DNA from: Prorocentrum cordatum
Lineage: Eukaryota; Sar; Dinophyceae; Prorocentrales; Prorocentraceae
DNA: 64,000 nucleotides
NCBI GenBank assembly: GCA_963575745.1
Contig: CAUYUJ010011270.1
Location: 248,001-312,000 of the forward strand
Reading direction: 5' to 3'
Below the pieces are notes generated by a model. That model saw nothing but the letters and a program-made list of their open reading frames with translations. It searched no databases and was not told the DNA's origin. This document shows positions 1 through 64,000 of this stretch, in pieces. The translations under genes and the position numbers were made by a program. Every line of letters begins with the position of its first letter. Position 1 is the first letter of the stretch.

Positions 1-2370
1 CCTGGGGTGCCGTCCTTGCCGTTGCAGCCCACTCAACTAGGGCACTCCGAGCAGCCTTTAAAGAGACACGAGGTGTCGCCCATGCCGGTAGTCACCAAGG
101 TCCTGAGAGTTGGCGAAGGTGAAGCGGCCCAGTGACAAACCCCAAGTTCCCGACAGCAGGGGGAAGGGCTCCTGAAACATACTCTACACAGAATCCACTA
201 GCACATACCTTATCTTTCCATATGCGACGGGCACGTACAGCACGCGAGTTGGGCGGCGGTGCCACCCACGTGCGGGCTCGAAGCGCATGTGGTTCGACAT
301 CGCGTTGGTGGCCCTTCCACCGCCTGCCGAATTCGGCGATCGCGAAACTCGTGCGGCAACTTGAGGATGGGGGTCTTGGCTGCTGGAAGTTGAAGCCGAC
401 GGAACTGGATATCTATATGAAAACGTGCCATCCGCATGCTCGACAACTTCTCAAGGAACAGGGGTGCCATTTCAGCCGCGCGGAATAAGATCTCACCCTG
501 CTCTGCACGCGCCACGAAAGAACGAGAGGGTCGGGCCCTCCATTTCGCTGCTACAGAAAACAACAAAAAACCAAGTCTGCATCTCTCGTAGATCCACAAG
601 GGGCCATATTCGCCCGTCCGTATGTGGTGCTCCCGAATCTGCAGGGCATATAAGGTCGCCTAGGGGGGGGGCTGGTTCTGACAAAAAGCACATGGGAATT
701 TGGCCAGAGGTCCCAATCGCTCCACGCAAATCGGATCGGCGAAGGCGGGCGTCGCTGTTGCCCATGCTGGCGGCGGATACCTGCGGGGCGGGGCACGCCG
801 CCAGGAGGGTGGGCGGGTTCGAGGCTTCTTCCTTCGAGGCGGGGGATGAAGCAATCCTCGACCTTTGCGAATACTGACCTGCTCTGACTCCTGCTCATCT
901 GCCATGTTCGCGGACGGTCTGCAGCGTCTGAACGCTAAAGCTTCGAAGAAGGAAGCTGGCCGATTCCGCTGGTAGCCGCAAGAAAGGAATAAAGGAAATC
1001 AATCCGCCACTACGGCGAAGGGCACGGTGCCTCGGGCGATTGCCAGGACGCACGCGGGGCTGGAGGAAGGATCTGAAATTCTCCATGACTCGTCCAAGTA
1101 TTCCTGACATAGGCTCGTCGCGTAGGATCGCTTTGCCTAGATAGAGTGCAGGGTGAGAACCAAGAGCATAAACCACTGCTCGATGAGGGCCCGTACCTAG
1201 ACCCGACATGATATTGAACGCTGTAAGTATGGTAGGTTCGCTCCAATCGTAGACGCCTCGATGCCATTCTGGCGGTAGGACCCCCAGTATTCTACGTGCC
1301 CATCTGCGGGGGCGAAATTCATGCAGCGCTAGCCTCAACATCGCGAGGCCTGACATTAACAAACGAACACTAAGGGTACCCCATAACGGCGAACCCTAGA
1401 ACACACGATATTGCGGTCGCTTTTGTCCAACAAAGGAGAAGAGGAAGGCGATGACGGATGCGATGATAGCACGTGCATGACGGTGTTCTCTACGATGCAA
1501 AACCCACTCTCTTGTACGCGCTTCAACTTCACCCTGAGGCAGACCTGGATCTGTTTATTTTAGAACGCCTTGGAGGGATGTGATCGCGAATTCGCGCACT
1601 CCAGGATGCTTGGAAGGGCGCGGCGGGAGATATCTCGAAACTTCCGAATCCACCGAAGTTAGATCCAGAGATGACAGCTCGGGGGCTCGGTTCAGTTCCG
1701 CGCCTCAAACTCCTCCCCCATGCAGGTCGTGAGCGACTCCTGGCCCGACGTCGACTCCAACCCTCGATAACGCCCTCGAACCTGCGTTCAATCCTTGGTC
1801 TGTCTCTCGCGAAGGCGTTCTTCGGCATGGGCCTGGCGCCAACTCTCTGCTGGGTGCCAGAGCGGCGGGCCGAGGGCGCTGCACGTCCCCGAGCTCAATC
1901 GCGTCAGACATTGCAGCCGCTGGCGCGCACGAAAAGCCATATACCCCCGCATAATCCCAAAAGAGACGTCGTCGCCAAGAATGTCAGGGATACAAGGTGG
2001 CATTGATGAAGAGGAACACCCAAGGGGGGGAAATGAACTGCTTGATGCACGTGTCGGACTCGAATGCGTAGCGTACACTATGACGCGCGCGATCCCTGAC
2101 TTCCCGTTGCCTACGTGAGGCCGCGTCAAGTCAGGCTGAGAGTGAGTCGCTGCTTGCGAAACCACCGCTGTCTCTGAGCGACGGCGCGCTGGCAAACTCG
2201 AGCCCTCCTGAGGGAGGGCCGTGTCGCGACCTGGACTGCGAGCGCGCCTCGGGCCCAGGCCGCGTCGAAATTGCCCGCGAACAAACGGCGGCAGAAGAGA
2301 CCGACGAGAGAATATGCAAGCTCACCTTGGCCGAGGAGGGAGAGCATGATGGGGGTGAAATAATCTCTCC
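1..2370. other. no recognisable gene
   Basis: Mixed-composition sequence of about 55-60% GC. Open frames are short, overlap on both strands and show no domain I recognise. Dinoflagellate genes can be split into small exons, so a spliced host exon cannot be excluded, but nothing in the translations supports one. Confidence 0.5.
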
Positions 2371-2374
2371 GGGG

Positions 2375-2433
<59 letters not shown>

Positions 2434-2533
2434 AAAAAAACAAAGAGAGAAAGAGAGAGAGAGAGAGAGATACAAAAAGAGAGAGAGAGAGAGAAAGAGA
2501 AAACAAAAAAAAGGAGAGAAACTATAGAGAAAT

Positions 2534-2620
<87 letters not shown>

Positions 2621-2622
2621 GC
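2375..2622. repeat. compound (AT)n-(AG)n microsatellite
   Basis: An AT run (2375-2419) passes into about 200 bases of AG repeats with short A-rich interruptions. The left junction reads CCGGGGATATAT, similar to the left edge of several other TA tracts in this window (28,366; 54,150; 63,287). No hairpin follows this one. Long serine-leucine or arginine-glutamate frames across it are repeat artefacts. Confidence 0.95.
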
Positions 2623-3309
2623 GAGCGCCAACAACGAAAAGGCGTTTCCGCAGGAGCAACAATGGGGCGCCCCGCTCGCCCTCCCAACGCCTCTCACCGC
2701 CGAACAACACTTCGTTGCGCGTCGCAGCCGCGCCTGGGGGCAACCTGGCGAGGCGCCGTGCGCTTTCCAAGCTGCCCGACCAAAGTCGTTTGTCCACGCG
2801 GGCGCCTCGCTGGGAACCGGCGCCGTCTTATGGTAGGTTTGCTTGCCAGCTGCAGCGACATGCCGCCCGGCCAATTGGCCCCCGGAGGCGCGAACTCCCA
2901 CCGCGCGGCGGTCGAACGGCGACTCGCCACTAACGCGTGCGAAGGCTACGGGCCGATTCGGCGCTGCGCAACCTTTGACGCGCGGACGCAGAGAGTTGCG
3001 CGATCAACGACGCGCGGCGACTTGCCAATCGCGTCGCGTGGCGCTGGTAAATGCTGGGCATCGCGCGCTCGCACAGCGCGAGGGGTTGGCCGCCTTGCCT
3101 CGCGCGCCCCTCGCAGCGCCCCCGCATGTCGAGCAGAGCACCGTCGCGAGCGGGCAGAATGAGAGCCAAGAAATCGAAGGGGGGGGGCCAAGCAAGTACT
3201 CAAGGCCCAATGCGGCTAGTCGGCGCACTGCAGCTGCCGCCGAGCCCCCACCTCAGCTTCGCCCGCGCCGCGCCACGCCGATCTAGAGATGAAGTTGGGC
3301 AGCCGCCTC
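2623..3309. other. no recognisable gene
   Basis: GC-rich sequence with open frames on both strands of arginine/alanine-rich composition, typical of random GC-rich DNA. Nothing is recognised. Confidence 0.5.
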
Positions 3310-4484
3310 AACTTGCTGGCGCCGCCAGGCGTGCGTCCTCTTTCGCGCTTCGTCGCGAATGAACTCTTCGCCTTCTCGACGAGAAAAACTCGCGCCCTGG
3401 AAGAACGCATTGCCCTCCAGCGACTCGCCGAAGGCATGCGCAACGCGGAAAATCGCCCGATGGGCTGATCCCCCTCGTCTGGGTCGGAGCCGCTGGGGTG
3501 CCCACCTCCGCGCGCAGGCACCGAGTGGCCCCCTGGCCTGCGCCTCCCGCGCTCGAAATGTCGAACTTTGCGTCGTCCACGTAGATGGCGGGTGAAGAGC
3601 AACGATGGGCGGCGCTGCGCAGCTTGCAGAAAGCTGCCAAATCGTGCGCACTGCATGACGGTCGCGGAGGCCACGAACAGCAGCGCCCGCGCTACCTGAA
3701 ACCACCCATCTCCAATGGCGGGGCTCCAGACTGCGACGACGTTCAAGCGCAGATGGTCCAGGTTGACTGGGAGATGGGCGCACGGCAGATCGCCAACTCC
3801 GGACACGAGCCTTTCGTTGGCAACATCAGCACCCGCGTCATCGCACGCATGCTGCACCACCCGCGCGTCTATGGCAGGTTGGACAGGTGCGCGCCTCTCT
3901 GCCGCTCGCTTGATACCGTGGCTTCGTTCTGCCTGCCAGGACGTCCATCATCGATCCTTCTTCTTTTCCCCGAAAGCTAGATGTGCCAAAAGCAGGGGTC
4001 GGCGCCAATCGCCCCGCACCGAACTCCGCGTGGATTTCAGACTTGCCCCAAGGCGGCGCAGCACAGCCCTTCTTGCGTTCTTCCTCGCAGCTGCCCCAGA
4101 GGAATTGACTTCCCTCGCTCGCGCGCTGGCGAGCAAGGTCAGCAATAAACAATTTGGACTCACCGAGCAAAGTGTACACGGGCAGAAGAACTTCATACTC
4201 GGATGGTTCAAACGCACCCGTGTATCTACGACGCTAATGATGCCGAAACCAGTGACAATACGTGGCGCCAGCTTTCGGTCAGGCCATCGAATTATCGCCA
4301 CCAGCACGGCGATTTGCCCAACATGGACATGCGCTGCCATGGCGCGCGGTGCCAGCTGCTGCCACTTGACAAGCTCCGCCAGGAGAGGCTGACACCGGAG
4401 ACTGAGCTCTTGCAACGCGCTGATACTGCGCATTCTACACTCCTTCGGGTCGCATGATTTTGCGGCGGTGGACTCCGCCCTCAT
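3310..4484 (-). pseudogene. decayed reverse-transcriptase relic
   Basis: Minus-strand reading gives pieces that resemble the palm of retroelement reverse transcriptases seen in dinoflagellates. In one frame, around 4240-4300, is RWPDRKLAPRIVTGF, the kind of segment found before the catalytic region. In the same frame near 3640-3760 is VVAVWSPAIGDGWFQVARA followed by LLFVASATVMQCARFGSFLQ, like the 'W.P..G.W.....LLFGASA.V..FNR' block. The expected aspartate box appears one frame over as AIYVDDAKFD near 3590. The frames are broken by stops (for example at 3948) and at least one frameshift, and the centre of the enzyme seems lost. Inference: an old immobile fragment. It could belong to a DIRS/gypsy-like lineage rather than the copia elements here. 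This is a motif judgement, not an alignment. Confidence 0.4.
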
Positions 4485-4752
4485 GTCAAATCGGGCGCAG
4501 CGGCAATGTCCTCATTCCTCTTTTTTGCAAATGCAGCCGCCGCGCGGAAGTGCTCCTCCTCATCCAAGCTGGGACCCAGGAGAGGCGGAAACGCGCGCTT
4601 GGCCGAGAGCGCCCCAGGGGCGCCCCCCTCTCGCTTTTGCGCCCTCGCTTCTGCGCCTTGAGCTGCACGCGCGGGCGACGGTGCCAAGGCGTCCGTGCGC
4701 GCACATTATATAGCGCTCCCCATGCCTACCCGGGCCTAAAGCGCACGCACCG
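4485..4752. other. no recognisable feature
   Basis: GC-rich spacer between the reverse-transcriptase relic and the pyrimidine tract. Nothing is recognised. Confidence 0.4.
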
Positions 4753-4909
4753 TCCTCTAATCGTCCTTTTTGTCCTCCTCCTCATCCTCCTCCTCCCCCT
4801 CCGCCCCCCTCCTCCCCCATCCTGTCCTTCCTACCCCTACCTCCTCTCACGCATTCTCCCTCCTCCCTGCTCATCCTTCTCCTCGTCCTCGACTACTTTC
4901 TCCTCGTCT
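4753..4909. repeat. TCC-rich pyrimidine tract, target of element 1
   Basis: Degenerate TCC/TC-rich low-complexity sequence that ends at the left edge of element 1. The same kind of tract resumes right after the element at 22,857. Element 1 therefore inserted inside a TCC microsatellite-like tract that is now split. Confidence 0.85.
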
Positions 4910-4914
4910 TCGTC
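4910..4914. other. target site duplication, left copy (TCGTC)
   Basis: TCGTC directly precedes the left LTR and is repeated directly after the right LTR (22,852-22,856). A 5-bp duplication is usual for Ty1/copia integrases. The flanks are low-complexity (cgtcgtc), so a chance match is possible, but the exact abutment on both LTRs supports it. Confidence 0.85.
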
Positions 4915-5111
4915 TGTGTATGGGGTTGAAGTACAAGGGCACAGAACCCCTGATCCGTTGGTAGAGGGAAGGAGGGATAGAGGGATGTCTTTCCCTCCTG
5001 CACGATCAAAGGTCTGATCGATCTGTCCCAATACCTGAGCCCAAACGGCCGGGCGCAGGAGAGGTGAGGATAAGGAGTATATATGAGGGTATTACACGGG
5101 TTCTATTCACA
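4915..5111 (-). repeat. element 1 3' LTR (197 bp)
   Basis: Direct repeat of 22,655-22,851, same length, 9 mismatches and no gaps. It starts TGTG and ends CACA on the plus strand. Read in the element's sense direction, it carries a TATATA box-like stretch about 30-40 bases from its start. Confidence 0.95.
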
Positions 5112-5122
5112 CCCCCCGCCCC
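5112..5122 (-). other. element 1 polypurine tract
   Basis: On the minus strand GGGGCGGGGGG abuts the 3' LTR, the expected place for the plus-strand primer of an LTR retrotransposon. It fixes the element's orientation together with the primer-binding site at the other end. Confidence 0.75.
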
Positions 5123-5803
5123 GAATCCCGCCTGTGAGGGTAGGACTCGGGAACCGAGGAAAAGAATCCGTCACCCTTTTACTCCGTTAATCCTCAGGTC
5201 TGCAGGCAGCTGAGCTTAAAGTCAGTAAGTCAGCAGAGCCTCAGCTGCAAAGCAAGGTAAGAAGGAACACCCTGGGTCCCGATTTCTTCGCCAAGCACGC
5301 TTCGGTGCCCCCCTCGGTGCGCCCCCCAAAACGCTTCGGCACTCGAGGGCGGAGAAGAATGAGACACGGGTGGGCGGAGAAAGAAGATCTGAGCAATACA
5401 GCAACTTGTAATCTGCCTCGCATTTGCGAGGCAGGTGTTGCCACCAGCTGTCAGATTATTATCAACGCAATGTAGTTATACTGTAATGAATATGCACGCT
5501 GAGATCGCGTTGATGAACACGATCGTGTTACGAAACGCAACTAGATATCAAAGCAAATGTCTGGCCAGACGAAAGGTCGTGTTGACAAACACGAAAGATG
5601 CATGTATGTAAATTCTATATGGCGACTCCCGTTGGCGTTGCTCCTTAGGAGGCAGCCTTGGTTATCGCAAAGATGTTTTTATGTGTGGCCACTTGTGTTG
5701 TATAGTGAAGTGGCCTAGAAGTATATAATAGCCACCGCTCTAGGCGAACTTGGATTAAAATGAAGTTCGAACCTTTCGAGCGGTGGGCCTTGCGGCCGAC
5801 TCA
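5123..5803 (-). other. element 1 3' untranslated region
   Basis: About 680 bases between the stop of the last accessory frame and the polypurine tract. No coding sequence is seen. It contains one copy (5431-5450) of the 19-bp motif GCAGGTGTTGCCACCAGCT that recurs inside this element. Confidence 0.6.
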
Positions 5804-8422
5804 CTACGTGTTGCCGTTCTTGTAGAACCTGCGGCCCCACATCCTACGGCCATCGTACGTCGCGTAGCTCGTCGCGAACGTCTCCCAAACTGTCCTCGGG
5901 ATCCAGTGAAGAAACCACTTGTTGTACTGGATGTCGCGGATGTATACGAACTCGTCGTTGTTCAGCGCGATGTAGATCCAGCAGTTGGTGTAGTAGCTCC
6001 AATACCTGATGCCCCAATGACTGTCCTCAAGGTCGTCGCGCCAATAGGCGGCGTAGTCTGTCGTACGCGCTCTCTTGGCGCGCGGCCCCGCGGGCATGTG
6101 GTCCGCCGCGCCAGAGGCGCTGGACTGTGCAGCATCGCCAGGGGCAGGGCGCGGCGGCGGCGGCGGATGGCGCGGCTCCATGGCATCATCAGACTGATGG
6201 GAGTGTGTATCAGGTTCGATCGGATCGGTTCTCATCCCTGAATCAACCCCCTTCTGGTCGGTGTGTGTCGGATCGAGGGAGCCCAACAACTCGTTAGCAA
6301 TCGCAGCAAGCTTGCGCTGCGTGACTTTCTCACGGGTGCCATCCCTTCTAGGTAGGGCAATCGTGACAAGTCCGCGAGCTTGCCGCGTTTGTCTGTCGAG
6401 TCTGCCCTCGTTCAGCCACCATTTCTTCCGACCAGCTTGGCCTGTCCTGATGCTGGTATCGAGGATCGTGCATGCATCGCGCATGTCGTCCACGTTCCAG
6501 GCCTTCTTGCCCACGTTCACGCGAGCGCCTGTCATTTGGTGGTGGAACTTCAAATCGTTGAGAAAACGCTGAACGAGATTGGCATATGGGTAGTACGGAG
6601 GTCTGTCGTCATCAGCCTCGCCCATCAATCTGCACTCGTGTGCAGGAGGGCGGCCAGAGTCGACCCGCTTCTGATACCTCTTCCTAGAGAAATTAGCCAT
6701 TCTCCTCAGCGGGTCTTTCTCATTACCTGGGAATGAGCGCGCGCCCGTCATGATGACTTGCGCTCCGTCTTTCATGTACCTCGTGATGTCATCCTGGGAG
6801 AGCGTCATCTTGATCCAGTTGGTCAGCTTGTGGAGGTATGCTAGGTCGCTCTGGACGGCGGCACTTTTACCCGTAGCACCTACGGCCACGGTGCACTGCC
6901 AACAGATGTCACAAAGGGTACCATCACCTGTAACAATCCCAAGGGATAAGTCTCGACCGCAATTCCGACATCGCGCGATATCATGCAGGATCGTTGCTGG
7001 GGCTCCCTCCGTCGTGAGGTGCTCACGAGATCCCCAGCGAGTATCCTGACCACGAGCAAGACTGCGGCCGATCTGATCCATGGCTTCGCGGTTGATCTCG
7101 GCGTTCGGTCGGGAAACGATTGATCTACCCAACCCCTCGATCTCGATCCTAGACAATCTTTCCCCTGGCAGTCCTATGTACTCTGTCGTGTCGTTGTCCG
7201 CATCCTCAGTATCACCATGGCATACGTTTTCAGTACGGAGACGTCGAGCCTTCTCCTGCAAGGCGAACTCGTTGTCGCCCTCCTCGCGGTTGACTCCCGT
7301 CTGCTCGGCAATGATCCGTGCCATGGTTTCTTGATCAGGAGCTGCGGATGCAACGCTGCCTGGGTCCTGGGGAATATCCTGCTCCGCGCCTGGGTCACGT
7401 GGTGCGGCAGGTGTTTCCACCAGCTCCGTCCATGCGGGGAAGTCTGGATTGCCGAATGTGTCGATGCAATGCGTAAATAGATCACGCAACGTTTGCAGTG
7501 CGGGATGTTTCTGGTGGATAGCACCTTTTGTGAAGTCACGGAGCTCCGCAATACTGTCCATCAACATGTTTTGATATACTTTGGAGATCCATTGAAAGAC
7601 GCCTGTAGTCGACTCCTCGATGGTCTCTGGATCCAGGTAGTGTACCAACTTTTTGAAAAAGCGGTCTGCACTGCAAATTGGTAAGTCACGTGCCCATTTG
7701 TGGGTATGATCATAATTCAAGTAGTATTTCTCTCCATTCCATGCTTTGGATCCAAATTGAATCTCAAAACGTAAGTGCGATTGTGTTTTATCAGCCACAA
7801 TTCTGTCCGCGCCAGTGTGCACCTCAATGATTTGTTTCATCTTTATCATAGGTGAATCCACCAACAACTCCGACGTCCAGCGGTATATGCGGCGGTCATA
7901 TGACTGTCTAATCCACTTTGAATCCTCCTCTGGGTCGTAGTCGGGGTGGTTGAGGAAGTCTTCTGGCGGGTCAATAACGTTGTCGAGTATGCTCGCATCA
8001 ACGTGCTCATCTGCTTGGATCTCTGCAAATAGATCTGCTCTCATATTTTCATTTGCTGCTTTTTCCTCGGCGGTAAGCGGTATGTTTGATATATCCACGA
8101 TAACGGTAACCAAAGGTTCATCAGATGAGCCTGCAATTTGGTGAGGTCCATCGTCCGCAGGAGCGGTATCTTCGGCAGGTGTGGCCACCAGCTCTTCGGG
8201 ATCGGGTGTCCGAGGAGCGGGCCGTCTGGTCGGTGTACGTGGAATGCGTGGCCTATAAATGCTCGGCATACCAAGATACGGCAGACTGCCATCTGTTTTG
8301 TGCTGAAGTATTTTATCACGGCACGAGGATGGTCCTTCCAGCACAGTATTCATATATGTCGGGTCAATGGCATATTCGTCGATACGAATTGGTGATGCAA
8401 AGACTACGCCCTGGAGAGGCAT
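5804..8422 (-). CDS. element 1 accessory ORF C (872 aa), zinc-ribbon-like, function unknown
   Basis: Uninterrupted frame from a true ATG at 8422 to a stop at 5804. I do not recognise the protein as a whole. Visible features: an acidic N-terminal third with proline/alanine linkers containing ATPAE and ETPAA; a four-cysteine cluster around residues 484-509 (CRNCG, then CDICWQC) that looks like a zinc ribbon; a basic stretch (KRYQKR) after it; a proline-rich and basic segment (PPPPPRPAPG, then RAKRARTT) near residue 770, possibly a nuclear signal; and an aromatic-rich C-terminus with many Tyr and Trp. It overlaps the end of the preceding open frame by 19 bases in another frame, so the three accessory frames are laid end to end. 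Codon use is ordinary and the frame is open for 2.6 kb, which argues for past selection. A single original polyprotein broken by frameshifts is the alternative. Confidence 0.65.
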   Translation of the reverse strand: MPLQGVVFASPIRIDEYAIDPTYMNTVLEGPSSCRDKILQHKTDGSLPYLGMPSIYRPRIPRTPTRRPAPRTPDPEELVATPAEDTAPADDGPHQIAGSSDEPLVTVIVDISNIPLTAEEKAANENMRADLFAEIQADEHVDASILDNVIDPPEDFLNHPDYDPEEDSKWIRQSYDRRIYRWTSELLVDSPMIKMKQIIEVHTGADRIVADKTQSHLRFEIQFGSKAWNGEKYYLNYDHTHKWARDLPICSADRFFKKLVHYLDPETIEESTTGVFQWISKVYQNMLMDSIAELRDFTKGAIHQKHPALQTLRDLFTHCIDTFGNPDFPAWTELVETPAAPRDPGAEQDIPQDPGSVASAAPDQETMARIIAEQTGVNREEGDNEFALQEKARRLRTENVCHGDTEDADNDTTEYIGLPGERLSRIEIEGLGRSIVSRPNAEINREAMDQIGRSLARGQDTRWGSREHLTTEGAPATILHDIARCRNCGRDLSLGIVTGDGTLCDICWQCTVAVGATGKSAAVQSDLAYLHKLTNWIKMTLSQDDITRYMKDGAQVIMTGARSFPGNEKDPLRRMANFSRKRYQKRVDSGRPPAHECRLMGEADDDRPPYYPYANLVQRFLNDLKFHHQMTGARVNVGKKAWNVDDMRDACTILDTSIRTGQAGRKKWWLNEGRLDRQTRQARGLVTIALPRRDGTREKVTQRKLAAIANELLGSLDPTHTDQKGVDSGMRTDPIEPDTHSHQSDDAMEPRHPPPPPRPAPGDAAQSSASGAADHMPAGPRAKRARTTDYAAYWRDDLEDSHWGIRYWSYYTNCWIYIALNNDEFVYIRDIQYNKWFLHWIPRTVWETFATSYATYDGRRMWGRRFYKNGNT

Positions 8423-8694
8423 GTTTTGTCATTGTACCATAGGTTTACCCATCGTGAACCGTAGTTGAGAATAGGTATCTGTACCGCGAAGAACTTGTCA
8501 AATACTCCGAAATGAATGATTGGGCCATATATGTGGCCCTTATTCATGGGGACCTTGGTATTGTGATTGCCCTTGGGGTAGTGATTGTCATAATGACAAC
8601 ATTTGATAGATCCCCAATTCTTAATGATAATGAAATCCCCCATGCGAACATCATTAAATGCAGGCCGACGATCCCAATCTTTTTGTGTAATATT
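8404..8694 (-). pseudogene. element 1 continuation of ORF B beyond a TAA
   Basis: Past the TAA at 8695-8697 the same frame stays open for about 97 codons (NITQKDWDRRPAFNDV, later MGDFIIIKNWGS) and reads like ordinary globular protein. It ends only where ORF C begins. ORF B was therefore probably about 875 residues long before this stop arose, or the stop is read through. I favour a mutation, given the other stops in this copy. Confidence 0.5.
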
Positions 8695-11028
8695 TTATGT
8701 AATAGGTCGAAGAGCCCCTCGGCAGTATGACAGGGCAACTAACCATTCTTTATCATCTGCTGTGTGATTGGTGTCCGCAATCATAGCACGTACCATTTGC
8801 GCATCCAAGGCATCGGCTCCAGATATGCGGCTAGCAGGGGTTGCCCCCAGCTGGGCCGAAGGTGCTGATGCTGACGTTGTCCTTGGCTGCTCCATGTCCT
8901 GATCCGTGTCAGCAGGTGTAATCCCAGGAGGGTCGTCGATGAACTCTCCAGGAAGATAGGCGCACATTTCGTACTTGCTCAATGGCGGTCTCGCGGCCAA
9001 TGGCGGGTAGTCCCATGTGGGGCCGTCCGGCCATATCTGCTGGCCGTGCATGTGATGTGGTTTGAGGCGGCGAATTGCAATAACTGCCGCAGCTGGAACC
9101 ACGTCCTCTGTCATGATAGCGCCTTGAGCGGCCAGCCAAAATCTGCAACCAGCTTTTGTGGCGATCTCCATATTGATCACTAGCTCGACCTCGTTCTTGT
9201 AGTGATTGAACTTATATGACTCTACTGAGGTGTGGGGATTCTTCTGGACATTGTCTAAATATGTGCTGGAACTGAAGAATGCCTCCATGCGCTGTGATGG
9301 TTTATGATGCTTGTCTCTCTGAGAAGATGGATCGACGTAGCCTGGAATGATCCCTGTCTTCAAGATGTTGCGCCAAGCACGGAGTGCTGTGCCGTGGTGG
9401 AGGTATTTCACGTCTGTCCATTGTAGGCTCTCCCAACCCATATTCCATGGTTTGGAAAGTGGGTTAACGCAACTGTGACCTCCAACACATCGAATGGCAA
9501 TGACGCTGTTCCAATCGAAACAGCTGGGGTCACCTCCCTCGGGGATTGGTTTGGCGTATATCTCGATTCTATTTTTCTGCGGATCAATAGGTTTCTGGAA
9601 CGCACGAATGATGAAGATCGGGTAATAATCGTTCCAATCGGGATACCCAACTTTTCCACCATCTTTCTTGAAGTGCGAGACGGCCGCGTCCATAGACGGT
9701 CCGTTGTGGTTATTGCGATCTTTGAATTTCCATTGAACCATTTCCTGAAAGGGTTTCCAATTACTTGGAATCTTCCATTCACGATCTGTTGTCTTCGTCC
9801 AAATGTTGATACGTCTATCGTGAAATTGATTGATCTGGAACTTTTTGTAGTGAATCTCGTGGCGTAACATGGTCGTGATGTATTTGCTCATGTATTTGGT
9901 TGCTCCCAACCATTCATCATCAAGTAACTGGGGACCATAACGTACGTCGTCGTAATTTGGTAACGATATCCACTTCCATTCTGGAAAGCAACCAGACTGT
10001 GCAATATCGGGCGCGTGAGCAATCACACTATCATCGTGTAACAGTTGCTCGTGCCAGTCATTGTTTTGCAGGCAGGCGAATCCATTGATCGCGGATGTAC
10101 CCCGCAATACTGGACATACGTACGGATGGTCGTCCTTGATGCCCGCTTGCAGCTTCCACTCTCGAATAGTGCATGCGTTATCGAACATCCCGACCTGGCT
10201 GATGTCCTCATGCATGGAACGCTCGCAGCTGTCCTGCCATGATAATAAATTCATCTCGCGTGGAGAAGATTCCTCTTCGGCAGGAGTTGCCTCCAGCTCC
10301 ATAGCCTCTAGGTCAGTGCCGTCGTCAGGGATCGGTACCGCCTCAGCTTTTGGGAGCTGATCTGCTGGCTGCTGGTCTGCTGTTGGTCCAGGAGTTGATG
10401 ACTTTGGCACGGCTATCGATTGCGGGCCAGGTTGCAGTGGCTCAGGCAATGGGCCTGGTGGGGCTGGCTGTTCCGCATCAGCCGCCGCACGCCACACGGA
10501 CGTCGGAACATCAGGATCATATCCCAATGCCACGCGATCTAGTGCATTCTGTCTGAAGAATGTTTTGCATGCTATGATGGTCCGCTCGTTCTCGGCAGCA
10601 GGGCCGATACAATGAGATGTCAACCTGTTGTTTTCCGCAGTGAGTCGTGATTTGGTCGCGTTATCATCTCCATCCAAGTCGGTAATCTGTTGTAGAAACT
10701 GCTCGAACACAACCCAAGTAACTGCATGTGCATCTTCAACCGCTTTAATGATCTTGGGGTGGAGGAGCTCTTGTTTCTCGACTGAATTCCAGGATGCCCA
10801 AGCCCCAGGGTAGTCGTTGATCAACAGTAGGAAGTACTGGAATAAGCCGTCGTATGCTGGACCAAATTGATCATTTTCAGGGATAGCCTTGTTTGGCTCG
10901 CGAGGATCATGTGCTGGTGTTCGTATCGGCATTCCAGGAATGGGTTCCGCTGTGTCGCCTGCGTCAGCAGGCAGTGATGCCGGCAGTGTACCATCGGCAC
11001 ATGATGCCATCCACGCACAATGAGCCAT
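8695..11028 (-). CDS. element 1 accessory ORF B (777 aa) with Tpt1/KptA-like RNA 2'-phosphotransferase domain
   Basis: Frame from an ATG at 11,028 to TAA at 8695. Residues 1-330 are acidic and proline-rich with linker motifs (EATPAEEE). From about residue 380 the motifs of Tpt1 enzymes appear in order: KYITTMLRHE (Arg389-His390, like the N-lobe LRH), AIRCVGGHS (Arg513, His518; family IRAxQGHS), LHHGTALRAWRNILKTGI (residues 543-560; family HGTxxxxWxxIlxxGL), QRMEAFFSS (Arg580; family R-x-HIHF), and VELVINMEIATKAGCRFWLA (family evlI-x-id...GixFy-S). Tpt1 transfers an RNA 2'-phosphate to NAD+, finishing tRNA splicing. The spacing between the LRH and GHS motifs is longer than in yeast Tpt1, and I cannot place the last catalytic Arg (SGMR), so activity is uncertain. 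A role in handling primer tRNA or tagged RNA is speculation. The start overlaps the end of ORF A by 65 bases in another frame. Confidence 0.6.
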   Translation of the reverse strand: MAHCAWMASCADGTLPASLPADAGDTAEPIPGMPIRTPAHDPREPNKAIPENDQFGPAYDGLFQYFLLLINDYPGAWASWNSVEKQELLHPKIIKAVEDAHAVTWVVFEQFLQQITDLDGDDNATKSRLTAENNRLTSHCIGPAAENERTIIACKTFFRQNALDRVALGYDPDVPTSVWRAAADAEQPAPPGPLPEPLQPGPQSIAVPKSSTPGPTADQQPADQLPKAEAVPIPDDGTDLEAMELEATPAEEESSPREMNLLSWQDSCERSMHEDISQVGMFDNACTIREWKLQAGIKDDHPYVCPVLRGTSAINGFACLQNNDWHEQLLHDDSVIAHAPDIAQSGCFPEWKWISLPNYDDVRYGPQLLDDEWLGATKYMSKYITTMLRHEIHYKKFQINQFHDRRINIWTKTTDREWKIPSNWKPFQEMVQWKFKDRNNHNGPSMDAAVSHFKKDGGKVGYPDWNDYYPIFIIRAFQKPIDPQKNRIEIYAKPIPEGGDPSCFDWNSVIAIRCVGGHSCVNPLSKPWNMGWESLQWTDVKYLHHGTALRAWRNILKTGIIPGYVDPSSQRDKHHKPSQRMEAFFSSSTYLDNVQKNPHTSVESYKFNHYKNEVELVINMEIATKAGCRFWLAAQGAIMTEDVVPAAAVIAIRRLKPHHMHGQQIWPDGPTWDYPPLAARPPLSKYEMCAYLPGEFIDDPPGITPADTDQDMEQPRTTSASAPSAQLGATPASRISGADALDAQMVRAMIADTNHTADDKEWLVALSYCRGALRPIT

Positions 11029-14000
11029 TTCGCCTGCCGTCTGTCATCAGCGTCGTGAGGCTGAGATCTCTTTTCCATTCATTTGTCATCTTTTCTCTGA
11101 AGTCGAGAGCAGCCATGATCTCTTTGGCCTGTGTGTAGGCCTGCTCATCCGTGACAGGAATCAGTAATGGCGCCCTGAATGGATATGGTTGAGAGGGCAG
11201 TGACTGAATCAAAGCGCAGAAGTTACGATAGCATACTGCGTCGCAGAACTGTGTCGTAAACATCGCCATGCTATGATTGTTCTGTTTTGCATGCCAAGCC
11301 TGCGGGGTAATCCTATCGTACGCCTCAACCCAGTGATCTGATGGAAGAACAGTAATACCACGATTTTGCATAATCCTGATCAGGTCGTTCGTGTGGTAAT
11401 CAAAGTTCGGGTGTACGCCCCACTGTGCTGCTTTGCCAGGGCCCATGACTGTGGGACAGCGGAAGTACTGCATCACATCGACAAAACGTGATACGTCCAC
11501 TTGTACGTGTATTGGCATGAGCGTCGGGACGCCACCCTCGCATTCCATTTTCTGGAGGTCATATACGTCAGTAGGTGCACGATTTTGATGTCGACGCATG
11601 TCCACGGTGTTCTGTCCGTGGTTGGCGCATGCAATGTCATTCGCGCTCCATACCACCATGGCATTGAGGCCCCTGCAATAATGTCTTTGTTTTACATATG
11701 CAAGAAAATCATTGGCCCAGTAGCTCCAGATAGCCTCGTTTAACTCGCGCCACTGTTTGATGGAGGCATTCTCGCTGTGTAACATGAGGCCTCTGGCATC
11801 GCGGATCATCTTGATCATGTTGCGCTGCTCGAGGGTGCACTCAAACTGGTTGTTGGGAATAGCTGTGGTACGGGTTTCTTGTGTATCGAAACGCTGGTTA
11901 CGCAGTTCCTCCATGCCATAGCGGGTGTCTCCACCAGCCTCTGGCAATCGAACGCAATCTTGGCCTATCGGCGTGTCGTTCTGTCTAAACCATTCTTTAT
12001 ACTTGCCAAAGGAGAATGCCCACATCATGATGTCGTCGCGGATCATGGTCGACAAATGCTCGAGGGTAGCGCCGCCCATGTATTCCGCGCGATTGAGGCA
12101 CGGCATACATAGCGGTACAAGGGCAACGTTTGATGCCTTGGCGAGATCTTCTCGCTTCTGTACATTGTTGAGCTCGTCGATGCCGTAAGTTGGGTACTTC
12201 TTGTGTTTTGCACTTTTGGCCCCTCTCTTGGGCTGCATAATCAACGTTGAATCAGTGCACAAGTTGGCCCATTTGTATGCGTGCCCTGATGGACCACATG
12301 CATGATGCAAGAGTAGTCCCAAGTCTTCTTGTACGAGGGAACACCACCCATTATCTGAAATAAGAATAGAAACCAAACGACCACCACAGAAAGCGCTGTA
12401 CTTTGCTTGATCCAGCTCGAGTGGGTCAATATCAGGACCAGGGGTAAGACCAGGGTCGATCTGGTCGGCGGCTTCGCCAAAGAAGTCGTTGCCCTCGTTG
12501 TATGCTTGCCAACGATAGGTACTTGTCATATCCCCGTCATGATCTGATATTGCCACCCAGCCTTCTGGATGATCGGATGGTGTTGCCACCGTCTTGGAGT
12601 ATGATCCGGTACCTCCGAAACCTCCGCGCGCCGTCAGCCATGTGGTGAGCTTGCGGCGAAATTTGCTTGTCTGGTTAAGGTCGGAAAATGCTCTCATGTT
12701 GGTGGCCAAATTATCCTCAACAATGTGGCCGATGTGTCCAGATGTATCTGATGTCCTGGCTACGCCAGGTGGGCGTGTAGGTAACTTGGCCGTTGTACGA
12801 TCAAGTTTAGGAGCACAGCATGGAGTTATCAATCCATTGCTGTATACATCGGATGGTGCACAAAGACCATTTGGATAATAGATTTGTGTCTCCTGAACGC
12901 TGTCCTCGGCATACTGTCCCAGTACTGCACTGCCAATCTCGGACAAATCGTGGTGAATCATCATCCACTCCATTTTCAATATCATCGTCGTAAAGTTTTC
13001 TGGTGGGCACTTGCGGTGCGTTCCTGGGATCACCGCGTTCAAATGATCATGCAGACCACGAACACTGTCTTGTACAGACGGATTACGATTGAAGAGACTG
13101 GAAAGCATACACATAGCCCGCATGAATGACAGCCACGGTGTAGCCGTAAACGTGCTGTAGTCATAATTGGCGTCGCCGCCGACTGATCCACTCGTGTCAT
13201 TGATCCAACTCTTGACGTCGGCGGACGCAGAGCGGGCAATTTCTCGAATAGTGGATTCGTCGGGTACGCGGAGATCAAACTCTCCACTGCGATCAGCACG
13301 CCGTTGATGTATGTATATGTAACCATCATCAGGATCACGAGGACGGCCAGTTTGAGCGTGGCACGTGAAGCCCACGCGGTCGTCGTCCTTGGCGTTCGAG
13401 TCGTACTCAACGTCGTAGCCGATGGGCCAGCCGATGAGGTTCAGCGGCTGTGCCTGATCCATCTCGTGGATGGGGGTATCGGGATTAGAACCGATCCCGC
13501 TTATTTTAGCCTTGCACGCGGCGAACAAGATGCCTGTAAGCTTTGTAGCTCGAGTCGTAAAATTGCTGCGGCATGAACGTATAAGTAATGTCCTAAATCT
13601 CTCTGCATCTTGTGGAGGCGAGGGAGGATGGCGGGGATGTCTACCGTGCGGGGAACGTGCGCGTGAACGAGGTGTGCGCGACGCAATAGCTGCGGCCGGT
13701 ACACCAATGTGGTACATGCATGCGCATATTCCCTCGTGATTGGCTTGTCCCACACACCGAAATCCACATTCTGATCCTACTTCGCCCCATCTTTCTTTTT
13801 CTGTAAGTAATATTTTGCATACTTCCGGGCATCCATCCAGTTTTGGAGGTTCCGCAACATGAGGTAAACCATCGGGCCTCCGAGGCCCTCGCAGTGGTTT
13901 CCAGGGTTTCTTTGGAGGGCACTGTATCGGGGCAGCGGGAAAGATGAGCGAGTGTTCCAAAAGATCCCTCCAGAGGTCTGCTTTCTTCGTCTCGAAATGT

Positions 14001-14080
14001 TTGGTCATCATATCTGCGATCTGCTCCTTTGTACCTACGTATTTGAGCTCGATATGTTCGAGTTGGCATGTCTCGCATAT
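10964..14080 (-). CDS. element 1 RNase H tail fused to accessory ORF A (unknown)
   Basis: Open frame in phase with the RNase H frame upstream, separated only by the TGA at 14,081. The first about 40 codons are the copia RNase H C-terminus (LEHIELKYVGTKEQIADMMT, matching the family 'lkYV.TkeQiADilTK'). The remaining roughly 970 codons have no equivalent in ordinary copia elements and match nothing I know. Seen in it: cysteine pairs near the start (CPEVC, CGFRC, CACM), a long hydrophilic body with several CxxC or paired Cys (ITPCCAP, LCMPCLN), and many Trp. It ends in a TGA at 10,964 inside the start of ORF B. The fusion suggests ORF A was made as the C-terminal part of Pol and released by the protease. 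Function unknown. Confidence 0.6.
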   Translation of the reverse strand: MCETCQLEHIELKYVGTKEQIADMMTKHFETKKADLWRDLLEHSLIFPAAPIQCPPKKPWKPLRGPRRPDGLPHVAEPPKLDGCPEVCKILLTEKERWGEVGSECGFRCVGQANHEGICACMYHIGVPAAAIASRTPRSRARSPHGRHPRHPPSPPQDAERFRTLLIRSCRSNFTTRATKLTGILFAACKAKISGIGSNPDTPIHEMDQAQPLNLIGWPIGYDVEYDSNAKDDDRVGFTCHAQTGRPRDPDDGYIYIHQRRADRSGEFDLRVPDESTIREIARSASADVKSWINDTSGSVGGDANYDYSTFTATPWLSFMRAMCMLSSLFNRNPSVQDSVRGLHDHLNAVIPGTHRKCPPENFTTMILKMEWMMIHHDLSEIGSAVLGQYAEDSVQETQIYYPNGLCAPSDVYSNGLITPCCAPKLDRTTAKLPTRPPGVARTSDTSGHIGHIVEDNLATNMRAFSDLNQTSKFRRKLTTWLTARGGFGGTGSYSKTVATPSDHPEGWVAISDHDGDMTSTYRWQAYNEGNDFFGEAADQIDPGLTPGPDIDPLELDQAKYSAFCGGRLVSILISDNGWCSLVQEDLGLLLHHACGPSGHAYKWANLCTDSTLIMQPKRGAKSAKHKKYPTYGIDELNNVQKREDLAKASNVALVPLCMPCLNRAEYMGGATLEHLSTMIRDDIMMWAFSFGKYKEWFRQNDTPIGQDCVRLPEAGGDTRYGMEELRNQRFDTQETRTTAIPNNQFECTLEQRNMIKMIRDARGLMLHSENASIKQWRELNEAIWSYWANDFLAYVKQRHYCRGLNAMVVWSANDIACANHGQNTVDMRRHQNRAPTDVYDLQKMECEGGVPTLMPIHVQVDVSRFVDVMQYFRCPTVMGPGKAAQWGVHPNFDYHTNDLIRIMQNRGITVLPSDHWVEAYDRITPQAWHAKQNNHSMAMFTTQFCDAVCYRNFCALIQSLPSQPYPFRAPLLIPVTDEQAYTQAKEIMAALDFREKMTNEWKRDLSLTTLMTDGRRNGSLCVDGIMCRWYTAGITAC

Positions 14081-15424
14081 TCAATCCAGGTTGTTACGAT
14101 GAGTACGATGAAGATGACGAAGTGCTGGTGTACGTCCTTTTTGGACACTTTTGATCACGGCCTGGTTATCCTCGAGGACGATAAGACGCACTTTGGGAGA
14201 ACTAATCTCTTGAGCCGGTTCTGGATCCACGTGCAATACTGTACCCTCATGGGATATTGTACGTCTCTTTGGAGGCGTGTGTAATTCCGCATTTAGCGGT
14301 AGTTGCCTACGGCTAGGAGAAGATCCCCGTGTAGGGGGTGCCTTGCGAGGCGATGGCTTACGCTTCTTTATGGCTGCCAACGTCGGACACATTGCCGGGT
14401 CGGCGTGTCGATGGCAGCTCAGGCATGTATTCTTCTCTTTGCATGTTTTGGCAATTCCCACCACGGCTTCCCAGAAAGAGAGTAGTGGTAATCCTTCCAG
14501 TCGTAGTGCTGAGTCAAGAGCAACGATCTCGGATTCAGTAGATGAATGTGACACAACCGTTTGTTTCTTGCATACAGCGCTGACTGGGAAGAACGCATTG
14601 GGTCCAACAAGCGCGGCGAAAACGCCGGTAGTGGATTTGGATGCTGTAATGCAATCAGCGAACGAGGCGTCAGTGAAGAGCATGATGGATAACTTGTCTG
14701 ACGAATCACCTATCCATCCGTGCAAACAATGTGTACGCGTCGTTTTGATGTAGCATATCAACCGATGTAGACGTTTATCACACGTAGCATTCCATTTGGT
14801 AATTTCTCTGGCCAGCATACATACTGCATGTAAAAGATCGAAACGACAGCAACGTGCCAGGTAGAGGACCTTCATTAGTACACTCGCCGCGTCCTGGCCA
14901 AGGATGCCCTCGTCGGAATAATCGGAATCATTGAAGGAGGTGTCCTCAATGCCAGGAGTTTCGGCGTCAGGTAAGTCATCGTATGTGACTGGTATGGGAT
15001 CTGTCGTAGCAGATGTCGTGTCGACCGATTTTGCTGGGCTGGATGATCGTGGCCGTGCATTGAGCACAGTAGTAGGTCTGGCGACCGACCCGGAGGATGC
15101 GGGCGATTTGGATCGAAGTCCTCGGCGAGTCGGATCGTTTCCGACGTGACCCTGGTCCCTGGGCGCGCTTGGAGGCGCATTCCAGGTATCGCTCAATGCA
15201 CTGATCGGTAAAACCAAGCATATCATGTCGAATTCCACGAACCTGTTTGGCCGTATTGTAATCCTTCTCATTGTGTACGGGCAACATAGGGCGTATGGTA
15301 GACATTCTTTTGTCGAACATAATCTGCGGTACATCATATGCTTGTTGTCCACAACCAAGATATTGTGAGTATGGAGTAGGTGGATCCAAGTCAATACCGC
15401 TTTTGCGGATATAATCCCAGCCAA
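14081..15424 (-). pseudogene. pol: element 1 RNase H
   Basis: Copia RNase H region following RT. Visible are the connection SVLMKVLYLARCCRFDLLHA, the first catalytic block LFTDASFADC, the block SHSSTESEIVALDSALR with the catalytic Glu, and VLEDNQAVIKSVQKG followed by RHLHRTHR. An insertion of about 80 residues rich in Ser, Pro, Arg and with a CxxCxxxxD-like cysteine pair sits between the second and third blocks. The frame ends at a TGA (14,081-14,083) exactly where the family has a conserved Trp (usually 'lDWl'), so a single TGG to TGA change is the simplest explanation. It joins RT by a frame change near 15,150-15,200. Confidence 0.8.
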
Positions 15425-16093
15425 CCCGTAGATTGTGAGCTGGGCCGGCTAATTGAAAATCGTCCACATATACTGAAAGTATCAGTCCCAGTTTGTTGTG
15501 TCTCCATACACATTCCCATCCTGAAATAGGCTCGAAACCAACGCTTTCTAAGCATGTACGGCATTTTCGTTCCCAAAAGACACCTGCGAGAGGGTGTCCG
15601 TATAGTGCCAATCGTAACCGGCACACTGGATTCTTGTATTTTGACCATGATGTCGGTTGTCGCCATTTAGGTATGGTAATCCAAGTATCGACTGGATCGA
15701 TTCGTCCGTCGCCGTATAATAATGCCTGTGTGTAGGCTCCAGGTGCATCACTTCTCCCGCATATTGTGGCAATAATGCAGTAGCATCGCAAAGTTTGGAA
15801 GCCTCAATATGCGAAGCACTGGAAGCGGCGTCGGCGAAAATTGCGGCCAAGCCAGTTTCATATTTGCCTGTATTGCCTTGAACCACCACTCTGCCCTTGA
15901 ATTTACGTAGATCAGGTGGAAGTTCCTCGTGTTTGACTGAAGATAGCTCCAAGATATTGAAGAAATGAACTTTCGTCCCAGTGTGGATAGCTTGTGACTC
16001 AATATCAGCTTTTCCTGCAACAGTCTCCAACATCCACGTTTGTTTCTTTTCCAATCTCTCGTATTCTTTTCGTAGGGCTTCTTGTGCACGTGG
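14976..16093 (-). pseudogene. pol: element 1 reverse transcriptase
   Basis: RNA-directed DNA polymerase of copia type, split over two frames. The N-terminal part (frame ending 15,548) has EKKQTWMLETV, then FKGRVVVQGN and LAAIFADAASSASHIEA. A one-base frame change at about 15,745-15,755 leads into SDAPGAYTQALLYGDGRIDP, then CRLRLALYGHPLAGVFWE and the catalytic LSVYVDDFQLAG (aspartates near 15,459-15,464) and YLGCG. In the first frame the region follows a TAA at 16,094 that interrupts the otherwise continuous lead-in from the integrase linker. All polymerase motifs are still legible, so the damage is recent relative to the fold, but this copy cannot make one continuous enzyme without frameshifting. 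Confidence 0.85.
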
Positions 16094-17350
16094 TTATGCG
16101 GCAACTTCTTTCTTACTCAGGCTTCTGGTAACTAGGGCCAGGCGTGACCATGAGGAATCGGGTATTTTGTCTCTGTGTGCCGGTGTGTAGGTGGTCTCAC
16201 GTGGCATAGTTGGTATTGCTACCGACTGGGTGAACTGGCGTATGAGCGGGTTCATGGTCCCCAAGTCGGTTCCTTCACTATCCACAAGTACCAAAGCACG
16301 TTCTTCTTCATCGTGCTGTTGTGGTGATTGGCGGTAGCACAGTACCGTAGTAATATCACGTGGCCCACCAGGTAATTTGGCATACAGTATTTCTTTGTTC
16401 GTCACGCCTTTGACGTTTTCGTCGCGGATGACGTCGCCATTGTCAGTGTCGTATGTAATCCGTCGTTCCACAGTATTCCATGTGGGTCCGCCGGATGCAG
16501 TGGCACGGAAATTATTGACCTGTTTGTCCTGTCTTGTCCACACTCGTAGTGCAGCTCGATCACGAATCTCACGAGCTCGTTTAACGTCGTCGGCGTATTC
16601 GATTTCCTTCTTCTGTTGTCCACGAGATAGTGTTTTCCAATGCTCGGGAAGAATGTGATCAGGACGTGTAGTAGTCTGTATACGTGTTTCGCGTCCGCGG
16701 ACCACCATTTTGCCGTCTGGCGTTATTTTTGGAAGCTCATAGAATCGAATCGTGCCTGCCCGCGGCTCGCTTAACTCTCTGTGGTCGTTGGCGCTGACAC
16801 CGTCCCAAACATCGCGAAAGTCACTTTCTCCTTCAAAAGTAGAAGTCGTCTTGAAATCTCGTGTCACGTCGAGTTGATCAACAGGTACAGGTATGTTCAT
16901 GACGTCGTCCGTCGGGATGAACAATTTCTTGCGTGGGGCACGAATATGTCTGATGACGCAATATCCGCGCTGTTCCCAGTAGTCGGGCTCCGGCGCTGGT
17001 GCAGCAACTTCAGAAGCCGATGCGTGGATATCAGCGGCGTTGTCTTCCGTAGTCATCATAGATGGGTCATCCCATTCTTCAGGATAGGAAAGTGGAGGAT
17101 CGGGCATTGGTTTATCACCCAAAGGGCGAGAAGTGGATGCCTTGACCTCGTCGTGTGCCTCAGGGTTATGATGTCGTAGAGTACCTTCTTTCACTGGGTA
17201 GGTGAACTTGCCATCAGGGATGATGATGTCTTTGACTCTGTGCACGTGACACAGTTCACCATCAGGATTCTTGGCGTATGTAGCCGCGTCCAAGACAAGG
17301 TAGTCACCTGACCATCGTCCACCAGAGTGTAAGTGGTAACCCATGGAATA
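16094..17350 (-). pseudogene. pol: element 1 integrase C-terminus and linker to RT
   Basis: Open frame continuing from the integrase after a one-base frame change at about 17,345-17,352 (frame 1 reads GYSMGYHLHSGGRWSGDYLV, the copia 'GifvGY....W.gdylV.d' segment). Then comes a long hydrophilic linker with acidic and Pro/Ala-rich stretches (APAPEPDYWEQRGYCVI), and a C-terminal part that normally leads into RT. It ends in a TAA (16,094-16,096) followed in the same frame by RT sequence (QEALRKEYERLEKK). Confidence 0.75.
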
Positions 17351-18311
17351 ACCCTTCCCGAGTATTTTCTTTAAACTTTGCAGTCTCGTTGTTAATCTCG
17401 GGGTTGAGGCATTTCCAGAAGATCCGAGCACCGAATGGCATGTAGTGCCCGGGAAAGCTTTCGCCAAATCGTATTTCATGAGCTGTCTTATCTGCATGTT
17501 CCTCATTGAGGGCAGCAACGCCCGTGGATGTATGCACAAAATTGTGTCCACAGCAAAAGGCTTGCATGGCCTCTTTCCACCATTCGTGTCCCAAACCAGA
17601 CATCTGTAACACAGCTCTCGCACCGAGAATGACAATTTTGACGACGCGCTCGATCAATCCATTTGTTTGCGGACGATGTGGCGTACTCGTGTCGTGTCTC
17701 CATCCCAGTTGGCGGCAAGCCTTCTGAAGCTCTCCAGAGTTGTCTGTGTAGATGTGCTTCACCTCATCGTTTGCGGCGATGAAATGTTGAAAGGATGCCT
17801 TTGTGGTAGCTGCGTCTTTGTGTAGTGCTGGGTAGGCCATGAAGATGCCGGTGTATCTGTCTAGGACAACAAGTGCATACTTGTCGCCGTGTTTGTCTGC
17901 GGCATCGTCTGTGGCCAGGACGATATGGTCGGCAGTTAAAGCCTCACCAAACTTCTTCGGGACAAAAGCCTCGTAGGCGTTATCCTCGTCGGTGGGGTCT
18001 GCCGGTGTTTGTGGCTTGTGCTGTCGTCGACACGGGGCATTCTGCGCCATCGTGCGAGAACAAATCTCACAGTCAGGATGTTTTGGGCTGTGAGTCATGT
18101 AATGCATCGGGTCGATCGGTTTCTTCTGTCTGTTGGGAAGAACTCGATCATTGTCGTGATGCATTCGTGTGGACGTCTCTGTCGGTATGTCGTTATCTGC
18201 TTGAGCTATATCTACTAGCCCCCCGCATTGTGGAGGAGGACACTGCGTCTGAGACGTAGGCGAGTCGGTGGGTGTGTCCACGTTAGGCTCGTCTGTGTTT
18301 GTGTCGGAAGG
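17304..18311 (-). pseudogene. pol: element 1 integrase core
   Basis: Integrase inserts the cDNA into the genome. Seen here: the zinc-binding HHCC remnant THSPKHPDCEICSRTM, then the catalytic core with the three acidic residues in order: ADHIVLATDDAADKHG (first Asp), IYTDNSGELQ (second Asp) and PHRPQTNGLIERVV (Glu). PFGARIFWK follows. The frame is the same as the protease frame upstream; only the TAA at 18,312 separates them. Its 3' end runs past a frameshift into an unrelated tail (17,304-17,345). Confidence 0.85.
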
Positions 18312-19058
18312 TTATTCGACCGTGGTGGTCCGTGCTCCTCCTCCCTCTCCGACATGTGGTCTCTTGGGGCAGGTCCCTATGTGGGGCCGTAGCTCTTCTG
18401 CAGTGGTTGACTGCTCTGTAGTTTTGCAGCACCAACAAATGTCGTTGCAGCGGGCGGATGAACGCTTGCGCTGACGACGTCTGGGTGCTGGCGAAGTGCA
18501 TAGGCGCGGTGGTGGTATCAGTGTCAGGTCGTCGAGTCGAAATTCTGGAACTCTATTGTTGACTGGAATCTTATACCATTGGCCCCCCGGATCCTGAAGC
18601 AAGTAGCCCAGCTCAGGATCCCAAAGCTGCCGAAAGCCATCAACCTCGATGAATTTCCCAACTGATAGTAAAGATGGACAGTCTGGCAAGGCAAGGGCTG
18701 AACTGTGTAAACCAACCTCGGGTAGCCGTATGTCGTAGTGCTCGTTGACAGTACGATCACCATTGGCGGTTTCCAGAATATGCTCTTCGCGAATAGATAT
18801 GCGATCCGATTCGGTCTGCGTCAGTTCATGTTTTCCCTGAATATGATGGGCAGAACCACTGTCGAGAACCCGAGATCGTGTCAATGCAGCAGTCGAGCGT
18901 GGTGGGTCGACTTGCATTGTCGTTGTCTTCGTCTGGGCTGTCTTTGATGACTGCTTAACAGTGTCGTCATATTTTCGGATCGCAGTTGGTGTGGCCACCG
19001 ACTCTTTATTGCGTCGGTAGTCATACAGGTCGTCGTGCCATAGCTGTGCCTCTTTTTG
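18312..19058 (-). pseudogene. pol: element 1 protease
   Basis: Aspartic protease that would process the polyprotein. The active-site triad appears as RVLDSGSAHHI (copia proteases have LDSGAsxHm), followed by ISIREEHILETANGDRT and LLSVGKFIE. The C-terminal part has the CWCCK-like cysteines and a basic tail before a TAA at 18,312. It is reached from Gag by a -1 frame change at 19,052-19,058, where the minus strand reads CAAAAAG; upstream of that point the Gag frame gives sensible sequence and downstream the protease frame does. Confidence 0.8.
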
Positions 19059-21157
19059 ACATCTCGTAGGGCGTCCGCACTTTGATCCCACCATCGTTGT
19101 GGTAACGGGTATGGTACATTGACAATGTCACCCTCGTTCGGCATCTCCTTCCATTTATCCAATCTGGCCCTGCCAGATACGGCATGTAAATAGTATTCCA
19201 CGTTACGTATGTCGAAGCGTATCCGACGACGTGTTTTGGTAGATGTCGCTGTGGCCTTAGTGTTGGCCATGAAGGTCTTGTCACGGATGACGTAACTGCG
19301 GTCGGAACGGCGTGAACGTCGAAAGTTGGCAGGAGAACGTGCTCTAGCGTGGGGTGAGCCACGGGACGAACCGTGGCTCGGGGAACGTCTGCCACGTCCT
19401 TTGTCACTGCCATATGATCTATCACGGCCGCGTGGACTACCGCGTCCGCCGCCACGATTGTCTCGCCCTCGGGAGGTAGATCTCGAAGATCTGTCGCATC
19501 GACTTCTCGATTGACTGCGAGAGTCTGGGGACCTCCTGGATGTTGAACGAGATCGGTCGTATTGGCGTCGGTTGTCACGTCCATGGCGTGAGTCGCTTGC
19601 GTAGCGGAACCCCCCGCGTTGTGAAGAACGTTGGCTTCCTGATCCGCGGGGTGGTGATCGGCCGCGGCTATCCTGACTGGAGGTCCGTGGTCGACTCGGG
19701 CTTCGCTCGGGAGTCTTCGCACCAGGTGTAAGATGAGCATATTTGCATTTATCGCCTCTTGGGCATTCATTCTGTGCGAAATCTTTACACTGTGCGACGC
19801 GTGGAAAGTTACACTTGTCGCCTCTGGTACATGTGTTGCGCCTGGCGAAATCGAAGCAAAATGGTTTCGATGCTGGCTTCTTGTGGTTCGCAGGAGTGGA
19901 CATGCTGCGGCGGGAGTTGCCACGAGCCGTCGATGTTCTGGAAGATTCGTTGTTCTTCCAATCCCTGGAATATGTATGCAAAGCCTTGCGCCGTTCACCA
20001 TTGCGACAATTGCCTTTCTTCCAGGCAGCGCACACGTTGACTTGAGAACGTGTCTCATGTTCGTACCGTAACTTATTTTGATTATTCTCCAATTGTTTAA
20101 GCTCCAGTATGTCCAGGACACGCTGTCGGAGCCAATCGTAGGTACGATTCGGGTCGCTGATCTCCATGCGCTGGTACTCGTACATGTCTTGTTTCATCCA
20201 GGCATGTCTCCGAATCTGTGTACGAAACAAAGATTCCAGGATCTTTGGATCGGGTGCTTCTCGGCACTCCAAAAGTAAAGCGCCCCAGTCAGTAATAAAA
20301 CGTTGCAAATCGTCATCTCTCATCCTTAGTTCTTGAAGGCGCTCAAAGTCGTGCAGGTCGTCATCAACCCCTGTCACTTTGTAGGACTGTAGGATATGCC
20401 AGTGAATCTGGCGTCCTTTGAGCATGCGTCCTGCTTTGTGCTCTCTGGTTTCGATGAGCCTGATTTGGTAGCGCAAGTCCGAGGATAAGATGTCGCTCAG
20501 AGCGGTAGCGAGTTTGCCATCGATGCTCTCAAAGTCTCCACTGTCTTGTAAGTCCCCGAATGTACATTCGGGCTGTTCAGCCACGCATAGGAAGGCGCAT
20601 GCTTTGGATGGTCGCCCTGAGGCGGCCCCGAAGTTCTTCCGTACTTTTTGCTGCCACTCGAGCAGCTGCGTGATCTTAAGCAAGACAGGGACTCGGACGG
20701 TGTCTGACTCCTTGATAGGAGTTGTAGTATGGACCGAAACCGCAGACAGTGGTTGCGAGGGCATCGGTGCACCGTCAGTAGTTAGTTCTGTGCGCACAGG
20801 AGACACATGGCGTGTCTGTGCAGAAGCTGCCGCGGAGGCTGCTCCTGGTGACGTACGTCGTTGTTGTCCTGCGGAAGCTTGTGGTGCTTCGGCGGACGCT
20901 GCCGTCGGCCTGTGCAGGTCGGTTGCAGGTCGAAGGTGGAAATTGGTGTCGTTGGTGTGGTCGATCAGCTGATTCGTCCAGCTCGTCATGTCCTCGTGTA
21001 TTTGTGCCACCTTTTGGCGTGTATACTCATCAGTATCCCGAGAACGTTGTGAGTGCCGATCGAGTCGTTGCTCGTATGCTCGGAGACGGGCGCTTTGCGT
21101 CTCCAGCTCGCTTTCCAGACGTGCGAGGTGACCCTCAACGCGTACCTTCTCAGTATC
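18881..21157 (-). pseudogene. gag: element 1 Gag, C-terminal part with CCCH zinc fingers
   Basis: Nucleocapsid-like half of Gag, in phase with the coiled-coil half upstream and separated from it by one TGA. Contents in order: end of the coiled coil (about 50 codons); a helical capsid-like domain around residues 110-320 of the frame (LLKITQLLEWQQKVRKNFGA through DILELKQLENNQNKL); then three cysteine clusters near residues 327-427, the last a canonical CCCH finger (CKDFAQNECPRGDKCKYAH); then a long Ser-Arg dipeptide-rich tail resembling SR proteins. Most copia Gags have a CCHC knuckle; CCCH fingers are an alternative RNA-binding module. It ends at 18,881 in the frame overlapping protease. Confidence 0.8.
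19052..19058 (-). other. element 1 candidate -1 frameshift site
   Basis: On the minus strand the heptamer CAAAAAG lies at the point where the Gag frame must move back one base to enter the protease frame. The A-site codon pair can re-pair well after slipping, but the first position is C and not A, so it is not a perfect X-XXY-YYZ site. A one-base indel in the A run is the alternative. Confidence 0.35.
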
Positions 21158-22507
21158 TCATTCACGAATAACCTGGGGGAGCTCCAACTGCGCGTGGTCC
21201 GCCGCCTTCTCAACCTCCTGCAACCTGTCAGCGAGGCGGGCGAAATCGTAAACCGTGGGAGGAGAATCCAGCTGGCCAGTCTGGGCTCGTCCGACACGCA
21301 ACTCTGCCAGGGCGTCCTGTACATCAGGAAAACGCTGCTCGATTTCAGAGATCCGGTTAGCGAGTGGCTGCACGACAGCGTTGGTCGCATCAAGCCTTTG
21401 AGTGATGACTCTCTCAGTACGCTGCAACATGTCGATCAGGTTCGACGAGTTGGCGTGCGCTTCGTTGCGAAGCGTCGCCGTAGTGTGGTCTAGGTAAGAT
21501 CGAAGATCATTGATCTGAGACTGAACGTCGCCAAGGTCGGTGGCCTCGGCTGGTGTTGGTCGGTTGCGGAGCTGGTCGTGGATCTCGTCATGTAAAATCC
21601 TGACTGCTGAAACGCCTGTGTCGCGTGCGAGCACAAGCTGTTGCTCCATCTGCGCGAGGTAGTTGCGCAGGTTCTCGACCATCGCCGTTCGTTCACCTGA
21701 GTGTGACACCTCACGATCAACCTGGTACTGCAGTTCACCTATGATGCGTCGATCTTCGGCGATCCTGGAATCAATGATCCCTAAGACGCCGTCCAGATCG
21801 TGGCGCATGGCTGCAGTATCGGCGGCGTTCGTCTGAACGCTCTGCAATAGTCCAGAGTATTGTCTGGGCACGAAGGTTTCAACCTGGTCTCTGAGCTCAG
21901 CTATTTCACCTGCGGCGGACGTTTCCGCCATCTGGTCGTCTGAGATGGAGAGGTGGGGAGCGTCAGCTTCCCTGTGTCCCCTGTCACGGGGAGTGCATGG
22001 CCTCTGAGAGGCAGTACGCGGGCTCGACCTACTCTCGCCGCATGGGCCTGGGGCTCCACGGCGGTTGCGCGCGGACGAGCTGCGACTCGGACCATGTGTG
22101 TGTGGTGTCTCATCCGAGGATACCTTGGGGTACTGCGTCTGCGGCTGTGCCGCCACTGGTCTACTGAATTCCTCGAAGGTGGCTACGTGCTCCGCAACGG
22201 GGACGGTCGCAGGGCTGGGAGTACCAGCGCCTGAAGCCCATCGGCGGTTAGCGCGAAAGCGCCTTGGAGCGTCAGGACCAGTAAGGCTTTCGCCTGACGC
22301 GGTTGGGATTGCTCCCGACAGAGGAGGGGATGGAGGATCGAAGGTAGGCGTGTGAAACTCCTTCCTTCCTGTTCCTACTCCTTCTCCTGTCCCCCCGCGG
22401 GCGGCGCTGCGGTGAAGTTCAGCAGCTAGCCGCGCCTCGGGTCCGTCGGAGCTGGGGGGGGGCACCTGGGACACCAACACAGTCCGCACTAAGGCTCTCA
22501 AACTCAT
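21158..22507 (-). pseudogene. gag: element 1 Gag, N-terminal coiled-coil part
   Basis: Starts at the first in-frame ATG (22,507) and runs to a TGA at 21,158-21,160. The frame is open upstream as far as 22,771 inside the LTR, but has no ATG there. The first about 190 residues are Pro/Ser/Arg-rich and disordered. From about DDQMAETSAAGEIAELRDQV onward it is a long heptad-patterned coiled coil (ELQYQVDREV, LRNYLAQMEQQLVLA, LPQVIRE). The heptads continue in the same frame after the TGA, so the stop breaks one original protein of about 1,200 residues. No domain with a named function is visible; the role would be particle assembly. Confidence 0.7.
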
Positions 22508-22642
22508 CACCGAGCCGTCGCGCCGTCGGAGAGCTCGTACGCGAGGCCCCGATGGACCCCTTGCGGCGCATGCGCCGCTTGGGTTCCATCGAGGCCGCGT
22601 GCGAGGTCGCAACGTGTGGTTCGATGAAAGGTGAGCTTTCAA

Positions 22643-22654
22643 GGGCTGATAACC
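22643..22654 (-). other. element 1 primer-binding site, half-tRNA type
   Basis: Directly inside the 5' LTR the minus strand reads GGTTATCAGCCC. It does not start TGG, so it does not pair with a tRNA 3' CCA end. It agrees at 10 of 12 bases with GGTTATGGGCCC, the complement of the anticodon region of initiator tRNA-Met, the primer site used by Drosophila copia with a cleaved half-tRNA. The match is by memory of that system. Confidence 0.5.
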
Positions 22655-22851
22655 TGTGTATGGAATTGAAGTACAAGGGTACAGAACCCCTGATCCGTTG
22701 GTAGAGGGAAGGAGGGATAGATGGATGTCTTTCCCTCCTGCACGATCAAAAGTCTGACCGATCTGTCCCAATACCTGAGCCCAAACGGCCAGGCGCAGGA
22801 GAGGTGAGGATAAGGAGTATATGTGAAGGTATTACACGGGTTCTATTCACA
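22655..22851 (-). repeat. element 1 5' LTR (197 bp)
   Basis: Partner of 4915-5111. As the 5' LTR it should carry the promoter; in sense direction an ATATA-containing stretch lies about 30 bases in. The Gag frame is open through its downstream half. Confidence 0.95.
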
Positions 22852-22856
22852 TCGTC
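22852..22856. other. target site duplication, right copy (TCGTC)
   Basis: Directly follows the right LTR and matches 4910-4914. Confidence 0.85.
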
Positions 22857-22947
22857 GTCGTCCTCCTCCTCATCCTCCTGACCCTCCTCATTATCCTCCT
22901 CCTCCTCCTCCTCCTCCTCCTCCTCCTCCTCCTCCTCCCCCTCCTCC
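22857..22947. repeat. (TCC)n microsatellite
   Basis: Continuation of the pyrimidine tract split by element 1, here an almost pure TCC run. Proline or arginine frames across it are artefacts. Confidence 0.9.
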
Positions 22948-23326
22948 TAAAGCGCTGAGGATCGATAGTCCGAGCCCTGTTCAGAAGGCGATACCTAAGA
23001 AAGGTTGGGCGCTGGCGAATGGTTGAACGGCCTTCTAAGAAGGCAGAGGGCTTCTCAGATGGGTTCGGAGGCTTCCAAGAAAACTTCTTAGAAACCTCCG
23101 ATACTCTTCGAAGAAACACCCGACGCGCGCGCTCGCCGCCGAACCTTTCCGACCCAGGCACATCGCTTGTGTCCAGAAGACTGACATTAACCTTCGGCCT
23201 CTGCTCCCCTCCCTTTTTTCTCCGAGGCCGGCATGTACCCATGTATCCACTACTTTCGTCACTTGAGCTTCCACAGCGCCAAGAGGCACTCTCTACATGT
23301 ATATATACATATACATATTACATATG
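22948..23326. other. unassigned spacer ending in a short TA/CATA tract
   Basis: No domain is recognised on either strand. The last 30 bases (23,298-23,326) are TA/CATA-rich and lead straight into a hairpin. Confidence 0.4.
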
Positions 23327-23368
23327 CTAGAACCATCGCGCGCGCTTCTCGCACGCTCAAGTTCTAGC
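23327..23368. repeat. CTAGAACC hairpin, degenerate copy
   Basis: Starts CTAGAACCATCGCGCGCGC and ends near GTTCTAGC. The right arm has decayed (TTCTCGCACGC in place of TTCGCGCGCGC). It lies right of a short CATA/TA tract. Same family as 24,646; 28,456; 34,699; 35,561; 49,948; 58,737; 61,179. Confidence 0.8.
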
Positions 23369-24640
23369 TAGGCTTGAAAGGTTAACTCATGTAATCTCGT
23401 GTTGGTCGCTTCTTGCGTCCAGGGACTCCCTTGGATACTCTGCTCAAGCCTCGGAATCGTATAGAACGGGAAGTGCGGAAACGCAGAAATCATGAATTTC
23501 CTTTACGTATTCAACGAATTGTGGCCCTCAAAGGCTTCCTGTTTTTTTGGGGGGAGGTGAAAGGGGTCTGAATTGTGGTCTGTTGTGCAAGAGTGGACCC
23601 GGGGCCAAATTTTTTAAAAAGAGGTATTGTGGGATTTCCATGCTTTTCCAGTTCCTCGGCGCTGTTCGGCGCTGTTTTACTTTTTTGTTTGTGCCTCGCG
23701 GGTTTTGTTAGCTGGGCCCCTCAGGGGTGTGGGATCTTCCGTGAGGTCGTCATGGGCTGTCCTTCGGCGTCTTGGGGTCTCCCCCCGGGAAGCCGGGAGG
23801 CGCGGTATCGGCCAGATGTCAGGAGATGTGTGGGACCCCCGAGTAGGAGTCCCACTCTTTTGTTAAGGGAATTCTGGGAATTCCGGTTTTTGTTAAAAAT
23901 CCTCGATCTTCGAGGGTTGGGAGCGGGAAAACGTGAGAAGGCGAAAAACATAGGAAAAACAATGGAAATCAACGATTTGACCCTCTTTGGGCTCTCTCGG
24001 GACAGCAGCTCTCCTGGGCTGTTCTGGGAGAATCGTCGGGGTCTCTTTGGGGCCTCTCAGGGATCGGGGGGGTGTTGGGGGCCTCTAGGGGGTCCCGGAG
24101 GCCTCTCGGAGGTCTCTGGAAGCTTCCTGCTCCCGCTCTTGGGCCCATCTTGGACCTGTTCTGGGGCGGTCTGGGGCTGTGCTGGGCGCCTCTTCGGCGG
24201 TCTTGGAGCCTTCTTGGCCCGTCTTGTGGCCGTCCTGAGGGTCTCTTGGGTGGTCTTGGGGCGGTCTTGGAAGCCTCTTCGGCGCTCTTGGACAATTGGA
24301 AGCTCGAAAACGCGAGAAGTCAAAAACAGTTGAAACAAAACCAATGAACATCTACGATTTGGGCCTCTTCGTTCCGTCCCGGAACGCCTCTCGGACCTCT
24401 CTTGGGGTCTCTTGGAGGCCACCTGGGAGCCTCGAGAGCCGTCGGAAGGCTGACTTGGGCTGCTCGGGGGCGTCTTGGACCATTCTTTCGAATTCTGGGG
24501 GCTTCTGGGAGGCGTCTTGGGCCCTCCTGGGACGCTGTGGAGGCTCCCCGGAAAGGCCGGGGGAGCGGTGCCGGGAGCGTCCCCGATATGTGGCGGGGAG
24601 GTGTGGGACGCAGGGCCGGGGGGGGCGGTATTGACTTATA
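23369..24640. repeat. dispersed repeat module A, copy 1
   Basis: About 1.3 kb that matches 58,778-60,150 in order and wording, starting right after a hairpin in both: a unique-looking head (TTCTTGCGTCCAGGGA, AATCGTATAGAA, CTCAAAGGCTTCCTG), then the GAGGCGCGGTA...GGCCAGATGTCAG segment, then degenerate CTTGGGGCC repeats with ACATTGAAAA-like A-rich breaks. A partial copy lies at 25,520-26,335. Frames across it on both strands are repeat artefacts. Confidence 0.8.
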
Positions 24641-24645
24641 TTATA

Positions 24646-24684
24646 TAGAACCGCGCGCGCGCTTCGCGCGCGCTTGGGTTCTAG
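24646..24684. repeat. CTAGAACC-family hairpin
   Basis: TAGAACC and GGTTCTA arms around a GCGCGCGC-TTC-GCGCGCGC stem. A short TA-rich stretch (TTATATTATA) precedes it, after a G/C-rich run ending in CGGTATTG. Confidence 0.85.
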
Positions 24685-25519
24685 CGCATGCCATGGCGTT
24701 GTTAGCTGCGCGTGCTTTGCGGACAGGTTCACTCCATGCCTTGCTTTACCTCGTTCTCCAATATTCCTTATACGTCCTTCCTCGTAGCCCTCCAGACTCT
24801 CTCGGTTGTCCTCGCTTTTCGTTTGTCGGTCTTATCGACGGCCTCCTCTTGCTTGGTATTATGCAGGGGCTTCGAGCTGTTCAGGGCCGGCGTGGGAAGG
24901 TATTCAATATGAAGCGGGCTGGCTTGAAATGTACGGGTCTTCTGTGGGGGCCCGCTTGGGCCCCTCTTGGGCTCTTCTTCGAAGTTGTGGGGCCGTCTCG
25001 AGCCTCGGCGCTATGTGAAGCTCTCCCGAAGTCATCCGAAGGAGACGAGCGTGAGCGTTACTGAATATGGAGAAACCTGAATGGCTTTTGCGTTTGAGGC
25101 TCTCTGGGGTCATTTGGGAGGGCCTTTGGGAGTTCCACTGGGGCATCTTGTGGCCCCTGGGGGCCGCCTTGAAGCATCTTGCAGCGTCTTAGGGGCCATC
25201 TTGGCGGCCAGCGGGAGTCGCTTGCTCTGAGTAGAAAGTGCCTGGGATGCAGCGGCCAGCGCTGTACATGAGCTGCTACCTTGGGCTGCAGCTCGCTGGA
25301 TACTGCTGCGTGAAAGGCGCTGCTACCCTGGGCTGCAGCACCATGCAATTAAATACCCCAACATTACTTATCCCACACGGCACTTGAACGAGAGATGGAC
25401 ACGCTTGGTTCGCGCATGAATTTCTGTCCTGAATCCTGAATGGATGAGCATCTAACCCAAATCCACAATTCCCGGATTCCTTGGGGCCTTCGGAGACTCC
25501 GCGAAAACGTTAAGAAGCC
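24685..25519. other. no recognisable gene
   Basis: Mixed sequence. A stretch at about 25,240-25,345 repeats CTGCTACC(T)TGGGCTGCAGC twice. No protein domain is seen on either strand. Confidence 0.45.
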
Positions 25520-26335
25520 GGAGGCGCGGCACCGGCCAGATGTCAGGGGATATGTAGGACCCCCGAGTAGGAGTTCCACTTTGATGAAAAAAAGGAATTC
25601 TTGGAATTCCCTCTCTTTTGTCCCAAATCCTCGATCTTTCAGGGCTGGAAGCGGGAAAACGTGAGAAGGCGAAAAACATTGGAAAAAACATGGAAATCAA
25701 CGATTTGACCCTCTTTGTTCTCTCTCGGGACGGCTCTCGCAGCTCTCTTGGGCTGTTCTTGGAGCCTCGTCGGGGTCTCTTCGGGGCCTCTCAAGGATCG
25801 GGAGTGTGTGTTGGGGGCCTCTGGGGGTTCCCGGAGGCCTCTCGGAAGTCTCTGGAAGCCTCCTGCTCCCGCTCTTGGGCACATCTTGGGCCTGTTCTGG
25901 GGTGGTGTGGGACTGTGCTGGGCGCCTGTTCGGCAGTCTTGGAGCCTTCTTTGCCCGTCTTGTGGCCGTCCTGAGGGTCTCTTGGGTGGTCTTGGGGCGG
26001 TCTTGGAAGCCTCTTCGGCGCTCTTGGACCGTTGGAAGCTCGAAAACGCGAAAGCCAAAAACATTGAAAAGACCATTGAACATATACGAGTTTGGCCTCT
26101 TCGGGTCGTACTGTGATACCTATCAGACTTCTTGGGGTCTCTTGGAGGCCACCTGGGAGCCTCGAGAGCCGTCGGAAGGCTGACTTGGGCTGCTCGGGAG
26201 CGTCTTGGGCCATCCTTTCGCATTCTGGGGGCTCCTGGGGGGCGTCTTGGGCCCTCCTGGAGCGCTGTGGAGGCTCCCCGGAAAGGCCGGGGGAGCGGTG
26301 CCGGGAGCGTCCCCGAGATGTGGCCATATCTTTTC
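25520..26335. repeat. dispersed repeat module A, partial copy
   Basis: Matches the middle and end of module A (GGCCAGATGTCAGGGGATATG, then GGGAAAACGTGAGAAGGCG, then the degenerate CTTGGGGCC repeats). Its head is missing. It passes without a break into the non-coding chain that starts near 26,139. Confidence 0.75.
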
Positions 26336-26336
26336 A

Positions 26337-26464
26337 GCGCGTTCCGGGAGCATCTTCCGGGAACGCGCTCGTGGCAGGGCGCCCACGTCCGAGCACGTTG
26401 GCATGGGAAACCGCAGCGCGTGATCATTCCAGCGCGTTCCGGCGAAGACCGTCCGGAACGCGCT
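26337..26464. repeat. paired GCGCGTTCC inverted repeats
   Basis: Two hairpin-forming segments: GCGCGTTCCGGGAGC...GGAACGCGC, and GCGCGTTCCGGCG with CCGTCCGGAACGCGC. Both recur at 35,064-35,190 and 46,994-47,120. Confidence 0.75.
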
Positions 26465-27350
26465 TGGGCAAGCGCTGGGTTTGGGGAAGGCGAGTGGGAA
26501 CCGTTCAGGCAGTTTGGGATGCTCGGGGCAACAGGCGGAAGCCATCCTCATAAGACATGCAATCTTCCCGGAGCCGTCTTGCAGAAAGCACAGGAAAAAT
26601 GAGAGCCTGCAGTCGTTCCTGGAACCGTCTTGGAACCCTCTTGGGCTGCCCTGGAGTATGTTGGAGCCCTCTGCGGAATGGTCTTGAAGCCCGCGCCGAG
26701 GATCTGGAAAATGTCTGGGACCATCGCGGCGGCCTCCGAGGCCCGGGACGCGGAAACCCTATAAAAACAAAGGGAAAATGAGCCCGGGTACTCCCATGGA
26801 GGGTCGAGGCAGCTGTTTTCGGGCCCCGGGCCTGCCCCCCTTCTTGGGCCTCTCTTGGGGCTCTTGGGGCCCTCTCGGGCAGTCTTGGGCGCCTCAAGCA
26901 CCGTCTTGGGGCCCTCGCGGGCCGTCTTGGGGCCCTCTTGGAGGCCTCTATATGGGAGCGGTATTGGAAGCCTCTTGGGCCGTCTTGGAGCATCGGGATG
27001 GCAAAAGGCCGAAACATTAAAACCCGTCAAAGCCCTATCGTAAAACAATGAGTTGTGCCTTTTGGGGCCACCTTGGGAGATCTCTTGGATCCTCGTCGGC
27101 CCTCTTGGGAGCTTCTTGGGGGCCTCTTGGATTCGATTGGGGGCCTCTCGGGACTTCCCGAGAACATCTCGGGGTAGAAAGCTCGGATTCTCGGTTCGTG
27201 TTTCCCTTCTTGGGGGCCGTCTTGGGGCCCTCTCGGGCCGTCGTGGGCGCCTCAGGCACCGCCTTGGGGCCCTCGTGGGCCGCCCAGGGCCCTCTTGGAA
27301 GCCTCTTCGGCTATCTTGGCGCTGCCTTGGAGGCCTCTTCCTCCTCCCCG

Positions 27351-27480
27351 TCCCCCTCCTCCTCCTCCTCCTCCTCCTTCTCCTCCTCCTCCTCCTCCTC
27401 CCTCCCTCCTCCTCCTCCTCCTCCTCCTCCTCCTCCTCCTCCTCCTCCTCCTCCTCCTCCTCCTCCTCCTCCTCCTCCTC
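27351..27480. repeat. (TCC)n microsatellite
   Basis: Long TCC run inside chain copy I. The equivalent runs at 36,566 (copy II) and 53,270 (copy III) have different lengths. It is followed after 40 bases by an inverted repeat TTCCGG...CCGGAA (27,530-27,551). Confidence 0.9.
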
Positions 27481-28368
27481 CCACTCCAACTCTCTCTACT
27501 ATTGATCTTCCTCCTCCTCCTGCAGCGTGTTCCGGAAGGCTCCCTCCGGAACATGCGGTGCACAAGTGCTGTCACTGCTCCCGCCACCGTGCCCTGGGTG
27601 GTGGGTCAGAAGCCTCATGGGTGTTGGTTTGGATCTCGTGGTTGGCCTGTCGGGGACGTCGTGAAGGCAGTTTCGCAGCTTCTCGGTAGCCGTTTTGGGA
27701 CTGTTGTGGGGCCTCCTCGGGGCTGTTTTGTGGCCTCTTTAAGCGTCGTTTGGGCCTTCTGGGTGCCTCTAGGGGGCCTCCTGGGGCCTCTTGGGGGCTA
27801 CTTGGGGCACACTTCAGGCGGGAAGGTCGAATTTTGGAGTCGTGGTCCCCCTCTTGGGCGCGTCTTGGGGCCGTCTTGGGGCTCTGTTGGGCTGTCTTGG
27901 GCGACTCTGGGGCCGTCTTGGGGCCCTCTTGGGCCGTATTGGGGCGCTCTTGGGGGCCTATTGAGCCGTCGTGGAACGTCGGACAGCCGAAAAAGCTGGA
28001 AGGCCAAAACCGTTCGAAAACCGTCGTAAAATTAGCGATTTCGGCCTCCGGAAGTGCTCTGGAGAGGCGTCTTGAAGCGTCGTGGAGTGCCTTGGGGGGC
28101 CTCTCGGGCCGTCTTGGGCCTATCTTGGGCGTCCTGGAACGGTCTTTCGGCGACTCGGGGCCCGCTTGGGCCGTCTTGGGAGCCCCTGGAGGCCCTCCTG
28201 GACTATTTTGGACCTCCCCGGCCGCCCCGTCCTCCCATGGGGGGTCGGAGGCGGCGGCCTCTGAGGCCCAGGACGCGGAAACCCTATGAAAAACACATGG
28301 AAAATGAGCCCCCGTACTCCCATGGAGGGTCGAGGCAGCTGTTTTCGGGCCCCGGGCCTGCTCCCCCG

Positions 28369-28377
28369 GGATATATA

Positions 28378-28453
<76 letters not shown>

Positions 28454-28494
28454 AACTAGAACCACGCGCGCGCTTCGCGCGCGCTTAGGTTCTG
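28369..28494. repeat. (TA)n microsatellite plus CTAGAACC hairpin
   Basis: Left edge CCCCCGGGATATAT, about 85 bases of TA repeats, then the hairpin at 28,456-28,494 (CTAGAACC...GGTTCTG). It closes chain copy I. Confidence 0.9.
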
Positions 28495-28530
28495 TCGAAT
28501 CACAGACCCAGGAATCGTTGTGAGAAGAAA

Positions 28531-29150
28531 TTGGGGACGCGAAGTCGAAGCCAATCTGGCGCCAATCTGGCGGCCCCTTATCGGGCAAAAATTGGCAATC
28601 TGGCGGGGGAGCCAGCGAGGTAACAGACTGGCGAGCAAGTAGAAATCTCCAACCTGGCCACGCCGGAGTGGCCCTGGATCCCAAGGCAATATGTTAGTCT
28701 GGCCTTCGGCTACCCAGGAGAAGGGCGAGACACTGAAATCTTGGGACGCGAAGTCGAAGCCAATCTGGCGGCCCCAATCAGGCAAAAGTTGGCAATCTGG
28801 CGGAGAGCAAGCGAGGTTACAGACTGGCGAGCAAGGAAAAACCTCCAACCTGGCCAAGCCAGAGTGGACCCTGGAACCCAAGGCAATCTGTCAGTCTGGC
28901 CTTCGACTGTCCAGGAGAAGAGCGAGACACTGAAATCTTGGGACGCGAAGTCGAAGCCAATCTGGCGCCAATCTGGCGGCCCCATTCTGGCAAAAGTTGG
29001 CAATCTGGCGAGGGAGCCAGCGAGGTTACAGACTGGCGAGCAAGGAAAAACCTCCAACCTGGCCACGCCAGAGTGGCCCCTGGAACCCAAGGCAATCTGT
29101 CAGTCTGGCCTTCGACTGTCGAGAAGAAGGGCGGGACACTGGAAACGCAA
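28531..29150. repeat. about 200-bp tandem repeat, three copies
   Basis: Units begin TTGGGACGCGAAGTCGAAGC at 28,531 (as TTGGGGACGC), 28,741 and 28,938, giving spacings of 210 and 197. Within a unit CCAATCTGGCG occurs once or twice, which explains the length difference. No coding potential is inferred. Confidence 0.9.
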
Positions 29151-29283
29151 AGTCGTCTCAAAATCGACCCCGGGACTCCGAACGCTCCAACGTTTCGGGC
29201 TGCGCCCAGCCGCTGCGACGAGGGGCCCTAGACCAAGGTGCCCCCAGGACTCCCCGGGAAGCTTCGGCGGCGTCCACAGCACC
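29151..29283. other. short spacer, nothing recognised
   Basis: GC-rich spacer between the tandem repeat and a TCC run. Confidence 0.4.
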
Positions 29284-29398
29284 TCCTCCTCCTTCTCCTG
29301 CTCCTCCTCTTCCTCCTCCTCCCTCTCCTCCTCCTCCTCCTCCTCCTCCTCCTCCTCCTCCTCCTTCTCCTCCTCCTCCTCCTCCTCCTCCTCCTCTA
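29284..29398. repeat. (TCC)n microsatellite at the LINE 3' end
   Basis: TCC run. On the minus strand it is a GGA run following the LINE relic, where many LINEs carry a simple-repeat tail. Confidence 0.85.
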
Positions 29399-29545
29399 GT
29401 TCCTCTAGTTCCTACCAGGAGGCGGTCCGCTCTGCAAACCAGCCTCGGCCCCAAACGGGGATCAAAACACTCCACGGCAGACCCAGGACCCGCCAGGCAG
29501 GAGGCCTGGCGCGGGGGGCCCCTTGGAGTCCGATCAAAACCAAAA

Positions 29546-30985
29546 TTAAACCCTCCTCGCCGCCGCCCTCGAGACTGGGAACGGGGCCGCTCCCCAGCGG
29601 CAGCCAGTCTGGGGTTCCCGCCCCGCTCTGAGGCGCTCGAGGGCGCGGCGGGCCGGGCGAGCCGCATCACGGCCCTTGCTGGCCAGCGGGACGCCGAGGT
29701 CGGCCAGGAACTTTGCTTGGCGACTCCCGTGGGCCCCGCCTGTTCGACAAAACACGATGCAGCCACCCGTCTGGTGGCCGCGCCAGGCCACTGCTTGCAC
29801 GGCGGCGGCGTTCAGGCGGCGGCTCAGCTCACTCAGCTGCTCCTGCCTGGGGTAGACGCCCTCCTTCGCCCTCTGGTCTGCCTCCCTGTTGCCCGCGCAT
29901 GCCTGCCATGGCACCCCTGCCACACAGGCCCTGGCCCACGAAGTGTGCGACGGCAGCCACGTCAACGCGAGGAAGCCAGGGCCGAGGTCGTCGAGCCGCT
30001 GCCAGACCCGTCTCCACAGGTCCGCATACTTGTGGCCTGGGCCGCAGCAGCGTTCACGGCCCGCCTCAAGGTCGTCTTTGATCCCCTTGCAGTCCATGTA
30101 GACCGTGATGGGCGATGGGCCGACCTCCTCCAAAACTTGGCGCAGCGCGTAGAGCTCCGCGTAGCCGATCTCCTGGATGAGGCGGCCGCCGACGGTGTTC
30201 CCGACGTCGTCTACCGCCGCGGCTGCCCATCCCGTGCGCGTCAGGTACGGGGCCTCGGGGTACACCGCGGACCCGTCGATGCAGCTGACACCTTCACGGA
30301 GGCCGTGTCTCGCGCTGCCTGCGCGATGGCAGAGCTCGTCCATGCCTGGGGGCGGGGCTTGGTCCAGCCCGTGGTGGACAAGGCCCCTGACCAGGCCCAG
30401 GTCGTCCTGCGGCGCCCTCCTGCCTGCGTCGGCGGTCTCCTGGAAACCCAGGTCGCGCGCCCAGCAGGCGATGGCGGGGCATGCGACCAGCCTGTGGTGC
30501 GCCGTGCCTGGTGCTTCTCCGCACCACTGGCGCAGCGGGCTGAGCTCTACCCTCTCAACGTACAGGTCGGACTGCGTGACGAGCCCTCCTGCCATATGTG
30601 CCTCTCCCAGCGCTGCCTCCTGCACCTTGCCTGCACGCCGCATGCCCGCCAATGCCGCCCTACCTGGCTCCAGGCTCCGGGCGGCCCTGGAGATGTTCGA
30701 ACCCCGAACCCCTCGTGGCTCGCAATCTTCAGCATGAGGTGACGGTGGACCCCATTCTCGACCAGGCTGGCTACCATCCGCGGGCTGAGCAGCTGCAAGT
30801 CGATGATCTGCCCGCGGCCGTCCCTCCAGCAGTGCCAATTCAAAAGCTCCCAACCGATGCGCTCCAGCGAGAGGCGGACCACCCCAGCTGGCCCAGTGAC
30901 CTCGCCCCAGTCGTCTGGTCTGCGCTCCAGCACCCGCTTGAAGACCGCAGGGGGCCGCGCGCCCAGGAAGACGGCTCGCGCCCAA
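29546..30985 (-). pseudogene. LINE RNase HI domain
   Basis: RNase H type I, which removes RNA from RNA-DNA hybrids. The catalytic set D-E-D-D is visible in order: SCIDGSAVYPEAP, EIGYAELYALRQVLEE, ITVYMDCKGIKDDLEAG and AGNREADQRAKEG, with LTWLPSHTSWA between the last two. The frame is open from about 30,985 and connects to the upstream RT frame by a one-base change between 30,600 and 30,750. All catalytic residues remain, but the enzyme has no intact start of its own. Confidence 0.8.
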
Positions 30986-33213
30986 GCCCTCAGCGGTAGG
31001 ACGTGCGCCGCGTAGGCGGGGTCGTGCTTCCAGTCCTTGCCCTCCTGCAGGGCCAAGACGACCGTCCTGGATCCCTGGCCGATCTCGCCCGAAGTGGCCC
31101 TGCCGTTGATTGCTCGGGCTCGCTGCAGGGTCTTCTTGGGTACTCCACCGACCCTCGCTCCGTAGAGGGTTGACGCCAGCCCTCCTGTCCTGAAAACCTT
31201 GGAGCGCCTCTTGGCCCCCGCCTTGCGCAAGGCCCTGTACCGCCCAGCCCTCTGGCTCAGGCGATCGATCCTCTGCCGTAGCACCCTCCCCGAGGCCGAC
31301 CTCGCCTTAGCGAAGTCCACGTCGAGGTTCTTCATGGCCTTCACGCGTGTGAACCTCCATCGTCTGAGCCTGTGGGCGACCCGCTTGGCGATGTCGGAGT
31401 CTGTGCCCAGAACCTGGCCCTTCGCCCAGGAGATGACGAAGCCGATGGCCTCCAGGTCCAAGCAGAGGGCGCGGGTGGCCCAGACCAGAAATTGCTCCAG
31501 CTGCGCTCGCTTGGCGTAGACCGCCACCGTGATGTCGTCGACCGACCAATATGGACGCACCCTCTGCCAGGCCGCCAGCATCGCGTCCAAAGGCTCGACC
31601 AGCATCACGCGGAGCAGCGTCGTGGCGAAGGAGCAACCCACCAGCAGTGACAGGAAATTAAGGCCGATGTCGCCAACCAGGTCCTGCGCAGCCAGCTTGC
31701 CTATCTTGGCCTGCACCCGCGCCAGCACGCCCAGCTCCCTCGAGACGAGGTGCGGCGCCCGCAAGCGGCGCCTGCTGGCCAGCATCTCCCAAAGCAGCGC
31801 CGCGATCCTGTGCCAGGTGCGCGCCTGCGGGGAGCCGCGGGCGCGCGTCCTCCGCCTGCTGGCGCTGATGGTGCCCTCCTGGACGCGGGCGGACTCGCCG
31901 CGGCCCGCGCACTTCATCAGGTCCTCCTGCTCCATGTCGAAAAAGCCGCCCAAGTCCTCCTCCATCAGCGCCGCGAAGCTGGCGTAGAGCTCGTCCAGCG
32001 TCCGAGGCCAGCTGCCCGTGGCCCGCGGGGGCCCGAACCCCGCAGCAGGGCCTAGCCGCTCGACCTTGGCCACGCACTCGACCGCCTCCTCGTCAGAGTG
32101 CCTCTGGCCTGCGCCGCTGACCTGCCCTGCAGGCTCAGTCTCGCTCTCCGTGGCGGCGCACGGGGGCAAGTCCAGCACGTCGCCCTTCAGGGGATGGACG
32201 GCCACTGTCCAGTCCTCGTCGTAGCACGCGCGAACTCCTCGCAGCGCCTCGGCCGACACTGACGGTGGCATCAGGGCGGGTGGCCCTAGACCGCTCGGCA
32301 ATGTCTCATGGCCGTCGGAGCTCGCCACGCGAGCAGGGCAATTTATCGCAGGCTGCCCCCAACTGCCAGTCCCAGGACTTGGATCCTGGGGGGCCGCTCC
32401 CGACGGGGCTGGCCCCCCAGGATCGCGCCTCTCGCCGCCTCCCTGGTCGAAGGACTCGTCCAGCACGGCGGCCTCGACGTTCTCGGGACCGATGATGTAC
32501 GGGGCCTGCGCCGCCTCGAGGTACTGTCCCAACTGCGCGAGCAGCACCCTGCTCTCGGGGTCCAGGCCGCTGGTGGTCGCCACCAGGTAGACCGAGACCG
32601 CCAGGAAACCTCCTGGCGCCACGCCCGTCTCCTGCCCGAAGAGGATGTCGCCCTGCGCCTCTTCCTGCAGCCAGCGTCGCGCGCTCGCCCTGGAGGTCGT
32701 GTTGGCAGAGACCAGCCTCCAGAGTGAGCCCTCGCGGGGCGCCCTGGCCCTGCGGTTCGCAACTGCCGCCCCCGCGCCCTCGGGCGCCTCAGTGGGCCTG
32801 GTCCTCGCTCTTCTCTGCTGCCCCTGCCGCGCCTTTGCCTGCAGCGGAGCCCGCTGGGAGGCGCAGGCGCTTGGGCAAGGAGCAGCCGTGCGACTCGAGG
32901 AAACGCTCGACCTCGGCTCGTTTGGCCCCATCAAGAGCCTCCACTCGGGCGTCGAAGTCATCGCCCTCCTCCTGCATGGCGTCCCTTCCCGCGGCTGCTG
33001 GTGACCCGCCCTCGCGGTCGGGAGGGCGCCCAGCAGGAGCAGCAGCCGCAGCAGGCGCCCCAGAGGGTGGGGCCTCCGCCGCCCGCTTGGCCGCCTCAAT
33101 GCGGGCCTTGCTCGCGGCGGCAAGCTTTGAGAAGAGCTCGATGGCCAGGGTAACCTGGACGGCCTCCTCGCCCTCGAAATGATGCTTGAGCTCGGCGGCG
33201 TACCTCGCTCCAA
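30547..33213 (-). pseudogene. LINE endonuclease and reverse transcriptase, internally deleted
   Basis: Long open frame with two recognisable blocks. The first is the beginning of an exonuclease-endonuclease-phosphatase fold (WRLVSANTTS, then GDILFGQETGV with the catalytic Glu), which jumps to YIIGPENVEA where the family has iiGGDfN; the middle is shortened and the Asp is lost. The second is the RT palm: VGCSFATTLLRVMLVEPLDA, then RPYWSVDDITVAVYAKRAQL with the Asp-Asp pair near 31,534-31,539, GFVISWAKGQVLGT and the thumb. The RT fingers that should precede VGCSFATT are absent, so the polymerase cannot be active. The frame is GC-rich, which helps keep it open. Confidence 0.7.
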
Positions 33214-33317
33214 GGGTGGCTTGGGCCAGCCTGTCGACGTCCTGCGCGCGCTGGTCGAGCTGTGCCTCGGGCGGGAGGCCCGCCTGCTCCACCCTCCTGG
33301 CGCGCTCGAGATGCAAT
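32789..33317 (-). pseudogene. LINE upstream helical segment
   Basis: Sense reading LERARRVEQAGLPPEAQLDQ to HFEGEEAVQVTLAIELFSKL and onward is Ala/Glu-rich and predicted helical, in the position of a LINE ORF1 end or ORF2 leader. It ends in a stop at 32,789 while the endonuclease continues one frame over, so a frameshift joins them. No domain is named. Confidence 0.4.
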
Positions 33318-33324
33318 AACAACT

Positions 33325-34470
33325 TGCGTGGAACCCCTTCTCGGGCCCATCTTGGGGCTCTCTTGGGCCGCCTTTGGAGCCTCTTGGGGCGTCCTGGGTC
33401 TCTCGTGGAGGCTTCTTGGAGCTCTCTTGGCGCCTCCTGGAGCCTCTTGGGGCCGAAAGCTCGGAATTCTACAGTGGCTTTCTCCCTCTGGGACCCCTCT
33501 CGGGCACGCCTTGGGGCTCTCTTAAGCCATTTTGGAGTCCAATTTTGCCGTCCTGGGCGCCTCGTGAACCGTCTTGGAACTCTCTTGGGGGCCACCTAGG
33601 CCGTCTTGGGAGCCTCTTTGGACGTGTTGGACGCGGTGAAAACCCAACAGGCGACCATGCGAAAAGTATACGTTTCCCCATAGGAATGGGACAATTTTTG
33701 CTTCTTGGACCTCTCTTGGGGTGCCTCTCGGAACGTCTTGGGCTGATTTTGGAAGCCTTTTGGCGCCTCTGGGCGGCGTTTTGGCGCCTCCTGGGATGTG
33801 TTGGGCCGGAAGCTCGGAATTCGAGAGTGGTTTTCTCCTTCTGGGACCCCTCTCGAAGTCGTTTTGGGATTCTCTTGGGCCGTCTTGGGGCCGTCCTGAG
33901 CCACTCGTGCGCAGCCTTGGAGCGCTCCCGGAGGCCTCCTAGGCCGTCTTGGAGGCCTCTTGGGCCGTCTTGGACGCGGTGAAAGCCCAAGATGCGAACA
34001 TGCGAAAAATATACGTTTTCCCATAGGAATGGCACGATTTTTGTTTCTTGGACCTCTCTTGGGGTGCCTCTCGGAACGTCTTGGGGTGCTTTTGGGAGCC
34101 TTTTGGCGCCTCTTGGCGGCATTTTGGCGCCTCCTGGAGCCTCTTGGGCCGGAAGCTCGGAATTCGAGGTTGGCTTTCTCCGTCTGGGACCCCTCTCGAA
34201 CTCGTCTTGGGGCTCTCTTCGGCCGTCTTGGGGCCGTCCTGGGCCACTCGTGCGCAGCCTTGGAGCGCTCCCGGAGGCCTCGTAGACCGTCTTGGGCGCC
34301 TCTTGGGCCGTCTTGGACGCGGTGAAAGCCCAAGAGGCGAACATGCGAAAAATATACGTTTTCCCATAGGAATGGCACGATTTTTGCTTCTTGGGCCTCT
34401 CTTGGGCTGCCTCTCGGAGCGTCTTGGAGGTTTCTGGGACCTTCTTGGTGTCATGACAGGCGTCTTGGAA
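33325..34470. repeat. 343-bp tandem repeat, three copies
   Basis: The marker ACGCGGTGAA starts at 33,631, 33,974 and 34,317, exactly 343 apart each time. Each unit has a less repetitive core (GCGAAAA-TATACGTTT-CCCATAGGAATGG) and a flank of degenerate CTTGGGGCC repeats with GGAAGCTCGGAATTC. Frames on the minus strand are open across several units but repeat the same sequence and are not genes. Confidence 0.9.
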
Positions 34471-34617
34471 GGCATCTGGAGCCATCGGAGCGCGTTCCGA
34501 AGCCGCCTGCGAACGATCTTGGACGGCGTCCGGCGGTTCGACGAGCCTCCGGGCCCCCCAGGGCCCACATTTGCGGTCGGGGTCCCGGCCCCGGGCCCCC
34601 GGACCCGGTGCGCCGTT

Positions 34618-34635
34618 ATGTGTATATATATATAT

Positions 34636-34699
<64 letters not shown>

Positions 34700-34739
34700 T
34701 AGAACCATCGCGCGCGCTTCGCGCGCGCGATGGTTCTAG
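34618..34739. repeat. (TA)n microsatellite plus perfect CTAGAACC hairpin
   Basis: TA/CA repeats (34,619-34,698) run into a perfect 41-base palindrome (34,699-34,739): 19-base arms beginning CTAGAACCATCG around a TTC loop. It is the best-preserved member of the family and shows what the ancestral hairpin looked like. Confidence 0.95.
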
Positions 34740-35560
34740 CCCAGGCTGGGGGGGTGCTGGACGATCTTGGACAACGCTATCAAGCACAGGCGCGCGACGG
34801 CATCTGAGGAGCTTCTAGGGTGTTCCGCATGCTTCGTCAACTGGCTGTTGGAGGCACCTCTTGGGTGCCCCTTGGAGGCCACCTGGGAGCCTCGAGAGCC
34901 GTCGGAAGGCTGACTTGGGCTGCTCGGGAGCGTCTTGGGCCATCCTTTCGCATTCTGGGGGCTCCTAGGGGGCGTCTTGGGCCCTCCTGGAGCGCTGTGG
35001 AGGCTGCCCAGAAAGGCTGGGGCAGCAGTGCCGGGAGCGTCCCCGAGATGTGGCCATATCTTTTCAGCGCGTTCCAGGAGCATCTTCCCGGAACGCGCTC
35101 GTGGCAGGGCGCCCACGTCCGAGGACGTTGGCATGGGAAACCGCAGCGCGTGATCATTCCAGCGCGTTCCGGCGAAGACCGTCCGGAACGCGCTTGGGCA
35201 AGCGCTGGGTTTGAGGAAGGCGAGTGGGAACCGTTCAGGCAGTTTGGGATGCTCGGGGCAAGAGGCGGAAGCCATGATCAGAAGACATGCGGTCTTCCTG
35301 GAGCCGTCTTGCAGAAAACAGAAGAAAAATGAGACCCTGCAGTCGTTCCTGGAGCCGTCTTGGAGCCCTCTTGGGCTGCCCTGGAGCCTGTTGGAGCCCT
35401 CTGCGGAATGGTCTTGGAGCCCGCGCCGAGGATCTGGAAAATGTCCGGGACCATCGCGGCGGCCTCCGAAGCCCGGGACGCCGAAACCCCGTGAAAACAC
35501 AGCGACAATGAGCCCTGGTACTCGCATGGAGGGTCGGGCAGCTGTTTTCGGGCCCCTGGG

Positions 35561-35601
35561 TTAGAACCATCGCGCGCGCTTCGCGCGCGCTCAGGTTCTA
35601 G
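35561..35601. repeat. CTAGAACC-family hairpin at the edge of module D
   Basis: TTAGAACCATCG...CAGGTTCTAG around GCGCGCGC-TTC-GCGCGCGC. Preceded by GGGCCCCTGGG and not by a microsatellite, as at 49,948. Confidence 0.85.
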
Positions 35602-36565
35602 CCCAGGCCGGGGGGGCGCTGGACGATCTTGGACCACGCTATCAAGCACAAGCGCGCGACGGCATCTGAGGAGCTTCTAGGGTGTTCCGCGTGCTTCGTC
35701 AACTGGCTGTTGGAGGCACCTCTTGGGTGCCTCTTGGGGGGGCGTCTGAGGGTCCCTTGGGGGCATCGGTTCTGCAATCTTAAGCCGTCATTGGCCGTCT
35801 TGGCTGCGTGGAGGCCCGACTTGAGGCCACCTGCGGCCAGATTGAGGCAATCCGGAAGCCTCCCGGGAGCCTCCTGGAAGCAGTTTTGATGCATTTGGGG
35901 CACTCTTGGGCTATTTTAAAACCTCTTGGACGTCTCCCAGGGGCCTTTTGGGCCCTCGGGGAGCTTTTGGGGTCCTCGTCGGACCACTTTGGGGCCTCTT
36001 GCAGCCTCCTGTGGGCCTTGTGGGGGGACCGCTCTGCTGTTGGGTCGCGTTCCCCTTCTCGGGCCTCTCTTGGGGCTCTTGGGGCCCTCTCGGGCCGTCT
36101 TGGGCGCCTTAAGCACCGTCTTGGGGCCCTCGCGGGCCGTCTTGGGGCCCTCTTGGAGGCCTCTTCCTTTATGTGGGAGCGGTATTGGACGCCTTTGGGG
36201 CCGTCTTGGAGCATCGGGATGCCGAAAGGCCAAACCAAAAACGTCAAAGCCCAATCGTAAAACAATGAGTTGTGCCTCTTGGGGCCACCTTGGGAGATCT
36301 CTTGGAGCCTCGTCGGCCCTCTTGGGAGCTTCCTGGGGGCCTCTTGGATCCGATTGGGGGCCTCCCTGGACTTCTCGAGAACCTCTCGGGGTAGAAAGCT
36401 CGGATTCTCGGTTCATGTTTCCCTTCTTGGGCCTCTCTTGGGGCCGTCTTGGGGCCCTCTCGGGCCGTCTTGGGCGCCTCAGGCACCGCCTTGGGGCCCT
36501 CGTGGGCCGCCCAGGGCCCTCTTGGAAGCCTCTTCGGGTATCTTGGAGCTGTCTGGGAGGCCTCT

Positions 36566-36627
36566 TCCTCCTCCTCGTCCCCCTCCTCCTCCTCCTCCTC
36601 CTCCTCCTCCTCCTCCTCCTCCTCCCA
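36566..36627. repeat. (TCC)n microsatellite, chain copy II
   Basis: Shorter counterpart of the 27,351 run, followed by the same TTCCGG...CCGGAA inverted repeat (about 36,670-36,695). Confidence 0.85.
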
Positions 36628-36792
36628 CTCCAGCTCTCTCTCTCCTCCTGATCTTCCTCCTCCTGCAGCGTGTTCCGGAAGGCTCCCGCCGGAACATGCT
36701 GTGCACGAGTGCTGTCACTGCTCCCGCCACCGTGCCCTGGGTGGTGAGTCAGAGGCATCATGGGTGTTGGTTTGGATCTCGTGGTTGGCCTG

Positions 36793-36797
36793 TCGGG
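36793..36797. other. target site duplication, left copy (TCGGG)
   Basis: TCGGG before the left LTR, repeated at 46,000-46,004. The uninterrupted chain copies at 27,646 and 53,456 carry a single TCGGG here, which confirms the duplication. Confidence 0.95.
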
Positions 36798-36978
36798 TGT
36801 GATCTATGGATATCGCTGATATCGTTTGTCGAGGAATCGCGCGGCGAAGCTCTCTGCGTAGCTCTAAGGCCAAGGGCCCTAGTTCGAAACAAAACGGCAG
36901 CGACAAGGCGGGCGTGAGAGATAGAGCGGGGAAGCAGGGAAGGAGCAGGAAGGGCACGGGGAGTGAGCGGGAATCACA
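36798..36978 (-). repeat. element 2 3' LTR (181 bp)
   Basis: Differs from 45,819-45,999 at three positions (C/A, T/C, G/A), no gaps. Confidence 0.95.
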
Positions 36979-36986
36979 CTCCTCCT
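36979..36986 (-). other. element 2 polypurine tract
   Basis: AGGAGGAG on the minus strand abutting the 3' LTR. Confidence 0.7.
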
Positions 36987-37482
36987 GATTGACGCTCGCG
37001 GCGCCGTCGAGCGACGATCATCGATCGCAGCTCACTTCATTAATCAGAGCGCTCCAAAACAAACACAGACAAACGGCCTTGTCGGCATGCTATCCGGCTG
37101 CCCCAGGGCATTTAACGGGTGCTGCTACACGCACCGGCAAGAAATACATAAATTCTCAAAGCGAACAGCGGCGCGAGTCCGATCGCTATGCGACAAAACT
37201 CAAATAGCGCTATCTTATCAAGATAAAATCTCAATAGTGTGGTCGTCACCACATAAAAGAAAACCTGTGCACACTGAATAAAGCTTCGAACAATGCGGAC
37301 TAGCGTAATCTGCCACAGGATGTGGCGCCAAATGTAAAGAAAACGAGCTGGTAGACAATTCGGACTAACGTAGTCTGCCACACGATGTGGCTCCAAGTGT
37401 AAAGAAAACGAGCTGACAGAGCGATGCGGACTAACGTAATCTGCCACAGGATGTGGCGCCAAATATAGAGCGGCGGCGTGCG
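36987..37482 (-). other. element 2 3' untranslated region with a 65-bp triplication
   Basis: About 500 bases after the Pol stop. It holds three tandem copies of a 65-66-bp unit starting CGGACTA at 37,296, 37,361 and 37,427, each with CTGCCAC-GATGTGG, a short inverted repeat (CCACAgGATGTGG). Confidence 0.8.
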
Positions 37483-40400
37483 TCACGAAATCTTATTTTG
37501 AGCTTTCGCCTTGCCGGGCAGTCCTTGTAGCTGCCTCCATCTATTCTGTAAATCCCAGCGCAGACTATTGTGCATCCTCGAAAAATCTGGCTCATGGGTC
37601 ATATGATTCCTGCGAAGCCATGACGCATGCTTCCTGCACGTCCTGCAGGTGATGTAGACACTATGTGTGTTGTGTCCCACACGTATGTTGTGCTCGGCGG
37701 CCATGCATGCGTTCATCTCTGATGGCGAAACCGTTGGCGTCGATCCGTTCCACGAAACCACACTGGCTGACGAGGAACTGTGAACCGTCATCAGGGATGA
37801 TGGCGCCGAGCTCGCTCCCTGCGCGAAGCTGTCCGGTGATGGGGGCGGTGCGGCTGGCGCTGCCGATCCGCTTGCTGATGATGAACTCTGGGCTGCGACG
37901 GCAATCATCGGCGGCTCCATGTAGACATCTCCGTCGACGTCTTCGGGAATGGTAGGCTGTACGTTGTTACGACGTCCAAGGTATCGTCCATCCCATCCTG
38001 GATATACTCCGGGCAAGGGAGTGTCCGCGTGCCCGGTGTGGTCGGCCTTGGACCCATTGCTGGTGTTGTTTATGGTCCCGATCTGGATGGGGTTGGGATC
38101 GCCTGGCCCAGATATCTCCTTTCGCACCACAAACCACAGCGCTGCGAACAATGTAAATCCAATCATGATCCCACTGAGCATCGCAATTAATGTCATGTAG
38201 TAGATCCAATGTGACATCGGCACTTGCCATTCCTGTGGGGGATGCTGTGCCTTCACGCGTCCGAGACATGTCATCAGCACTGAGGCAAGCATGGCGGCGT
38301 GCGGTTGCCTAGTGCCAAAGTTGCACTTCTTGGCCCCGAAGAAAGCGAGGAGCACTCCGGTCTCCATGATCTTGGTGAGCGCGTCGGCGACCATACTCCA
38401 CGTAGGTATCCACGAGAGCTTCAGCTGGCTGTTTGGGTGCACCGTCTCCTTGATCATTGATGCCGCGATGCGGAACCGCTTGTCCGTGGATTGACCCACG
38501 TCAGACTTGATGTGCGTCACCAGGCCATTGCTGTCGCTATAGATCTCCCCGGATCGTTTGGTGCTGAGGTCGTCGATCTGCTTGAGCGTCTTCTTCGGGT
38601 TGTAGGCCTCCGTAAGTAGCTGGCCGAACCACGTGCTCGACTCGGCGCCCTCCAGAGTGGCGTAGCCCTCGGCGGCCAGCGTCGACTTCACGGATCGCTT
38701 GACCGTGCCCGAATGCCAGGCCACAGGCAGGCACAAGTCACATCGTCCAGCCACGACGTCCCGTGGCTTGTGGGTTAGCCCGATCGCCATGCCCCACTGG
38801 CTCTTCACCCCGTCCACATTGGCGAAGGCCGCGTCGCTGAAACAGACGATGGTGCAAGTGCGCAGGTCGATGATGTTGCGCTTGATGACTATGGCGAAAT
38901 CGGCTGACCCGTGCACGTAAGCGACGGTCTTGTTCAGCGTCTTGGCGTCGGCCACGGTGGCGGTGTTGGTGCGGCGAGCCGCAAGGCTCACCGGGCAGGC
39001 GATGTCCACTCGCGTCTGTACTGCGAGCCAAAGCAGTTGGCCGAGTGTGTGGCGATATCCTGAGACCTCCGAAGTGGTAAGACGATCCTCTGGTGATCGT
39101 CCGCGTTGGGCGTTGAGTTCAATGAAATCCACCTGGGCGGCGGCCGTCGCCTGGGTAATGCGGAACTCTTCGTTGGTCTTGTTGATTGTCCGGCCGCAGT
39201 ACTTGATGATGCCCTCTACCTTCTTGAGGTGCAGCCTTTTCTGCAAGGAGCTAATGACTCGCTTCCACTCGCTGGAGCTTCCGCGCTGGGCGATGAGGAA
39301 ATCATCCACATGGGAGTGGATCATAGCAGCGAGCCCTTTGTCGTCGTAGAAGTAGTAAAGGCCCTTCTCGAGCTTGCTCTCGATGAGGCCGTGCTCCTGG
39401 AACACCTTTTGGGCGTAGAGGTACCGCTGGCGTCCGGCATCCCGGGTACCATAGATGGCGCCAGTCGCCATCACGATCTCGCCGGGCAATGTGCCTGGCG
39501 GCGGGTTCTTGGCTGGCATGCGCAGCAATAGCAACCTCTCGATGTTGCCCGACTGCAGGTAAGCCGTCATCGCGTCGTGCGACGTGAGGTCCCAGCCAAG
39601 CTGGGCGGCGGCAGCAAGCGTGAGGTAAAGCGCGTCCCTTGACCCGGTCGGCGCGTCCGTACGGATCTGGGACTTGTCCTCTTGACAGCCCTGGACGACA
39701 AGGCGGGCCTTCATGAGGTTGGCGGCCTTCTGCGTGAGCACCCAGCGGGTACCAACTGGTCGTATTCCAGGGCGTCGCTGGAAGATCTTCTTCAACTCTT
39801 TGGGCGGTAGCTTCTTGTAGGCCCCGAACTCGGTCCACTTGGACCACTCAACCTTCATGGCCATGTCCATGAGCTTCTTGTCCTTGGCGGAGAGCTTGTC
39901 GTACCTAATCTCCTTAGCAGCGGCCTTTCCGGTGAGCATCACCTCCCGGAGTCGGATGGTCGAATGCGAATCGTCGTCGTTGATCTCAAAATAGTTGTCC
40001 AAGTAGAGATCGGTCCTGAATGTGTCTTTCGGCCTCTTGAAGCACTTGGGTAGGTCGTCCTTGAGACTCTCCAAGAACTCCTTGCGCTTAATGGCTTTGC
40101 TGCGGTCGTCTGTTTGATCGTGCCTGTCACGTTCTAGGGCGCGAGGTGCGTCCTCTTGTTGAGCTTGGCGCTGAGCCTTGTTGCCACGTTCTCCTTCAGG
40201 ATGTTGTGGTCTGCGGGCAAAGGCTTCTTTGCGAACTTCCTCCTCCGCGGCCTTGCTCCAGTCGCGTAGACCTTCGGATCCGGAGCTGTCGGCATCCGAT
40301 GAATGTCCATCAGCTTCTGTGCGTCGAGCTCCTGGTGTTGGAAGTCGTGTTCCATCACGTTCTTCAGGCTGTTCGTCATGTACTTCTGGTTGCACGATGG

Positions 40401-43296
40401 GTTCTGGAGCTGGATCTTCAGCGTGATCTGGGTCTTCTTGGGCTTGTATTTGGGCATGAGCAGGGTCATGAGCTGGGTCTTCTTGGGCTTGTATTTGGGC
40501 ATGAGCAGGGTCATGAGCGGGGTCAGCGGCAGCAGCTGAGTCAGCAACAGGCGCTGGAGGCGCTGGCAGAAGATCTCCTCCCGAAGGTGCTGGTGCTGAA
40601 CCGCTGCCTGAGGCGCCCCCACTGGTCGTGTATTCTCCATCTCCTTGCCGTCGGCGAATCCACTCAAGAGTAGCATGTGCGCGGCGATTGTGTGGAGTAT
40701 CTTCGATGTTGCCGAAGTTGTGCTGCTTGATGGCCGGTGGCGGAGGTGGTAGTGCTGGCGGAACGTTGTCCACTCGCGGGCGTTTCTTCGGCGTTTCGCC
40801 CGTGAGGTCGATGAATGTATCTCCATCTCCTCCTTGATCTGATGGTGGTAATCCGCCTCCACCGCAGTCTCCTCCTTCATGTGGTGATCCTTCGTCCCCT
40901 CCTCCTGGTCCCGGTGGCTGTGGTCCGTCAGGAGGTGGGGACTGGTCAGCTGGTGGTTGTCCTGGCGGTGGTGGTGGCTGATTGCCGTTCATGGCGTTGA
41001 GTACCTGTCCCCAGGGCACGAGCTCTGAGGCAGTAGCGCGGCGTAAATGTCCTCGGTTGACCTTGACGGTGGTGGAGCGATGGCTGACCCACACGTTCGA
41101 GGTGCCCTCGAAGCCAATCATGATGCCGGGTCCATGCCACTGCAAAGCCCATTCGCGCTTAGGCTTGCCGTTCCCCCTCCAGTAGTATATCTGGCCCCCC
41201 GTTTGATAGATATCCGACGCGTGCTGAGCTCCATCCGCACGCGATCGTGCGAGTAAGGCCCGGGATAGGGGCTGGTTGAAACGCAGATGCTGGATTGACG
41301 TCTGGGCGGCCTTCATGAGGGCAATCCTCTCAGAGAAGGACTTATCAGAGACCACTCTCTCGTGTAGCGAGAGTCTCCCAGCGCTATCCAGCAGGCAATA
41401 GGGTAGTTGAAGTCCACGTCCGAGTACCCACTGTGCCGGTGAATACCCACTGGCATTGATTGAGCTATTCATAGCCCAGCAGACAGCGGCGAGCAGCCAC
41501 TGGATCTTGTGGGCGTTCGCGGGCTGATCGAACCTGATGCTGAACTGGTCGATCAGCTTCCTGGCGTGGACCTTCCACATGCCGCCGTGCCTTTCCACGG
41601 TGGCGTTCTGTTGCGGCGTAGCCGCGGCAGTAGTCATAAGGCGACAGCCCATGTCCTCGAGTTCCTTTGAGAACTCCCTCTCAAACTCGCCTCCTCCATC
41701 GAAAAGTACCCGTTGTGGTGCCCCAAACGGTGTAATCCAAATCTGCAAAAGCCTCGCGAATACAACCGAGGGGTGTCTTGAAGAAACTGTACCACATAAT
41801 GTAAATCCAGAAGCGAGGTCGACCACATTGAGAAAAACCAACTGATTGCCGGCGTAATCGGCGAGAGTGAACAAGTCCACTCCAATGGAATCATTGAAGT
41901 CCCTATCTAGCTTGATTCTCCCAGGTAGATGAGGTAGGGGTCGCCGATGGGCGGCGCAGATTTCGCAGTGCAGGTTGAGTGCCATCTCGACCGCTCTTTG
42001 GGATCCACCCGTCACTCGGATGGCCCGGGCCAGCGCGTCGTTGGCAGGGTGCCCCGTGTTGACGTGGAGCTGCAGTATGGCGGACTTGAGCGTCCGCTCC
42101 TCCGCTGCCGTGAAGGCTGGCTCTGCGGGGGCTGCCGGGGCAGGCACTGTCCCCCTCGCGGCTCTCCGTCTCGTTGGTTCCGCGGGGTTTGCCTCGCGGT
42201 GCTCGGTCATGTTCGTCTTGCGAAGCTGCTTGACCAGCATGGCGACGAGCTTATCGGTGTAGTTATCGCTGTCCTTGGCGAGCTTGCCACGGGCCTCGAC
42301 GTGTTTGTGTAGGCCGTCGCAAAGCTTGTGCAGCGAGTTGTCGATCCCGTAATGGTCGGTGATAATCCTCCACGGCTTCTTGATCGCGTCCCCGTTCCTG
42401 GTCTGAAGGCCGTAAGCGCAGCCATCGAAGTCGATGATGCGCGGGAGCTGATCCTTCAGCTTCTTCGCGGTGTAGTTCTTCCTCTGGTCCCAGCCGTCGC
42501 AGTAGCGCGGCCACTCGAAGGAGACCGCGAGCTGGCTGCCAAACTCCTTCCGCAGGCGGCTCATTGACGTCAGGAAAAGGTCGATCATCCTGGCGGAATA
42601 CTTCCGGTCCTTTTCCAGCTTCTCAGCCTTGCGGGGGTCGATCTTCAGGATGATGCGCTGCGACGTGGTCCATGGCGTGCATGGAAATGCGGCGTGGACC
42701 CGGACACTCTGGCCCTTCCGCAGGTTCTTCCGAATCTTGTCCTCGAGCTTCTCGACGATGGGCTTCCGAGAGAGGTCGTATCCAGGAAGACCGCAACGTA
42801 CAGCAGCTCCTCCACTCTCAATCCACTTCGCACTGAGCTTGCTGTCGGGGTTGCAGCACCACTCGTAGAGGATGGTGGTGTTGCTCGAGATTCCGCTCGA
42901 GCTCGTAGTTGACTTGGCCAGGTCAGCCTTGAGCGCCTGGCTGACTGTGTGCGGCTTGACGCCGCTCTTGTTGGTGACGATGGCCGACCGCTTGCCGGCG
43001 GTCAGCTGTAGCCTTGTCCCCTTCTTGAGCCGACGTACCTTCATCTGCTCCTCCTCCACGATGTTGACCTCCTTCGGGTCGTTGTCGTTCTCGATGTCCA
43101 GCGTGACCGAGTTGCCGAAAACACACTCGGAGCAGAACCCGAGGTGGCAACAGTCTGTATAGGACTTGGCGCCGCAGGCCACGCAATCGTCGAGGGGCTC
43201 GGCGATGCAGGTAGTAGCCGAAATCATTGTTGGAGCAAACGTCGGCGGCGCGACCGCCGTCGAACAGCAGACCAACGCAGAGCTTACGGCGGCCAT
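37483..43296 (-). CDS. pol: element 2 Pol (1937 aa): methyltransferase-like, integrase, RT, RNase H, membrane tail
   Basis: ATG at 43,296, stop at 37,483, no interruption. Residues 37-60: cysteine cluster (CVACGAKSYTDCCHLGFCSEC). About 140-330: block with ILYEWCCNPDSKLSAKWIES, GYDLSRK, AAFPCTPWTTSQRI (Cys206), SFEWPRYCDGWD and YGLQTRNGDAIKKPW, in the order of DNA C5-methyltransferase motifs I, IV (PC), VI and VIII but diverged. About 405-455: HHCC zinc finger (LHVNTGHP...LHCEIC). Core with Asp474, Asp533, Glu568. RT with HSHVDDFLIAQ (Asp1331-Asp1332). RNase H with FSDAAFAN, AAEGYATLEGAE and YSDSNGLVTH. About 1693-1722: hydrophobic helix IYYMTLIAMLSGIMIGFTLF. Tail to 1937 with CRTC...H motif. 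An Ala/Gln/Pro-rich linker (about 920-955) has a 45-bp duplication. It starts 13 bases before the Gag stop in the -1 frame, so either frameshifting or restart would be needed. Confidence 0.9.
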   Translation of the reverse strand: MAAVSSALVCCSTAVAPPTFAPTMISATTCIAEPLDDCVACGAKSYTDCCHLGFCSECVFGNSVTLDIENDNDPKEVNIVEEEQMKVRRLKKGTRLQLTAGKRSAIVTNKSGVKPHTVSQALKADLAKSTTSSSGISSNTTILYEWCCNPDSKLSAKWIESGGAAVRCGLPGYDLSRKPIVEKLEDKIRKNLRKGQSVRVHAAFPCTPWTTSQRIILKIDPRKAEKLEKDRKYSARMIDLFLTSMSRLRKEFGSQLAVSFEWPRYCDGWDQRKNYTAKKLKDQLPRIIDFDGCAYGLQTRNGDAIKKPWRIITDHYGIDNSLHKLCDGLHKHVEARGKLAKDSDNYTDKLVAMLVKQLRKTNMTEHREANPAEPTRRRAARGTVPAPAAPAEPAFTAAEERTLKSAILQLHVNTGHPANDALARAIRVTGGSQRAVEMALNLHCEICAAHRRPLPHLPGRIKLDRDFNDSIGVDLFTLADYAGNQLVFLNVVDLASGFTLCGTVSSRHPSVVFARLLQIWITPFGAPQRVLFDGGGEFEREFSKELEDMGCRLMTTAAATPQQNATVERHGGMWKVHARKLIDQFSIRFDQPANAHKIQWLLAAVCWAMNSSINASGYSPAQWVLGRGLQLPYCLLDSAGRLSLHERVVSDKSFSERIALMKAAQTSIQHLRFNQPLSRALLARSRADGAQHASDIYQTGGQIYYWRGNGKPKREWALQWHGPGIMIGFEGTSNVWVSHRSTTVKVNRGHLRRATASELVPWGQVLNAMNGNQPPPPPGQPPADQSPPPDGPQPPGPGGGDEGSPHEGGDCGGGGLPPSDQGGDGDTFIDLTGETPKKRPRVDNVPPALPPPPPAIKQHNFGNIEDTPHNRRAHATLEWIRRRQGDGEYTTSGGASGSGSAPAPSGGDLLPAPPAPVADSAAAADPAHDPAHAQIQAQEDPAHDPAHAQIQAQEDPDHAEDPAPEPIVQPEVHDEQPEERDGTRLPTPGARRTEADGHSSDADSSGSEGLRDWSKAAEEEVRKEAFARRPQHPEGERGNKAQRQAQQEDAPRALERDRHDQTDDRSKAIKRKEFLESLKDDLPKCFKRPKDTFRTDLYLDNYFEINDDDSHSTIRLREVMLTGKAAAKEIRYDKLSAKDKKLMDMAMKVEWSKWTEFGAYKKLPPKELKKIFQRRPGIRPVGTRWVLTQKAANLMKARLVVQGCQEDKSQIRTDAPTGSRDALYLTLAAAAQLGWDLTSHDAMTAYLQSGNIERLLLLRMPAKNPPPGTLPGEIVMATGAIYGTRDAGRQRYLYAQKVFQEHGLIESKLEKGLYYFYDDKGLAAMIHSHVDDFLIAQRGSSSEWKRVISSLQKRLHLKKVEGIIKYCGRTINKTNEEFRITQATAAAQVDFIELNAQRGRSPEDRLTTSEVSGYRHTLGQLLWLAVQTRVDIACPVSLAARRTNTATVADAKTLNKTVAYVHGSADFAIVIKRNIIDLRTCTIVCFSDAAFANVDGVKSQWGMAIGLTHKPRDVVAGRCDLCLPVAWHSGTVKRSVKSTLAAEGYATLEGAESSTWFGQLLTEAYNPKKTLKQIDDLSTKRSGEIYSDSNGLVTHIKSDVGQSTDKRFRIAASMIKETVHPNSQLKLSWIPTWSMVADALTKIMETGVLLAFFGAKKCNFGTRQPHAAMLASVLMTCLGRVKAQHPPQEWQVPMSHWIYYMTLIAMLSGIMIGFTLFAALWFVVRKEISGPGDPNPIQIGTINNTSNGSKADHTGHADTPLPGVYPGWDGRYLGRRNNVQPTIPEDVDGDVYMEPPMIAVAAQSSSSASGSAAPAAPPPSPDSFAQGASSAPSSLMTVHSSSSASVVSWNGSTPTVSPSEMNACMAAEHNIRVGHNTHSVYITCRTCRKHASWLRRNHMTHEPDFSRMHNSLRWDLQNRWRQLQGLPGKAKAQNKIS

Positions 43297-45230
43297 GAGC
43301 CTTGAGCTGCCGCCGCGTCGCTGTTGAAGTCGTCTCGGTACATTGAGCTCCTTCTTGGGATGAGTCTCGTGATATTCTCGAGCAAGTTGCTCGCCTTCGT
43401 AGTGAGGTTGACCGTGGGCTTCGGGGCTGGCCGCTTGGCGATGCTCTTAGTACTAACAGCCTTCGGTCCAAACTCGTGGCCCGCGCCCTTGATGGCGAGC
43501 CAGTCCTCCGGGTGGAGGTCGATCGCGGGATGTCCTGCGCTGCTCGTGATGAGCTTCTGGGAATGGTTCCCGATGCGGATCTGTTCCCGCCAGAGCGAGA
43601 TGTCGATCTTGCTCGGCTGAATGAAGTCCCGGCCGATAAGCAGGCCGAGCGTGGGGCTGTCCACGACGCTGAATATTATGCGACCAGCGCGTCCACACAG
43701 GACGAGTGGGGCTGTGACGCGCAGCTTGCTCGGGAGCGTGCCGCCGTTCCCGAACCTGTAGACTTCGTTCTCTGGCTCCTCCAGGATCTGGTCGGCCAGA
43801 CCCATCTTGGTGAGCTTCTCCTTGTACTGCTTGTACCAGCTGAGCCCGCCAACGCAGAAGAGACAGGCAGTGTCGATCACGCCGACGCCGTCGTCGTTGG
43901 GCTTCTCGCCAGCGTTGGTGGTGTTTATGGTGGGCAAATCTGGTACCACGCGCTCGGAGACCAGAGTCTCGGGGGGCGGAGTAATCGGACCTTCTGGATG
44001 AAGAATCACTTCTTCGTCACCGAACTCCACGTGATTCTGGTCGTGGACCTGCTCGGTGATGTTGGCCTGGCGGTGCGAGCGACCTCCGCCGCCTCGTCCC
44101 CCGCCCTTTTGCTTAGAATTTGGGGCGAACTTTCGAGCGCCTGGCGTCGGGCACTCCTTATCACCGGTCCAGTGCCCCGCCTCGCCGCAGTCCCAGCACT
44201 TGGAGTTCTTCTTGCGCTGGTCCACGCGGCCTTGTAGCTTGCCTGCGGGTCGGCGCTTGGGCGAAGCCTTCCCGCGGCCCTTGATAGCCTCCCGGGCCGA
44301 CCGCATGGTCGCCATGGCCTCGGGAATCGCGGCGAGCTCCGCCGCGGCAGCCTCCACCTTGGCAGAGTCGCCCCGATCGAACACCTCGCCGAGGTCGTAA
44401 TTGGACTGCTCCAGCTCGGCGCTGAAGGCCTCGAGCTCCTGGCGCACGATGTCCTGGACGTCTGCCTCCGTGTCGTTGTCGTCGCCGTCCTCCGAGTCCT
44501 CGTGCTCGTCTTCTGGCTCGTCAGCGATGTTGGTTGAACGTGCTCGGCTTGGCGGTGAGCGCTGCCAACTACTGTTTGATCGCTGCGGCCACGATCGTGA
44601 CGGCAAGCTTGCGTGTCGTTCAGATGTGTGGATATCGGGGAACATGCGCACCAGCAGGCCCCTGATGCGCTGAAATGAGTAGTGCTCGTCCGGCAAGTTG
44701 CCCACGACGCGCTCTCGGCGCTCGGCCGTGAGCCCAGCCTTGCGTAGCAGGAACCAGCCGGCCACGTCGTCAAGCGTAGTGAGGTCAACCTCGTTCTCAC
44801 GTAGTTGCTGTAGTCCCGCCTCGAATCGCACGAGCCAATCCGCCGTGCGTTCTCCACGGCGGCGATGGTGCTGAGTCGACTCGAAGAACTTTTCTAGCGT
44901 CTCTCCCTTCTGCACCGGCTTCTGCTGGCCTAGGTTTGCCTCGAGGTGCATTAGCACGTTCTCGATGCCCTTCTGGTTGCGATCACGCTTCTTCTCGTTC
45001 GCATCCTCGATGCCGTCGTCCGGCGGCGGGTGGAGTTCCTGCTCCGTCATATTGAGAGCGGCCGACCTGGCTGTACCCGTCCGCAGGACTAACTTCGATG
45101 CCAAACTTTGTGTCACTTCCAAATTCTCACTGAGCTTCCACAATTTTACCTCCTGTTTGTAATCTCGCCATTTCGCTGGATCTCCATTCCAGCTTGGTAT
45201 CACTGACTGGTTGTGTGTGAACTCCGTCAT
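43284..45230 (-). CDS. gag: element 2 Gag-protease (648 aa)
   Basis: First in-frame ATG at 45,230 (MTEFTHNQSVIPSWNGDPAK), stop TAA at 43,284. Residues 1-250 form the helical capsid-like region common to dinoflagellate copia Gags (KWRDYKQEVKLW, later LTTLDDVAGWFLLRKAGL). An acidic stretch follows, then a zinc knuckle near 344 (CWDCGEAGHWTGDKEC, CX2CX4HX6C), a Gly/Arg patch, and an aspartic protease with VIDTACLFC (Asp near 451) and LLIGRDFI. Protease is thus fused to Gag, unlike element 1, where it lies in the pol frame. The frame is also open upstream through the leader to the LTR, but no ATG lies there. Confidence 0.9.
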   Translation of the reverse strand: MTEFTHNQSVIPSWNGDPAKWRDYKQEVKLWKLSENLEVTQSLASKLVLRTGTARSAALNMTEQELHPPPDDGIEDANEKKRDRNQKGIENVLMHLEANLGQQKPVQKGETLEKFFESTQHHRRRGERTADWLVRFEAGLQQLRENEVDLTTLDDVAGWFLLRKAGLTAERRERVVGNLPDEHYSFQRIRGLLVRMFPDIHTSERHASLPSRSWPQRSNSSWQRSPPSRARSTNIADEPEDEHEDSEDGDDNDTEADVQDIVRQELEAFSAELEQSNYDLGEVFDRGDSAKVEAAAAELAAIPEAMATMRSAREAIKGRGKASPKRRPAGKLQGRVDQRKKNSKCWDCGEAGHWTGDKECPTPGARKFAPNSKQKGGGRGGGGRSHRQANITEQVHDQNHVEFGDEEVILHPEGPITPPPETLVSERVVPDLPTINTTNAGEKPNDDGVGVIDTACLFCVGGLSWYKQYKEKLTKMGLADQILEEPENEVYRFGNGGTLPSKLRVTAPLVLCGRAGRIIFSVVDSPTLGLLIGRDFIQPSKIDISLWREQIRIGNHSQKLITSSAGHPAIDLHPEDWLAIKGAGHEFGPKAVSTKSIAKRPAPKPTVNLTTKASNLLENITRLIPRRSSMYRDDFNSDAAAAQGSWPP

Positions 45231-45700
45231 CTTGACACCGTCGTAGGTGAAGTATGTGGCGTCGCTGACACCGTCGTAGAAGAAGTATGTGGCGTCGCTG
45301 ACACCGTCGTAGGGGAAGTATGTGGCGTCGCTGACACCTTCGTAGTAGGAGAAATATGTGGCGTCGCTGACACCGTCGTAGAGGAAGTGTGTGGCGTCGC
45401 TGACACCGTCGTAGAGGAAGTATGCCGCGTCGCTGACACAGGCGTAGGAGAAGTAGCTGTCGTCGCTGCTGAGGGTGGGAAAGAAGATGGGGTTGCTGGC
45501 GTCGCTGACGCTGGCGTTGGAGCTGGCAGGGATGTAGGCGTAGTAGGCGTAGTCGCTGGCGTCGCTGACGCTGGCGTTGGTGCTGGCGTCGCTGACGCTG
45601 GCGTTGGTGCTGGCGTCGCTGACGCTGGCGTAGATGCTGGCGTCGCTGACGCTGGCGTAGGTGCTGGCGTCGCTGACGCTGGCGTAGGCGTAGGCGCTGA
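45231..45700 (-). repeat. element 2 leader minisatellites
   Basis: Two adjacent tandem arrays just upstream of the Gag ATG: about seven copies of a 33-bp unit (45,235-45,440, GTATGTGGCGTCGCTGACAC) and about six or seven of a 27-bp unit (45,500-45,690, GCGTCGCTGACGCTGGCGT). Both share GGCGTCGCTGAC. Unit lengths are multiples of three, so the Gag frame stays open through them (VSDATYF and VSDAS repeats), but no ATG starts it. Confidence 0.9.
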
Positions 45701-45799
45701 GCAACAGCGCGAGGAGGCCGCTGGGCCTCGATTCCAGTATGGAGTGCGACGTCGCGGACGTCGTCTTGGGTATACGGCCCCGCGGGCCGGGATAGCGAG

Positions 45800-45817
45800 C
45801 CTCGCTCCGAGCTACCA
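45800..45817 (-). other. element 2 primer-binding site
   Basis: One base inside the 5' LTR the minus strand reads TGGTAGCTCGGAGCGAGG, complementary to a tRNA ending GCTACCA, the end found on initiator tRNA-Met in other eukaryotes. The tRNA identity beyond those seven bases cannot be checked here. Confidence 0.65.
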
Positions 45818-45818
45818 C

Positions 45819-45999
45819 TGTGATATATGGATATCGCTGATACCGTTTGTCGAGGAATCGCGCGGCGAAACTCTCTGCGTAGCTCTAAGGCCAAGGGCCC
45901 TAGTTCGAAACAAAACGGCAGCGACAAGGCGGGCGTGAGAGATAGAGCGGGGAAGCAGGGAAGGAGCAGGAAGGGCACGGGGAGTGAGCGGGAATCACA
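45819..45999 (-). repeat. element 2 5' LTR (181 bp)
   Basis: Partner of 36,798-36,978. No clear TATA box, as often in dinoflagellates. Confidence 0.95.
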
Positions 46000-46004
46000 T
46001 CGGG
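46000..46004. other. target site duplication, right copy (TCGGG)
   Basis: Follows the right LTR and matches 36,793-36,797. Confidence 0.95.
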
Positions 46005-46640
46005 GACGTCGTGAAGGCAGTTTCGCAGCTTCTTGGTAGCCGTTTTGAGACCGTTGTGGGGCCTCCTCGGGCTGCTTTGTGGCCTCTTTAAGCCTCGTTT
46101 GGGCCTCCTGGGTGCCTCTTGGGGGCCTCCTGGGGCCTCTTGGGGGCTCCTTGGGGCCTCCTGGGGCACGCTTCAAGCGGGAGGGTCGAATTTTGGAGTC
46201 GTGGTCCCCCTCTTGGGCGCATCTTGGGGCCGTCTTGGGGCTCTGTTGGGCTGTCTTGGGCGACTCTGTGGCCGTCTTGGGGCCCTCTTGGGCCGTCTTG
46301 GGGCGCTCTTGGGGGCCTATTGAGCCGTCGTGGAACGTCGGACAGCCGAAAAGGCTGGAAGGCCAAAATCGTTCGAAAACCTTCGTAAACTTGACGATTT
46401 CGGCCTCTGAAGCGCTCTGGAGAGGCGTCTTGAAGCGTCGTGGAGTGCCTTGGGGGGCCTCTCGGGCCGTCTTGGGCCTATCTTGGGTGTCCTGGAGCGG
46501 TCTTTCGGCGACTCGAGGCCCGCTTGGGCCGTCTTGGGAGCCTCTGGAGGCCCTCCTGGACTATTTTGGACCTCCCCGGCCGCCCCTCCTCCCATGGGGG
46601 GTCGGAGGCGGCGCCCTCCGAGGCCCAGGACGCACAGGGA
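46005..46640. repeat. non-coding repeat chain, copy II, right part
   Basis: Resumes the chain where element 2 cut it (GACGTCGTGAAGGCAG) and follows copy I from 27,655 to about 28,300. Confidence 0.85.
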
Positions 46641-47245
46641 AAATGAGCCCCAGTACCCCCATGGAGGCTTTCGGCGCTCTTGGACCCATGGGAGCTCGAA
46701 AACGCGAGAAGCCAAAAACATTAAAAAGAACATTGAACATATACGACTTTGGCCTCTCCGGGCCGTACCGCGATACCTATCAAACTTCTTGGGGTCTCTT
46801 GGAGGCCACCTGGGAGCCTCGAGAGCCGTCGGAAGGCTGACTTGGGTTGCTCGGGAGCGTCTTGGGCCATCCTTTCGCATTCTGGGGGCTCCTAGGGGGC
46901 GTCTTGGGCCCTCCTGGAGCGCTGTGGAGGCTGCCCAGAAAGGCTGGGGCAGCAGTGCCGGGAGCGTCCCCGAGATGTGGCCATATCTTTTCAGCGCGTT
47001 CCAGGAGCATCTTCCCGGAACGCGCTCGTGGCAGGGCGCCCACGTCCGAGGACGTTGGCATGGGAAACCGCAGCGCGTGATCATTCCAGCGCGTTCCGGC
47101 GAAGACCGTCCGGAACGCGCTTGGGCAAGCGCTGGGTTTGAGGAAAGCGAGTGGGAACCGTTCAGGCAGTTTGGGATGCTCGGGGCAAGAGGCGGAAGCC
47201 ATCCTCAGAAGACATGCGGTCTTCCTGGAGCCGTCTTGCAGAAAA
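46641..47245. repeat. non-coding repeat chain, copy III, part 1
   Basis: Begins with the module A end, then CTGGGAGCCTCGAGAGCCG and the two GCGCGTTCC inverted repeats (46,994-47,120). Cut at 47,245 by array unit 1. Confidence 0.85.
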
Positions 47246-47292
47246 TTAGCCTGGCGAAAAACCCAACCATATGCAGTTGTGAATGCCGCAAT

Positions 47293-47700
47293 TGTGCTGG
47301 GTGGTGGCGGACGCATGCGGGCGGTGCCACTGGGACCTTCGGTGGAGCTCCCTATGGGGCCACGAAACGTTGTACTGGGTGGGTGAGACGCGGTCAGCAA
47401 GGGCTGTGCTGCGTGGTGGCGGACGCATGCGAGCGGTGCCACTGGGACCTTCGGTGGAGCTCCCTATGGGGCCACGAAACGCTGTACTGGGTGGGTGAAA
47501 CGCAGGCAGGGAGCAAGGGCTGTGCAGGGTGGTGGCGGACGCATGCGGGCGGTGCCGCTGGGACCTTTGGTGGAGCTCCCTATAGGGCTACGAAGCGCTG
47601 TTCTGGGTGGGTGAAGCGCAGGGAACAAGGGCTGTGCTGGGTGGTGGCGGACGCAAGCGGGCAGTGCCACTGGGACCTTTGGTGGAACCCCTATGGGGCC
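47293..47700. repeat. 112-116-bp tandem repeat, four copies
   Basis: GGTGGCGGACGCA marks units at 47,303, 47,415, 47,531 and 47,643. Each includes GGAGCTCCCTATGGGGCCAC, which is also the core of the 89- and 90-bp arrays. Confidence 0.9.
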
Positions 47701-49590
47701 ACGAAAAGTGCGAGGGGTGTGCCAGAATGGGGTGCGGAACCGCATGCCAGCGCAGCCACTGGGGCCTTCGGAGGAGCTCCCTATGGAGCCACGAAGCGTG
47801 TGAGGGGTGTGCCGAAATGGGGGGTGGAACCGCATGCGAGCGCAGCCACTGCGGCGTTTGGTGGAGCTCCCTATGGGGCCACGAGACGTGTGAGGGGCGT
47901 GCCGAAAAAGGGAGTGGAACCGCATGCGAGCGCAGCTACTGGGGCCTTCGGTGGAGCTCTCTATGGGGCCACGAACCGTGTGAGGGGTGTGCCGAATGGG
48001 GGGGGAACCGCATGCGGCGCAGCCACTGGGGCCTTCGGTGGAGTCCCATGGAACCACCGACGAACGTGTGAGGGGTGTGCCGAATGGGGGTGGAACCGCA
48101 TGCGGCGCAGCCACTGGGGCCTTCGGTGGAGCTCCCTATGGGGCCACGAAACGTGTGAGGGGTGTGCCAGAATGGGGGGTGGAACCGCATGCGGGCGCAG
48201 CCACTGGGGCCTTCGGTGGAGCTCCCTATGGGGCCACGAAACGTGTGAGGGGTGTGCCAGAATGGGGGGTGGAACCGCATGCGGGCGCAGCCACTGGGGC
48301 CTTCGGTGGAGCTCCCTATGGGGCCACGAAACGTGTGAGGGGTGTGCCAGAATGGGGGGTGGAACCGCCATGCGGGCGCAGCCACTGGGGCCTTCGGTGG
48401 AGCTCCCTATGGGGCCACGAAACGTGTGAGGGGTGTGCCAGAATGGGGGGTGGAACCGCATGCGGGCGCAGCCACTGGGGCCTTCGGTGGAGCTCCCTAT
48501 GGGGCCACGAAACGTGTGAGGGGTGTGCCAGAATGGGGGGTGGAACCGCATGCGGGCGCAGCCACTGGGGCCTTCGGTGGAGCTCCCTATGGGGCCACGA
48601 AACGTGTGAGGGGTGTGCCAGAATGGGGGGTGGAACCGCATGCGGGCGCAGCCACTGGGGCCTTCGGTGGAGCTCCCTATGGGGCCACGAAACGTGTGAG
48701 GGGTGTGCCAGAATGGGGGGTGGAACCGCATGCGGGCGCAGCCACTGGGGCCTTCGGTGGAGCTCCCTATGGGGCCACGAAGCGTGTGAGGGGTGTGCCA
48801 GAATGGGGGGTGGAACCGCATGCGGGCGCAGCCACTGGGGCCTTCGGTGGAGCTCCCTATGTGGCCAGAATGGGGGGTGGAACCGCATGCGGGCGCAGCC
48901 ACTGGGGCCTTCGGTGGAGCTCCCTATGGGGCCACGAAACGTGTGAGGGGTGTGCCAGAATGGGGGGTGGAACCGCATGCGGGCGCAGCCACTGGGGCCT
49001 TCGGTGGAGCTCCCTATGGGGCCACGAAACGTGTGAGGGGTGTGCCAGAATGGGGGGTGGAACCGCATGCGGGCGCAGCCACTGGGGCCTTCGGTGGAGC
49101 TCCCTATGGGGCCACGAAACGTGTGAGGGGTGTGCCAGAATGGGGGTGGAACCGCATGCGGCGCAGCCACTGGGGCCTTCGGTGGAGCTCCCTATGGGGC
49201 CACGAAACGTGTGAGGGGTGTGCCAGAATGGGGGGTGGAACCGCATGCGGGCGCAGCCACTGGGGCCTTCGGTGGAGCTCCCTATGGGGCCACGAAACGT
49301 GTGAGGGGTGTGCCAGAATGGGGGGTGGAACCGCATGCGGGCGCAGCCACTGGGGCCTTCGGTGGAGCTCCCTATGGGGCCACGAAACGTGTGAGGGGTG
49401 TGCCAGAATGGGGGGTGGAACCGCATGCGGGCGCAGCCACTGGGGCCTTCGGTGGAGCTCCCTATGGGGCCACGAAACGTGTGAGGGGTGTGCCAGAATG
49501 GGGGGTGGAACCGCATGCGGGCGCAGCCACTGGGGCCTTCGGTGGAGCTCCCTATGGGGCCACGAAACGTGTGAGGGGTGTGCCAGAATG
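47700..49590. repeat. 90-bp tandem repeat, about 21 copies
   Basis: Near-identical units with GGTGGAACCGCATGCGGGCG and GGAGCTCCCTATGGGGCCAC. The left copies are more diverged and one unit near 48,860 is shortened. Since 90 is a multiple of three, frames stay open on both strands; these are artefacts. Confidence 0.95.
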
Positions 49591-49706
49591 GGTGTGGGAG
49601 GGGGAGGAGGGGGGAGGAAGGGGAGGAGGAGGAAGGAGGAGGAAGGAGGAACGCGGGGCGACGTCTTTTCAAAACGAGGACCCAACACCACAGGATGTCT
49701 GGGAAC

Positions 49707-50623
49707 AAAAGAAAAATGAGACCCTGCAGTCGTTCCTGGAGCCGTCTTGGAGCCCTCTTGGGCTGCCCTGGAGCCTGTTGGAGCCCTCTGCGGAATGGTC
49801 TTGGAGCCCGCGCCGAGGATCTGGAAAATGTCCGGGACCATCGCGGCGGCCTCCGAGGCCCTCGACGCCGAAACCCCGTGAAAACACAGCGAAAATGAGC
49901 CCTGGTACTCGCATGGAGGGTCGGGCAGCTGTTTTCGGGCCCCTGGGTTAGAACCATCGCGCGCGCTTCGCGCGCGCTCAGGTTCTAGCCCAGGCCGGGG
50001 GGGCGCTGGACGATCTTGGACAACGCTATCAAGCACAGGCGCGCGACGGCATCTGAGGATCTTCTAGGGTGTTCCGCATGCTTCGTCAACTGGCTGTTGG
50101 AGGCACCTCTTGGGTGCTTCTTGGGGGGGCGTCTGAGGGTCCCTTGGGGGCATCGGTTCTGCAATCTGAAGCCGTCATTGGCCGTCTTGGCTGCATGGAG
50201 GCCCGACTTGAGGCCACCTGTGGCCAGATTGAGGCAATCCGGAAGCCTCCCAGGGGCCTCCTGGAAGCAGTTTTGATGCATTTGGGGCACTCTTGGGCTA
50301 TTTTAAAACCTCTTGGACGTCTCTCAGGGGCCTTGTGGGCCCTCGGGGAAGCTTTTGGGGTCCTCGTCGGACCACTTGGGGGCCTCTTGCGGCCTCCTGT
50401 GGGCCTTGTGGGGGGACCGCTCTGCTGTTGGGTCGCGTTCCCCTTCTTGGGCCTCTCTTGGGGCTCGTGGGGCCCTCTCGGGCCGTCTTGGGCGCCTCAA
50501 GCACCGTCTTGGGGCCCTCGCGGGCCGTCTTGGGGCCCTCTTGGAGGCCTCTTCCTCTATATGGGAGCGGTATTGGAAGCCTCTTGGGCCGTCTTGGAGC
50601 ATCGGGATGCCAAAAGGCAGACA
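49707..50623. repeat. non-coding repeat chain, copy III, part 2 with module D
   Basis: Picks up the chain after array unit 1, contains the hairpin (49,948-49,988) and module D (49,989-50,435, nearly identical to 35,602-36,045), and ends at GGATGCCAAAAGGC where array unit 2 begins. Confidence 0.85.
49948..49988. repeat. CTAGAACC-family hairpin
   Basis: Same sequence as 35,561-35,601 and same position at the edge of module D. Confidence 0.85.
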
Positions 50624-52926
50624 ATTATCCTGGCGAAGGGCCCAACCATACGCAATTCCAAATGCCGCCGTTGTAAGTATCGTCGTTGGTGGAACACCCG
50701 ATGGGGCCACGAAGCGTGTGAGAGGTGCGCCGAAATGTAGGTGGAACTGCATGCGGACCCTGCCACTGGGGCCTTCGGTGGAGCACCCTGTGGGGCCACG
50801 AAACGTGTGGGGGGTGCGCCGAAATGGAGGTGGAACTGCATGCGGACCCTGCCATTGGCGCCCTCGGTGGAGCTCCCTATGGGGCCGCGAAACGTGTGAG
50901 GGGTGCGCCGAAATGGAGGTGGAACTGCATGCGGACCCTGCCACTTGGGCCTTAGGCGGAGCTCTCTATGGGGCCACGAAACGTGTGAGGGGTGTGCCGA
51001 AATGGAGGTGGAACTGCATGCGGACCGTGCCACTTGGGCCTTAGGCGGGGCTCCCTATGACGCCACGAAACGTGTGAGGGGTGCGCCGAAATGGAAGTGG
51101 AACTGCATGCGGACCCTGCCACTTAGGCCTTAGGCGGAGCTCCCTATGGGGCCACGAAACGTGTGAGGGGTGCGCCGAAATGGAGGTGGAACTGCATGCG
51201 GACCCTGCCACTTGGGCCTCAGGTGGAGCTCCCTATGGGGCCACGAAGCGTGTGAGGGGTGCGCCGAAATGGAGGTGGAACCGCATGCGGACCCTGACAC
51301 TTGGGCCTTCGGTGGAGCTCCCTATGGGGCCACGAAACGTGTGAGGGGTGCGCCGAAATGGAGGTGGAACCGCATGCGGACCCTGACACTGGGGCCTTCG
51401 GTGGAGCTCCCTATGGGGCCACGAAACGTGTGAAGGGGTGGAACCGCATGCGGGCGCAGCCACTGGGGCCTTCGGTGGAGCTCCCTATGGGGCCACGAAA
51501 CGTGTGAGGGGTGCCCTATGAAACGGACCCTGACACTGGGGCCTTCGGTGGAGCTCCCTATGGGGCCACGAAACGTGTGGGGTGCGCCGAAAGGAGGTTG
51601 AACCGCTGGCGACCTGACACTTGGGAGTGGAGCTCCCTATGGGGCACGAACGTGTGGGGTGTGCCGAAATGGAGGTGGAACCGCATGCGGACCTGACACT
51701 TGGGCCTTCGGTGGAGCTCCCTATGGGGCCACGAAACGTGTGAGGGGTGCGCCGAAATGGAGGTGGAACCGCATGCGGACCCTGGGGCTTGGGCCTTAGG
51801 CAAAATGGAGGTGGAACGGCAATCGGACCTGACACTTGGGCCTTCGGTGGAGCTCCTATGGGGCCACGAAACGTGTGGGGGTGCGCCGAAATGGAGGTGG
51901 AACCGCATGCGGACCCTGACACTTGGGCCTTCGTGGGCTCCCTATGGGGCCACGAAACGTGTGAGGGGTGCGCCGAAATGGAGGTGGAACCGCATGCGGA
52001 CCCTGACACTTGGCCTTCGGTGGAGCTCCCTATGGGGCCACGAAACGTGTGAGGGGTGCGCCGAAATGGAGGTGGAACTGCATGCGGACCCTGCCATTGG
52101 GGCCTTCGGTGGAGCTCCCTATGGGGCCACGAAACGTGTGAGGGGTGCGCCGAAATGGAGGTGGAACCGCATGCGGACCCTGACACTGGGGCCTTCGGTG
52201 GAGCTCCCTATGGGGCCACGAAACGTGTGAGGGGTGCGCCGAAATGGAGGTGGAACCGCATGCGGACCCTGACACTTGGGCCTTCGGTGGAGCTCCCTAT
52301 GGGGCCACGAAACGTGTGAGGGGTGCGCCGAAATGGAGGTGGAACCGCATGCGGACCCTGACACTGGGGCCTTCGGTGGAGCTCCCTATGGGGCCACGAA
52401 ACGTGTGAGGGGTGCGCCGAAATGGAGGTGGAACCGCATGCGGACCCTGACACTTGGGCCTTCGGTGGAGCTCCCTATGGGGCCACGAAACGTGTGAGGG
52501 GTGCGCCGAAATGGAGGTGGAACCGCATGCGGACCCTGACACTGGGGCCTTCGGTGGAGCTCCCTATGGGGCCACGAAACGTGTGAGGGGTGCGCCGAAA
52601 TGGAGGTGGAACCGCATGCGGACCCTGACACTTGGGCCTTCGGTGGAGCTCCCTATGGGGCCACGAAACGTGTGAGTGGTGCGCCGAAAAAAGGAGGTGG
52701 AACCGCATGCGGACCCTGACACTTGGGCCTTCGGTGGAGCTCCCTATGGGGCCGCGAAACGTGTGAAGGGTGTGCCGAAACAGCGAACATGCGGGGGGCA
52801 GAGGCAGGGATGGGAGGAGGAGGAGGAGGAGGAGGAGGGAGGAGGAGGGGGAGGAGGAGGAGAGGAGGAGAGACGCGGGGCACCGTCTCTTCAAAACGAG
52901 GACCCAACACCACAGGATGGTTGGGA
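50624..52926. mobile_element. array unit 2: insertion made of tandem repeats
   Basis: Inserted in the chain between GGGATGCCAAAAGGC and AAAAACGTCAACGCCC; uninterrupted versions lie at 26,993-27,030 and 36,212-36,245. Head TGGCGAAGGGCCCAACCAT matches the head of array unit 1; the tail (GGA run, then CAAAACGAGGACCCAACACC) matches its tail. CCCAACCAT (50,641-50,649) and ATGGTTGGG (52,917-52,925) form a perfect 9-bp inverted pair near the ends. No protein-coding content. Confidence 0.75.
50695..52790. repeat. 89-bp tandem repeat, about 23 copies
   Basis: Units with GAGGTGGAACCGCATGCGGA and GGAGCTCCCTATGGGGCCAC; several middle units (51,500-51,960) carry small deletions. Related to the 90-bp array, from which it differs mainly by CGGACCCTGACAC in place of CGGGCGCAGCCAC. 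Confidence 0.95.
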
Positions 52927-54147
52927 AAAAACGTCAACGCCCAATCGTAAAACAATGTGTTGTGCCTCTTGGGGCCACCTTGGGAGATCTCTTGGAACCT
53001 CGTCGGCCCTCTTGGGAGCTTCCTGGGGGCCTCTTGGATCCGATTGGGGGCCTCTTGGGACTTCCCGAGACCCTCTCGGGGTAGAAACCTCGGATTCTCA
53101 GTTCGTGTTTCCCTTCTTGGGCCTCTCTTGGGGCCGTCTCGGGGCCCTCTCGGGCCGTCTTGGGTGCCTCAGGCACCGCCTTGGGGCCCTCGTGGGCCGC
53201 CCAGGGCCCTCTTGGAAGCCTCTTCGGCTATCTTGGAGCTGTCTGGGAGGCCTCTTCCTCCTCCTTGTCCCCCTCCTCCTCCTCCTCCCACTCCAGCTCT
53301 CTCTCCTCCTGATCTTCCTCCTCCTCCTGCAGCGTGTTCCGGAAGGCTCCCGCCGGAACATGCTGTGCACAAGTGCTGTCACTGCTGCCGCCACCGTGCC
53401 CTGGGTGGTGGGTCAGAGGCCTCATGGGTGTTGCTTTGGATCTCGTGGTTGGCCTGTCGGGGACGTCGTGAAGGCAGTTTCGCAGCTTCTCGGTAGCTGT
53501 TTTGGGACCGTTGTGGGGCCTCCTCGGGGCTGTTTTGTGGCCTCTGTAGGCCTCGTTTGGGCCTCCTGGGTGCCTGTTGGGGGCATCCTGGGGCCTCTTG
53601 GGGGCTCCTTGGGGCCTCCTGGGGCACTCTTGAAGCCAGAGGGTCGAATTTTGGAGTCGTGGTCCCCTTCTTGGGCGCATTTTGGGGCCGTTTTGGGGCT
53701 CTGTTGGGCTGTCTTGGGCGACTCTGGGGCCGTCTTGGGGCCCTCTTGGGCCGTCTTGGGGCGCTCTTGGGGGCCTATTGAGCCATCTTGGAACGTCGGA
53801 CAGCCGAAAAGGCTGGAAGGCCAATACCGTTCGAAAACCTTCGTAAAATTGACGATTTCGGCCTCTGGAAGCGCTCTGGAGAGGCGTCTTGAAGCGTCGT
53901 GGAGTGCCTTGGGGCGCCTCTCGGGCCGTCTTGGGCCTATCTTGGGCGTCCTGGAGCGGTCTTTCGGCGACTCGGGGCCCGCTTGGGCCGTCTTGGGAGC
54001 CTCTGGAGGCCCTCCTGGCCCATGGGGGGTCGGAGGCGGCGGCCTCCGAGGCCCAGGACGCGGAAACCCTGTAAAAACACAAGGGAAATGAGCCCCGGTC
54101 CCCCCATGGGGGGTGGGGGCACCTGTTCTGGGGCCCCCGGCCTCGCC
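52927..54147. repeat. non-coding repeat chain, copy III, part 3
   Basis: Follows copy I from about 27,010 to 28,300: AATCGTAAAACAATG, a short TCC run (53,270-53,335), TTCCGG...CCGGAA (53,336-53,357), and the intact element-2 site CCTGTCGGGGACG (53,453). Confidence 0.85.
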
Positions 54148-54154
54148 CCCAGGG

Positions 54155-54226
<72 letters not shown>
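54148..54226. repeat. (TA)n microsatellite
   Basis: Left edge CCCCCAGGGATATGTG, then TA repeats. No hairpin follows; the right edge is GCGCCCTGGGACATGC. Confidence 0.95.
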
Positions 54227-54230
<4 letters not shown>

Positions 54231-54421
54231 CCTGGGACATGCTCTTTCCTTACGAAAACCCACACCCACGACAGCCCCTCGACGCCAGCGTGCCCGGAGG
54301 GCGCCAGACGCCCCCCATCCCGAGCACGAAAAAGAAAAAACAACCGTCAGCGTGAACCAAAAATTGGTTCGGCCCGTCGGGTGGCTCTGCGTCCGCGCAC
54401 ATGCTCATCCCTTACCGAAAA

Positions 54422-54481
<60 letters not shown>

Positions 54482-54661
54482 CGCACACGACGGCCCCTCG
54501 GCGCCAGCGTGCCCGCAGAGCGCCAGACGCTCCCATCTGGGGCCCCGAAGAAAAAACAGCCGTCGACGTGAACCACACATTGGTTCGGCCCGTCGGGTGG
54601 TTCTTCACTTCCAAACATGTTCACTCCTCACAAAAACACACACACACACACACACACGCAG
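54227..54661. repeat. two-copy 145-bp repeat with (CA)n tracts
   Basis: A segment with CGCCAGCGTGCCCG and TTGGTTCGGCCCGTCGGGTGG occurs at about 54,270-54,400 and again at 54,486-54,603. Each is followed by a CA tract (54,422-54,478 and 54,635-54,658). Confidence 0.9.
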
Positions 54662-55330
54662 CCCTGAGCCGTCGAGTTCGCGACAAACATCAAGTTTACA
54701 CCCCTATGGCAATGAAAATTCACGAGCTCGCCACATGCTGTGACCACATAGCGCGGCGAGGTACCAGACCCGCGTTCCTGCGCCAAGGATGAGGATGAGG
54801 GACAAGATGTTGTGGCGAAGCGAAGCGAGCCAACAACATCTTGTGTATATATATATATATATCTATATATATAACATATGGGCATCTTCGGATCCCCTGG
54901 GTCCCGAAAATATCCAGATCACATGCGACTGGATGTGCTGGGAGATCTGTTCCCGAAATGGATGAATAAGTCCAGGCCTCGGACCAGTGAGCCATGCACC
55001 CTTTCACGCACGGTCCTTCACCTTCAGCGTGTCGACACCAATCCCGAGGGCGTCTGCCGCTGTCGCCAACATCCTCTCTTTCTCGCTCTGCTCTGCCGCG
55101 ACGGTGGACTGCCACCTCGGGCGGTGGCAAGGGCCCAACGGAGCTAAGCCCAAAGACTCGCGGCTCTGATCCGTCAGAAAAAACCGCCGTGACACAGACA
55201 GACCGAACCCTTGGCCGACAACACACGGGCGCACACATAACATTTAGATACACGAGAACGAACTGTCTGCCAACCGGCCGCAGAGGCCTGACCATTGATG
55301 AATGACGCGAGGCGCCTGGTCAGACCGGGA
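54662..55330. other. no recognisable gene; short (TA)n at 54,843-54,874
   Basis: Mixed sequence around 54,800-54,850 containing an inverted ACAAGATGTTGT...ACAACATCTTGT (about 54,802-54,845) directly beside the TA tract. Nothing coding is recognised. Confidence 0.5.
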
Positions 55331-56545
55331 CAATAATGAACAAGAATTGTGTCACACATGCTGAAATATTGGACCAGGAACACGCGAATAACATGTCACG
55401 AATGCATGCAGACCGTTCGGAAAAAGTTGGCGGAAGCCTGAAGTACGAAGGCATACTGAATCGAAACCTTGAATCTCGAAAACTCGATCGATGGGCGACG
55501 TACAACTGCCGGTATCCACACGGGGGAGCCGCAGACACTTCCCGTGCCGCCCCTTGGGCGGCTGACGGTGGCAGAGGCGCCAAGCTGGGACGACGACGAG
55601 AACTTCGACAACGATCACGACGACGATCACGCAGAGTCGTCGGTGCGACCAAGAATGGCACCTTCACCTTCAACACCGTTGCGCCCGTCGTCTCGCCAGC
55701 AGGCGACCATATCGCGGGTGTCATTGGCTATAGCGAGGAGGTGAAAACCCGAAATGGCATTGGCGCCAGCATCACATACCACTAGCCTGCCTGCGTGTGT
55801 GGCAACACCGTCTTGTTCGACAGCGTAGTCGAAGACTTTGACAACAGCCCACTCTACTGCGAGCTGCCGCCACGGGTGCCCGCAAGCCCGTACATCTACC
55901 GAAGCGCACCAAAACAACGACCAGCGCGCCAACACCAGCGCCGGCCAGCAGAGCTACGACATCAAGAACAAGCAGAGCTCCCCTGAGCACCGGCAGAGCT
56001 GCGACTGAAACCAGCAGAGCAGCCACGGGACACGCGAACAACAGTCTAGAGCACCAAAGCTACGACTGGAACAGGCAGAGCTACCGAGAGCACCAGCGGA
56101 GCGACTTGAACCAGGCCCGGGCTGCTCTGGCAGCACAGTCCAAGGTGGAGGACGATGGCCCAGAGAGGCCTGAAGAACCTTGGACGGGGGAGGACCCGGC
56201 ACTAGCAGAAAGAGCGCAGCCCATGGACCAGGAGAAGGTACGACGGCCCACAGGCCCGAGTACGACGCCCGCAAGAGGGAAGCCTTCCTGGGCAACCTGA
56301 TCCACGACATCAACTGCGAGGACGCCGAGGACATCGAAGACGCGGCGCTCCCGCCAGCAAAGAATTTCGCCGAGACGAAGCTGACAACCACAAAGGGCGG
56401 ACAATCCGCGTGGGTAACCCGTCCAGCTTCCTCGACGCCGAAAGAATCCAAGACACGTTCTCCCTTATGGGCCACATCGCTGGCAGACGGGCCGTGCGAT
56501 CCCACTTTCTCGGGCTGTGGCGGGTTTTCCCGGGGTCGCTTTGGG
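55331..56545 (+). other. weakly coding-like stretch, unknown
   Basis: Less GC-biased than its surroundings and with protein-like translations on the plus strand. An open frame of 149 codons runs 55,336-55,785. About 55,930-56,110 repeats CAGAGCTACGA-like units. Around 56,250-56,400 one frame reads EYDARKREAFLGNLIHDINC and continues acidic; near 56,395-56,520 another reads NPSSFLDAERIQDTFSLMGH. The frames differ, so this may be an exon pair or a frameshifted relic. I recognise no family. Confidence 0.3.
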
Positions 56546-56574
56546 CCCCCTGTGGGGCTCTCTTTGTCTGATTA

Positions 56575-57175
56575 TCTCCCTCTCTCTCTGTCTCTCTCCA
56601 TCTCTCTCTCTCTCTGCCTCTTGGCGCTTCGCGCCATGCACCTTGGTCCCTGAAGTTTGGCATGCAGGCGGAAGGTCAGGAAGGTCAAACAAACAATTTA
56701 ACGATAACTCCTTGCTCCCTTTTCCGGCATCGCCGTTACAATAATTTCATGCATTATCATTCCTCCATGTTTCTGTTTCCTCATTCTCGACCTACCCTAC
56801 GAATTCTTCCCCATCCTTCTCAGCTCTTATTCCGGAGCCTCCTCCTTGGAGAACCTCTGGGGGCCTCGCGGAAGTTCTTAAGGCTTTCTGAAAGCCTTCT
56901 GGAGCCTCCTGGGCGTCTTCTGGGAGCCTCAGGGGGCTTCCTCGAGCCACCCTGCCTCCAACCGCGGTCTACCTGAACGACCAGGTCACGACTTGGAATG
57001 CTTCGGAGGGTGTCTCGGCTCGGGGCCATCTTGGGCCGTCATGGGGCTCTCGTAGGCGATCTTGAACCCTGTTGTGCCGTCTTGGGGCTCTCTTGAACTG
57101 CCTGGAAGCCATTTCGGATAGTTTTGGGGCGATTTTCGGGCCTCGCAGGCGATCTCAGACGCCTAGAAGACCGAA
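56575..57175. repeat. (TC)n tract plus dispersed repeat module E, copy 1
   Basis: TC repeats lead into a small hairpin GGCGCTTCGCGCC (56,623-56,635) and about 550 bases that match 63,342-63,890 (CATGCACCTTGGTCC, GCAGGCGGAA, GCGATAACTCC-like, CCTCCTTGGAGA). Confidence 0.85.
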
Positions 57176-57600
57176 GAACAGGGCATTCCCAAAATCACGC
57201 CAAAACCTTAGGAAATCCGCCGACCCTGTGTCGGCGTGTGAGGGGTTGTTCGTCCTCGTCGTCGTCGTCGTCGTCGTCGTCTTTGCAGTGCTCTAGCGGC
57301 CTTGAGGGAAATCGACCCACGTCGTAACCACGTCAAAGGGAAGCCCCTTCCCTTTGATCCCTGCCCCGTCGGGGGGGGGGTCCCGGGGGGGGGGTCAGAT
57401 ACGACTCCGCCCCGGAGGCCTCCTCCTCCTCCTCCTCCTCCTCCTCCTCCTCCCCCCTTGCTCCCCTCCTCTTGCTCCTCCTCTACCTCCTCCTCCTCCT
57501 CCTCCTCCTCCTCCTCCTCCTGCTCCTCCTCACCCTCGTTTTCATCTTCGTCGTCTTCAGGGTCGGCGGCACCGGCCGTAAGGCCTTCGCAATCAATGTT
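57176..57600. repeat. (GTC)n and (TCC)n tracts
   Basis: GTC run 57,255-57,285 and TCC run 57,420-57,535, separated by a spacer with two G runs. Confidence 0.9.
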
Positions 57601-57847
57601 TTTCTGATGTTTGAAAGCCTCTTGGGGTCTTTTGGGGGTCGTATTCGGGCGTCTGGTGGGTGTCTGGGGCCTCTTGGGGCCCTTGAGGGGGCGTTCGGCT
57701 GCCCTCCTGACCGACTTGTGCCCGTTGCCTGGGCCCAGCCAGGGCTTCCAGGAGCTCTAAAAAGATTGGGAGGCCTCCTGCAGGGGCGTCCAAGGGGCAC
57801 GCGGGGCCACGCATCTGGGGGTCCCGTTTCGGAGGGGGGTCCCAGGT
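57601..57847. repeat. CTTGGGGCC-type degenerate repeats
   Basis: Short patch of the same repeat matrix seen at 24-28 kb. Confidence 0.6.
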
Positions 57848-58443
57848 GGGGCTATAGGGCGATGGGGCTATGGGGCTACAGGGCTATGGAGCTATAAGGC
57901 CATTGGGCTAGAGGTCTATAGGGCTATAGGGCTAGAGGGCCATAGGGCTATAGGGCTGTAGGGCTAAAGGGCTATGTGGCTATGGGGCTCTGGGGCTCTG
58001 GGGCTACAGGGCTATGAGTCTATAGGATTACGGGGCTATAGGACTATAGGGCTATAGGACTATAGGACTATAGGGATATAGGGCTATAGGGCTATAGGCA
58101 TATAAGAACTATAGGGTTACAGGGCTATAGGGCTACAAGGCTATAAGGCTATAGGGCCATAGAGATATAGGGCTATAGGGCCATAAGGGGCTATATGGCT
58201 ATTGGGCTATAGGCTTTAGGGCTATATTATAGGGCTATAGAGCTGTACGACCCTGGGGCGATAGGGCTATAAAGCTATACGACTATAAGGCTATTGGGCT
58301 ATAGGGCTATAGGCCCTATACGGCTATAGGGCTATTGGGCTATAGGGCTATAGGGCTATAGGGCGATAGGGCTATAGGGCTATAGGGCTATATGGATATA
58401 AGGCTATAGGGCTATAGGGCTATATGGCTATAAAGGCTATAAG
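57848..58443. repeat. degenerate GGGCTATA octamer array
   Basis: About 600 bases of GGGCTATA and near variants (GGACTATA, GGCCATAG, GGCTATAA). Mostly 8-base steps, with some 9-10-base steps. No hairpin or gene inside. Confidence 0.95.
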
Positions 58444-58535
58444 GCACCCGGGCGGGCCGCGGAATCGATGACTAACCTCACCTAACAGTATTAATCCGCT
58501 AGTATCCCTACAGAGACAAGGTCTGATTGGGGAAT

Positions 58536-58672
58536 ATATATATATATATATATATATAAGTACATATATGCATATATGTATATATGTATATATACATACA
58601 TACATACATACATACATACATACATACATACATACATACATACATACATACATACATACATACATACATACA

Positions 58673-58708
<36 letters not shown>

Positions 58709-58777
58709 TATACACATATACACAGACACATACACACTAGAACCATCGCGCGCGCTTCGCGCGCGCTCAAATTTTAG
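58536..58777. repeat. (TA)n/(CATA)n microsatellite plus CTAGAACC hairpin
   Basis: TA tract, then about 120 bases of CATA repeats, TA again, and the hairpin at 58,737-58,777 (CTAGAACCATCG...CAAATTTTAG). Module A copy 2 starts right after it. Confidence 0.95.
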
Positions 58778-60150
58778 CTAGGCTTCATAGGCTAACTCAT
58801 GTAACATCATTGTGGTTGCTTCTTGCGTCCAGGGACCCCCTTGGAGGCCCTGCGCAAGCATCGGAATCGTATAGAAAGGGAAGTACGGAAGCACAGAAAT
58901 CATTAATTTCCGTTAGGTATTCAACGATTTGGGACCCTCAAAGGCTTCCTGGGTTCTTTTCCGGGAGGCGAGAGGGGTCTGAATTGTGGTCTGTTGTGCA
59001 AGATTAGACCGGGGGCCAAACTTGAAAAAAAGAAGGAATTTGGGGGATCTCCATTTTTTCCAATTCCTCGGCACTGTTCGCCGCTGTTTTTTGTTTGTGC
59101 CTCGCGGGTTTTGTGAGCCGTGCCCCTCAGGGGTGTGGGATCTTCTGGACCCCCTGGGGATTCTGGAGGCCTCCTGGAGGCATGGAGAGCCATCGGAAAG
59201 GTATCTCGGGCTGCGCGGGAGCGTGTTGGGCGGTTCTTTACATTTTGGGGGCTCCTTGGGGTCGTCTTGGGCTGTCCTTGGGCGTTTTGGGGGCCACCCG
59301 GGAAGCCGGGAGGCGCGGTACCGGCCAGATGTCAGGGATGTGTGGGAACTGCGAATAGGAGTGCCACTTTGAAAAAACAGGGAATTATGGGAATTCCATT
59401 TTTCTTCCTCTCTCGAGATCCTCGATCTTCGAGGGTTGGAAGCGGGGAAACGTGAGAAGGCGAAAACCATTAACAAAAAACTAGTGGACATCAGCGAATT
59501 TACCCTCTTTGGGCTCTCTTGGGACGGCTCTCGCAGTTCTCTTGGGCCGTTCTTGGGCCTCGTCGGGGTCTTTTTGGGGCCTCTCAAAGATCGGGGGTGT
59601 GTTGGGGGCCTCTGGGGGGGCCCGGAGGCTTCTCGGAGGTCTCTGAAGCCTCCTGCTCCCGCTCTTGGGCCCATCTTGGGCCTGTTCTGGGGTGGTCTGG
59701 GGCTCTCCTGGGCGCCTCTTCGGCAGTCTTGGAGCCTTCTTGCCCCGTCTTGGGGCCGTCCTGAAGGTCTCCTGGGTGGTCTTAGGGCGGTCTTGGGCGG
59801 CTCTTCGGCGCCCGTTGGAAGCTCGAAAGCGCGAGAAGTCAAAAACATTAAACAAAAACAATGAACATCGACGATTTGGGTCTGTTCGTCCCTTCCAGGA
59901 CGCCTCTCGGACCTCTCTTGGGGTCTCTTGGAGGCCACCTGGGAGCCTCGAGAGCCTTCGGAAGGCTGATTTGGGTTGCTTAGGAGTGTCATGGACCATC
60001 CTTTCGCATTCTGCTCCTGGGAAGCCTTTTGGGCCCTCCTGGGGCGGTGTGGAAGCTCCCCGGAAAGGCCGGGGGAGCAGTACCGAGAGCGTCCCCGAGA
60101 TGTGACGGGGAGGCGTGGGACCCGGGGCCGGGGGGGGGGGGGGCGGTATA
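58778..60150. repeat. dispersed repeat module A, copy 2
   Basis: Matches 23,369-24,640 along its length, with an extra AGAGCCATCGG...GGGCTGCGCGGGAGC segment near 59,185-59,225. Ends at a G run (60,128-60,142) and a short TA-rich stretch. Confidence 0.8.
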
Positions 60151-60189
60151 TATTCATATTATAATATATTCCTATTAATATTCTTTTAA

Positions 60190-60780
60190 AAGAAGGCCAG
60201 GGAACCCACGCCTCAGCGCATCCCCCCAAACGAATTTCGCCTCCTCGGGCCTGTCTTTCGCCTTGCTGTGGCCATCCTGGGGTCGTCTTGACGCCCCCCG
60301 AATCAAGTGGTAGTGTACAAGCGAAAAAGCCGAAAACATGTTTTTACTGTGTTTCTCTGCTCTTCCCACTCTCTGGGCCCTGTTGCGCCAGCCTTGGGCC
60401 TCCTTTGGGGCTCGTCTGGGGCCTCATCTGGAGCCGTCTTGGAAGCATCTGGGAGCCTCAAGAGCCAATCATCGGAAACGACAAGGCGAGAAGACCAACA
60501 ACCTGGTTTTTCCAATGATTTTCATCCTCTCCGGCGCCCCCTCCCCCGCCCTTCCCCAAAAAACTTTCGAATCCTCGGGCCTTTCTTGCGCCTCCCTGTG
60601 GCCGTCCTGGGGTCGTCTGGACGCCCCCCAGGTCAACCAGAAGTCCCAAAGCGGGAAGGCCGAAAACATTGTTTTTCTACTGCGTTTTCTCTGCTTTTCC
60701 CACACTCCAGGCCCTGTTGCGTCAGGCTTGGACCTCGTGGGGCTCGTCAGAGGACTCAGTTGGAGACGTCTTGGCGCTGA
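60190..60780. repeat. about 330-bp tandem duplication
   Basis: CCTCGGGCCT starts at 60,242 and 60,572; each unit has GGTCGT-TGACGCCCCCC or its variant, AGGCCGAAAACAT and TTTTCTCTGCTTTTCCCAC. Divergence is visible throughout. No gene. Confidence 0.75.
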
Positions 60781-61035
60781 AGATGAAAAGGAGGAAGAGG
60801 GGGGAGGAAAATGCGGAGAAAGAGCCAGGAGGAGGAGGAGGCCCTGCTTCATGCTACCCCAACCAGTCGCCTGAGACTTACTCTCGCCTCTGGGTACAGA
60901 AACGCCTTGAGCTGGCCAGAGCTGGCGTTGTCAAGTCGCTCCCGCTTAGGAGATCCCCACCCACTCCGACTTGGCGGTGGCTGGCCCCGCGGCCACGCGC
61001 GCGCACGCCGCCTGCATTCGAGCTCGCAAGCAACA
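60781..61035. other. no recognisable gene
   Basis: Short GGA-rich patch (60,785-60,840), then mixed sequence. Confidence 0.4.
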
Positions 61036-61217
61036 AGCTGCATGGCGCGAAGCGCCAATGTATTCTTGTGTATATGTGTGTGTATGTATGTATGTATGTG
61101 TATACATATACATATATTTATATGACTGTATGAATATATATATATATATACATACATACATACATATACATACATATACTAGAACCTTCGCGCGCGCTTC
61201 GCGCGCTGAGGTTCTAG
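61036..61217. repeat. reversed module E end, microsatellite and CTAGAACC hairpin
   Basis: GCATGGCGCGAAGCGCC (61,040-61,056) is the module E hairpin end in reverse. TGTA/TATA/CATA repeats follow (61,067-61,178), then the CTAGAACC hairpin (61,179-61,217). The two hairpin types thus flank one microsatellite. Confidence 0.85.
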
Positions 61218-61319
61218 CCAACCCCAGCCTTGGACAAGGTCAAAGCTGGACGTATGGAAGGCCCGCAGATCGTGCGAACATGAATTCAGGAAGTGGCAAG
61301 CACGCAACCAGACCAAATA

Positions 61320-61515
61320 CGTGATGTGTATGCATGTGTGCATATTTGTTTATATATGTATACATACATATATATATGTATGTATGTATATATATATAAA
61401 TATACATAAATATATACGTGTGTGTATACGTACATACACACATACATACATCCATGCATACATGGATGCATGCATGAATACACACGGAAAAGAAACACAA
61501 ACATACGTTCAGACA
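61320..61515. repeat. TATG/CATA-rich degenerate microsatellite
   Basis: Mixed TATG, TACA and CATG steps with interruptions. It is followed by an inverted repeat at 61,541. Confidence 0.85.
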
Positions 61516-61540
61516 TGCATACGTTGGAAAGAGAGGCGGC

Positions 61541-61574
61541 AACGTGCTCCGGCTTCGCGTTTCCGGAGCATGTT
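61541..61574. repeat. TGCTCCGG inverted repeat, copy 1
   Basis: AACGTGCTCCGG and CCGGAGCATGTT arms around a 10-base loop. A second copy lies at 61,794-61,827; both follow GAGAGGCGGC. Confidence 0.85.
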
Positions 61575-61793
61575 GTGCGAGAGGCGCCGTGCCAGAATAC
61601 GCCCAGTGGCCGGCAGACGGCCCAAGAACCTTTGGAGACCGCTTCTGAGGGGATCTACTGGGAGCACCCTGGGGGCCTCTGAGCGGCCTTGTGGGGCCTC
61701 CTGGCGGCCTCTTGAGGTAAAGGCTGGAGCTTAGGGTGCACGGTTGTCCACTGGAGTCTTCATTAGGCACCGAACGCTGGAAGGAGAGGCGGC

Positions 61794-61827
61794 AACGTGC
61801 TCCGGCAGCGCGTTTCCGGAGCATGTT
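61794..61827. repeat. TGCTCCGG inverted repeat, copy 2
   Basis: Same arms as 61,541-61,574 with a CAGCGCGTTT loop. Similar to TTCCGG...CCGGAA in the chain (27,530; 36,670; 53,339). Confidence 0.85.
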
Positions 61828-63150
61828 TGGGGGACCTCGGTAGGCAGTTTTGAAGCCTCTCGGAAGCCGTTTTGGGGCCTCTCGAGGCCTCTTTTGGGCC
61901 TCTTAGTGGCCTTCTGGGCTGTCTTCGGGGCCTCTGGGGGCTTCCTGGGGGCATCTTGGGGCGGAGAGCTCGATTGTTCGGTGCGTGTTCCCACTCTTGG
62001 GCCGCTCTTGGCGCCCTCTTGGGGCTCTCCTGGGCTGTCTTGGGCGGGCCTGGGGACAGTCTTAAGGCTCTCTTGGGCCGTCTTCGGCCTATCTTGGGGG
62101 TCTCTTGGGCTGTGTTGGAGCGGTCTGGGGAGCCTCTGGGCGGGTCTAGGAGCGTCGGAAAGCCGAAACAGCGAGGAAGCAAAACAAAAAAGAAAAAACA
62201 CATGAAAATCAACTATTTTCGCCTCTCTGGCCGCTCGTCGGCGGCATCTTCATGCCTCTTGGGGCGTCTTGGGGGACGTCCTCGGCAGCTTAAGACGCGT
62301 CGTGGGCCCCTGGAGACACCTGCAGGCGGTCTTGGGAGCGTCTCGAGAACGTCTGGGGCCGCCGGGACGGCTGTCCGAGGGCTCCTGCGGCCTTCTACGG
62401 GCCCTCTTCGGCCGTCTTGGGCGGGTCTGGGGGCAGTCTTGGGGCTCTCTTGGGCCGTCTGGGAGCTCTGTTGGAGGCTCCTGGGCCGTCTTGGAGCGGT
62501 CTGGGGAGCCTGTGCGGCGGTCTTGGAGCGTCGGGAAATCAACACAGCGAGTAAGCAAAAACATTGAAAATACGCATGAAAATCAACAATATTCGCGTCT
62601 CTGGCCGCTCGTCGGCGGCATCTTCACGCCTCTCGGGGCGTCTTGGGGGACGTCCTCGGCAGCTTAAGACGCATCGCGGGCCGCTGGAGACACCTGGAGG
62701 CGGTCTTCGGAGTGTCTCGAAACCGTCTGGGGCCGCCGGGACGGCTGTCCGAGGGTTCCTGGGGACTTTTTGGGCTCTCTTGGGCCGTCTTGGGGCGAGT
62801 CTGGGGGCAGTCTTGGGGCTCTCTTGGGCCGTTTTGGGGCTCTCTTGGGGGCCTCTGGGGCCGTCTTCGAGCGGTCTCGGGAGCCTCTTGGGCGGTCTTG
62901 GAGCGTCGGAAAGCCGAAACAGGGAGAATGCAAAAAAAAAAAAAAAATCTAATGAAAATCAGCGATTTGGGCCTCTCGGGCCGCTCTAGGGCGGCATCTT
63001 GAAGCGTCTTGGGACGTCTTGGGGGGGCTTCCTGGGTAATTTAAAACGTATCGTGGGCGGATGGAGACGCCTGGAGGCGGTCTGGGGAACGTCTCGAGAC
63101 CGTCCAGGGCTGCCGGGACGGCTGTCTGAGGGCTCCCGACGGCGATTTCA
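61828..63150. repeat. about 375-bp tandem repeat, three copies
   Basis: The A-rich marker ATGAAAATCA begins at about 62,202, 62,576 and 62,952, spacing 374-376. Units contain GGCGGCATCTTCA, GGGGCCGCCGGGACGGCTGT and degenerate CTTGGGGCC repeats. No gene. Confidence 0.85.
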
Positions 63151-63283
63151 GCCCTCCCAGAGGCGGGCCCGGGCCCCAGGCCCCACATTTGTGGTCGAGG
63201 TTCGGGCCCCCGGGAGCGTCCTGCAGCCCCGTGGCCCCCATGGGGGTCCGAGGTGCCAATCTGGCGGCCCCAGGTCCCGTTCC

Positions 63284-63287
63284 CCGG

Positions 63288-63331
<44 letters not shown>

Positions 63332-63354
63332 AGACTGCAGTGGCGCTTCGCGCC
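63284..63354. repeat. (TA)n-(CA)n microsatellite plus small hairpin
   Basis: Left edge TTCCCCGGTATGTATA, then TA and CA repeats, then GGCGCTTCGCGCC (63,342-63,354). Confidence 0.9.
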
Positions 63355-63890
63355 ATGCACCTTGGTCCTTGAAGTTTGGCTTGCAGGCGGAATGGCAGGA
63401 AGGTTAAGCCGACAATTTAGCGATAACTCCTGGTTGCCTTTTCCGACATCGCCGCTATAATGATGTTATTCGTTATCCTTCCTCCATGTTTATTGTTCCT
63501 TATTTTCGCCATACCCTGCGCATTCTCCACATCCTCCTCAGCTCTTTTTTGCGGAAGCTCCTCCTTGGAGAGCCTCTAGGGGCCTCACAAAAGTTGTTTC
63601 GGGCTTTCTTAAGGCCTTCTGGAGGCCTCCTGGGCGTATTCTGGGGGCCTCCGGGGGCTTCCTCGGGCCACCAGGCCTCCAACCGCCGTCTCCCTGAACG
63701 ACCGAATCACGATTTGGAATTATTCGGAGGGTGTCTTTGGGCCATCTTGGGCCGCCATGGGGCTCTCTGAGGGCCATCTTGGACCCGTGTTGTGCCGTTT
63801 TGGGGCTCTTTTGGACTGCCTGGAAGCCCTTTCGGATGGTTGTGGGGCGATTTGGGAGCCTCCCAGGCGGCTTCGGAAACCCAGAAGACC
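63342..63890. repeat. dispersed repeat module E, copy 2
   Basis: Matches 56,623-57,175. Both begin at the small hairpin and end in CTTGGGGCC-type repeats. Confidence 0.85.
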
Positions 63891-64000
63891 GCCGTTTTGG
63901 AGCGTCGGGAGGCCGAAAAGAGGAGAACCCTAAAATTCACAAAACAAAGCAAAAAAAAATATGCTAACGGAATTCCCCACATAAAGAGATTAACGATTTC
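63891..64000. repeat. end of CTTGGGGCC-type repeats
   Basis: Closes with GGAGCGTCGGGAGGCCGAAA and an A-rich break, as in other units. Continues beyond the window. Confidence 0.5.

Follow-up and report, generated by a model that had tools for sequence, protein, structure and literature searches.

Does a retrotransposon of the dinoflagellate Prorocentrum cordatum carry an RNA 2'-phosphotransferase, and if so, what might such an enzyme do for it? The question arises from a 782-residue open reading frame (positions 8695-11043) in the window, by which we mean the whole 64,000-nucleotide stretch of P. cordatum DNA analysed here; this frame and all other window features described below lie on the minus strand. 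A preliminary description of the locus recognised a Tpt1/KptA-like domain in this frame from five motifs, placed it inside a copia-type element and named a search with the PTS_2-RNA profile as a check. Tpt1 normally completes the splicing of tRNA. The five motifs are present in the order described, and the profile search is significant: PTS_2-RNA (PF01885) is the sole Pfam family matched by the frame, with an E value of 7.7e-7 over residues 385-646, corresponding to window positions 9106-9891. The score of 29.8 bits exceeds the curated cut-off of 26, and the domain, when cut out and scored alone, reaches 34.6 bits.

Several other comparisons bear on this assignment. The family A profile, family A being our name for the repeat family represented by the window copy, matches cellular Tpt1 in a profile-profile comparison with an E value of 1.8e-4 and a probability of 49%, the match resting on residues 172-283; the best of 20 column-shuffled controls reaches an E value of 0.024 (2%). 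Of the 750 frames of the window, this one scores best against a home-made, narrow Tpt1 profile built mostly from plants, though only at E 0.03-0.1, and the same profile finds zero matches in 50 rounds of shuffled frames. By single-sequence comparison, phmmer relates the frame to Tpt1 chains in the PDB at an E value of 2 only, and the 7998 candidates scored in a protein search with the whole family A frame include no Tpt1 at E<=0.01; the family A profile likewise retrieves no Tpt1 chain from the PDB. On sequence grounds, the family A copy can be assigned firmly to the Tpt1/KptA family, but as a very diverged member. NCBIfam lists only RNA 2'-phosphotransferases, namely three families when the domain is cut out (E 0.0046 to 0.12) and one when the frame is searched entire, all scoring far under their cut-offs, and the lone PHROGs match of the frame is again an RNA 2'-phosphotransferase (E 1.8e-4). 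These two collections support the frame less strongly than Pfam does, yet all point in the same direction.

The Tpt1 frame is enclosed by a pair of long terminal repeats (LTRs), as its proposed position inside an element implied. The 5' LTR (22655-22851) is 197 bp long and, in the orientation of the element, runs from TGTG to CACA, and the 3' LTR (4915-5111) forms with it a direct repeat of 198 nt (4914-5111 and 22654-22851) that includes one further shared G and contains 9 mismatches. The element thus delimited (4915-22851) measures about 17.9 kb and is flanked by a target-site duplication, GACGA, read from the sequence both upstream (22852-22856, in low-complexity surroundings) and downstream (4910-4914). 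A putative primer-binding site, GGTTATCAGCCCTT (22641-22654), adjoins the 5' LTR and is identical in all five copies read at that edge (the window copy and four further copies, L057-L060), and a purine tract, GGGGCGGGGGG (5112-5122), also read from the sequence, adjoins the 3' LTR. Between the LTRs, the first frame is Gag-like (758 residues, 18881-21157) and contains a CCCH zinc finger (zf_CCCH_4, 36 bits against a cut-off of 29). It is followed by an integrase frame (335 residues, 17304-18311; rve, E 7.3e-7, 29.8 bits, below the cut-off of 32.6), a copia-type reverse transcriptase (RT) frame (275 residues, 14976-15803; RVT_2, E 3.3e-6, 27.3 bits, below the cut-off of 31.6) and an RNase H-like frame (455 residues, 14081-15448), which matches no Pfam family and was recognised by eye from the stretch TDASFAD..., which we take to be an RNase H motif. 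Next come a frame of 1038 residues (10964-14080) without a match in Pfam, NCBIfam or PHROGs, the Tpt1 frame and, lastly, a frame of 874 residues (5804-8428) with a best Pfam E value of 0.55 and no family in NCBIfam or PHROGs.

This arrangement bears out the copia-type carrier proposed earlier. The TG...CA LTRs, the 5-bp target-site duplication, the adjacent primer-binding site and the purine tract are features of Ty1/copia elements, and the integrase precedes an RVT_2-type RT, both domains scoring slightly below their Pfam cut-offs in the decayed window copy. A 5-bp duplication also flanks the other family A copy read at both ends, on contig C1598, where it is CTTCT. The window copy shifts frame several times, as expected of a decayed copy, and the element in the window represents, in decayed form, a large copia-type LTR retrotransposon of P. 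cordatum. No tRNA gene was detected in the window or in the 26 loci scanned.

Family A is abundant in the 4.13-Gb genome of P. cordatum. The window Tpt1 domain has at least 134 genome matches at 86-100% identity (134 scored of 1564 candidates), and the window RT has at least 140 (140 scored of 4051 candidates). Among the matches listed, 33 contigs, paired by hand, hold both; in 31 of them RT lies 4988-5477 bases upstream of Tpt1 in the same orientation, and the other two (C13199 and C19675) do not show that pair. On four contigs (C1598, C4002, C268 and C9957), RT and Tpt1 are in phase and return equal, uninterrupted frame lengths of 5671, 5597, 4886 and 4721 residues, respectively, and therefore share one frame. 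In such copies, the family A polyprotein is encoded in a single frame of up to 5671 residues, in which Tpt1 lies downstream of RT and RNase H.

The carriage of a Tpt1 domain by a copia-type LTR retrotransposon is common to many copies, and PF01885 is found in all 21 family A genome copies scanned, with no other Pfam family listed at E<=0.01. Within the domain, these copies differ by a mean pairwise pS of 0.317 and pN of 0.054, giving a pN/pS of 0.17 for a set (the window copy and 20 fetched of the 133 other matches) that was chosen rather than random; the nine copies with long frames give 0.16. All 20 fetched copies are free of stops in the domain and many have long frames, and dead copies may be mixed in among them. 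As judged from these substitution patterns, the family A Tpt1 domain is under purifying selection, and it retains an Arg-His-Arg-Arg tetrad. The weak single-sequence scores of the window frame might have reflected chance motifs, or a host gene caught in a single copy. A repeat family of at least 134 matches at 86-100% identity, with near-constant RT spacing, a common frame and purifying selection, rules this out, and we give it next to no credence.

The Arg-His-Arg-Arg tetrad of Tpt1 binds both phosphates at the splice junction, the 2' and the 3', and the Tpt1s described cannot do without it (PMC6333775). We placed its positions in family A by alignment to cellular Tpt1. The first two, R25 and H26 (9859-9864), and the third, R149 (9490-9492, in IRCVGGH), are invariant in all 21 copies, and the fourth, R216 (9289-9291, in QRMEAFF), aligns with the Arg of the RxHxH motif and is present in 20. 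The HGT motif of the NAD+ lobe is likewise found in 20 of the 21 copies, with NGT in the remaining one (L038). RxHxH itself is not found in family A, where the fourth Arg begins R[MTS]EAFF, without HxH; HxH at this place is common among the aligned Tpt1 relatives and lies outside the essential tetrad. The family A domain also contains large inserts. The fold of Tpt1 has two lobes, a winged-helix RNA lobe and an ADP-ribosyltransferase lobe. A structure model built on the Tpt1 alignment resembles Tpt1, a likeness that is not independent of that alignment, and a single-sequence model has a pLDDT of 32.5 and is meaningless; the models speak neither for nor against the two-lobed fold that the preliminary description named as a test. 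The RNA lobe of the family A domain is weakly supported, and the NAD+ half is the better-supported half.

Could the family A domain be a non-catalytic part of the polyprotein, with an RNA-binding or structural role? Its divergence, seen as an end branch of about 10 changes per column in the tree, would suit such a role, as would the missing HxH, the large inserts and the failure of single-sequence searches to return a significant relative. Of the four catalytic positions, however, three do not vary among the 21 copies and the fourth is kept in 20; this and the detection of PF01885 in every copy argue against such a role, and we regard a non-catalytic domain as improbable.

A second LTR family, which we call family B, carries a more canonical Tpt1. 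It emerged from a genome-wide PF01885 search in which the best 150 of 2877 candidates were scored; the window copy is absent from these, and copy counts are lower bounds. Seven of the best 150 (L001-L007) are of other kinds, and the remaining 143 score 71-92 bits. Seventeen of the latter, picked for long frames, all have a nearly identical Tpt1 domain (87.9 bits in L009), in which the RH, RASQGHS, HGT and GRSHIHF motifs are intact in all 17 copies read. The HxH after the fourth Arg is thus present in family B (RSHIHF), and the closest solved structure is that of human TRPT1 (7yw3, E 9.9e-13). In the copies read at length, the domain lies in a Gag-side ORF of ~2940 residues, alongside a zinc knuckle that scores below its cut-off (18.7 bits), a RING finger that scores above its own (34.6 bits) and a retropepsin-like stretch recognised by eye. 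An in-frame TGA separates this ORF from a pol ORF in which an RVT_2 domain scores 31.4 bits (cut-off 31.6) and an integrase-like stretch was again recognised by eye. The element is about 16 kb long. Three of the four copies compared have LTRs of ~255 bp that are 97-99% identical, and these three are flanked by 5-bp target-site duplications (GGGGC, AGGTG and TGGTC). The LTR ends are not TG...CA, a pyrimidine-rich tract precedes the 3' LTR, and a primer site, TGGTAGCGGAGC, follows directly after the LTR and is exact in 13 of 14 copies. With its RVT_2-type RT, LTRs, 5-bp duplications and primer site, family B belongs with the Ty1/copia LTR retrotransposons.

The family B Tpt1 has a pN/pS of 0.22 (16 copies), comparable to 0.18 for the knuckle, 0.12 for the RING finger and 0.23 for the protease stretch, read at 8, 11 and 4 loci, respectively. 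Family B is an LTR family different from family A, with a more canonical, human-TRPT1-like Tpt1 under an apparently similar constraint. The seven frames of the window element that were compared match neither L001-L028 (best E 0.2) nor the family B pol ORF (best E 0.087) at a significant level. A profile-profile comparison of the two Tpt1 domains detects no direct similarity (probability 0.5%), and the tree cannot place the origin of the family A Tpt1, given its long end branch. Therefore, two separate captures are suggested for the Tpt1 domains of families A and B.

What might a retrotransposon gain from this enzyme? The preliminary description linked it to the processing of primer tRNA, from the impression that the element primes from an internal tRNA site. 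In this scenario, Tpt1 would prepare the primer by repairing the end of a half tRNA that primes at an internal-type site. The family A site after the LTR, identical in five of five copies, does look like an anticodon arm, and copia elements whose site is complementary to the interior of a tRNA do exist, as in FunCo1 (PMC5445492). Among 40 host tRNA genes (those read of 62 matched, a set without initiator Met), the best match to GGTTATCAGCCCTT is 10 of 14 positions, a level reached by 108 of 400 shuffles, and internal priming in family A was accordingly not confirmed. The opening of a cyclic-phosphate end would also require another enzyme, and none is seen in the window element. Moreover, family B keeps its Tpt1 despite TGGTAGCGGAGC, a 3'-end-type primer site close to the tRNA-Met 3'-end site TGGTAGCAGAGC of metazoan GalEa (PMC5445492); its primer tRNA was not found among the same 40 genes, again without initiator Met. 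Because family B has a site of this type, a common need for half-tRNA priming probably does not explain why both families carry Tpt1, and we consider primer preparation quite improbable. As to the sites themselves, that of family B resembles the tRNA-Met 3'-end site of metazoan GalEa, and that of family A resembles the internal kind of FunCo1 (PMC5445492).

The best explanation, in our view, is that the captured Tpt1 of families A and B erases 2'-phosphates from element-associated RNA, a mechanism to which we give an even chance. With the tetrad kept under selection in a Gag-side ORF in one family and a polyprotein in the other, the simplest target of the enzyme would be RNA carried along with the element. 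Tpt1 would travel together with the proteins and RNA of the element. RNases that leave cyclic phosphates would cut the element RNA, and a yeast-type ligase would rejoin it. Tpt1 would then use NAD+ to strip the resulting 2'-phosphates from the element RNA, meaning the genomic RNA and perhaps tRNA. The scar-free RNA would remain stable and copyable, on the assumption that a 2'-phosphate stops the RT of the element. A precedent for the cost of such scars is known from yeast without Tpt1, where the 2'-phosphate on rejoined HAC1 mRNA accompanies renewed cleavage and blocks Xrn1 (PMC6456296). Several observations weigh against phosphate removal: family A has no HxH after the fourth Arg and a weakly supported RNA lobe, the window element shows no recognisable cyclic phosphatase, kinase or ligase domain, and the selected set of copies behind the family A pN/pS may include dead ones.

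The main rival to phosphate removal is ADP-ribosylation, in which the Tpt1 domain would modify RNA ends or host proteins, protecting the element RNA or countering host defence. The NAD+ lobe of Tpt1 is homologous to ADP-ribosylating toxins (PMC6333775), and it is the NAD+ half of the family A domain that is better supported. In family B, the RING finger in the Tpt1 ORF could serve as a protein-targeting module. A pure protein ADP-ribosyltransferase would have no need of the phosphate-reading tetrad, yet the tetrad is retained, its residues in the RNA lobe included, and we consider ADP-ribosylation a serious but rather unlikely explanation.

Under either activity, a Tpt1 kept under selection in two retrotransposon families presumably serves the element and not the spliced tRNA of the host. 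We tentatively propose, at somewhat less than even confidence, that dinoflagellate LTR retrotransposons took up an RNA 2'-phosphotransferase at least twice, in one case on the Gag side and in the other downstream of RNase H, and depend on it for the in-particle erasure of ligation scars (or for RNA ADP-ribosylation). If true, the host would attack or rejoin retrotransposon RNA by way of 2'-phosphate chemistry. Two questions would become testable, namely whether cells cut and religate retrotransposon RNA, and whether 2'-phosphate removal, or ADP-ribosylation, forms part of a contest between host and element. The wide occurrence of Tpt1 elsewhere, for example in bacteria, has been described as a longstanding conundrum (PMC6333775).

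How unusual is this carriage? In the literature searched by titles and abstract starts, with partial coverage, no report of a Tpt1 in a retrotransposon was found, and the available text of two of the papers listed (PMC6338049 and PMC5890265) has no mention of "phosphotransferase". Searches for wider relatives returned none of family A in the viral contigs scanned, none of family B in phage records and, for the family B domain against long proteins, nothing at E<=0.01 among 297 candidates scored. An LTR retrotransposon with a captured enzyme is already known; an RNA 2'-phosphotransferase in that place is unexpected, and it apparently occurs twice.

Known systems share parts of this arrangement. 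Families A and B belong to the same profile family as cellular Tpt1/KptA/TRPT1 and keep the tetrad and HGT motif (20-21 of 21 copies in family A and 17 of 17 in family B), but unlike cellular Tpt1 their domains sit within retrotransposon polyproteins, and that of family A is very diverged, contains inserts and lacks HxH after the fourth Arg. KptA is likewise one part of the large polyprotein of an RNA-based element in Beihai picorna-like virus and Botrylloides leachii nidovirus (PMC9503650); those carriers are RNA viruses, whereas the present ones are LTR retrotransposons with RT and integrase. SymbioLINE-Dnmt and SymbioDIRS-Dnmt3 are dinoflagellate retrotransposons that have also captured a nucleic-acid-modifying enzyme (PMC5890265). 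There, the carriers are LINE and DIRS elements and the enzyme is a cytosine DNA methyltransferase, whereas here a copia-type LTR element carries an RNA 2'-phosphotransferase. Among the elements with comparable primer sites, no Tpt1 is described for GalEa or FunCo1 in the available text of their account (PMC5445492). Fungal GalEa elements measure 5.4-7.0 kb (PMC5445492), compared with about 17.9 kb for family A and about 16 kb for family B.

Family B, the LTR family with its Tpt1 domain on the Gag side, has a gag-protease ORF closed by an in-frame TGA, whose context, TCTTCATCTTGAAGATGG, is identical in all four copies read (L014/L029, L030, L031 and L032). Downstream of this TGA, copies L029 and L030 hold a long pol ORF in the same frame as the gag-protease ORF. 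The TGA is a candidate readthrough signal. Within the pol ORF of L029 (198-6062), a stretch resembling a SAM-binding methyltransferase, VDMLELCGGEGG, was recognized by eye only, upstream of the integrase-like stretch; it has no Pfam match. In two further copies of family B, L016 (contig C19443) and L018 (contig C13489), the open frame extends upstream, reaching 4482 aa, across a stretch open in all six frames.

The LTRs of family B (L029, L030 and L031) have the ends ACTTT...CGACT rather than TG...CA. Unlike the usual LTR retrotransposon, in which a purine tract precedes the 3' LTR, these copies carry a pyrimidine-rich tract, CTCCGTCTCCTCCCCTCCCG, directly before it (7040-7070 in L029). The LTRs of family A, the copia-type family of the Tpt1-bearing window element, carry a perfect inverted repeat of 9 bp at their ends, TGTGTATGG...CCATACACA (copies L057-L059).

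Locus L005 encodes a Tpt1 domain and a histone stem-loop-binding (SLBP) RNA-binding domain within one frame. It belongs to a group made up of L005 and L006 (contigs C13309 and C15736) and L007 (C16367); of the two loci beside L005, one is nearly identical to it and the other is decayed.

The window contains a second copia element at 37483-45884 on the minus strand, more intact than the Tpt1-bearing one, in which a 1987-aa frame holding RVT_2 (67 bits) and rve follows a Gag-like frame whose CCHC knuckle is weak. A tandem array occupies 47960-49720, where both strands are open in several frames.
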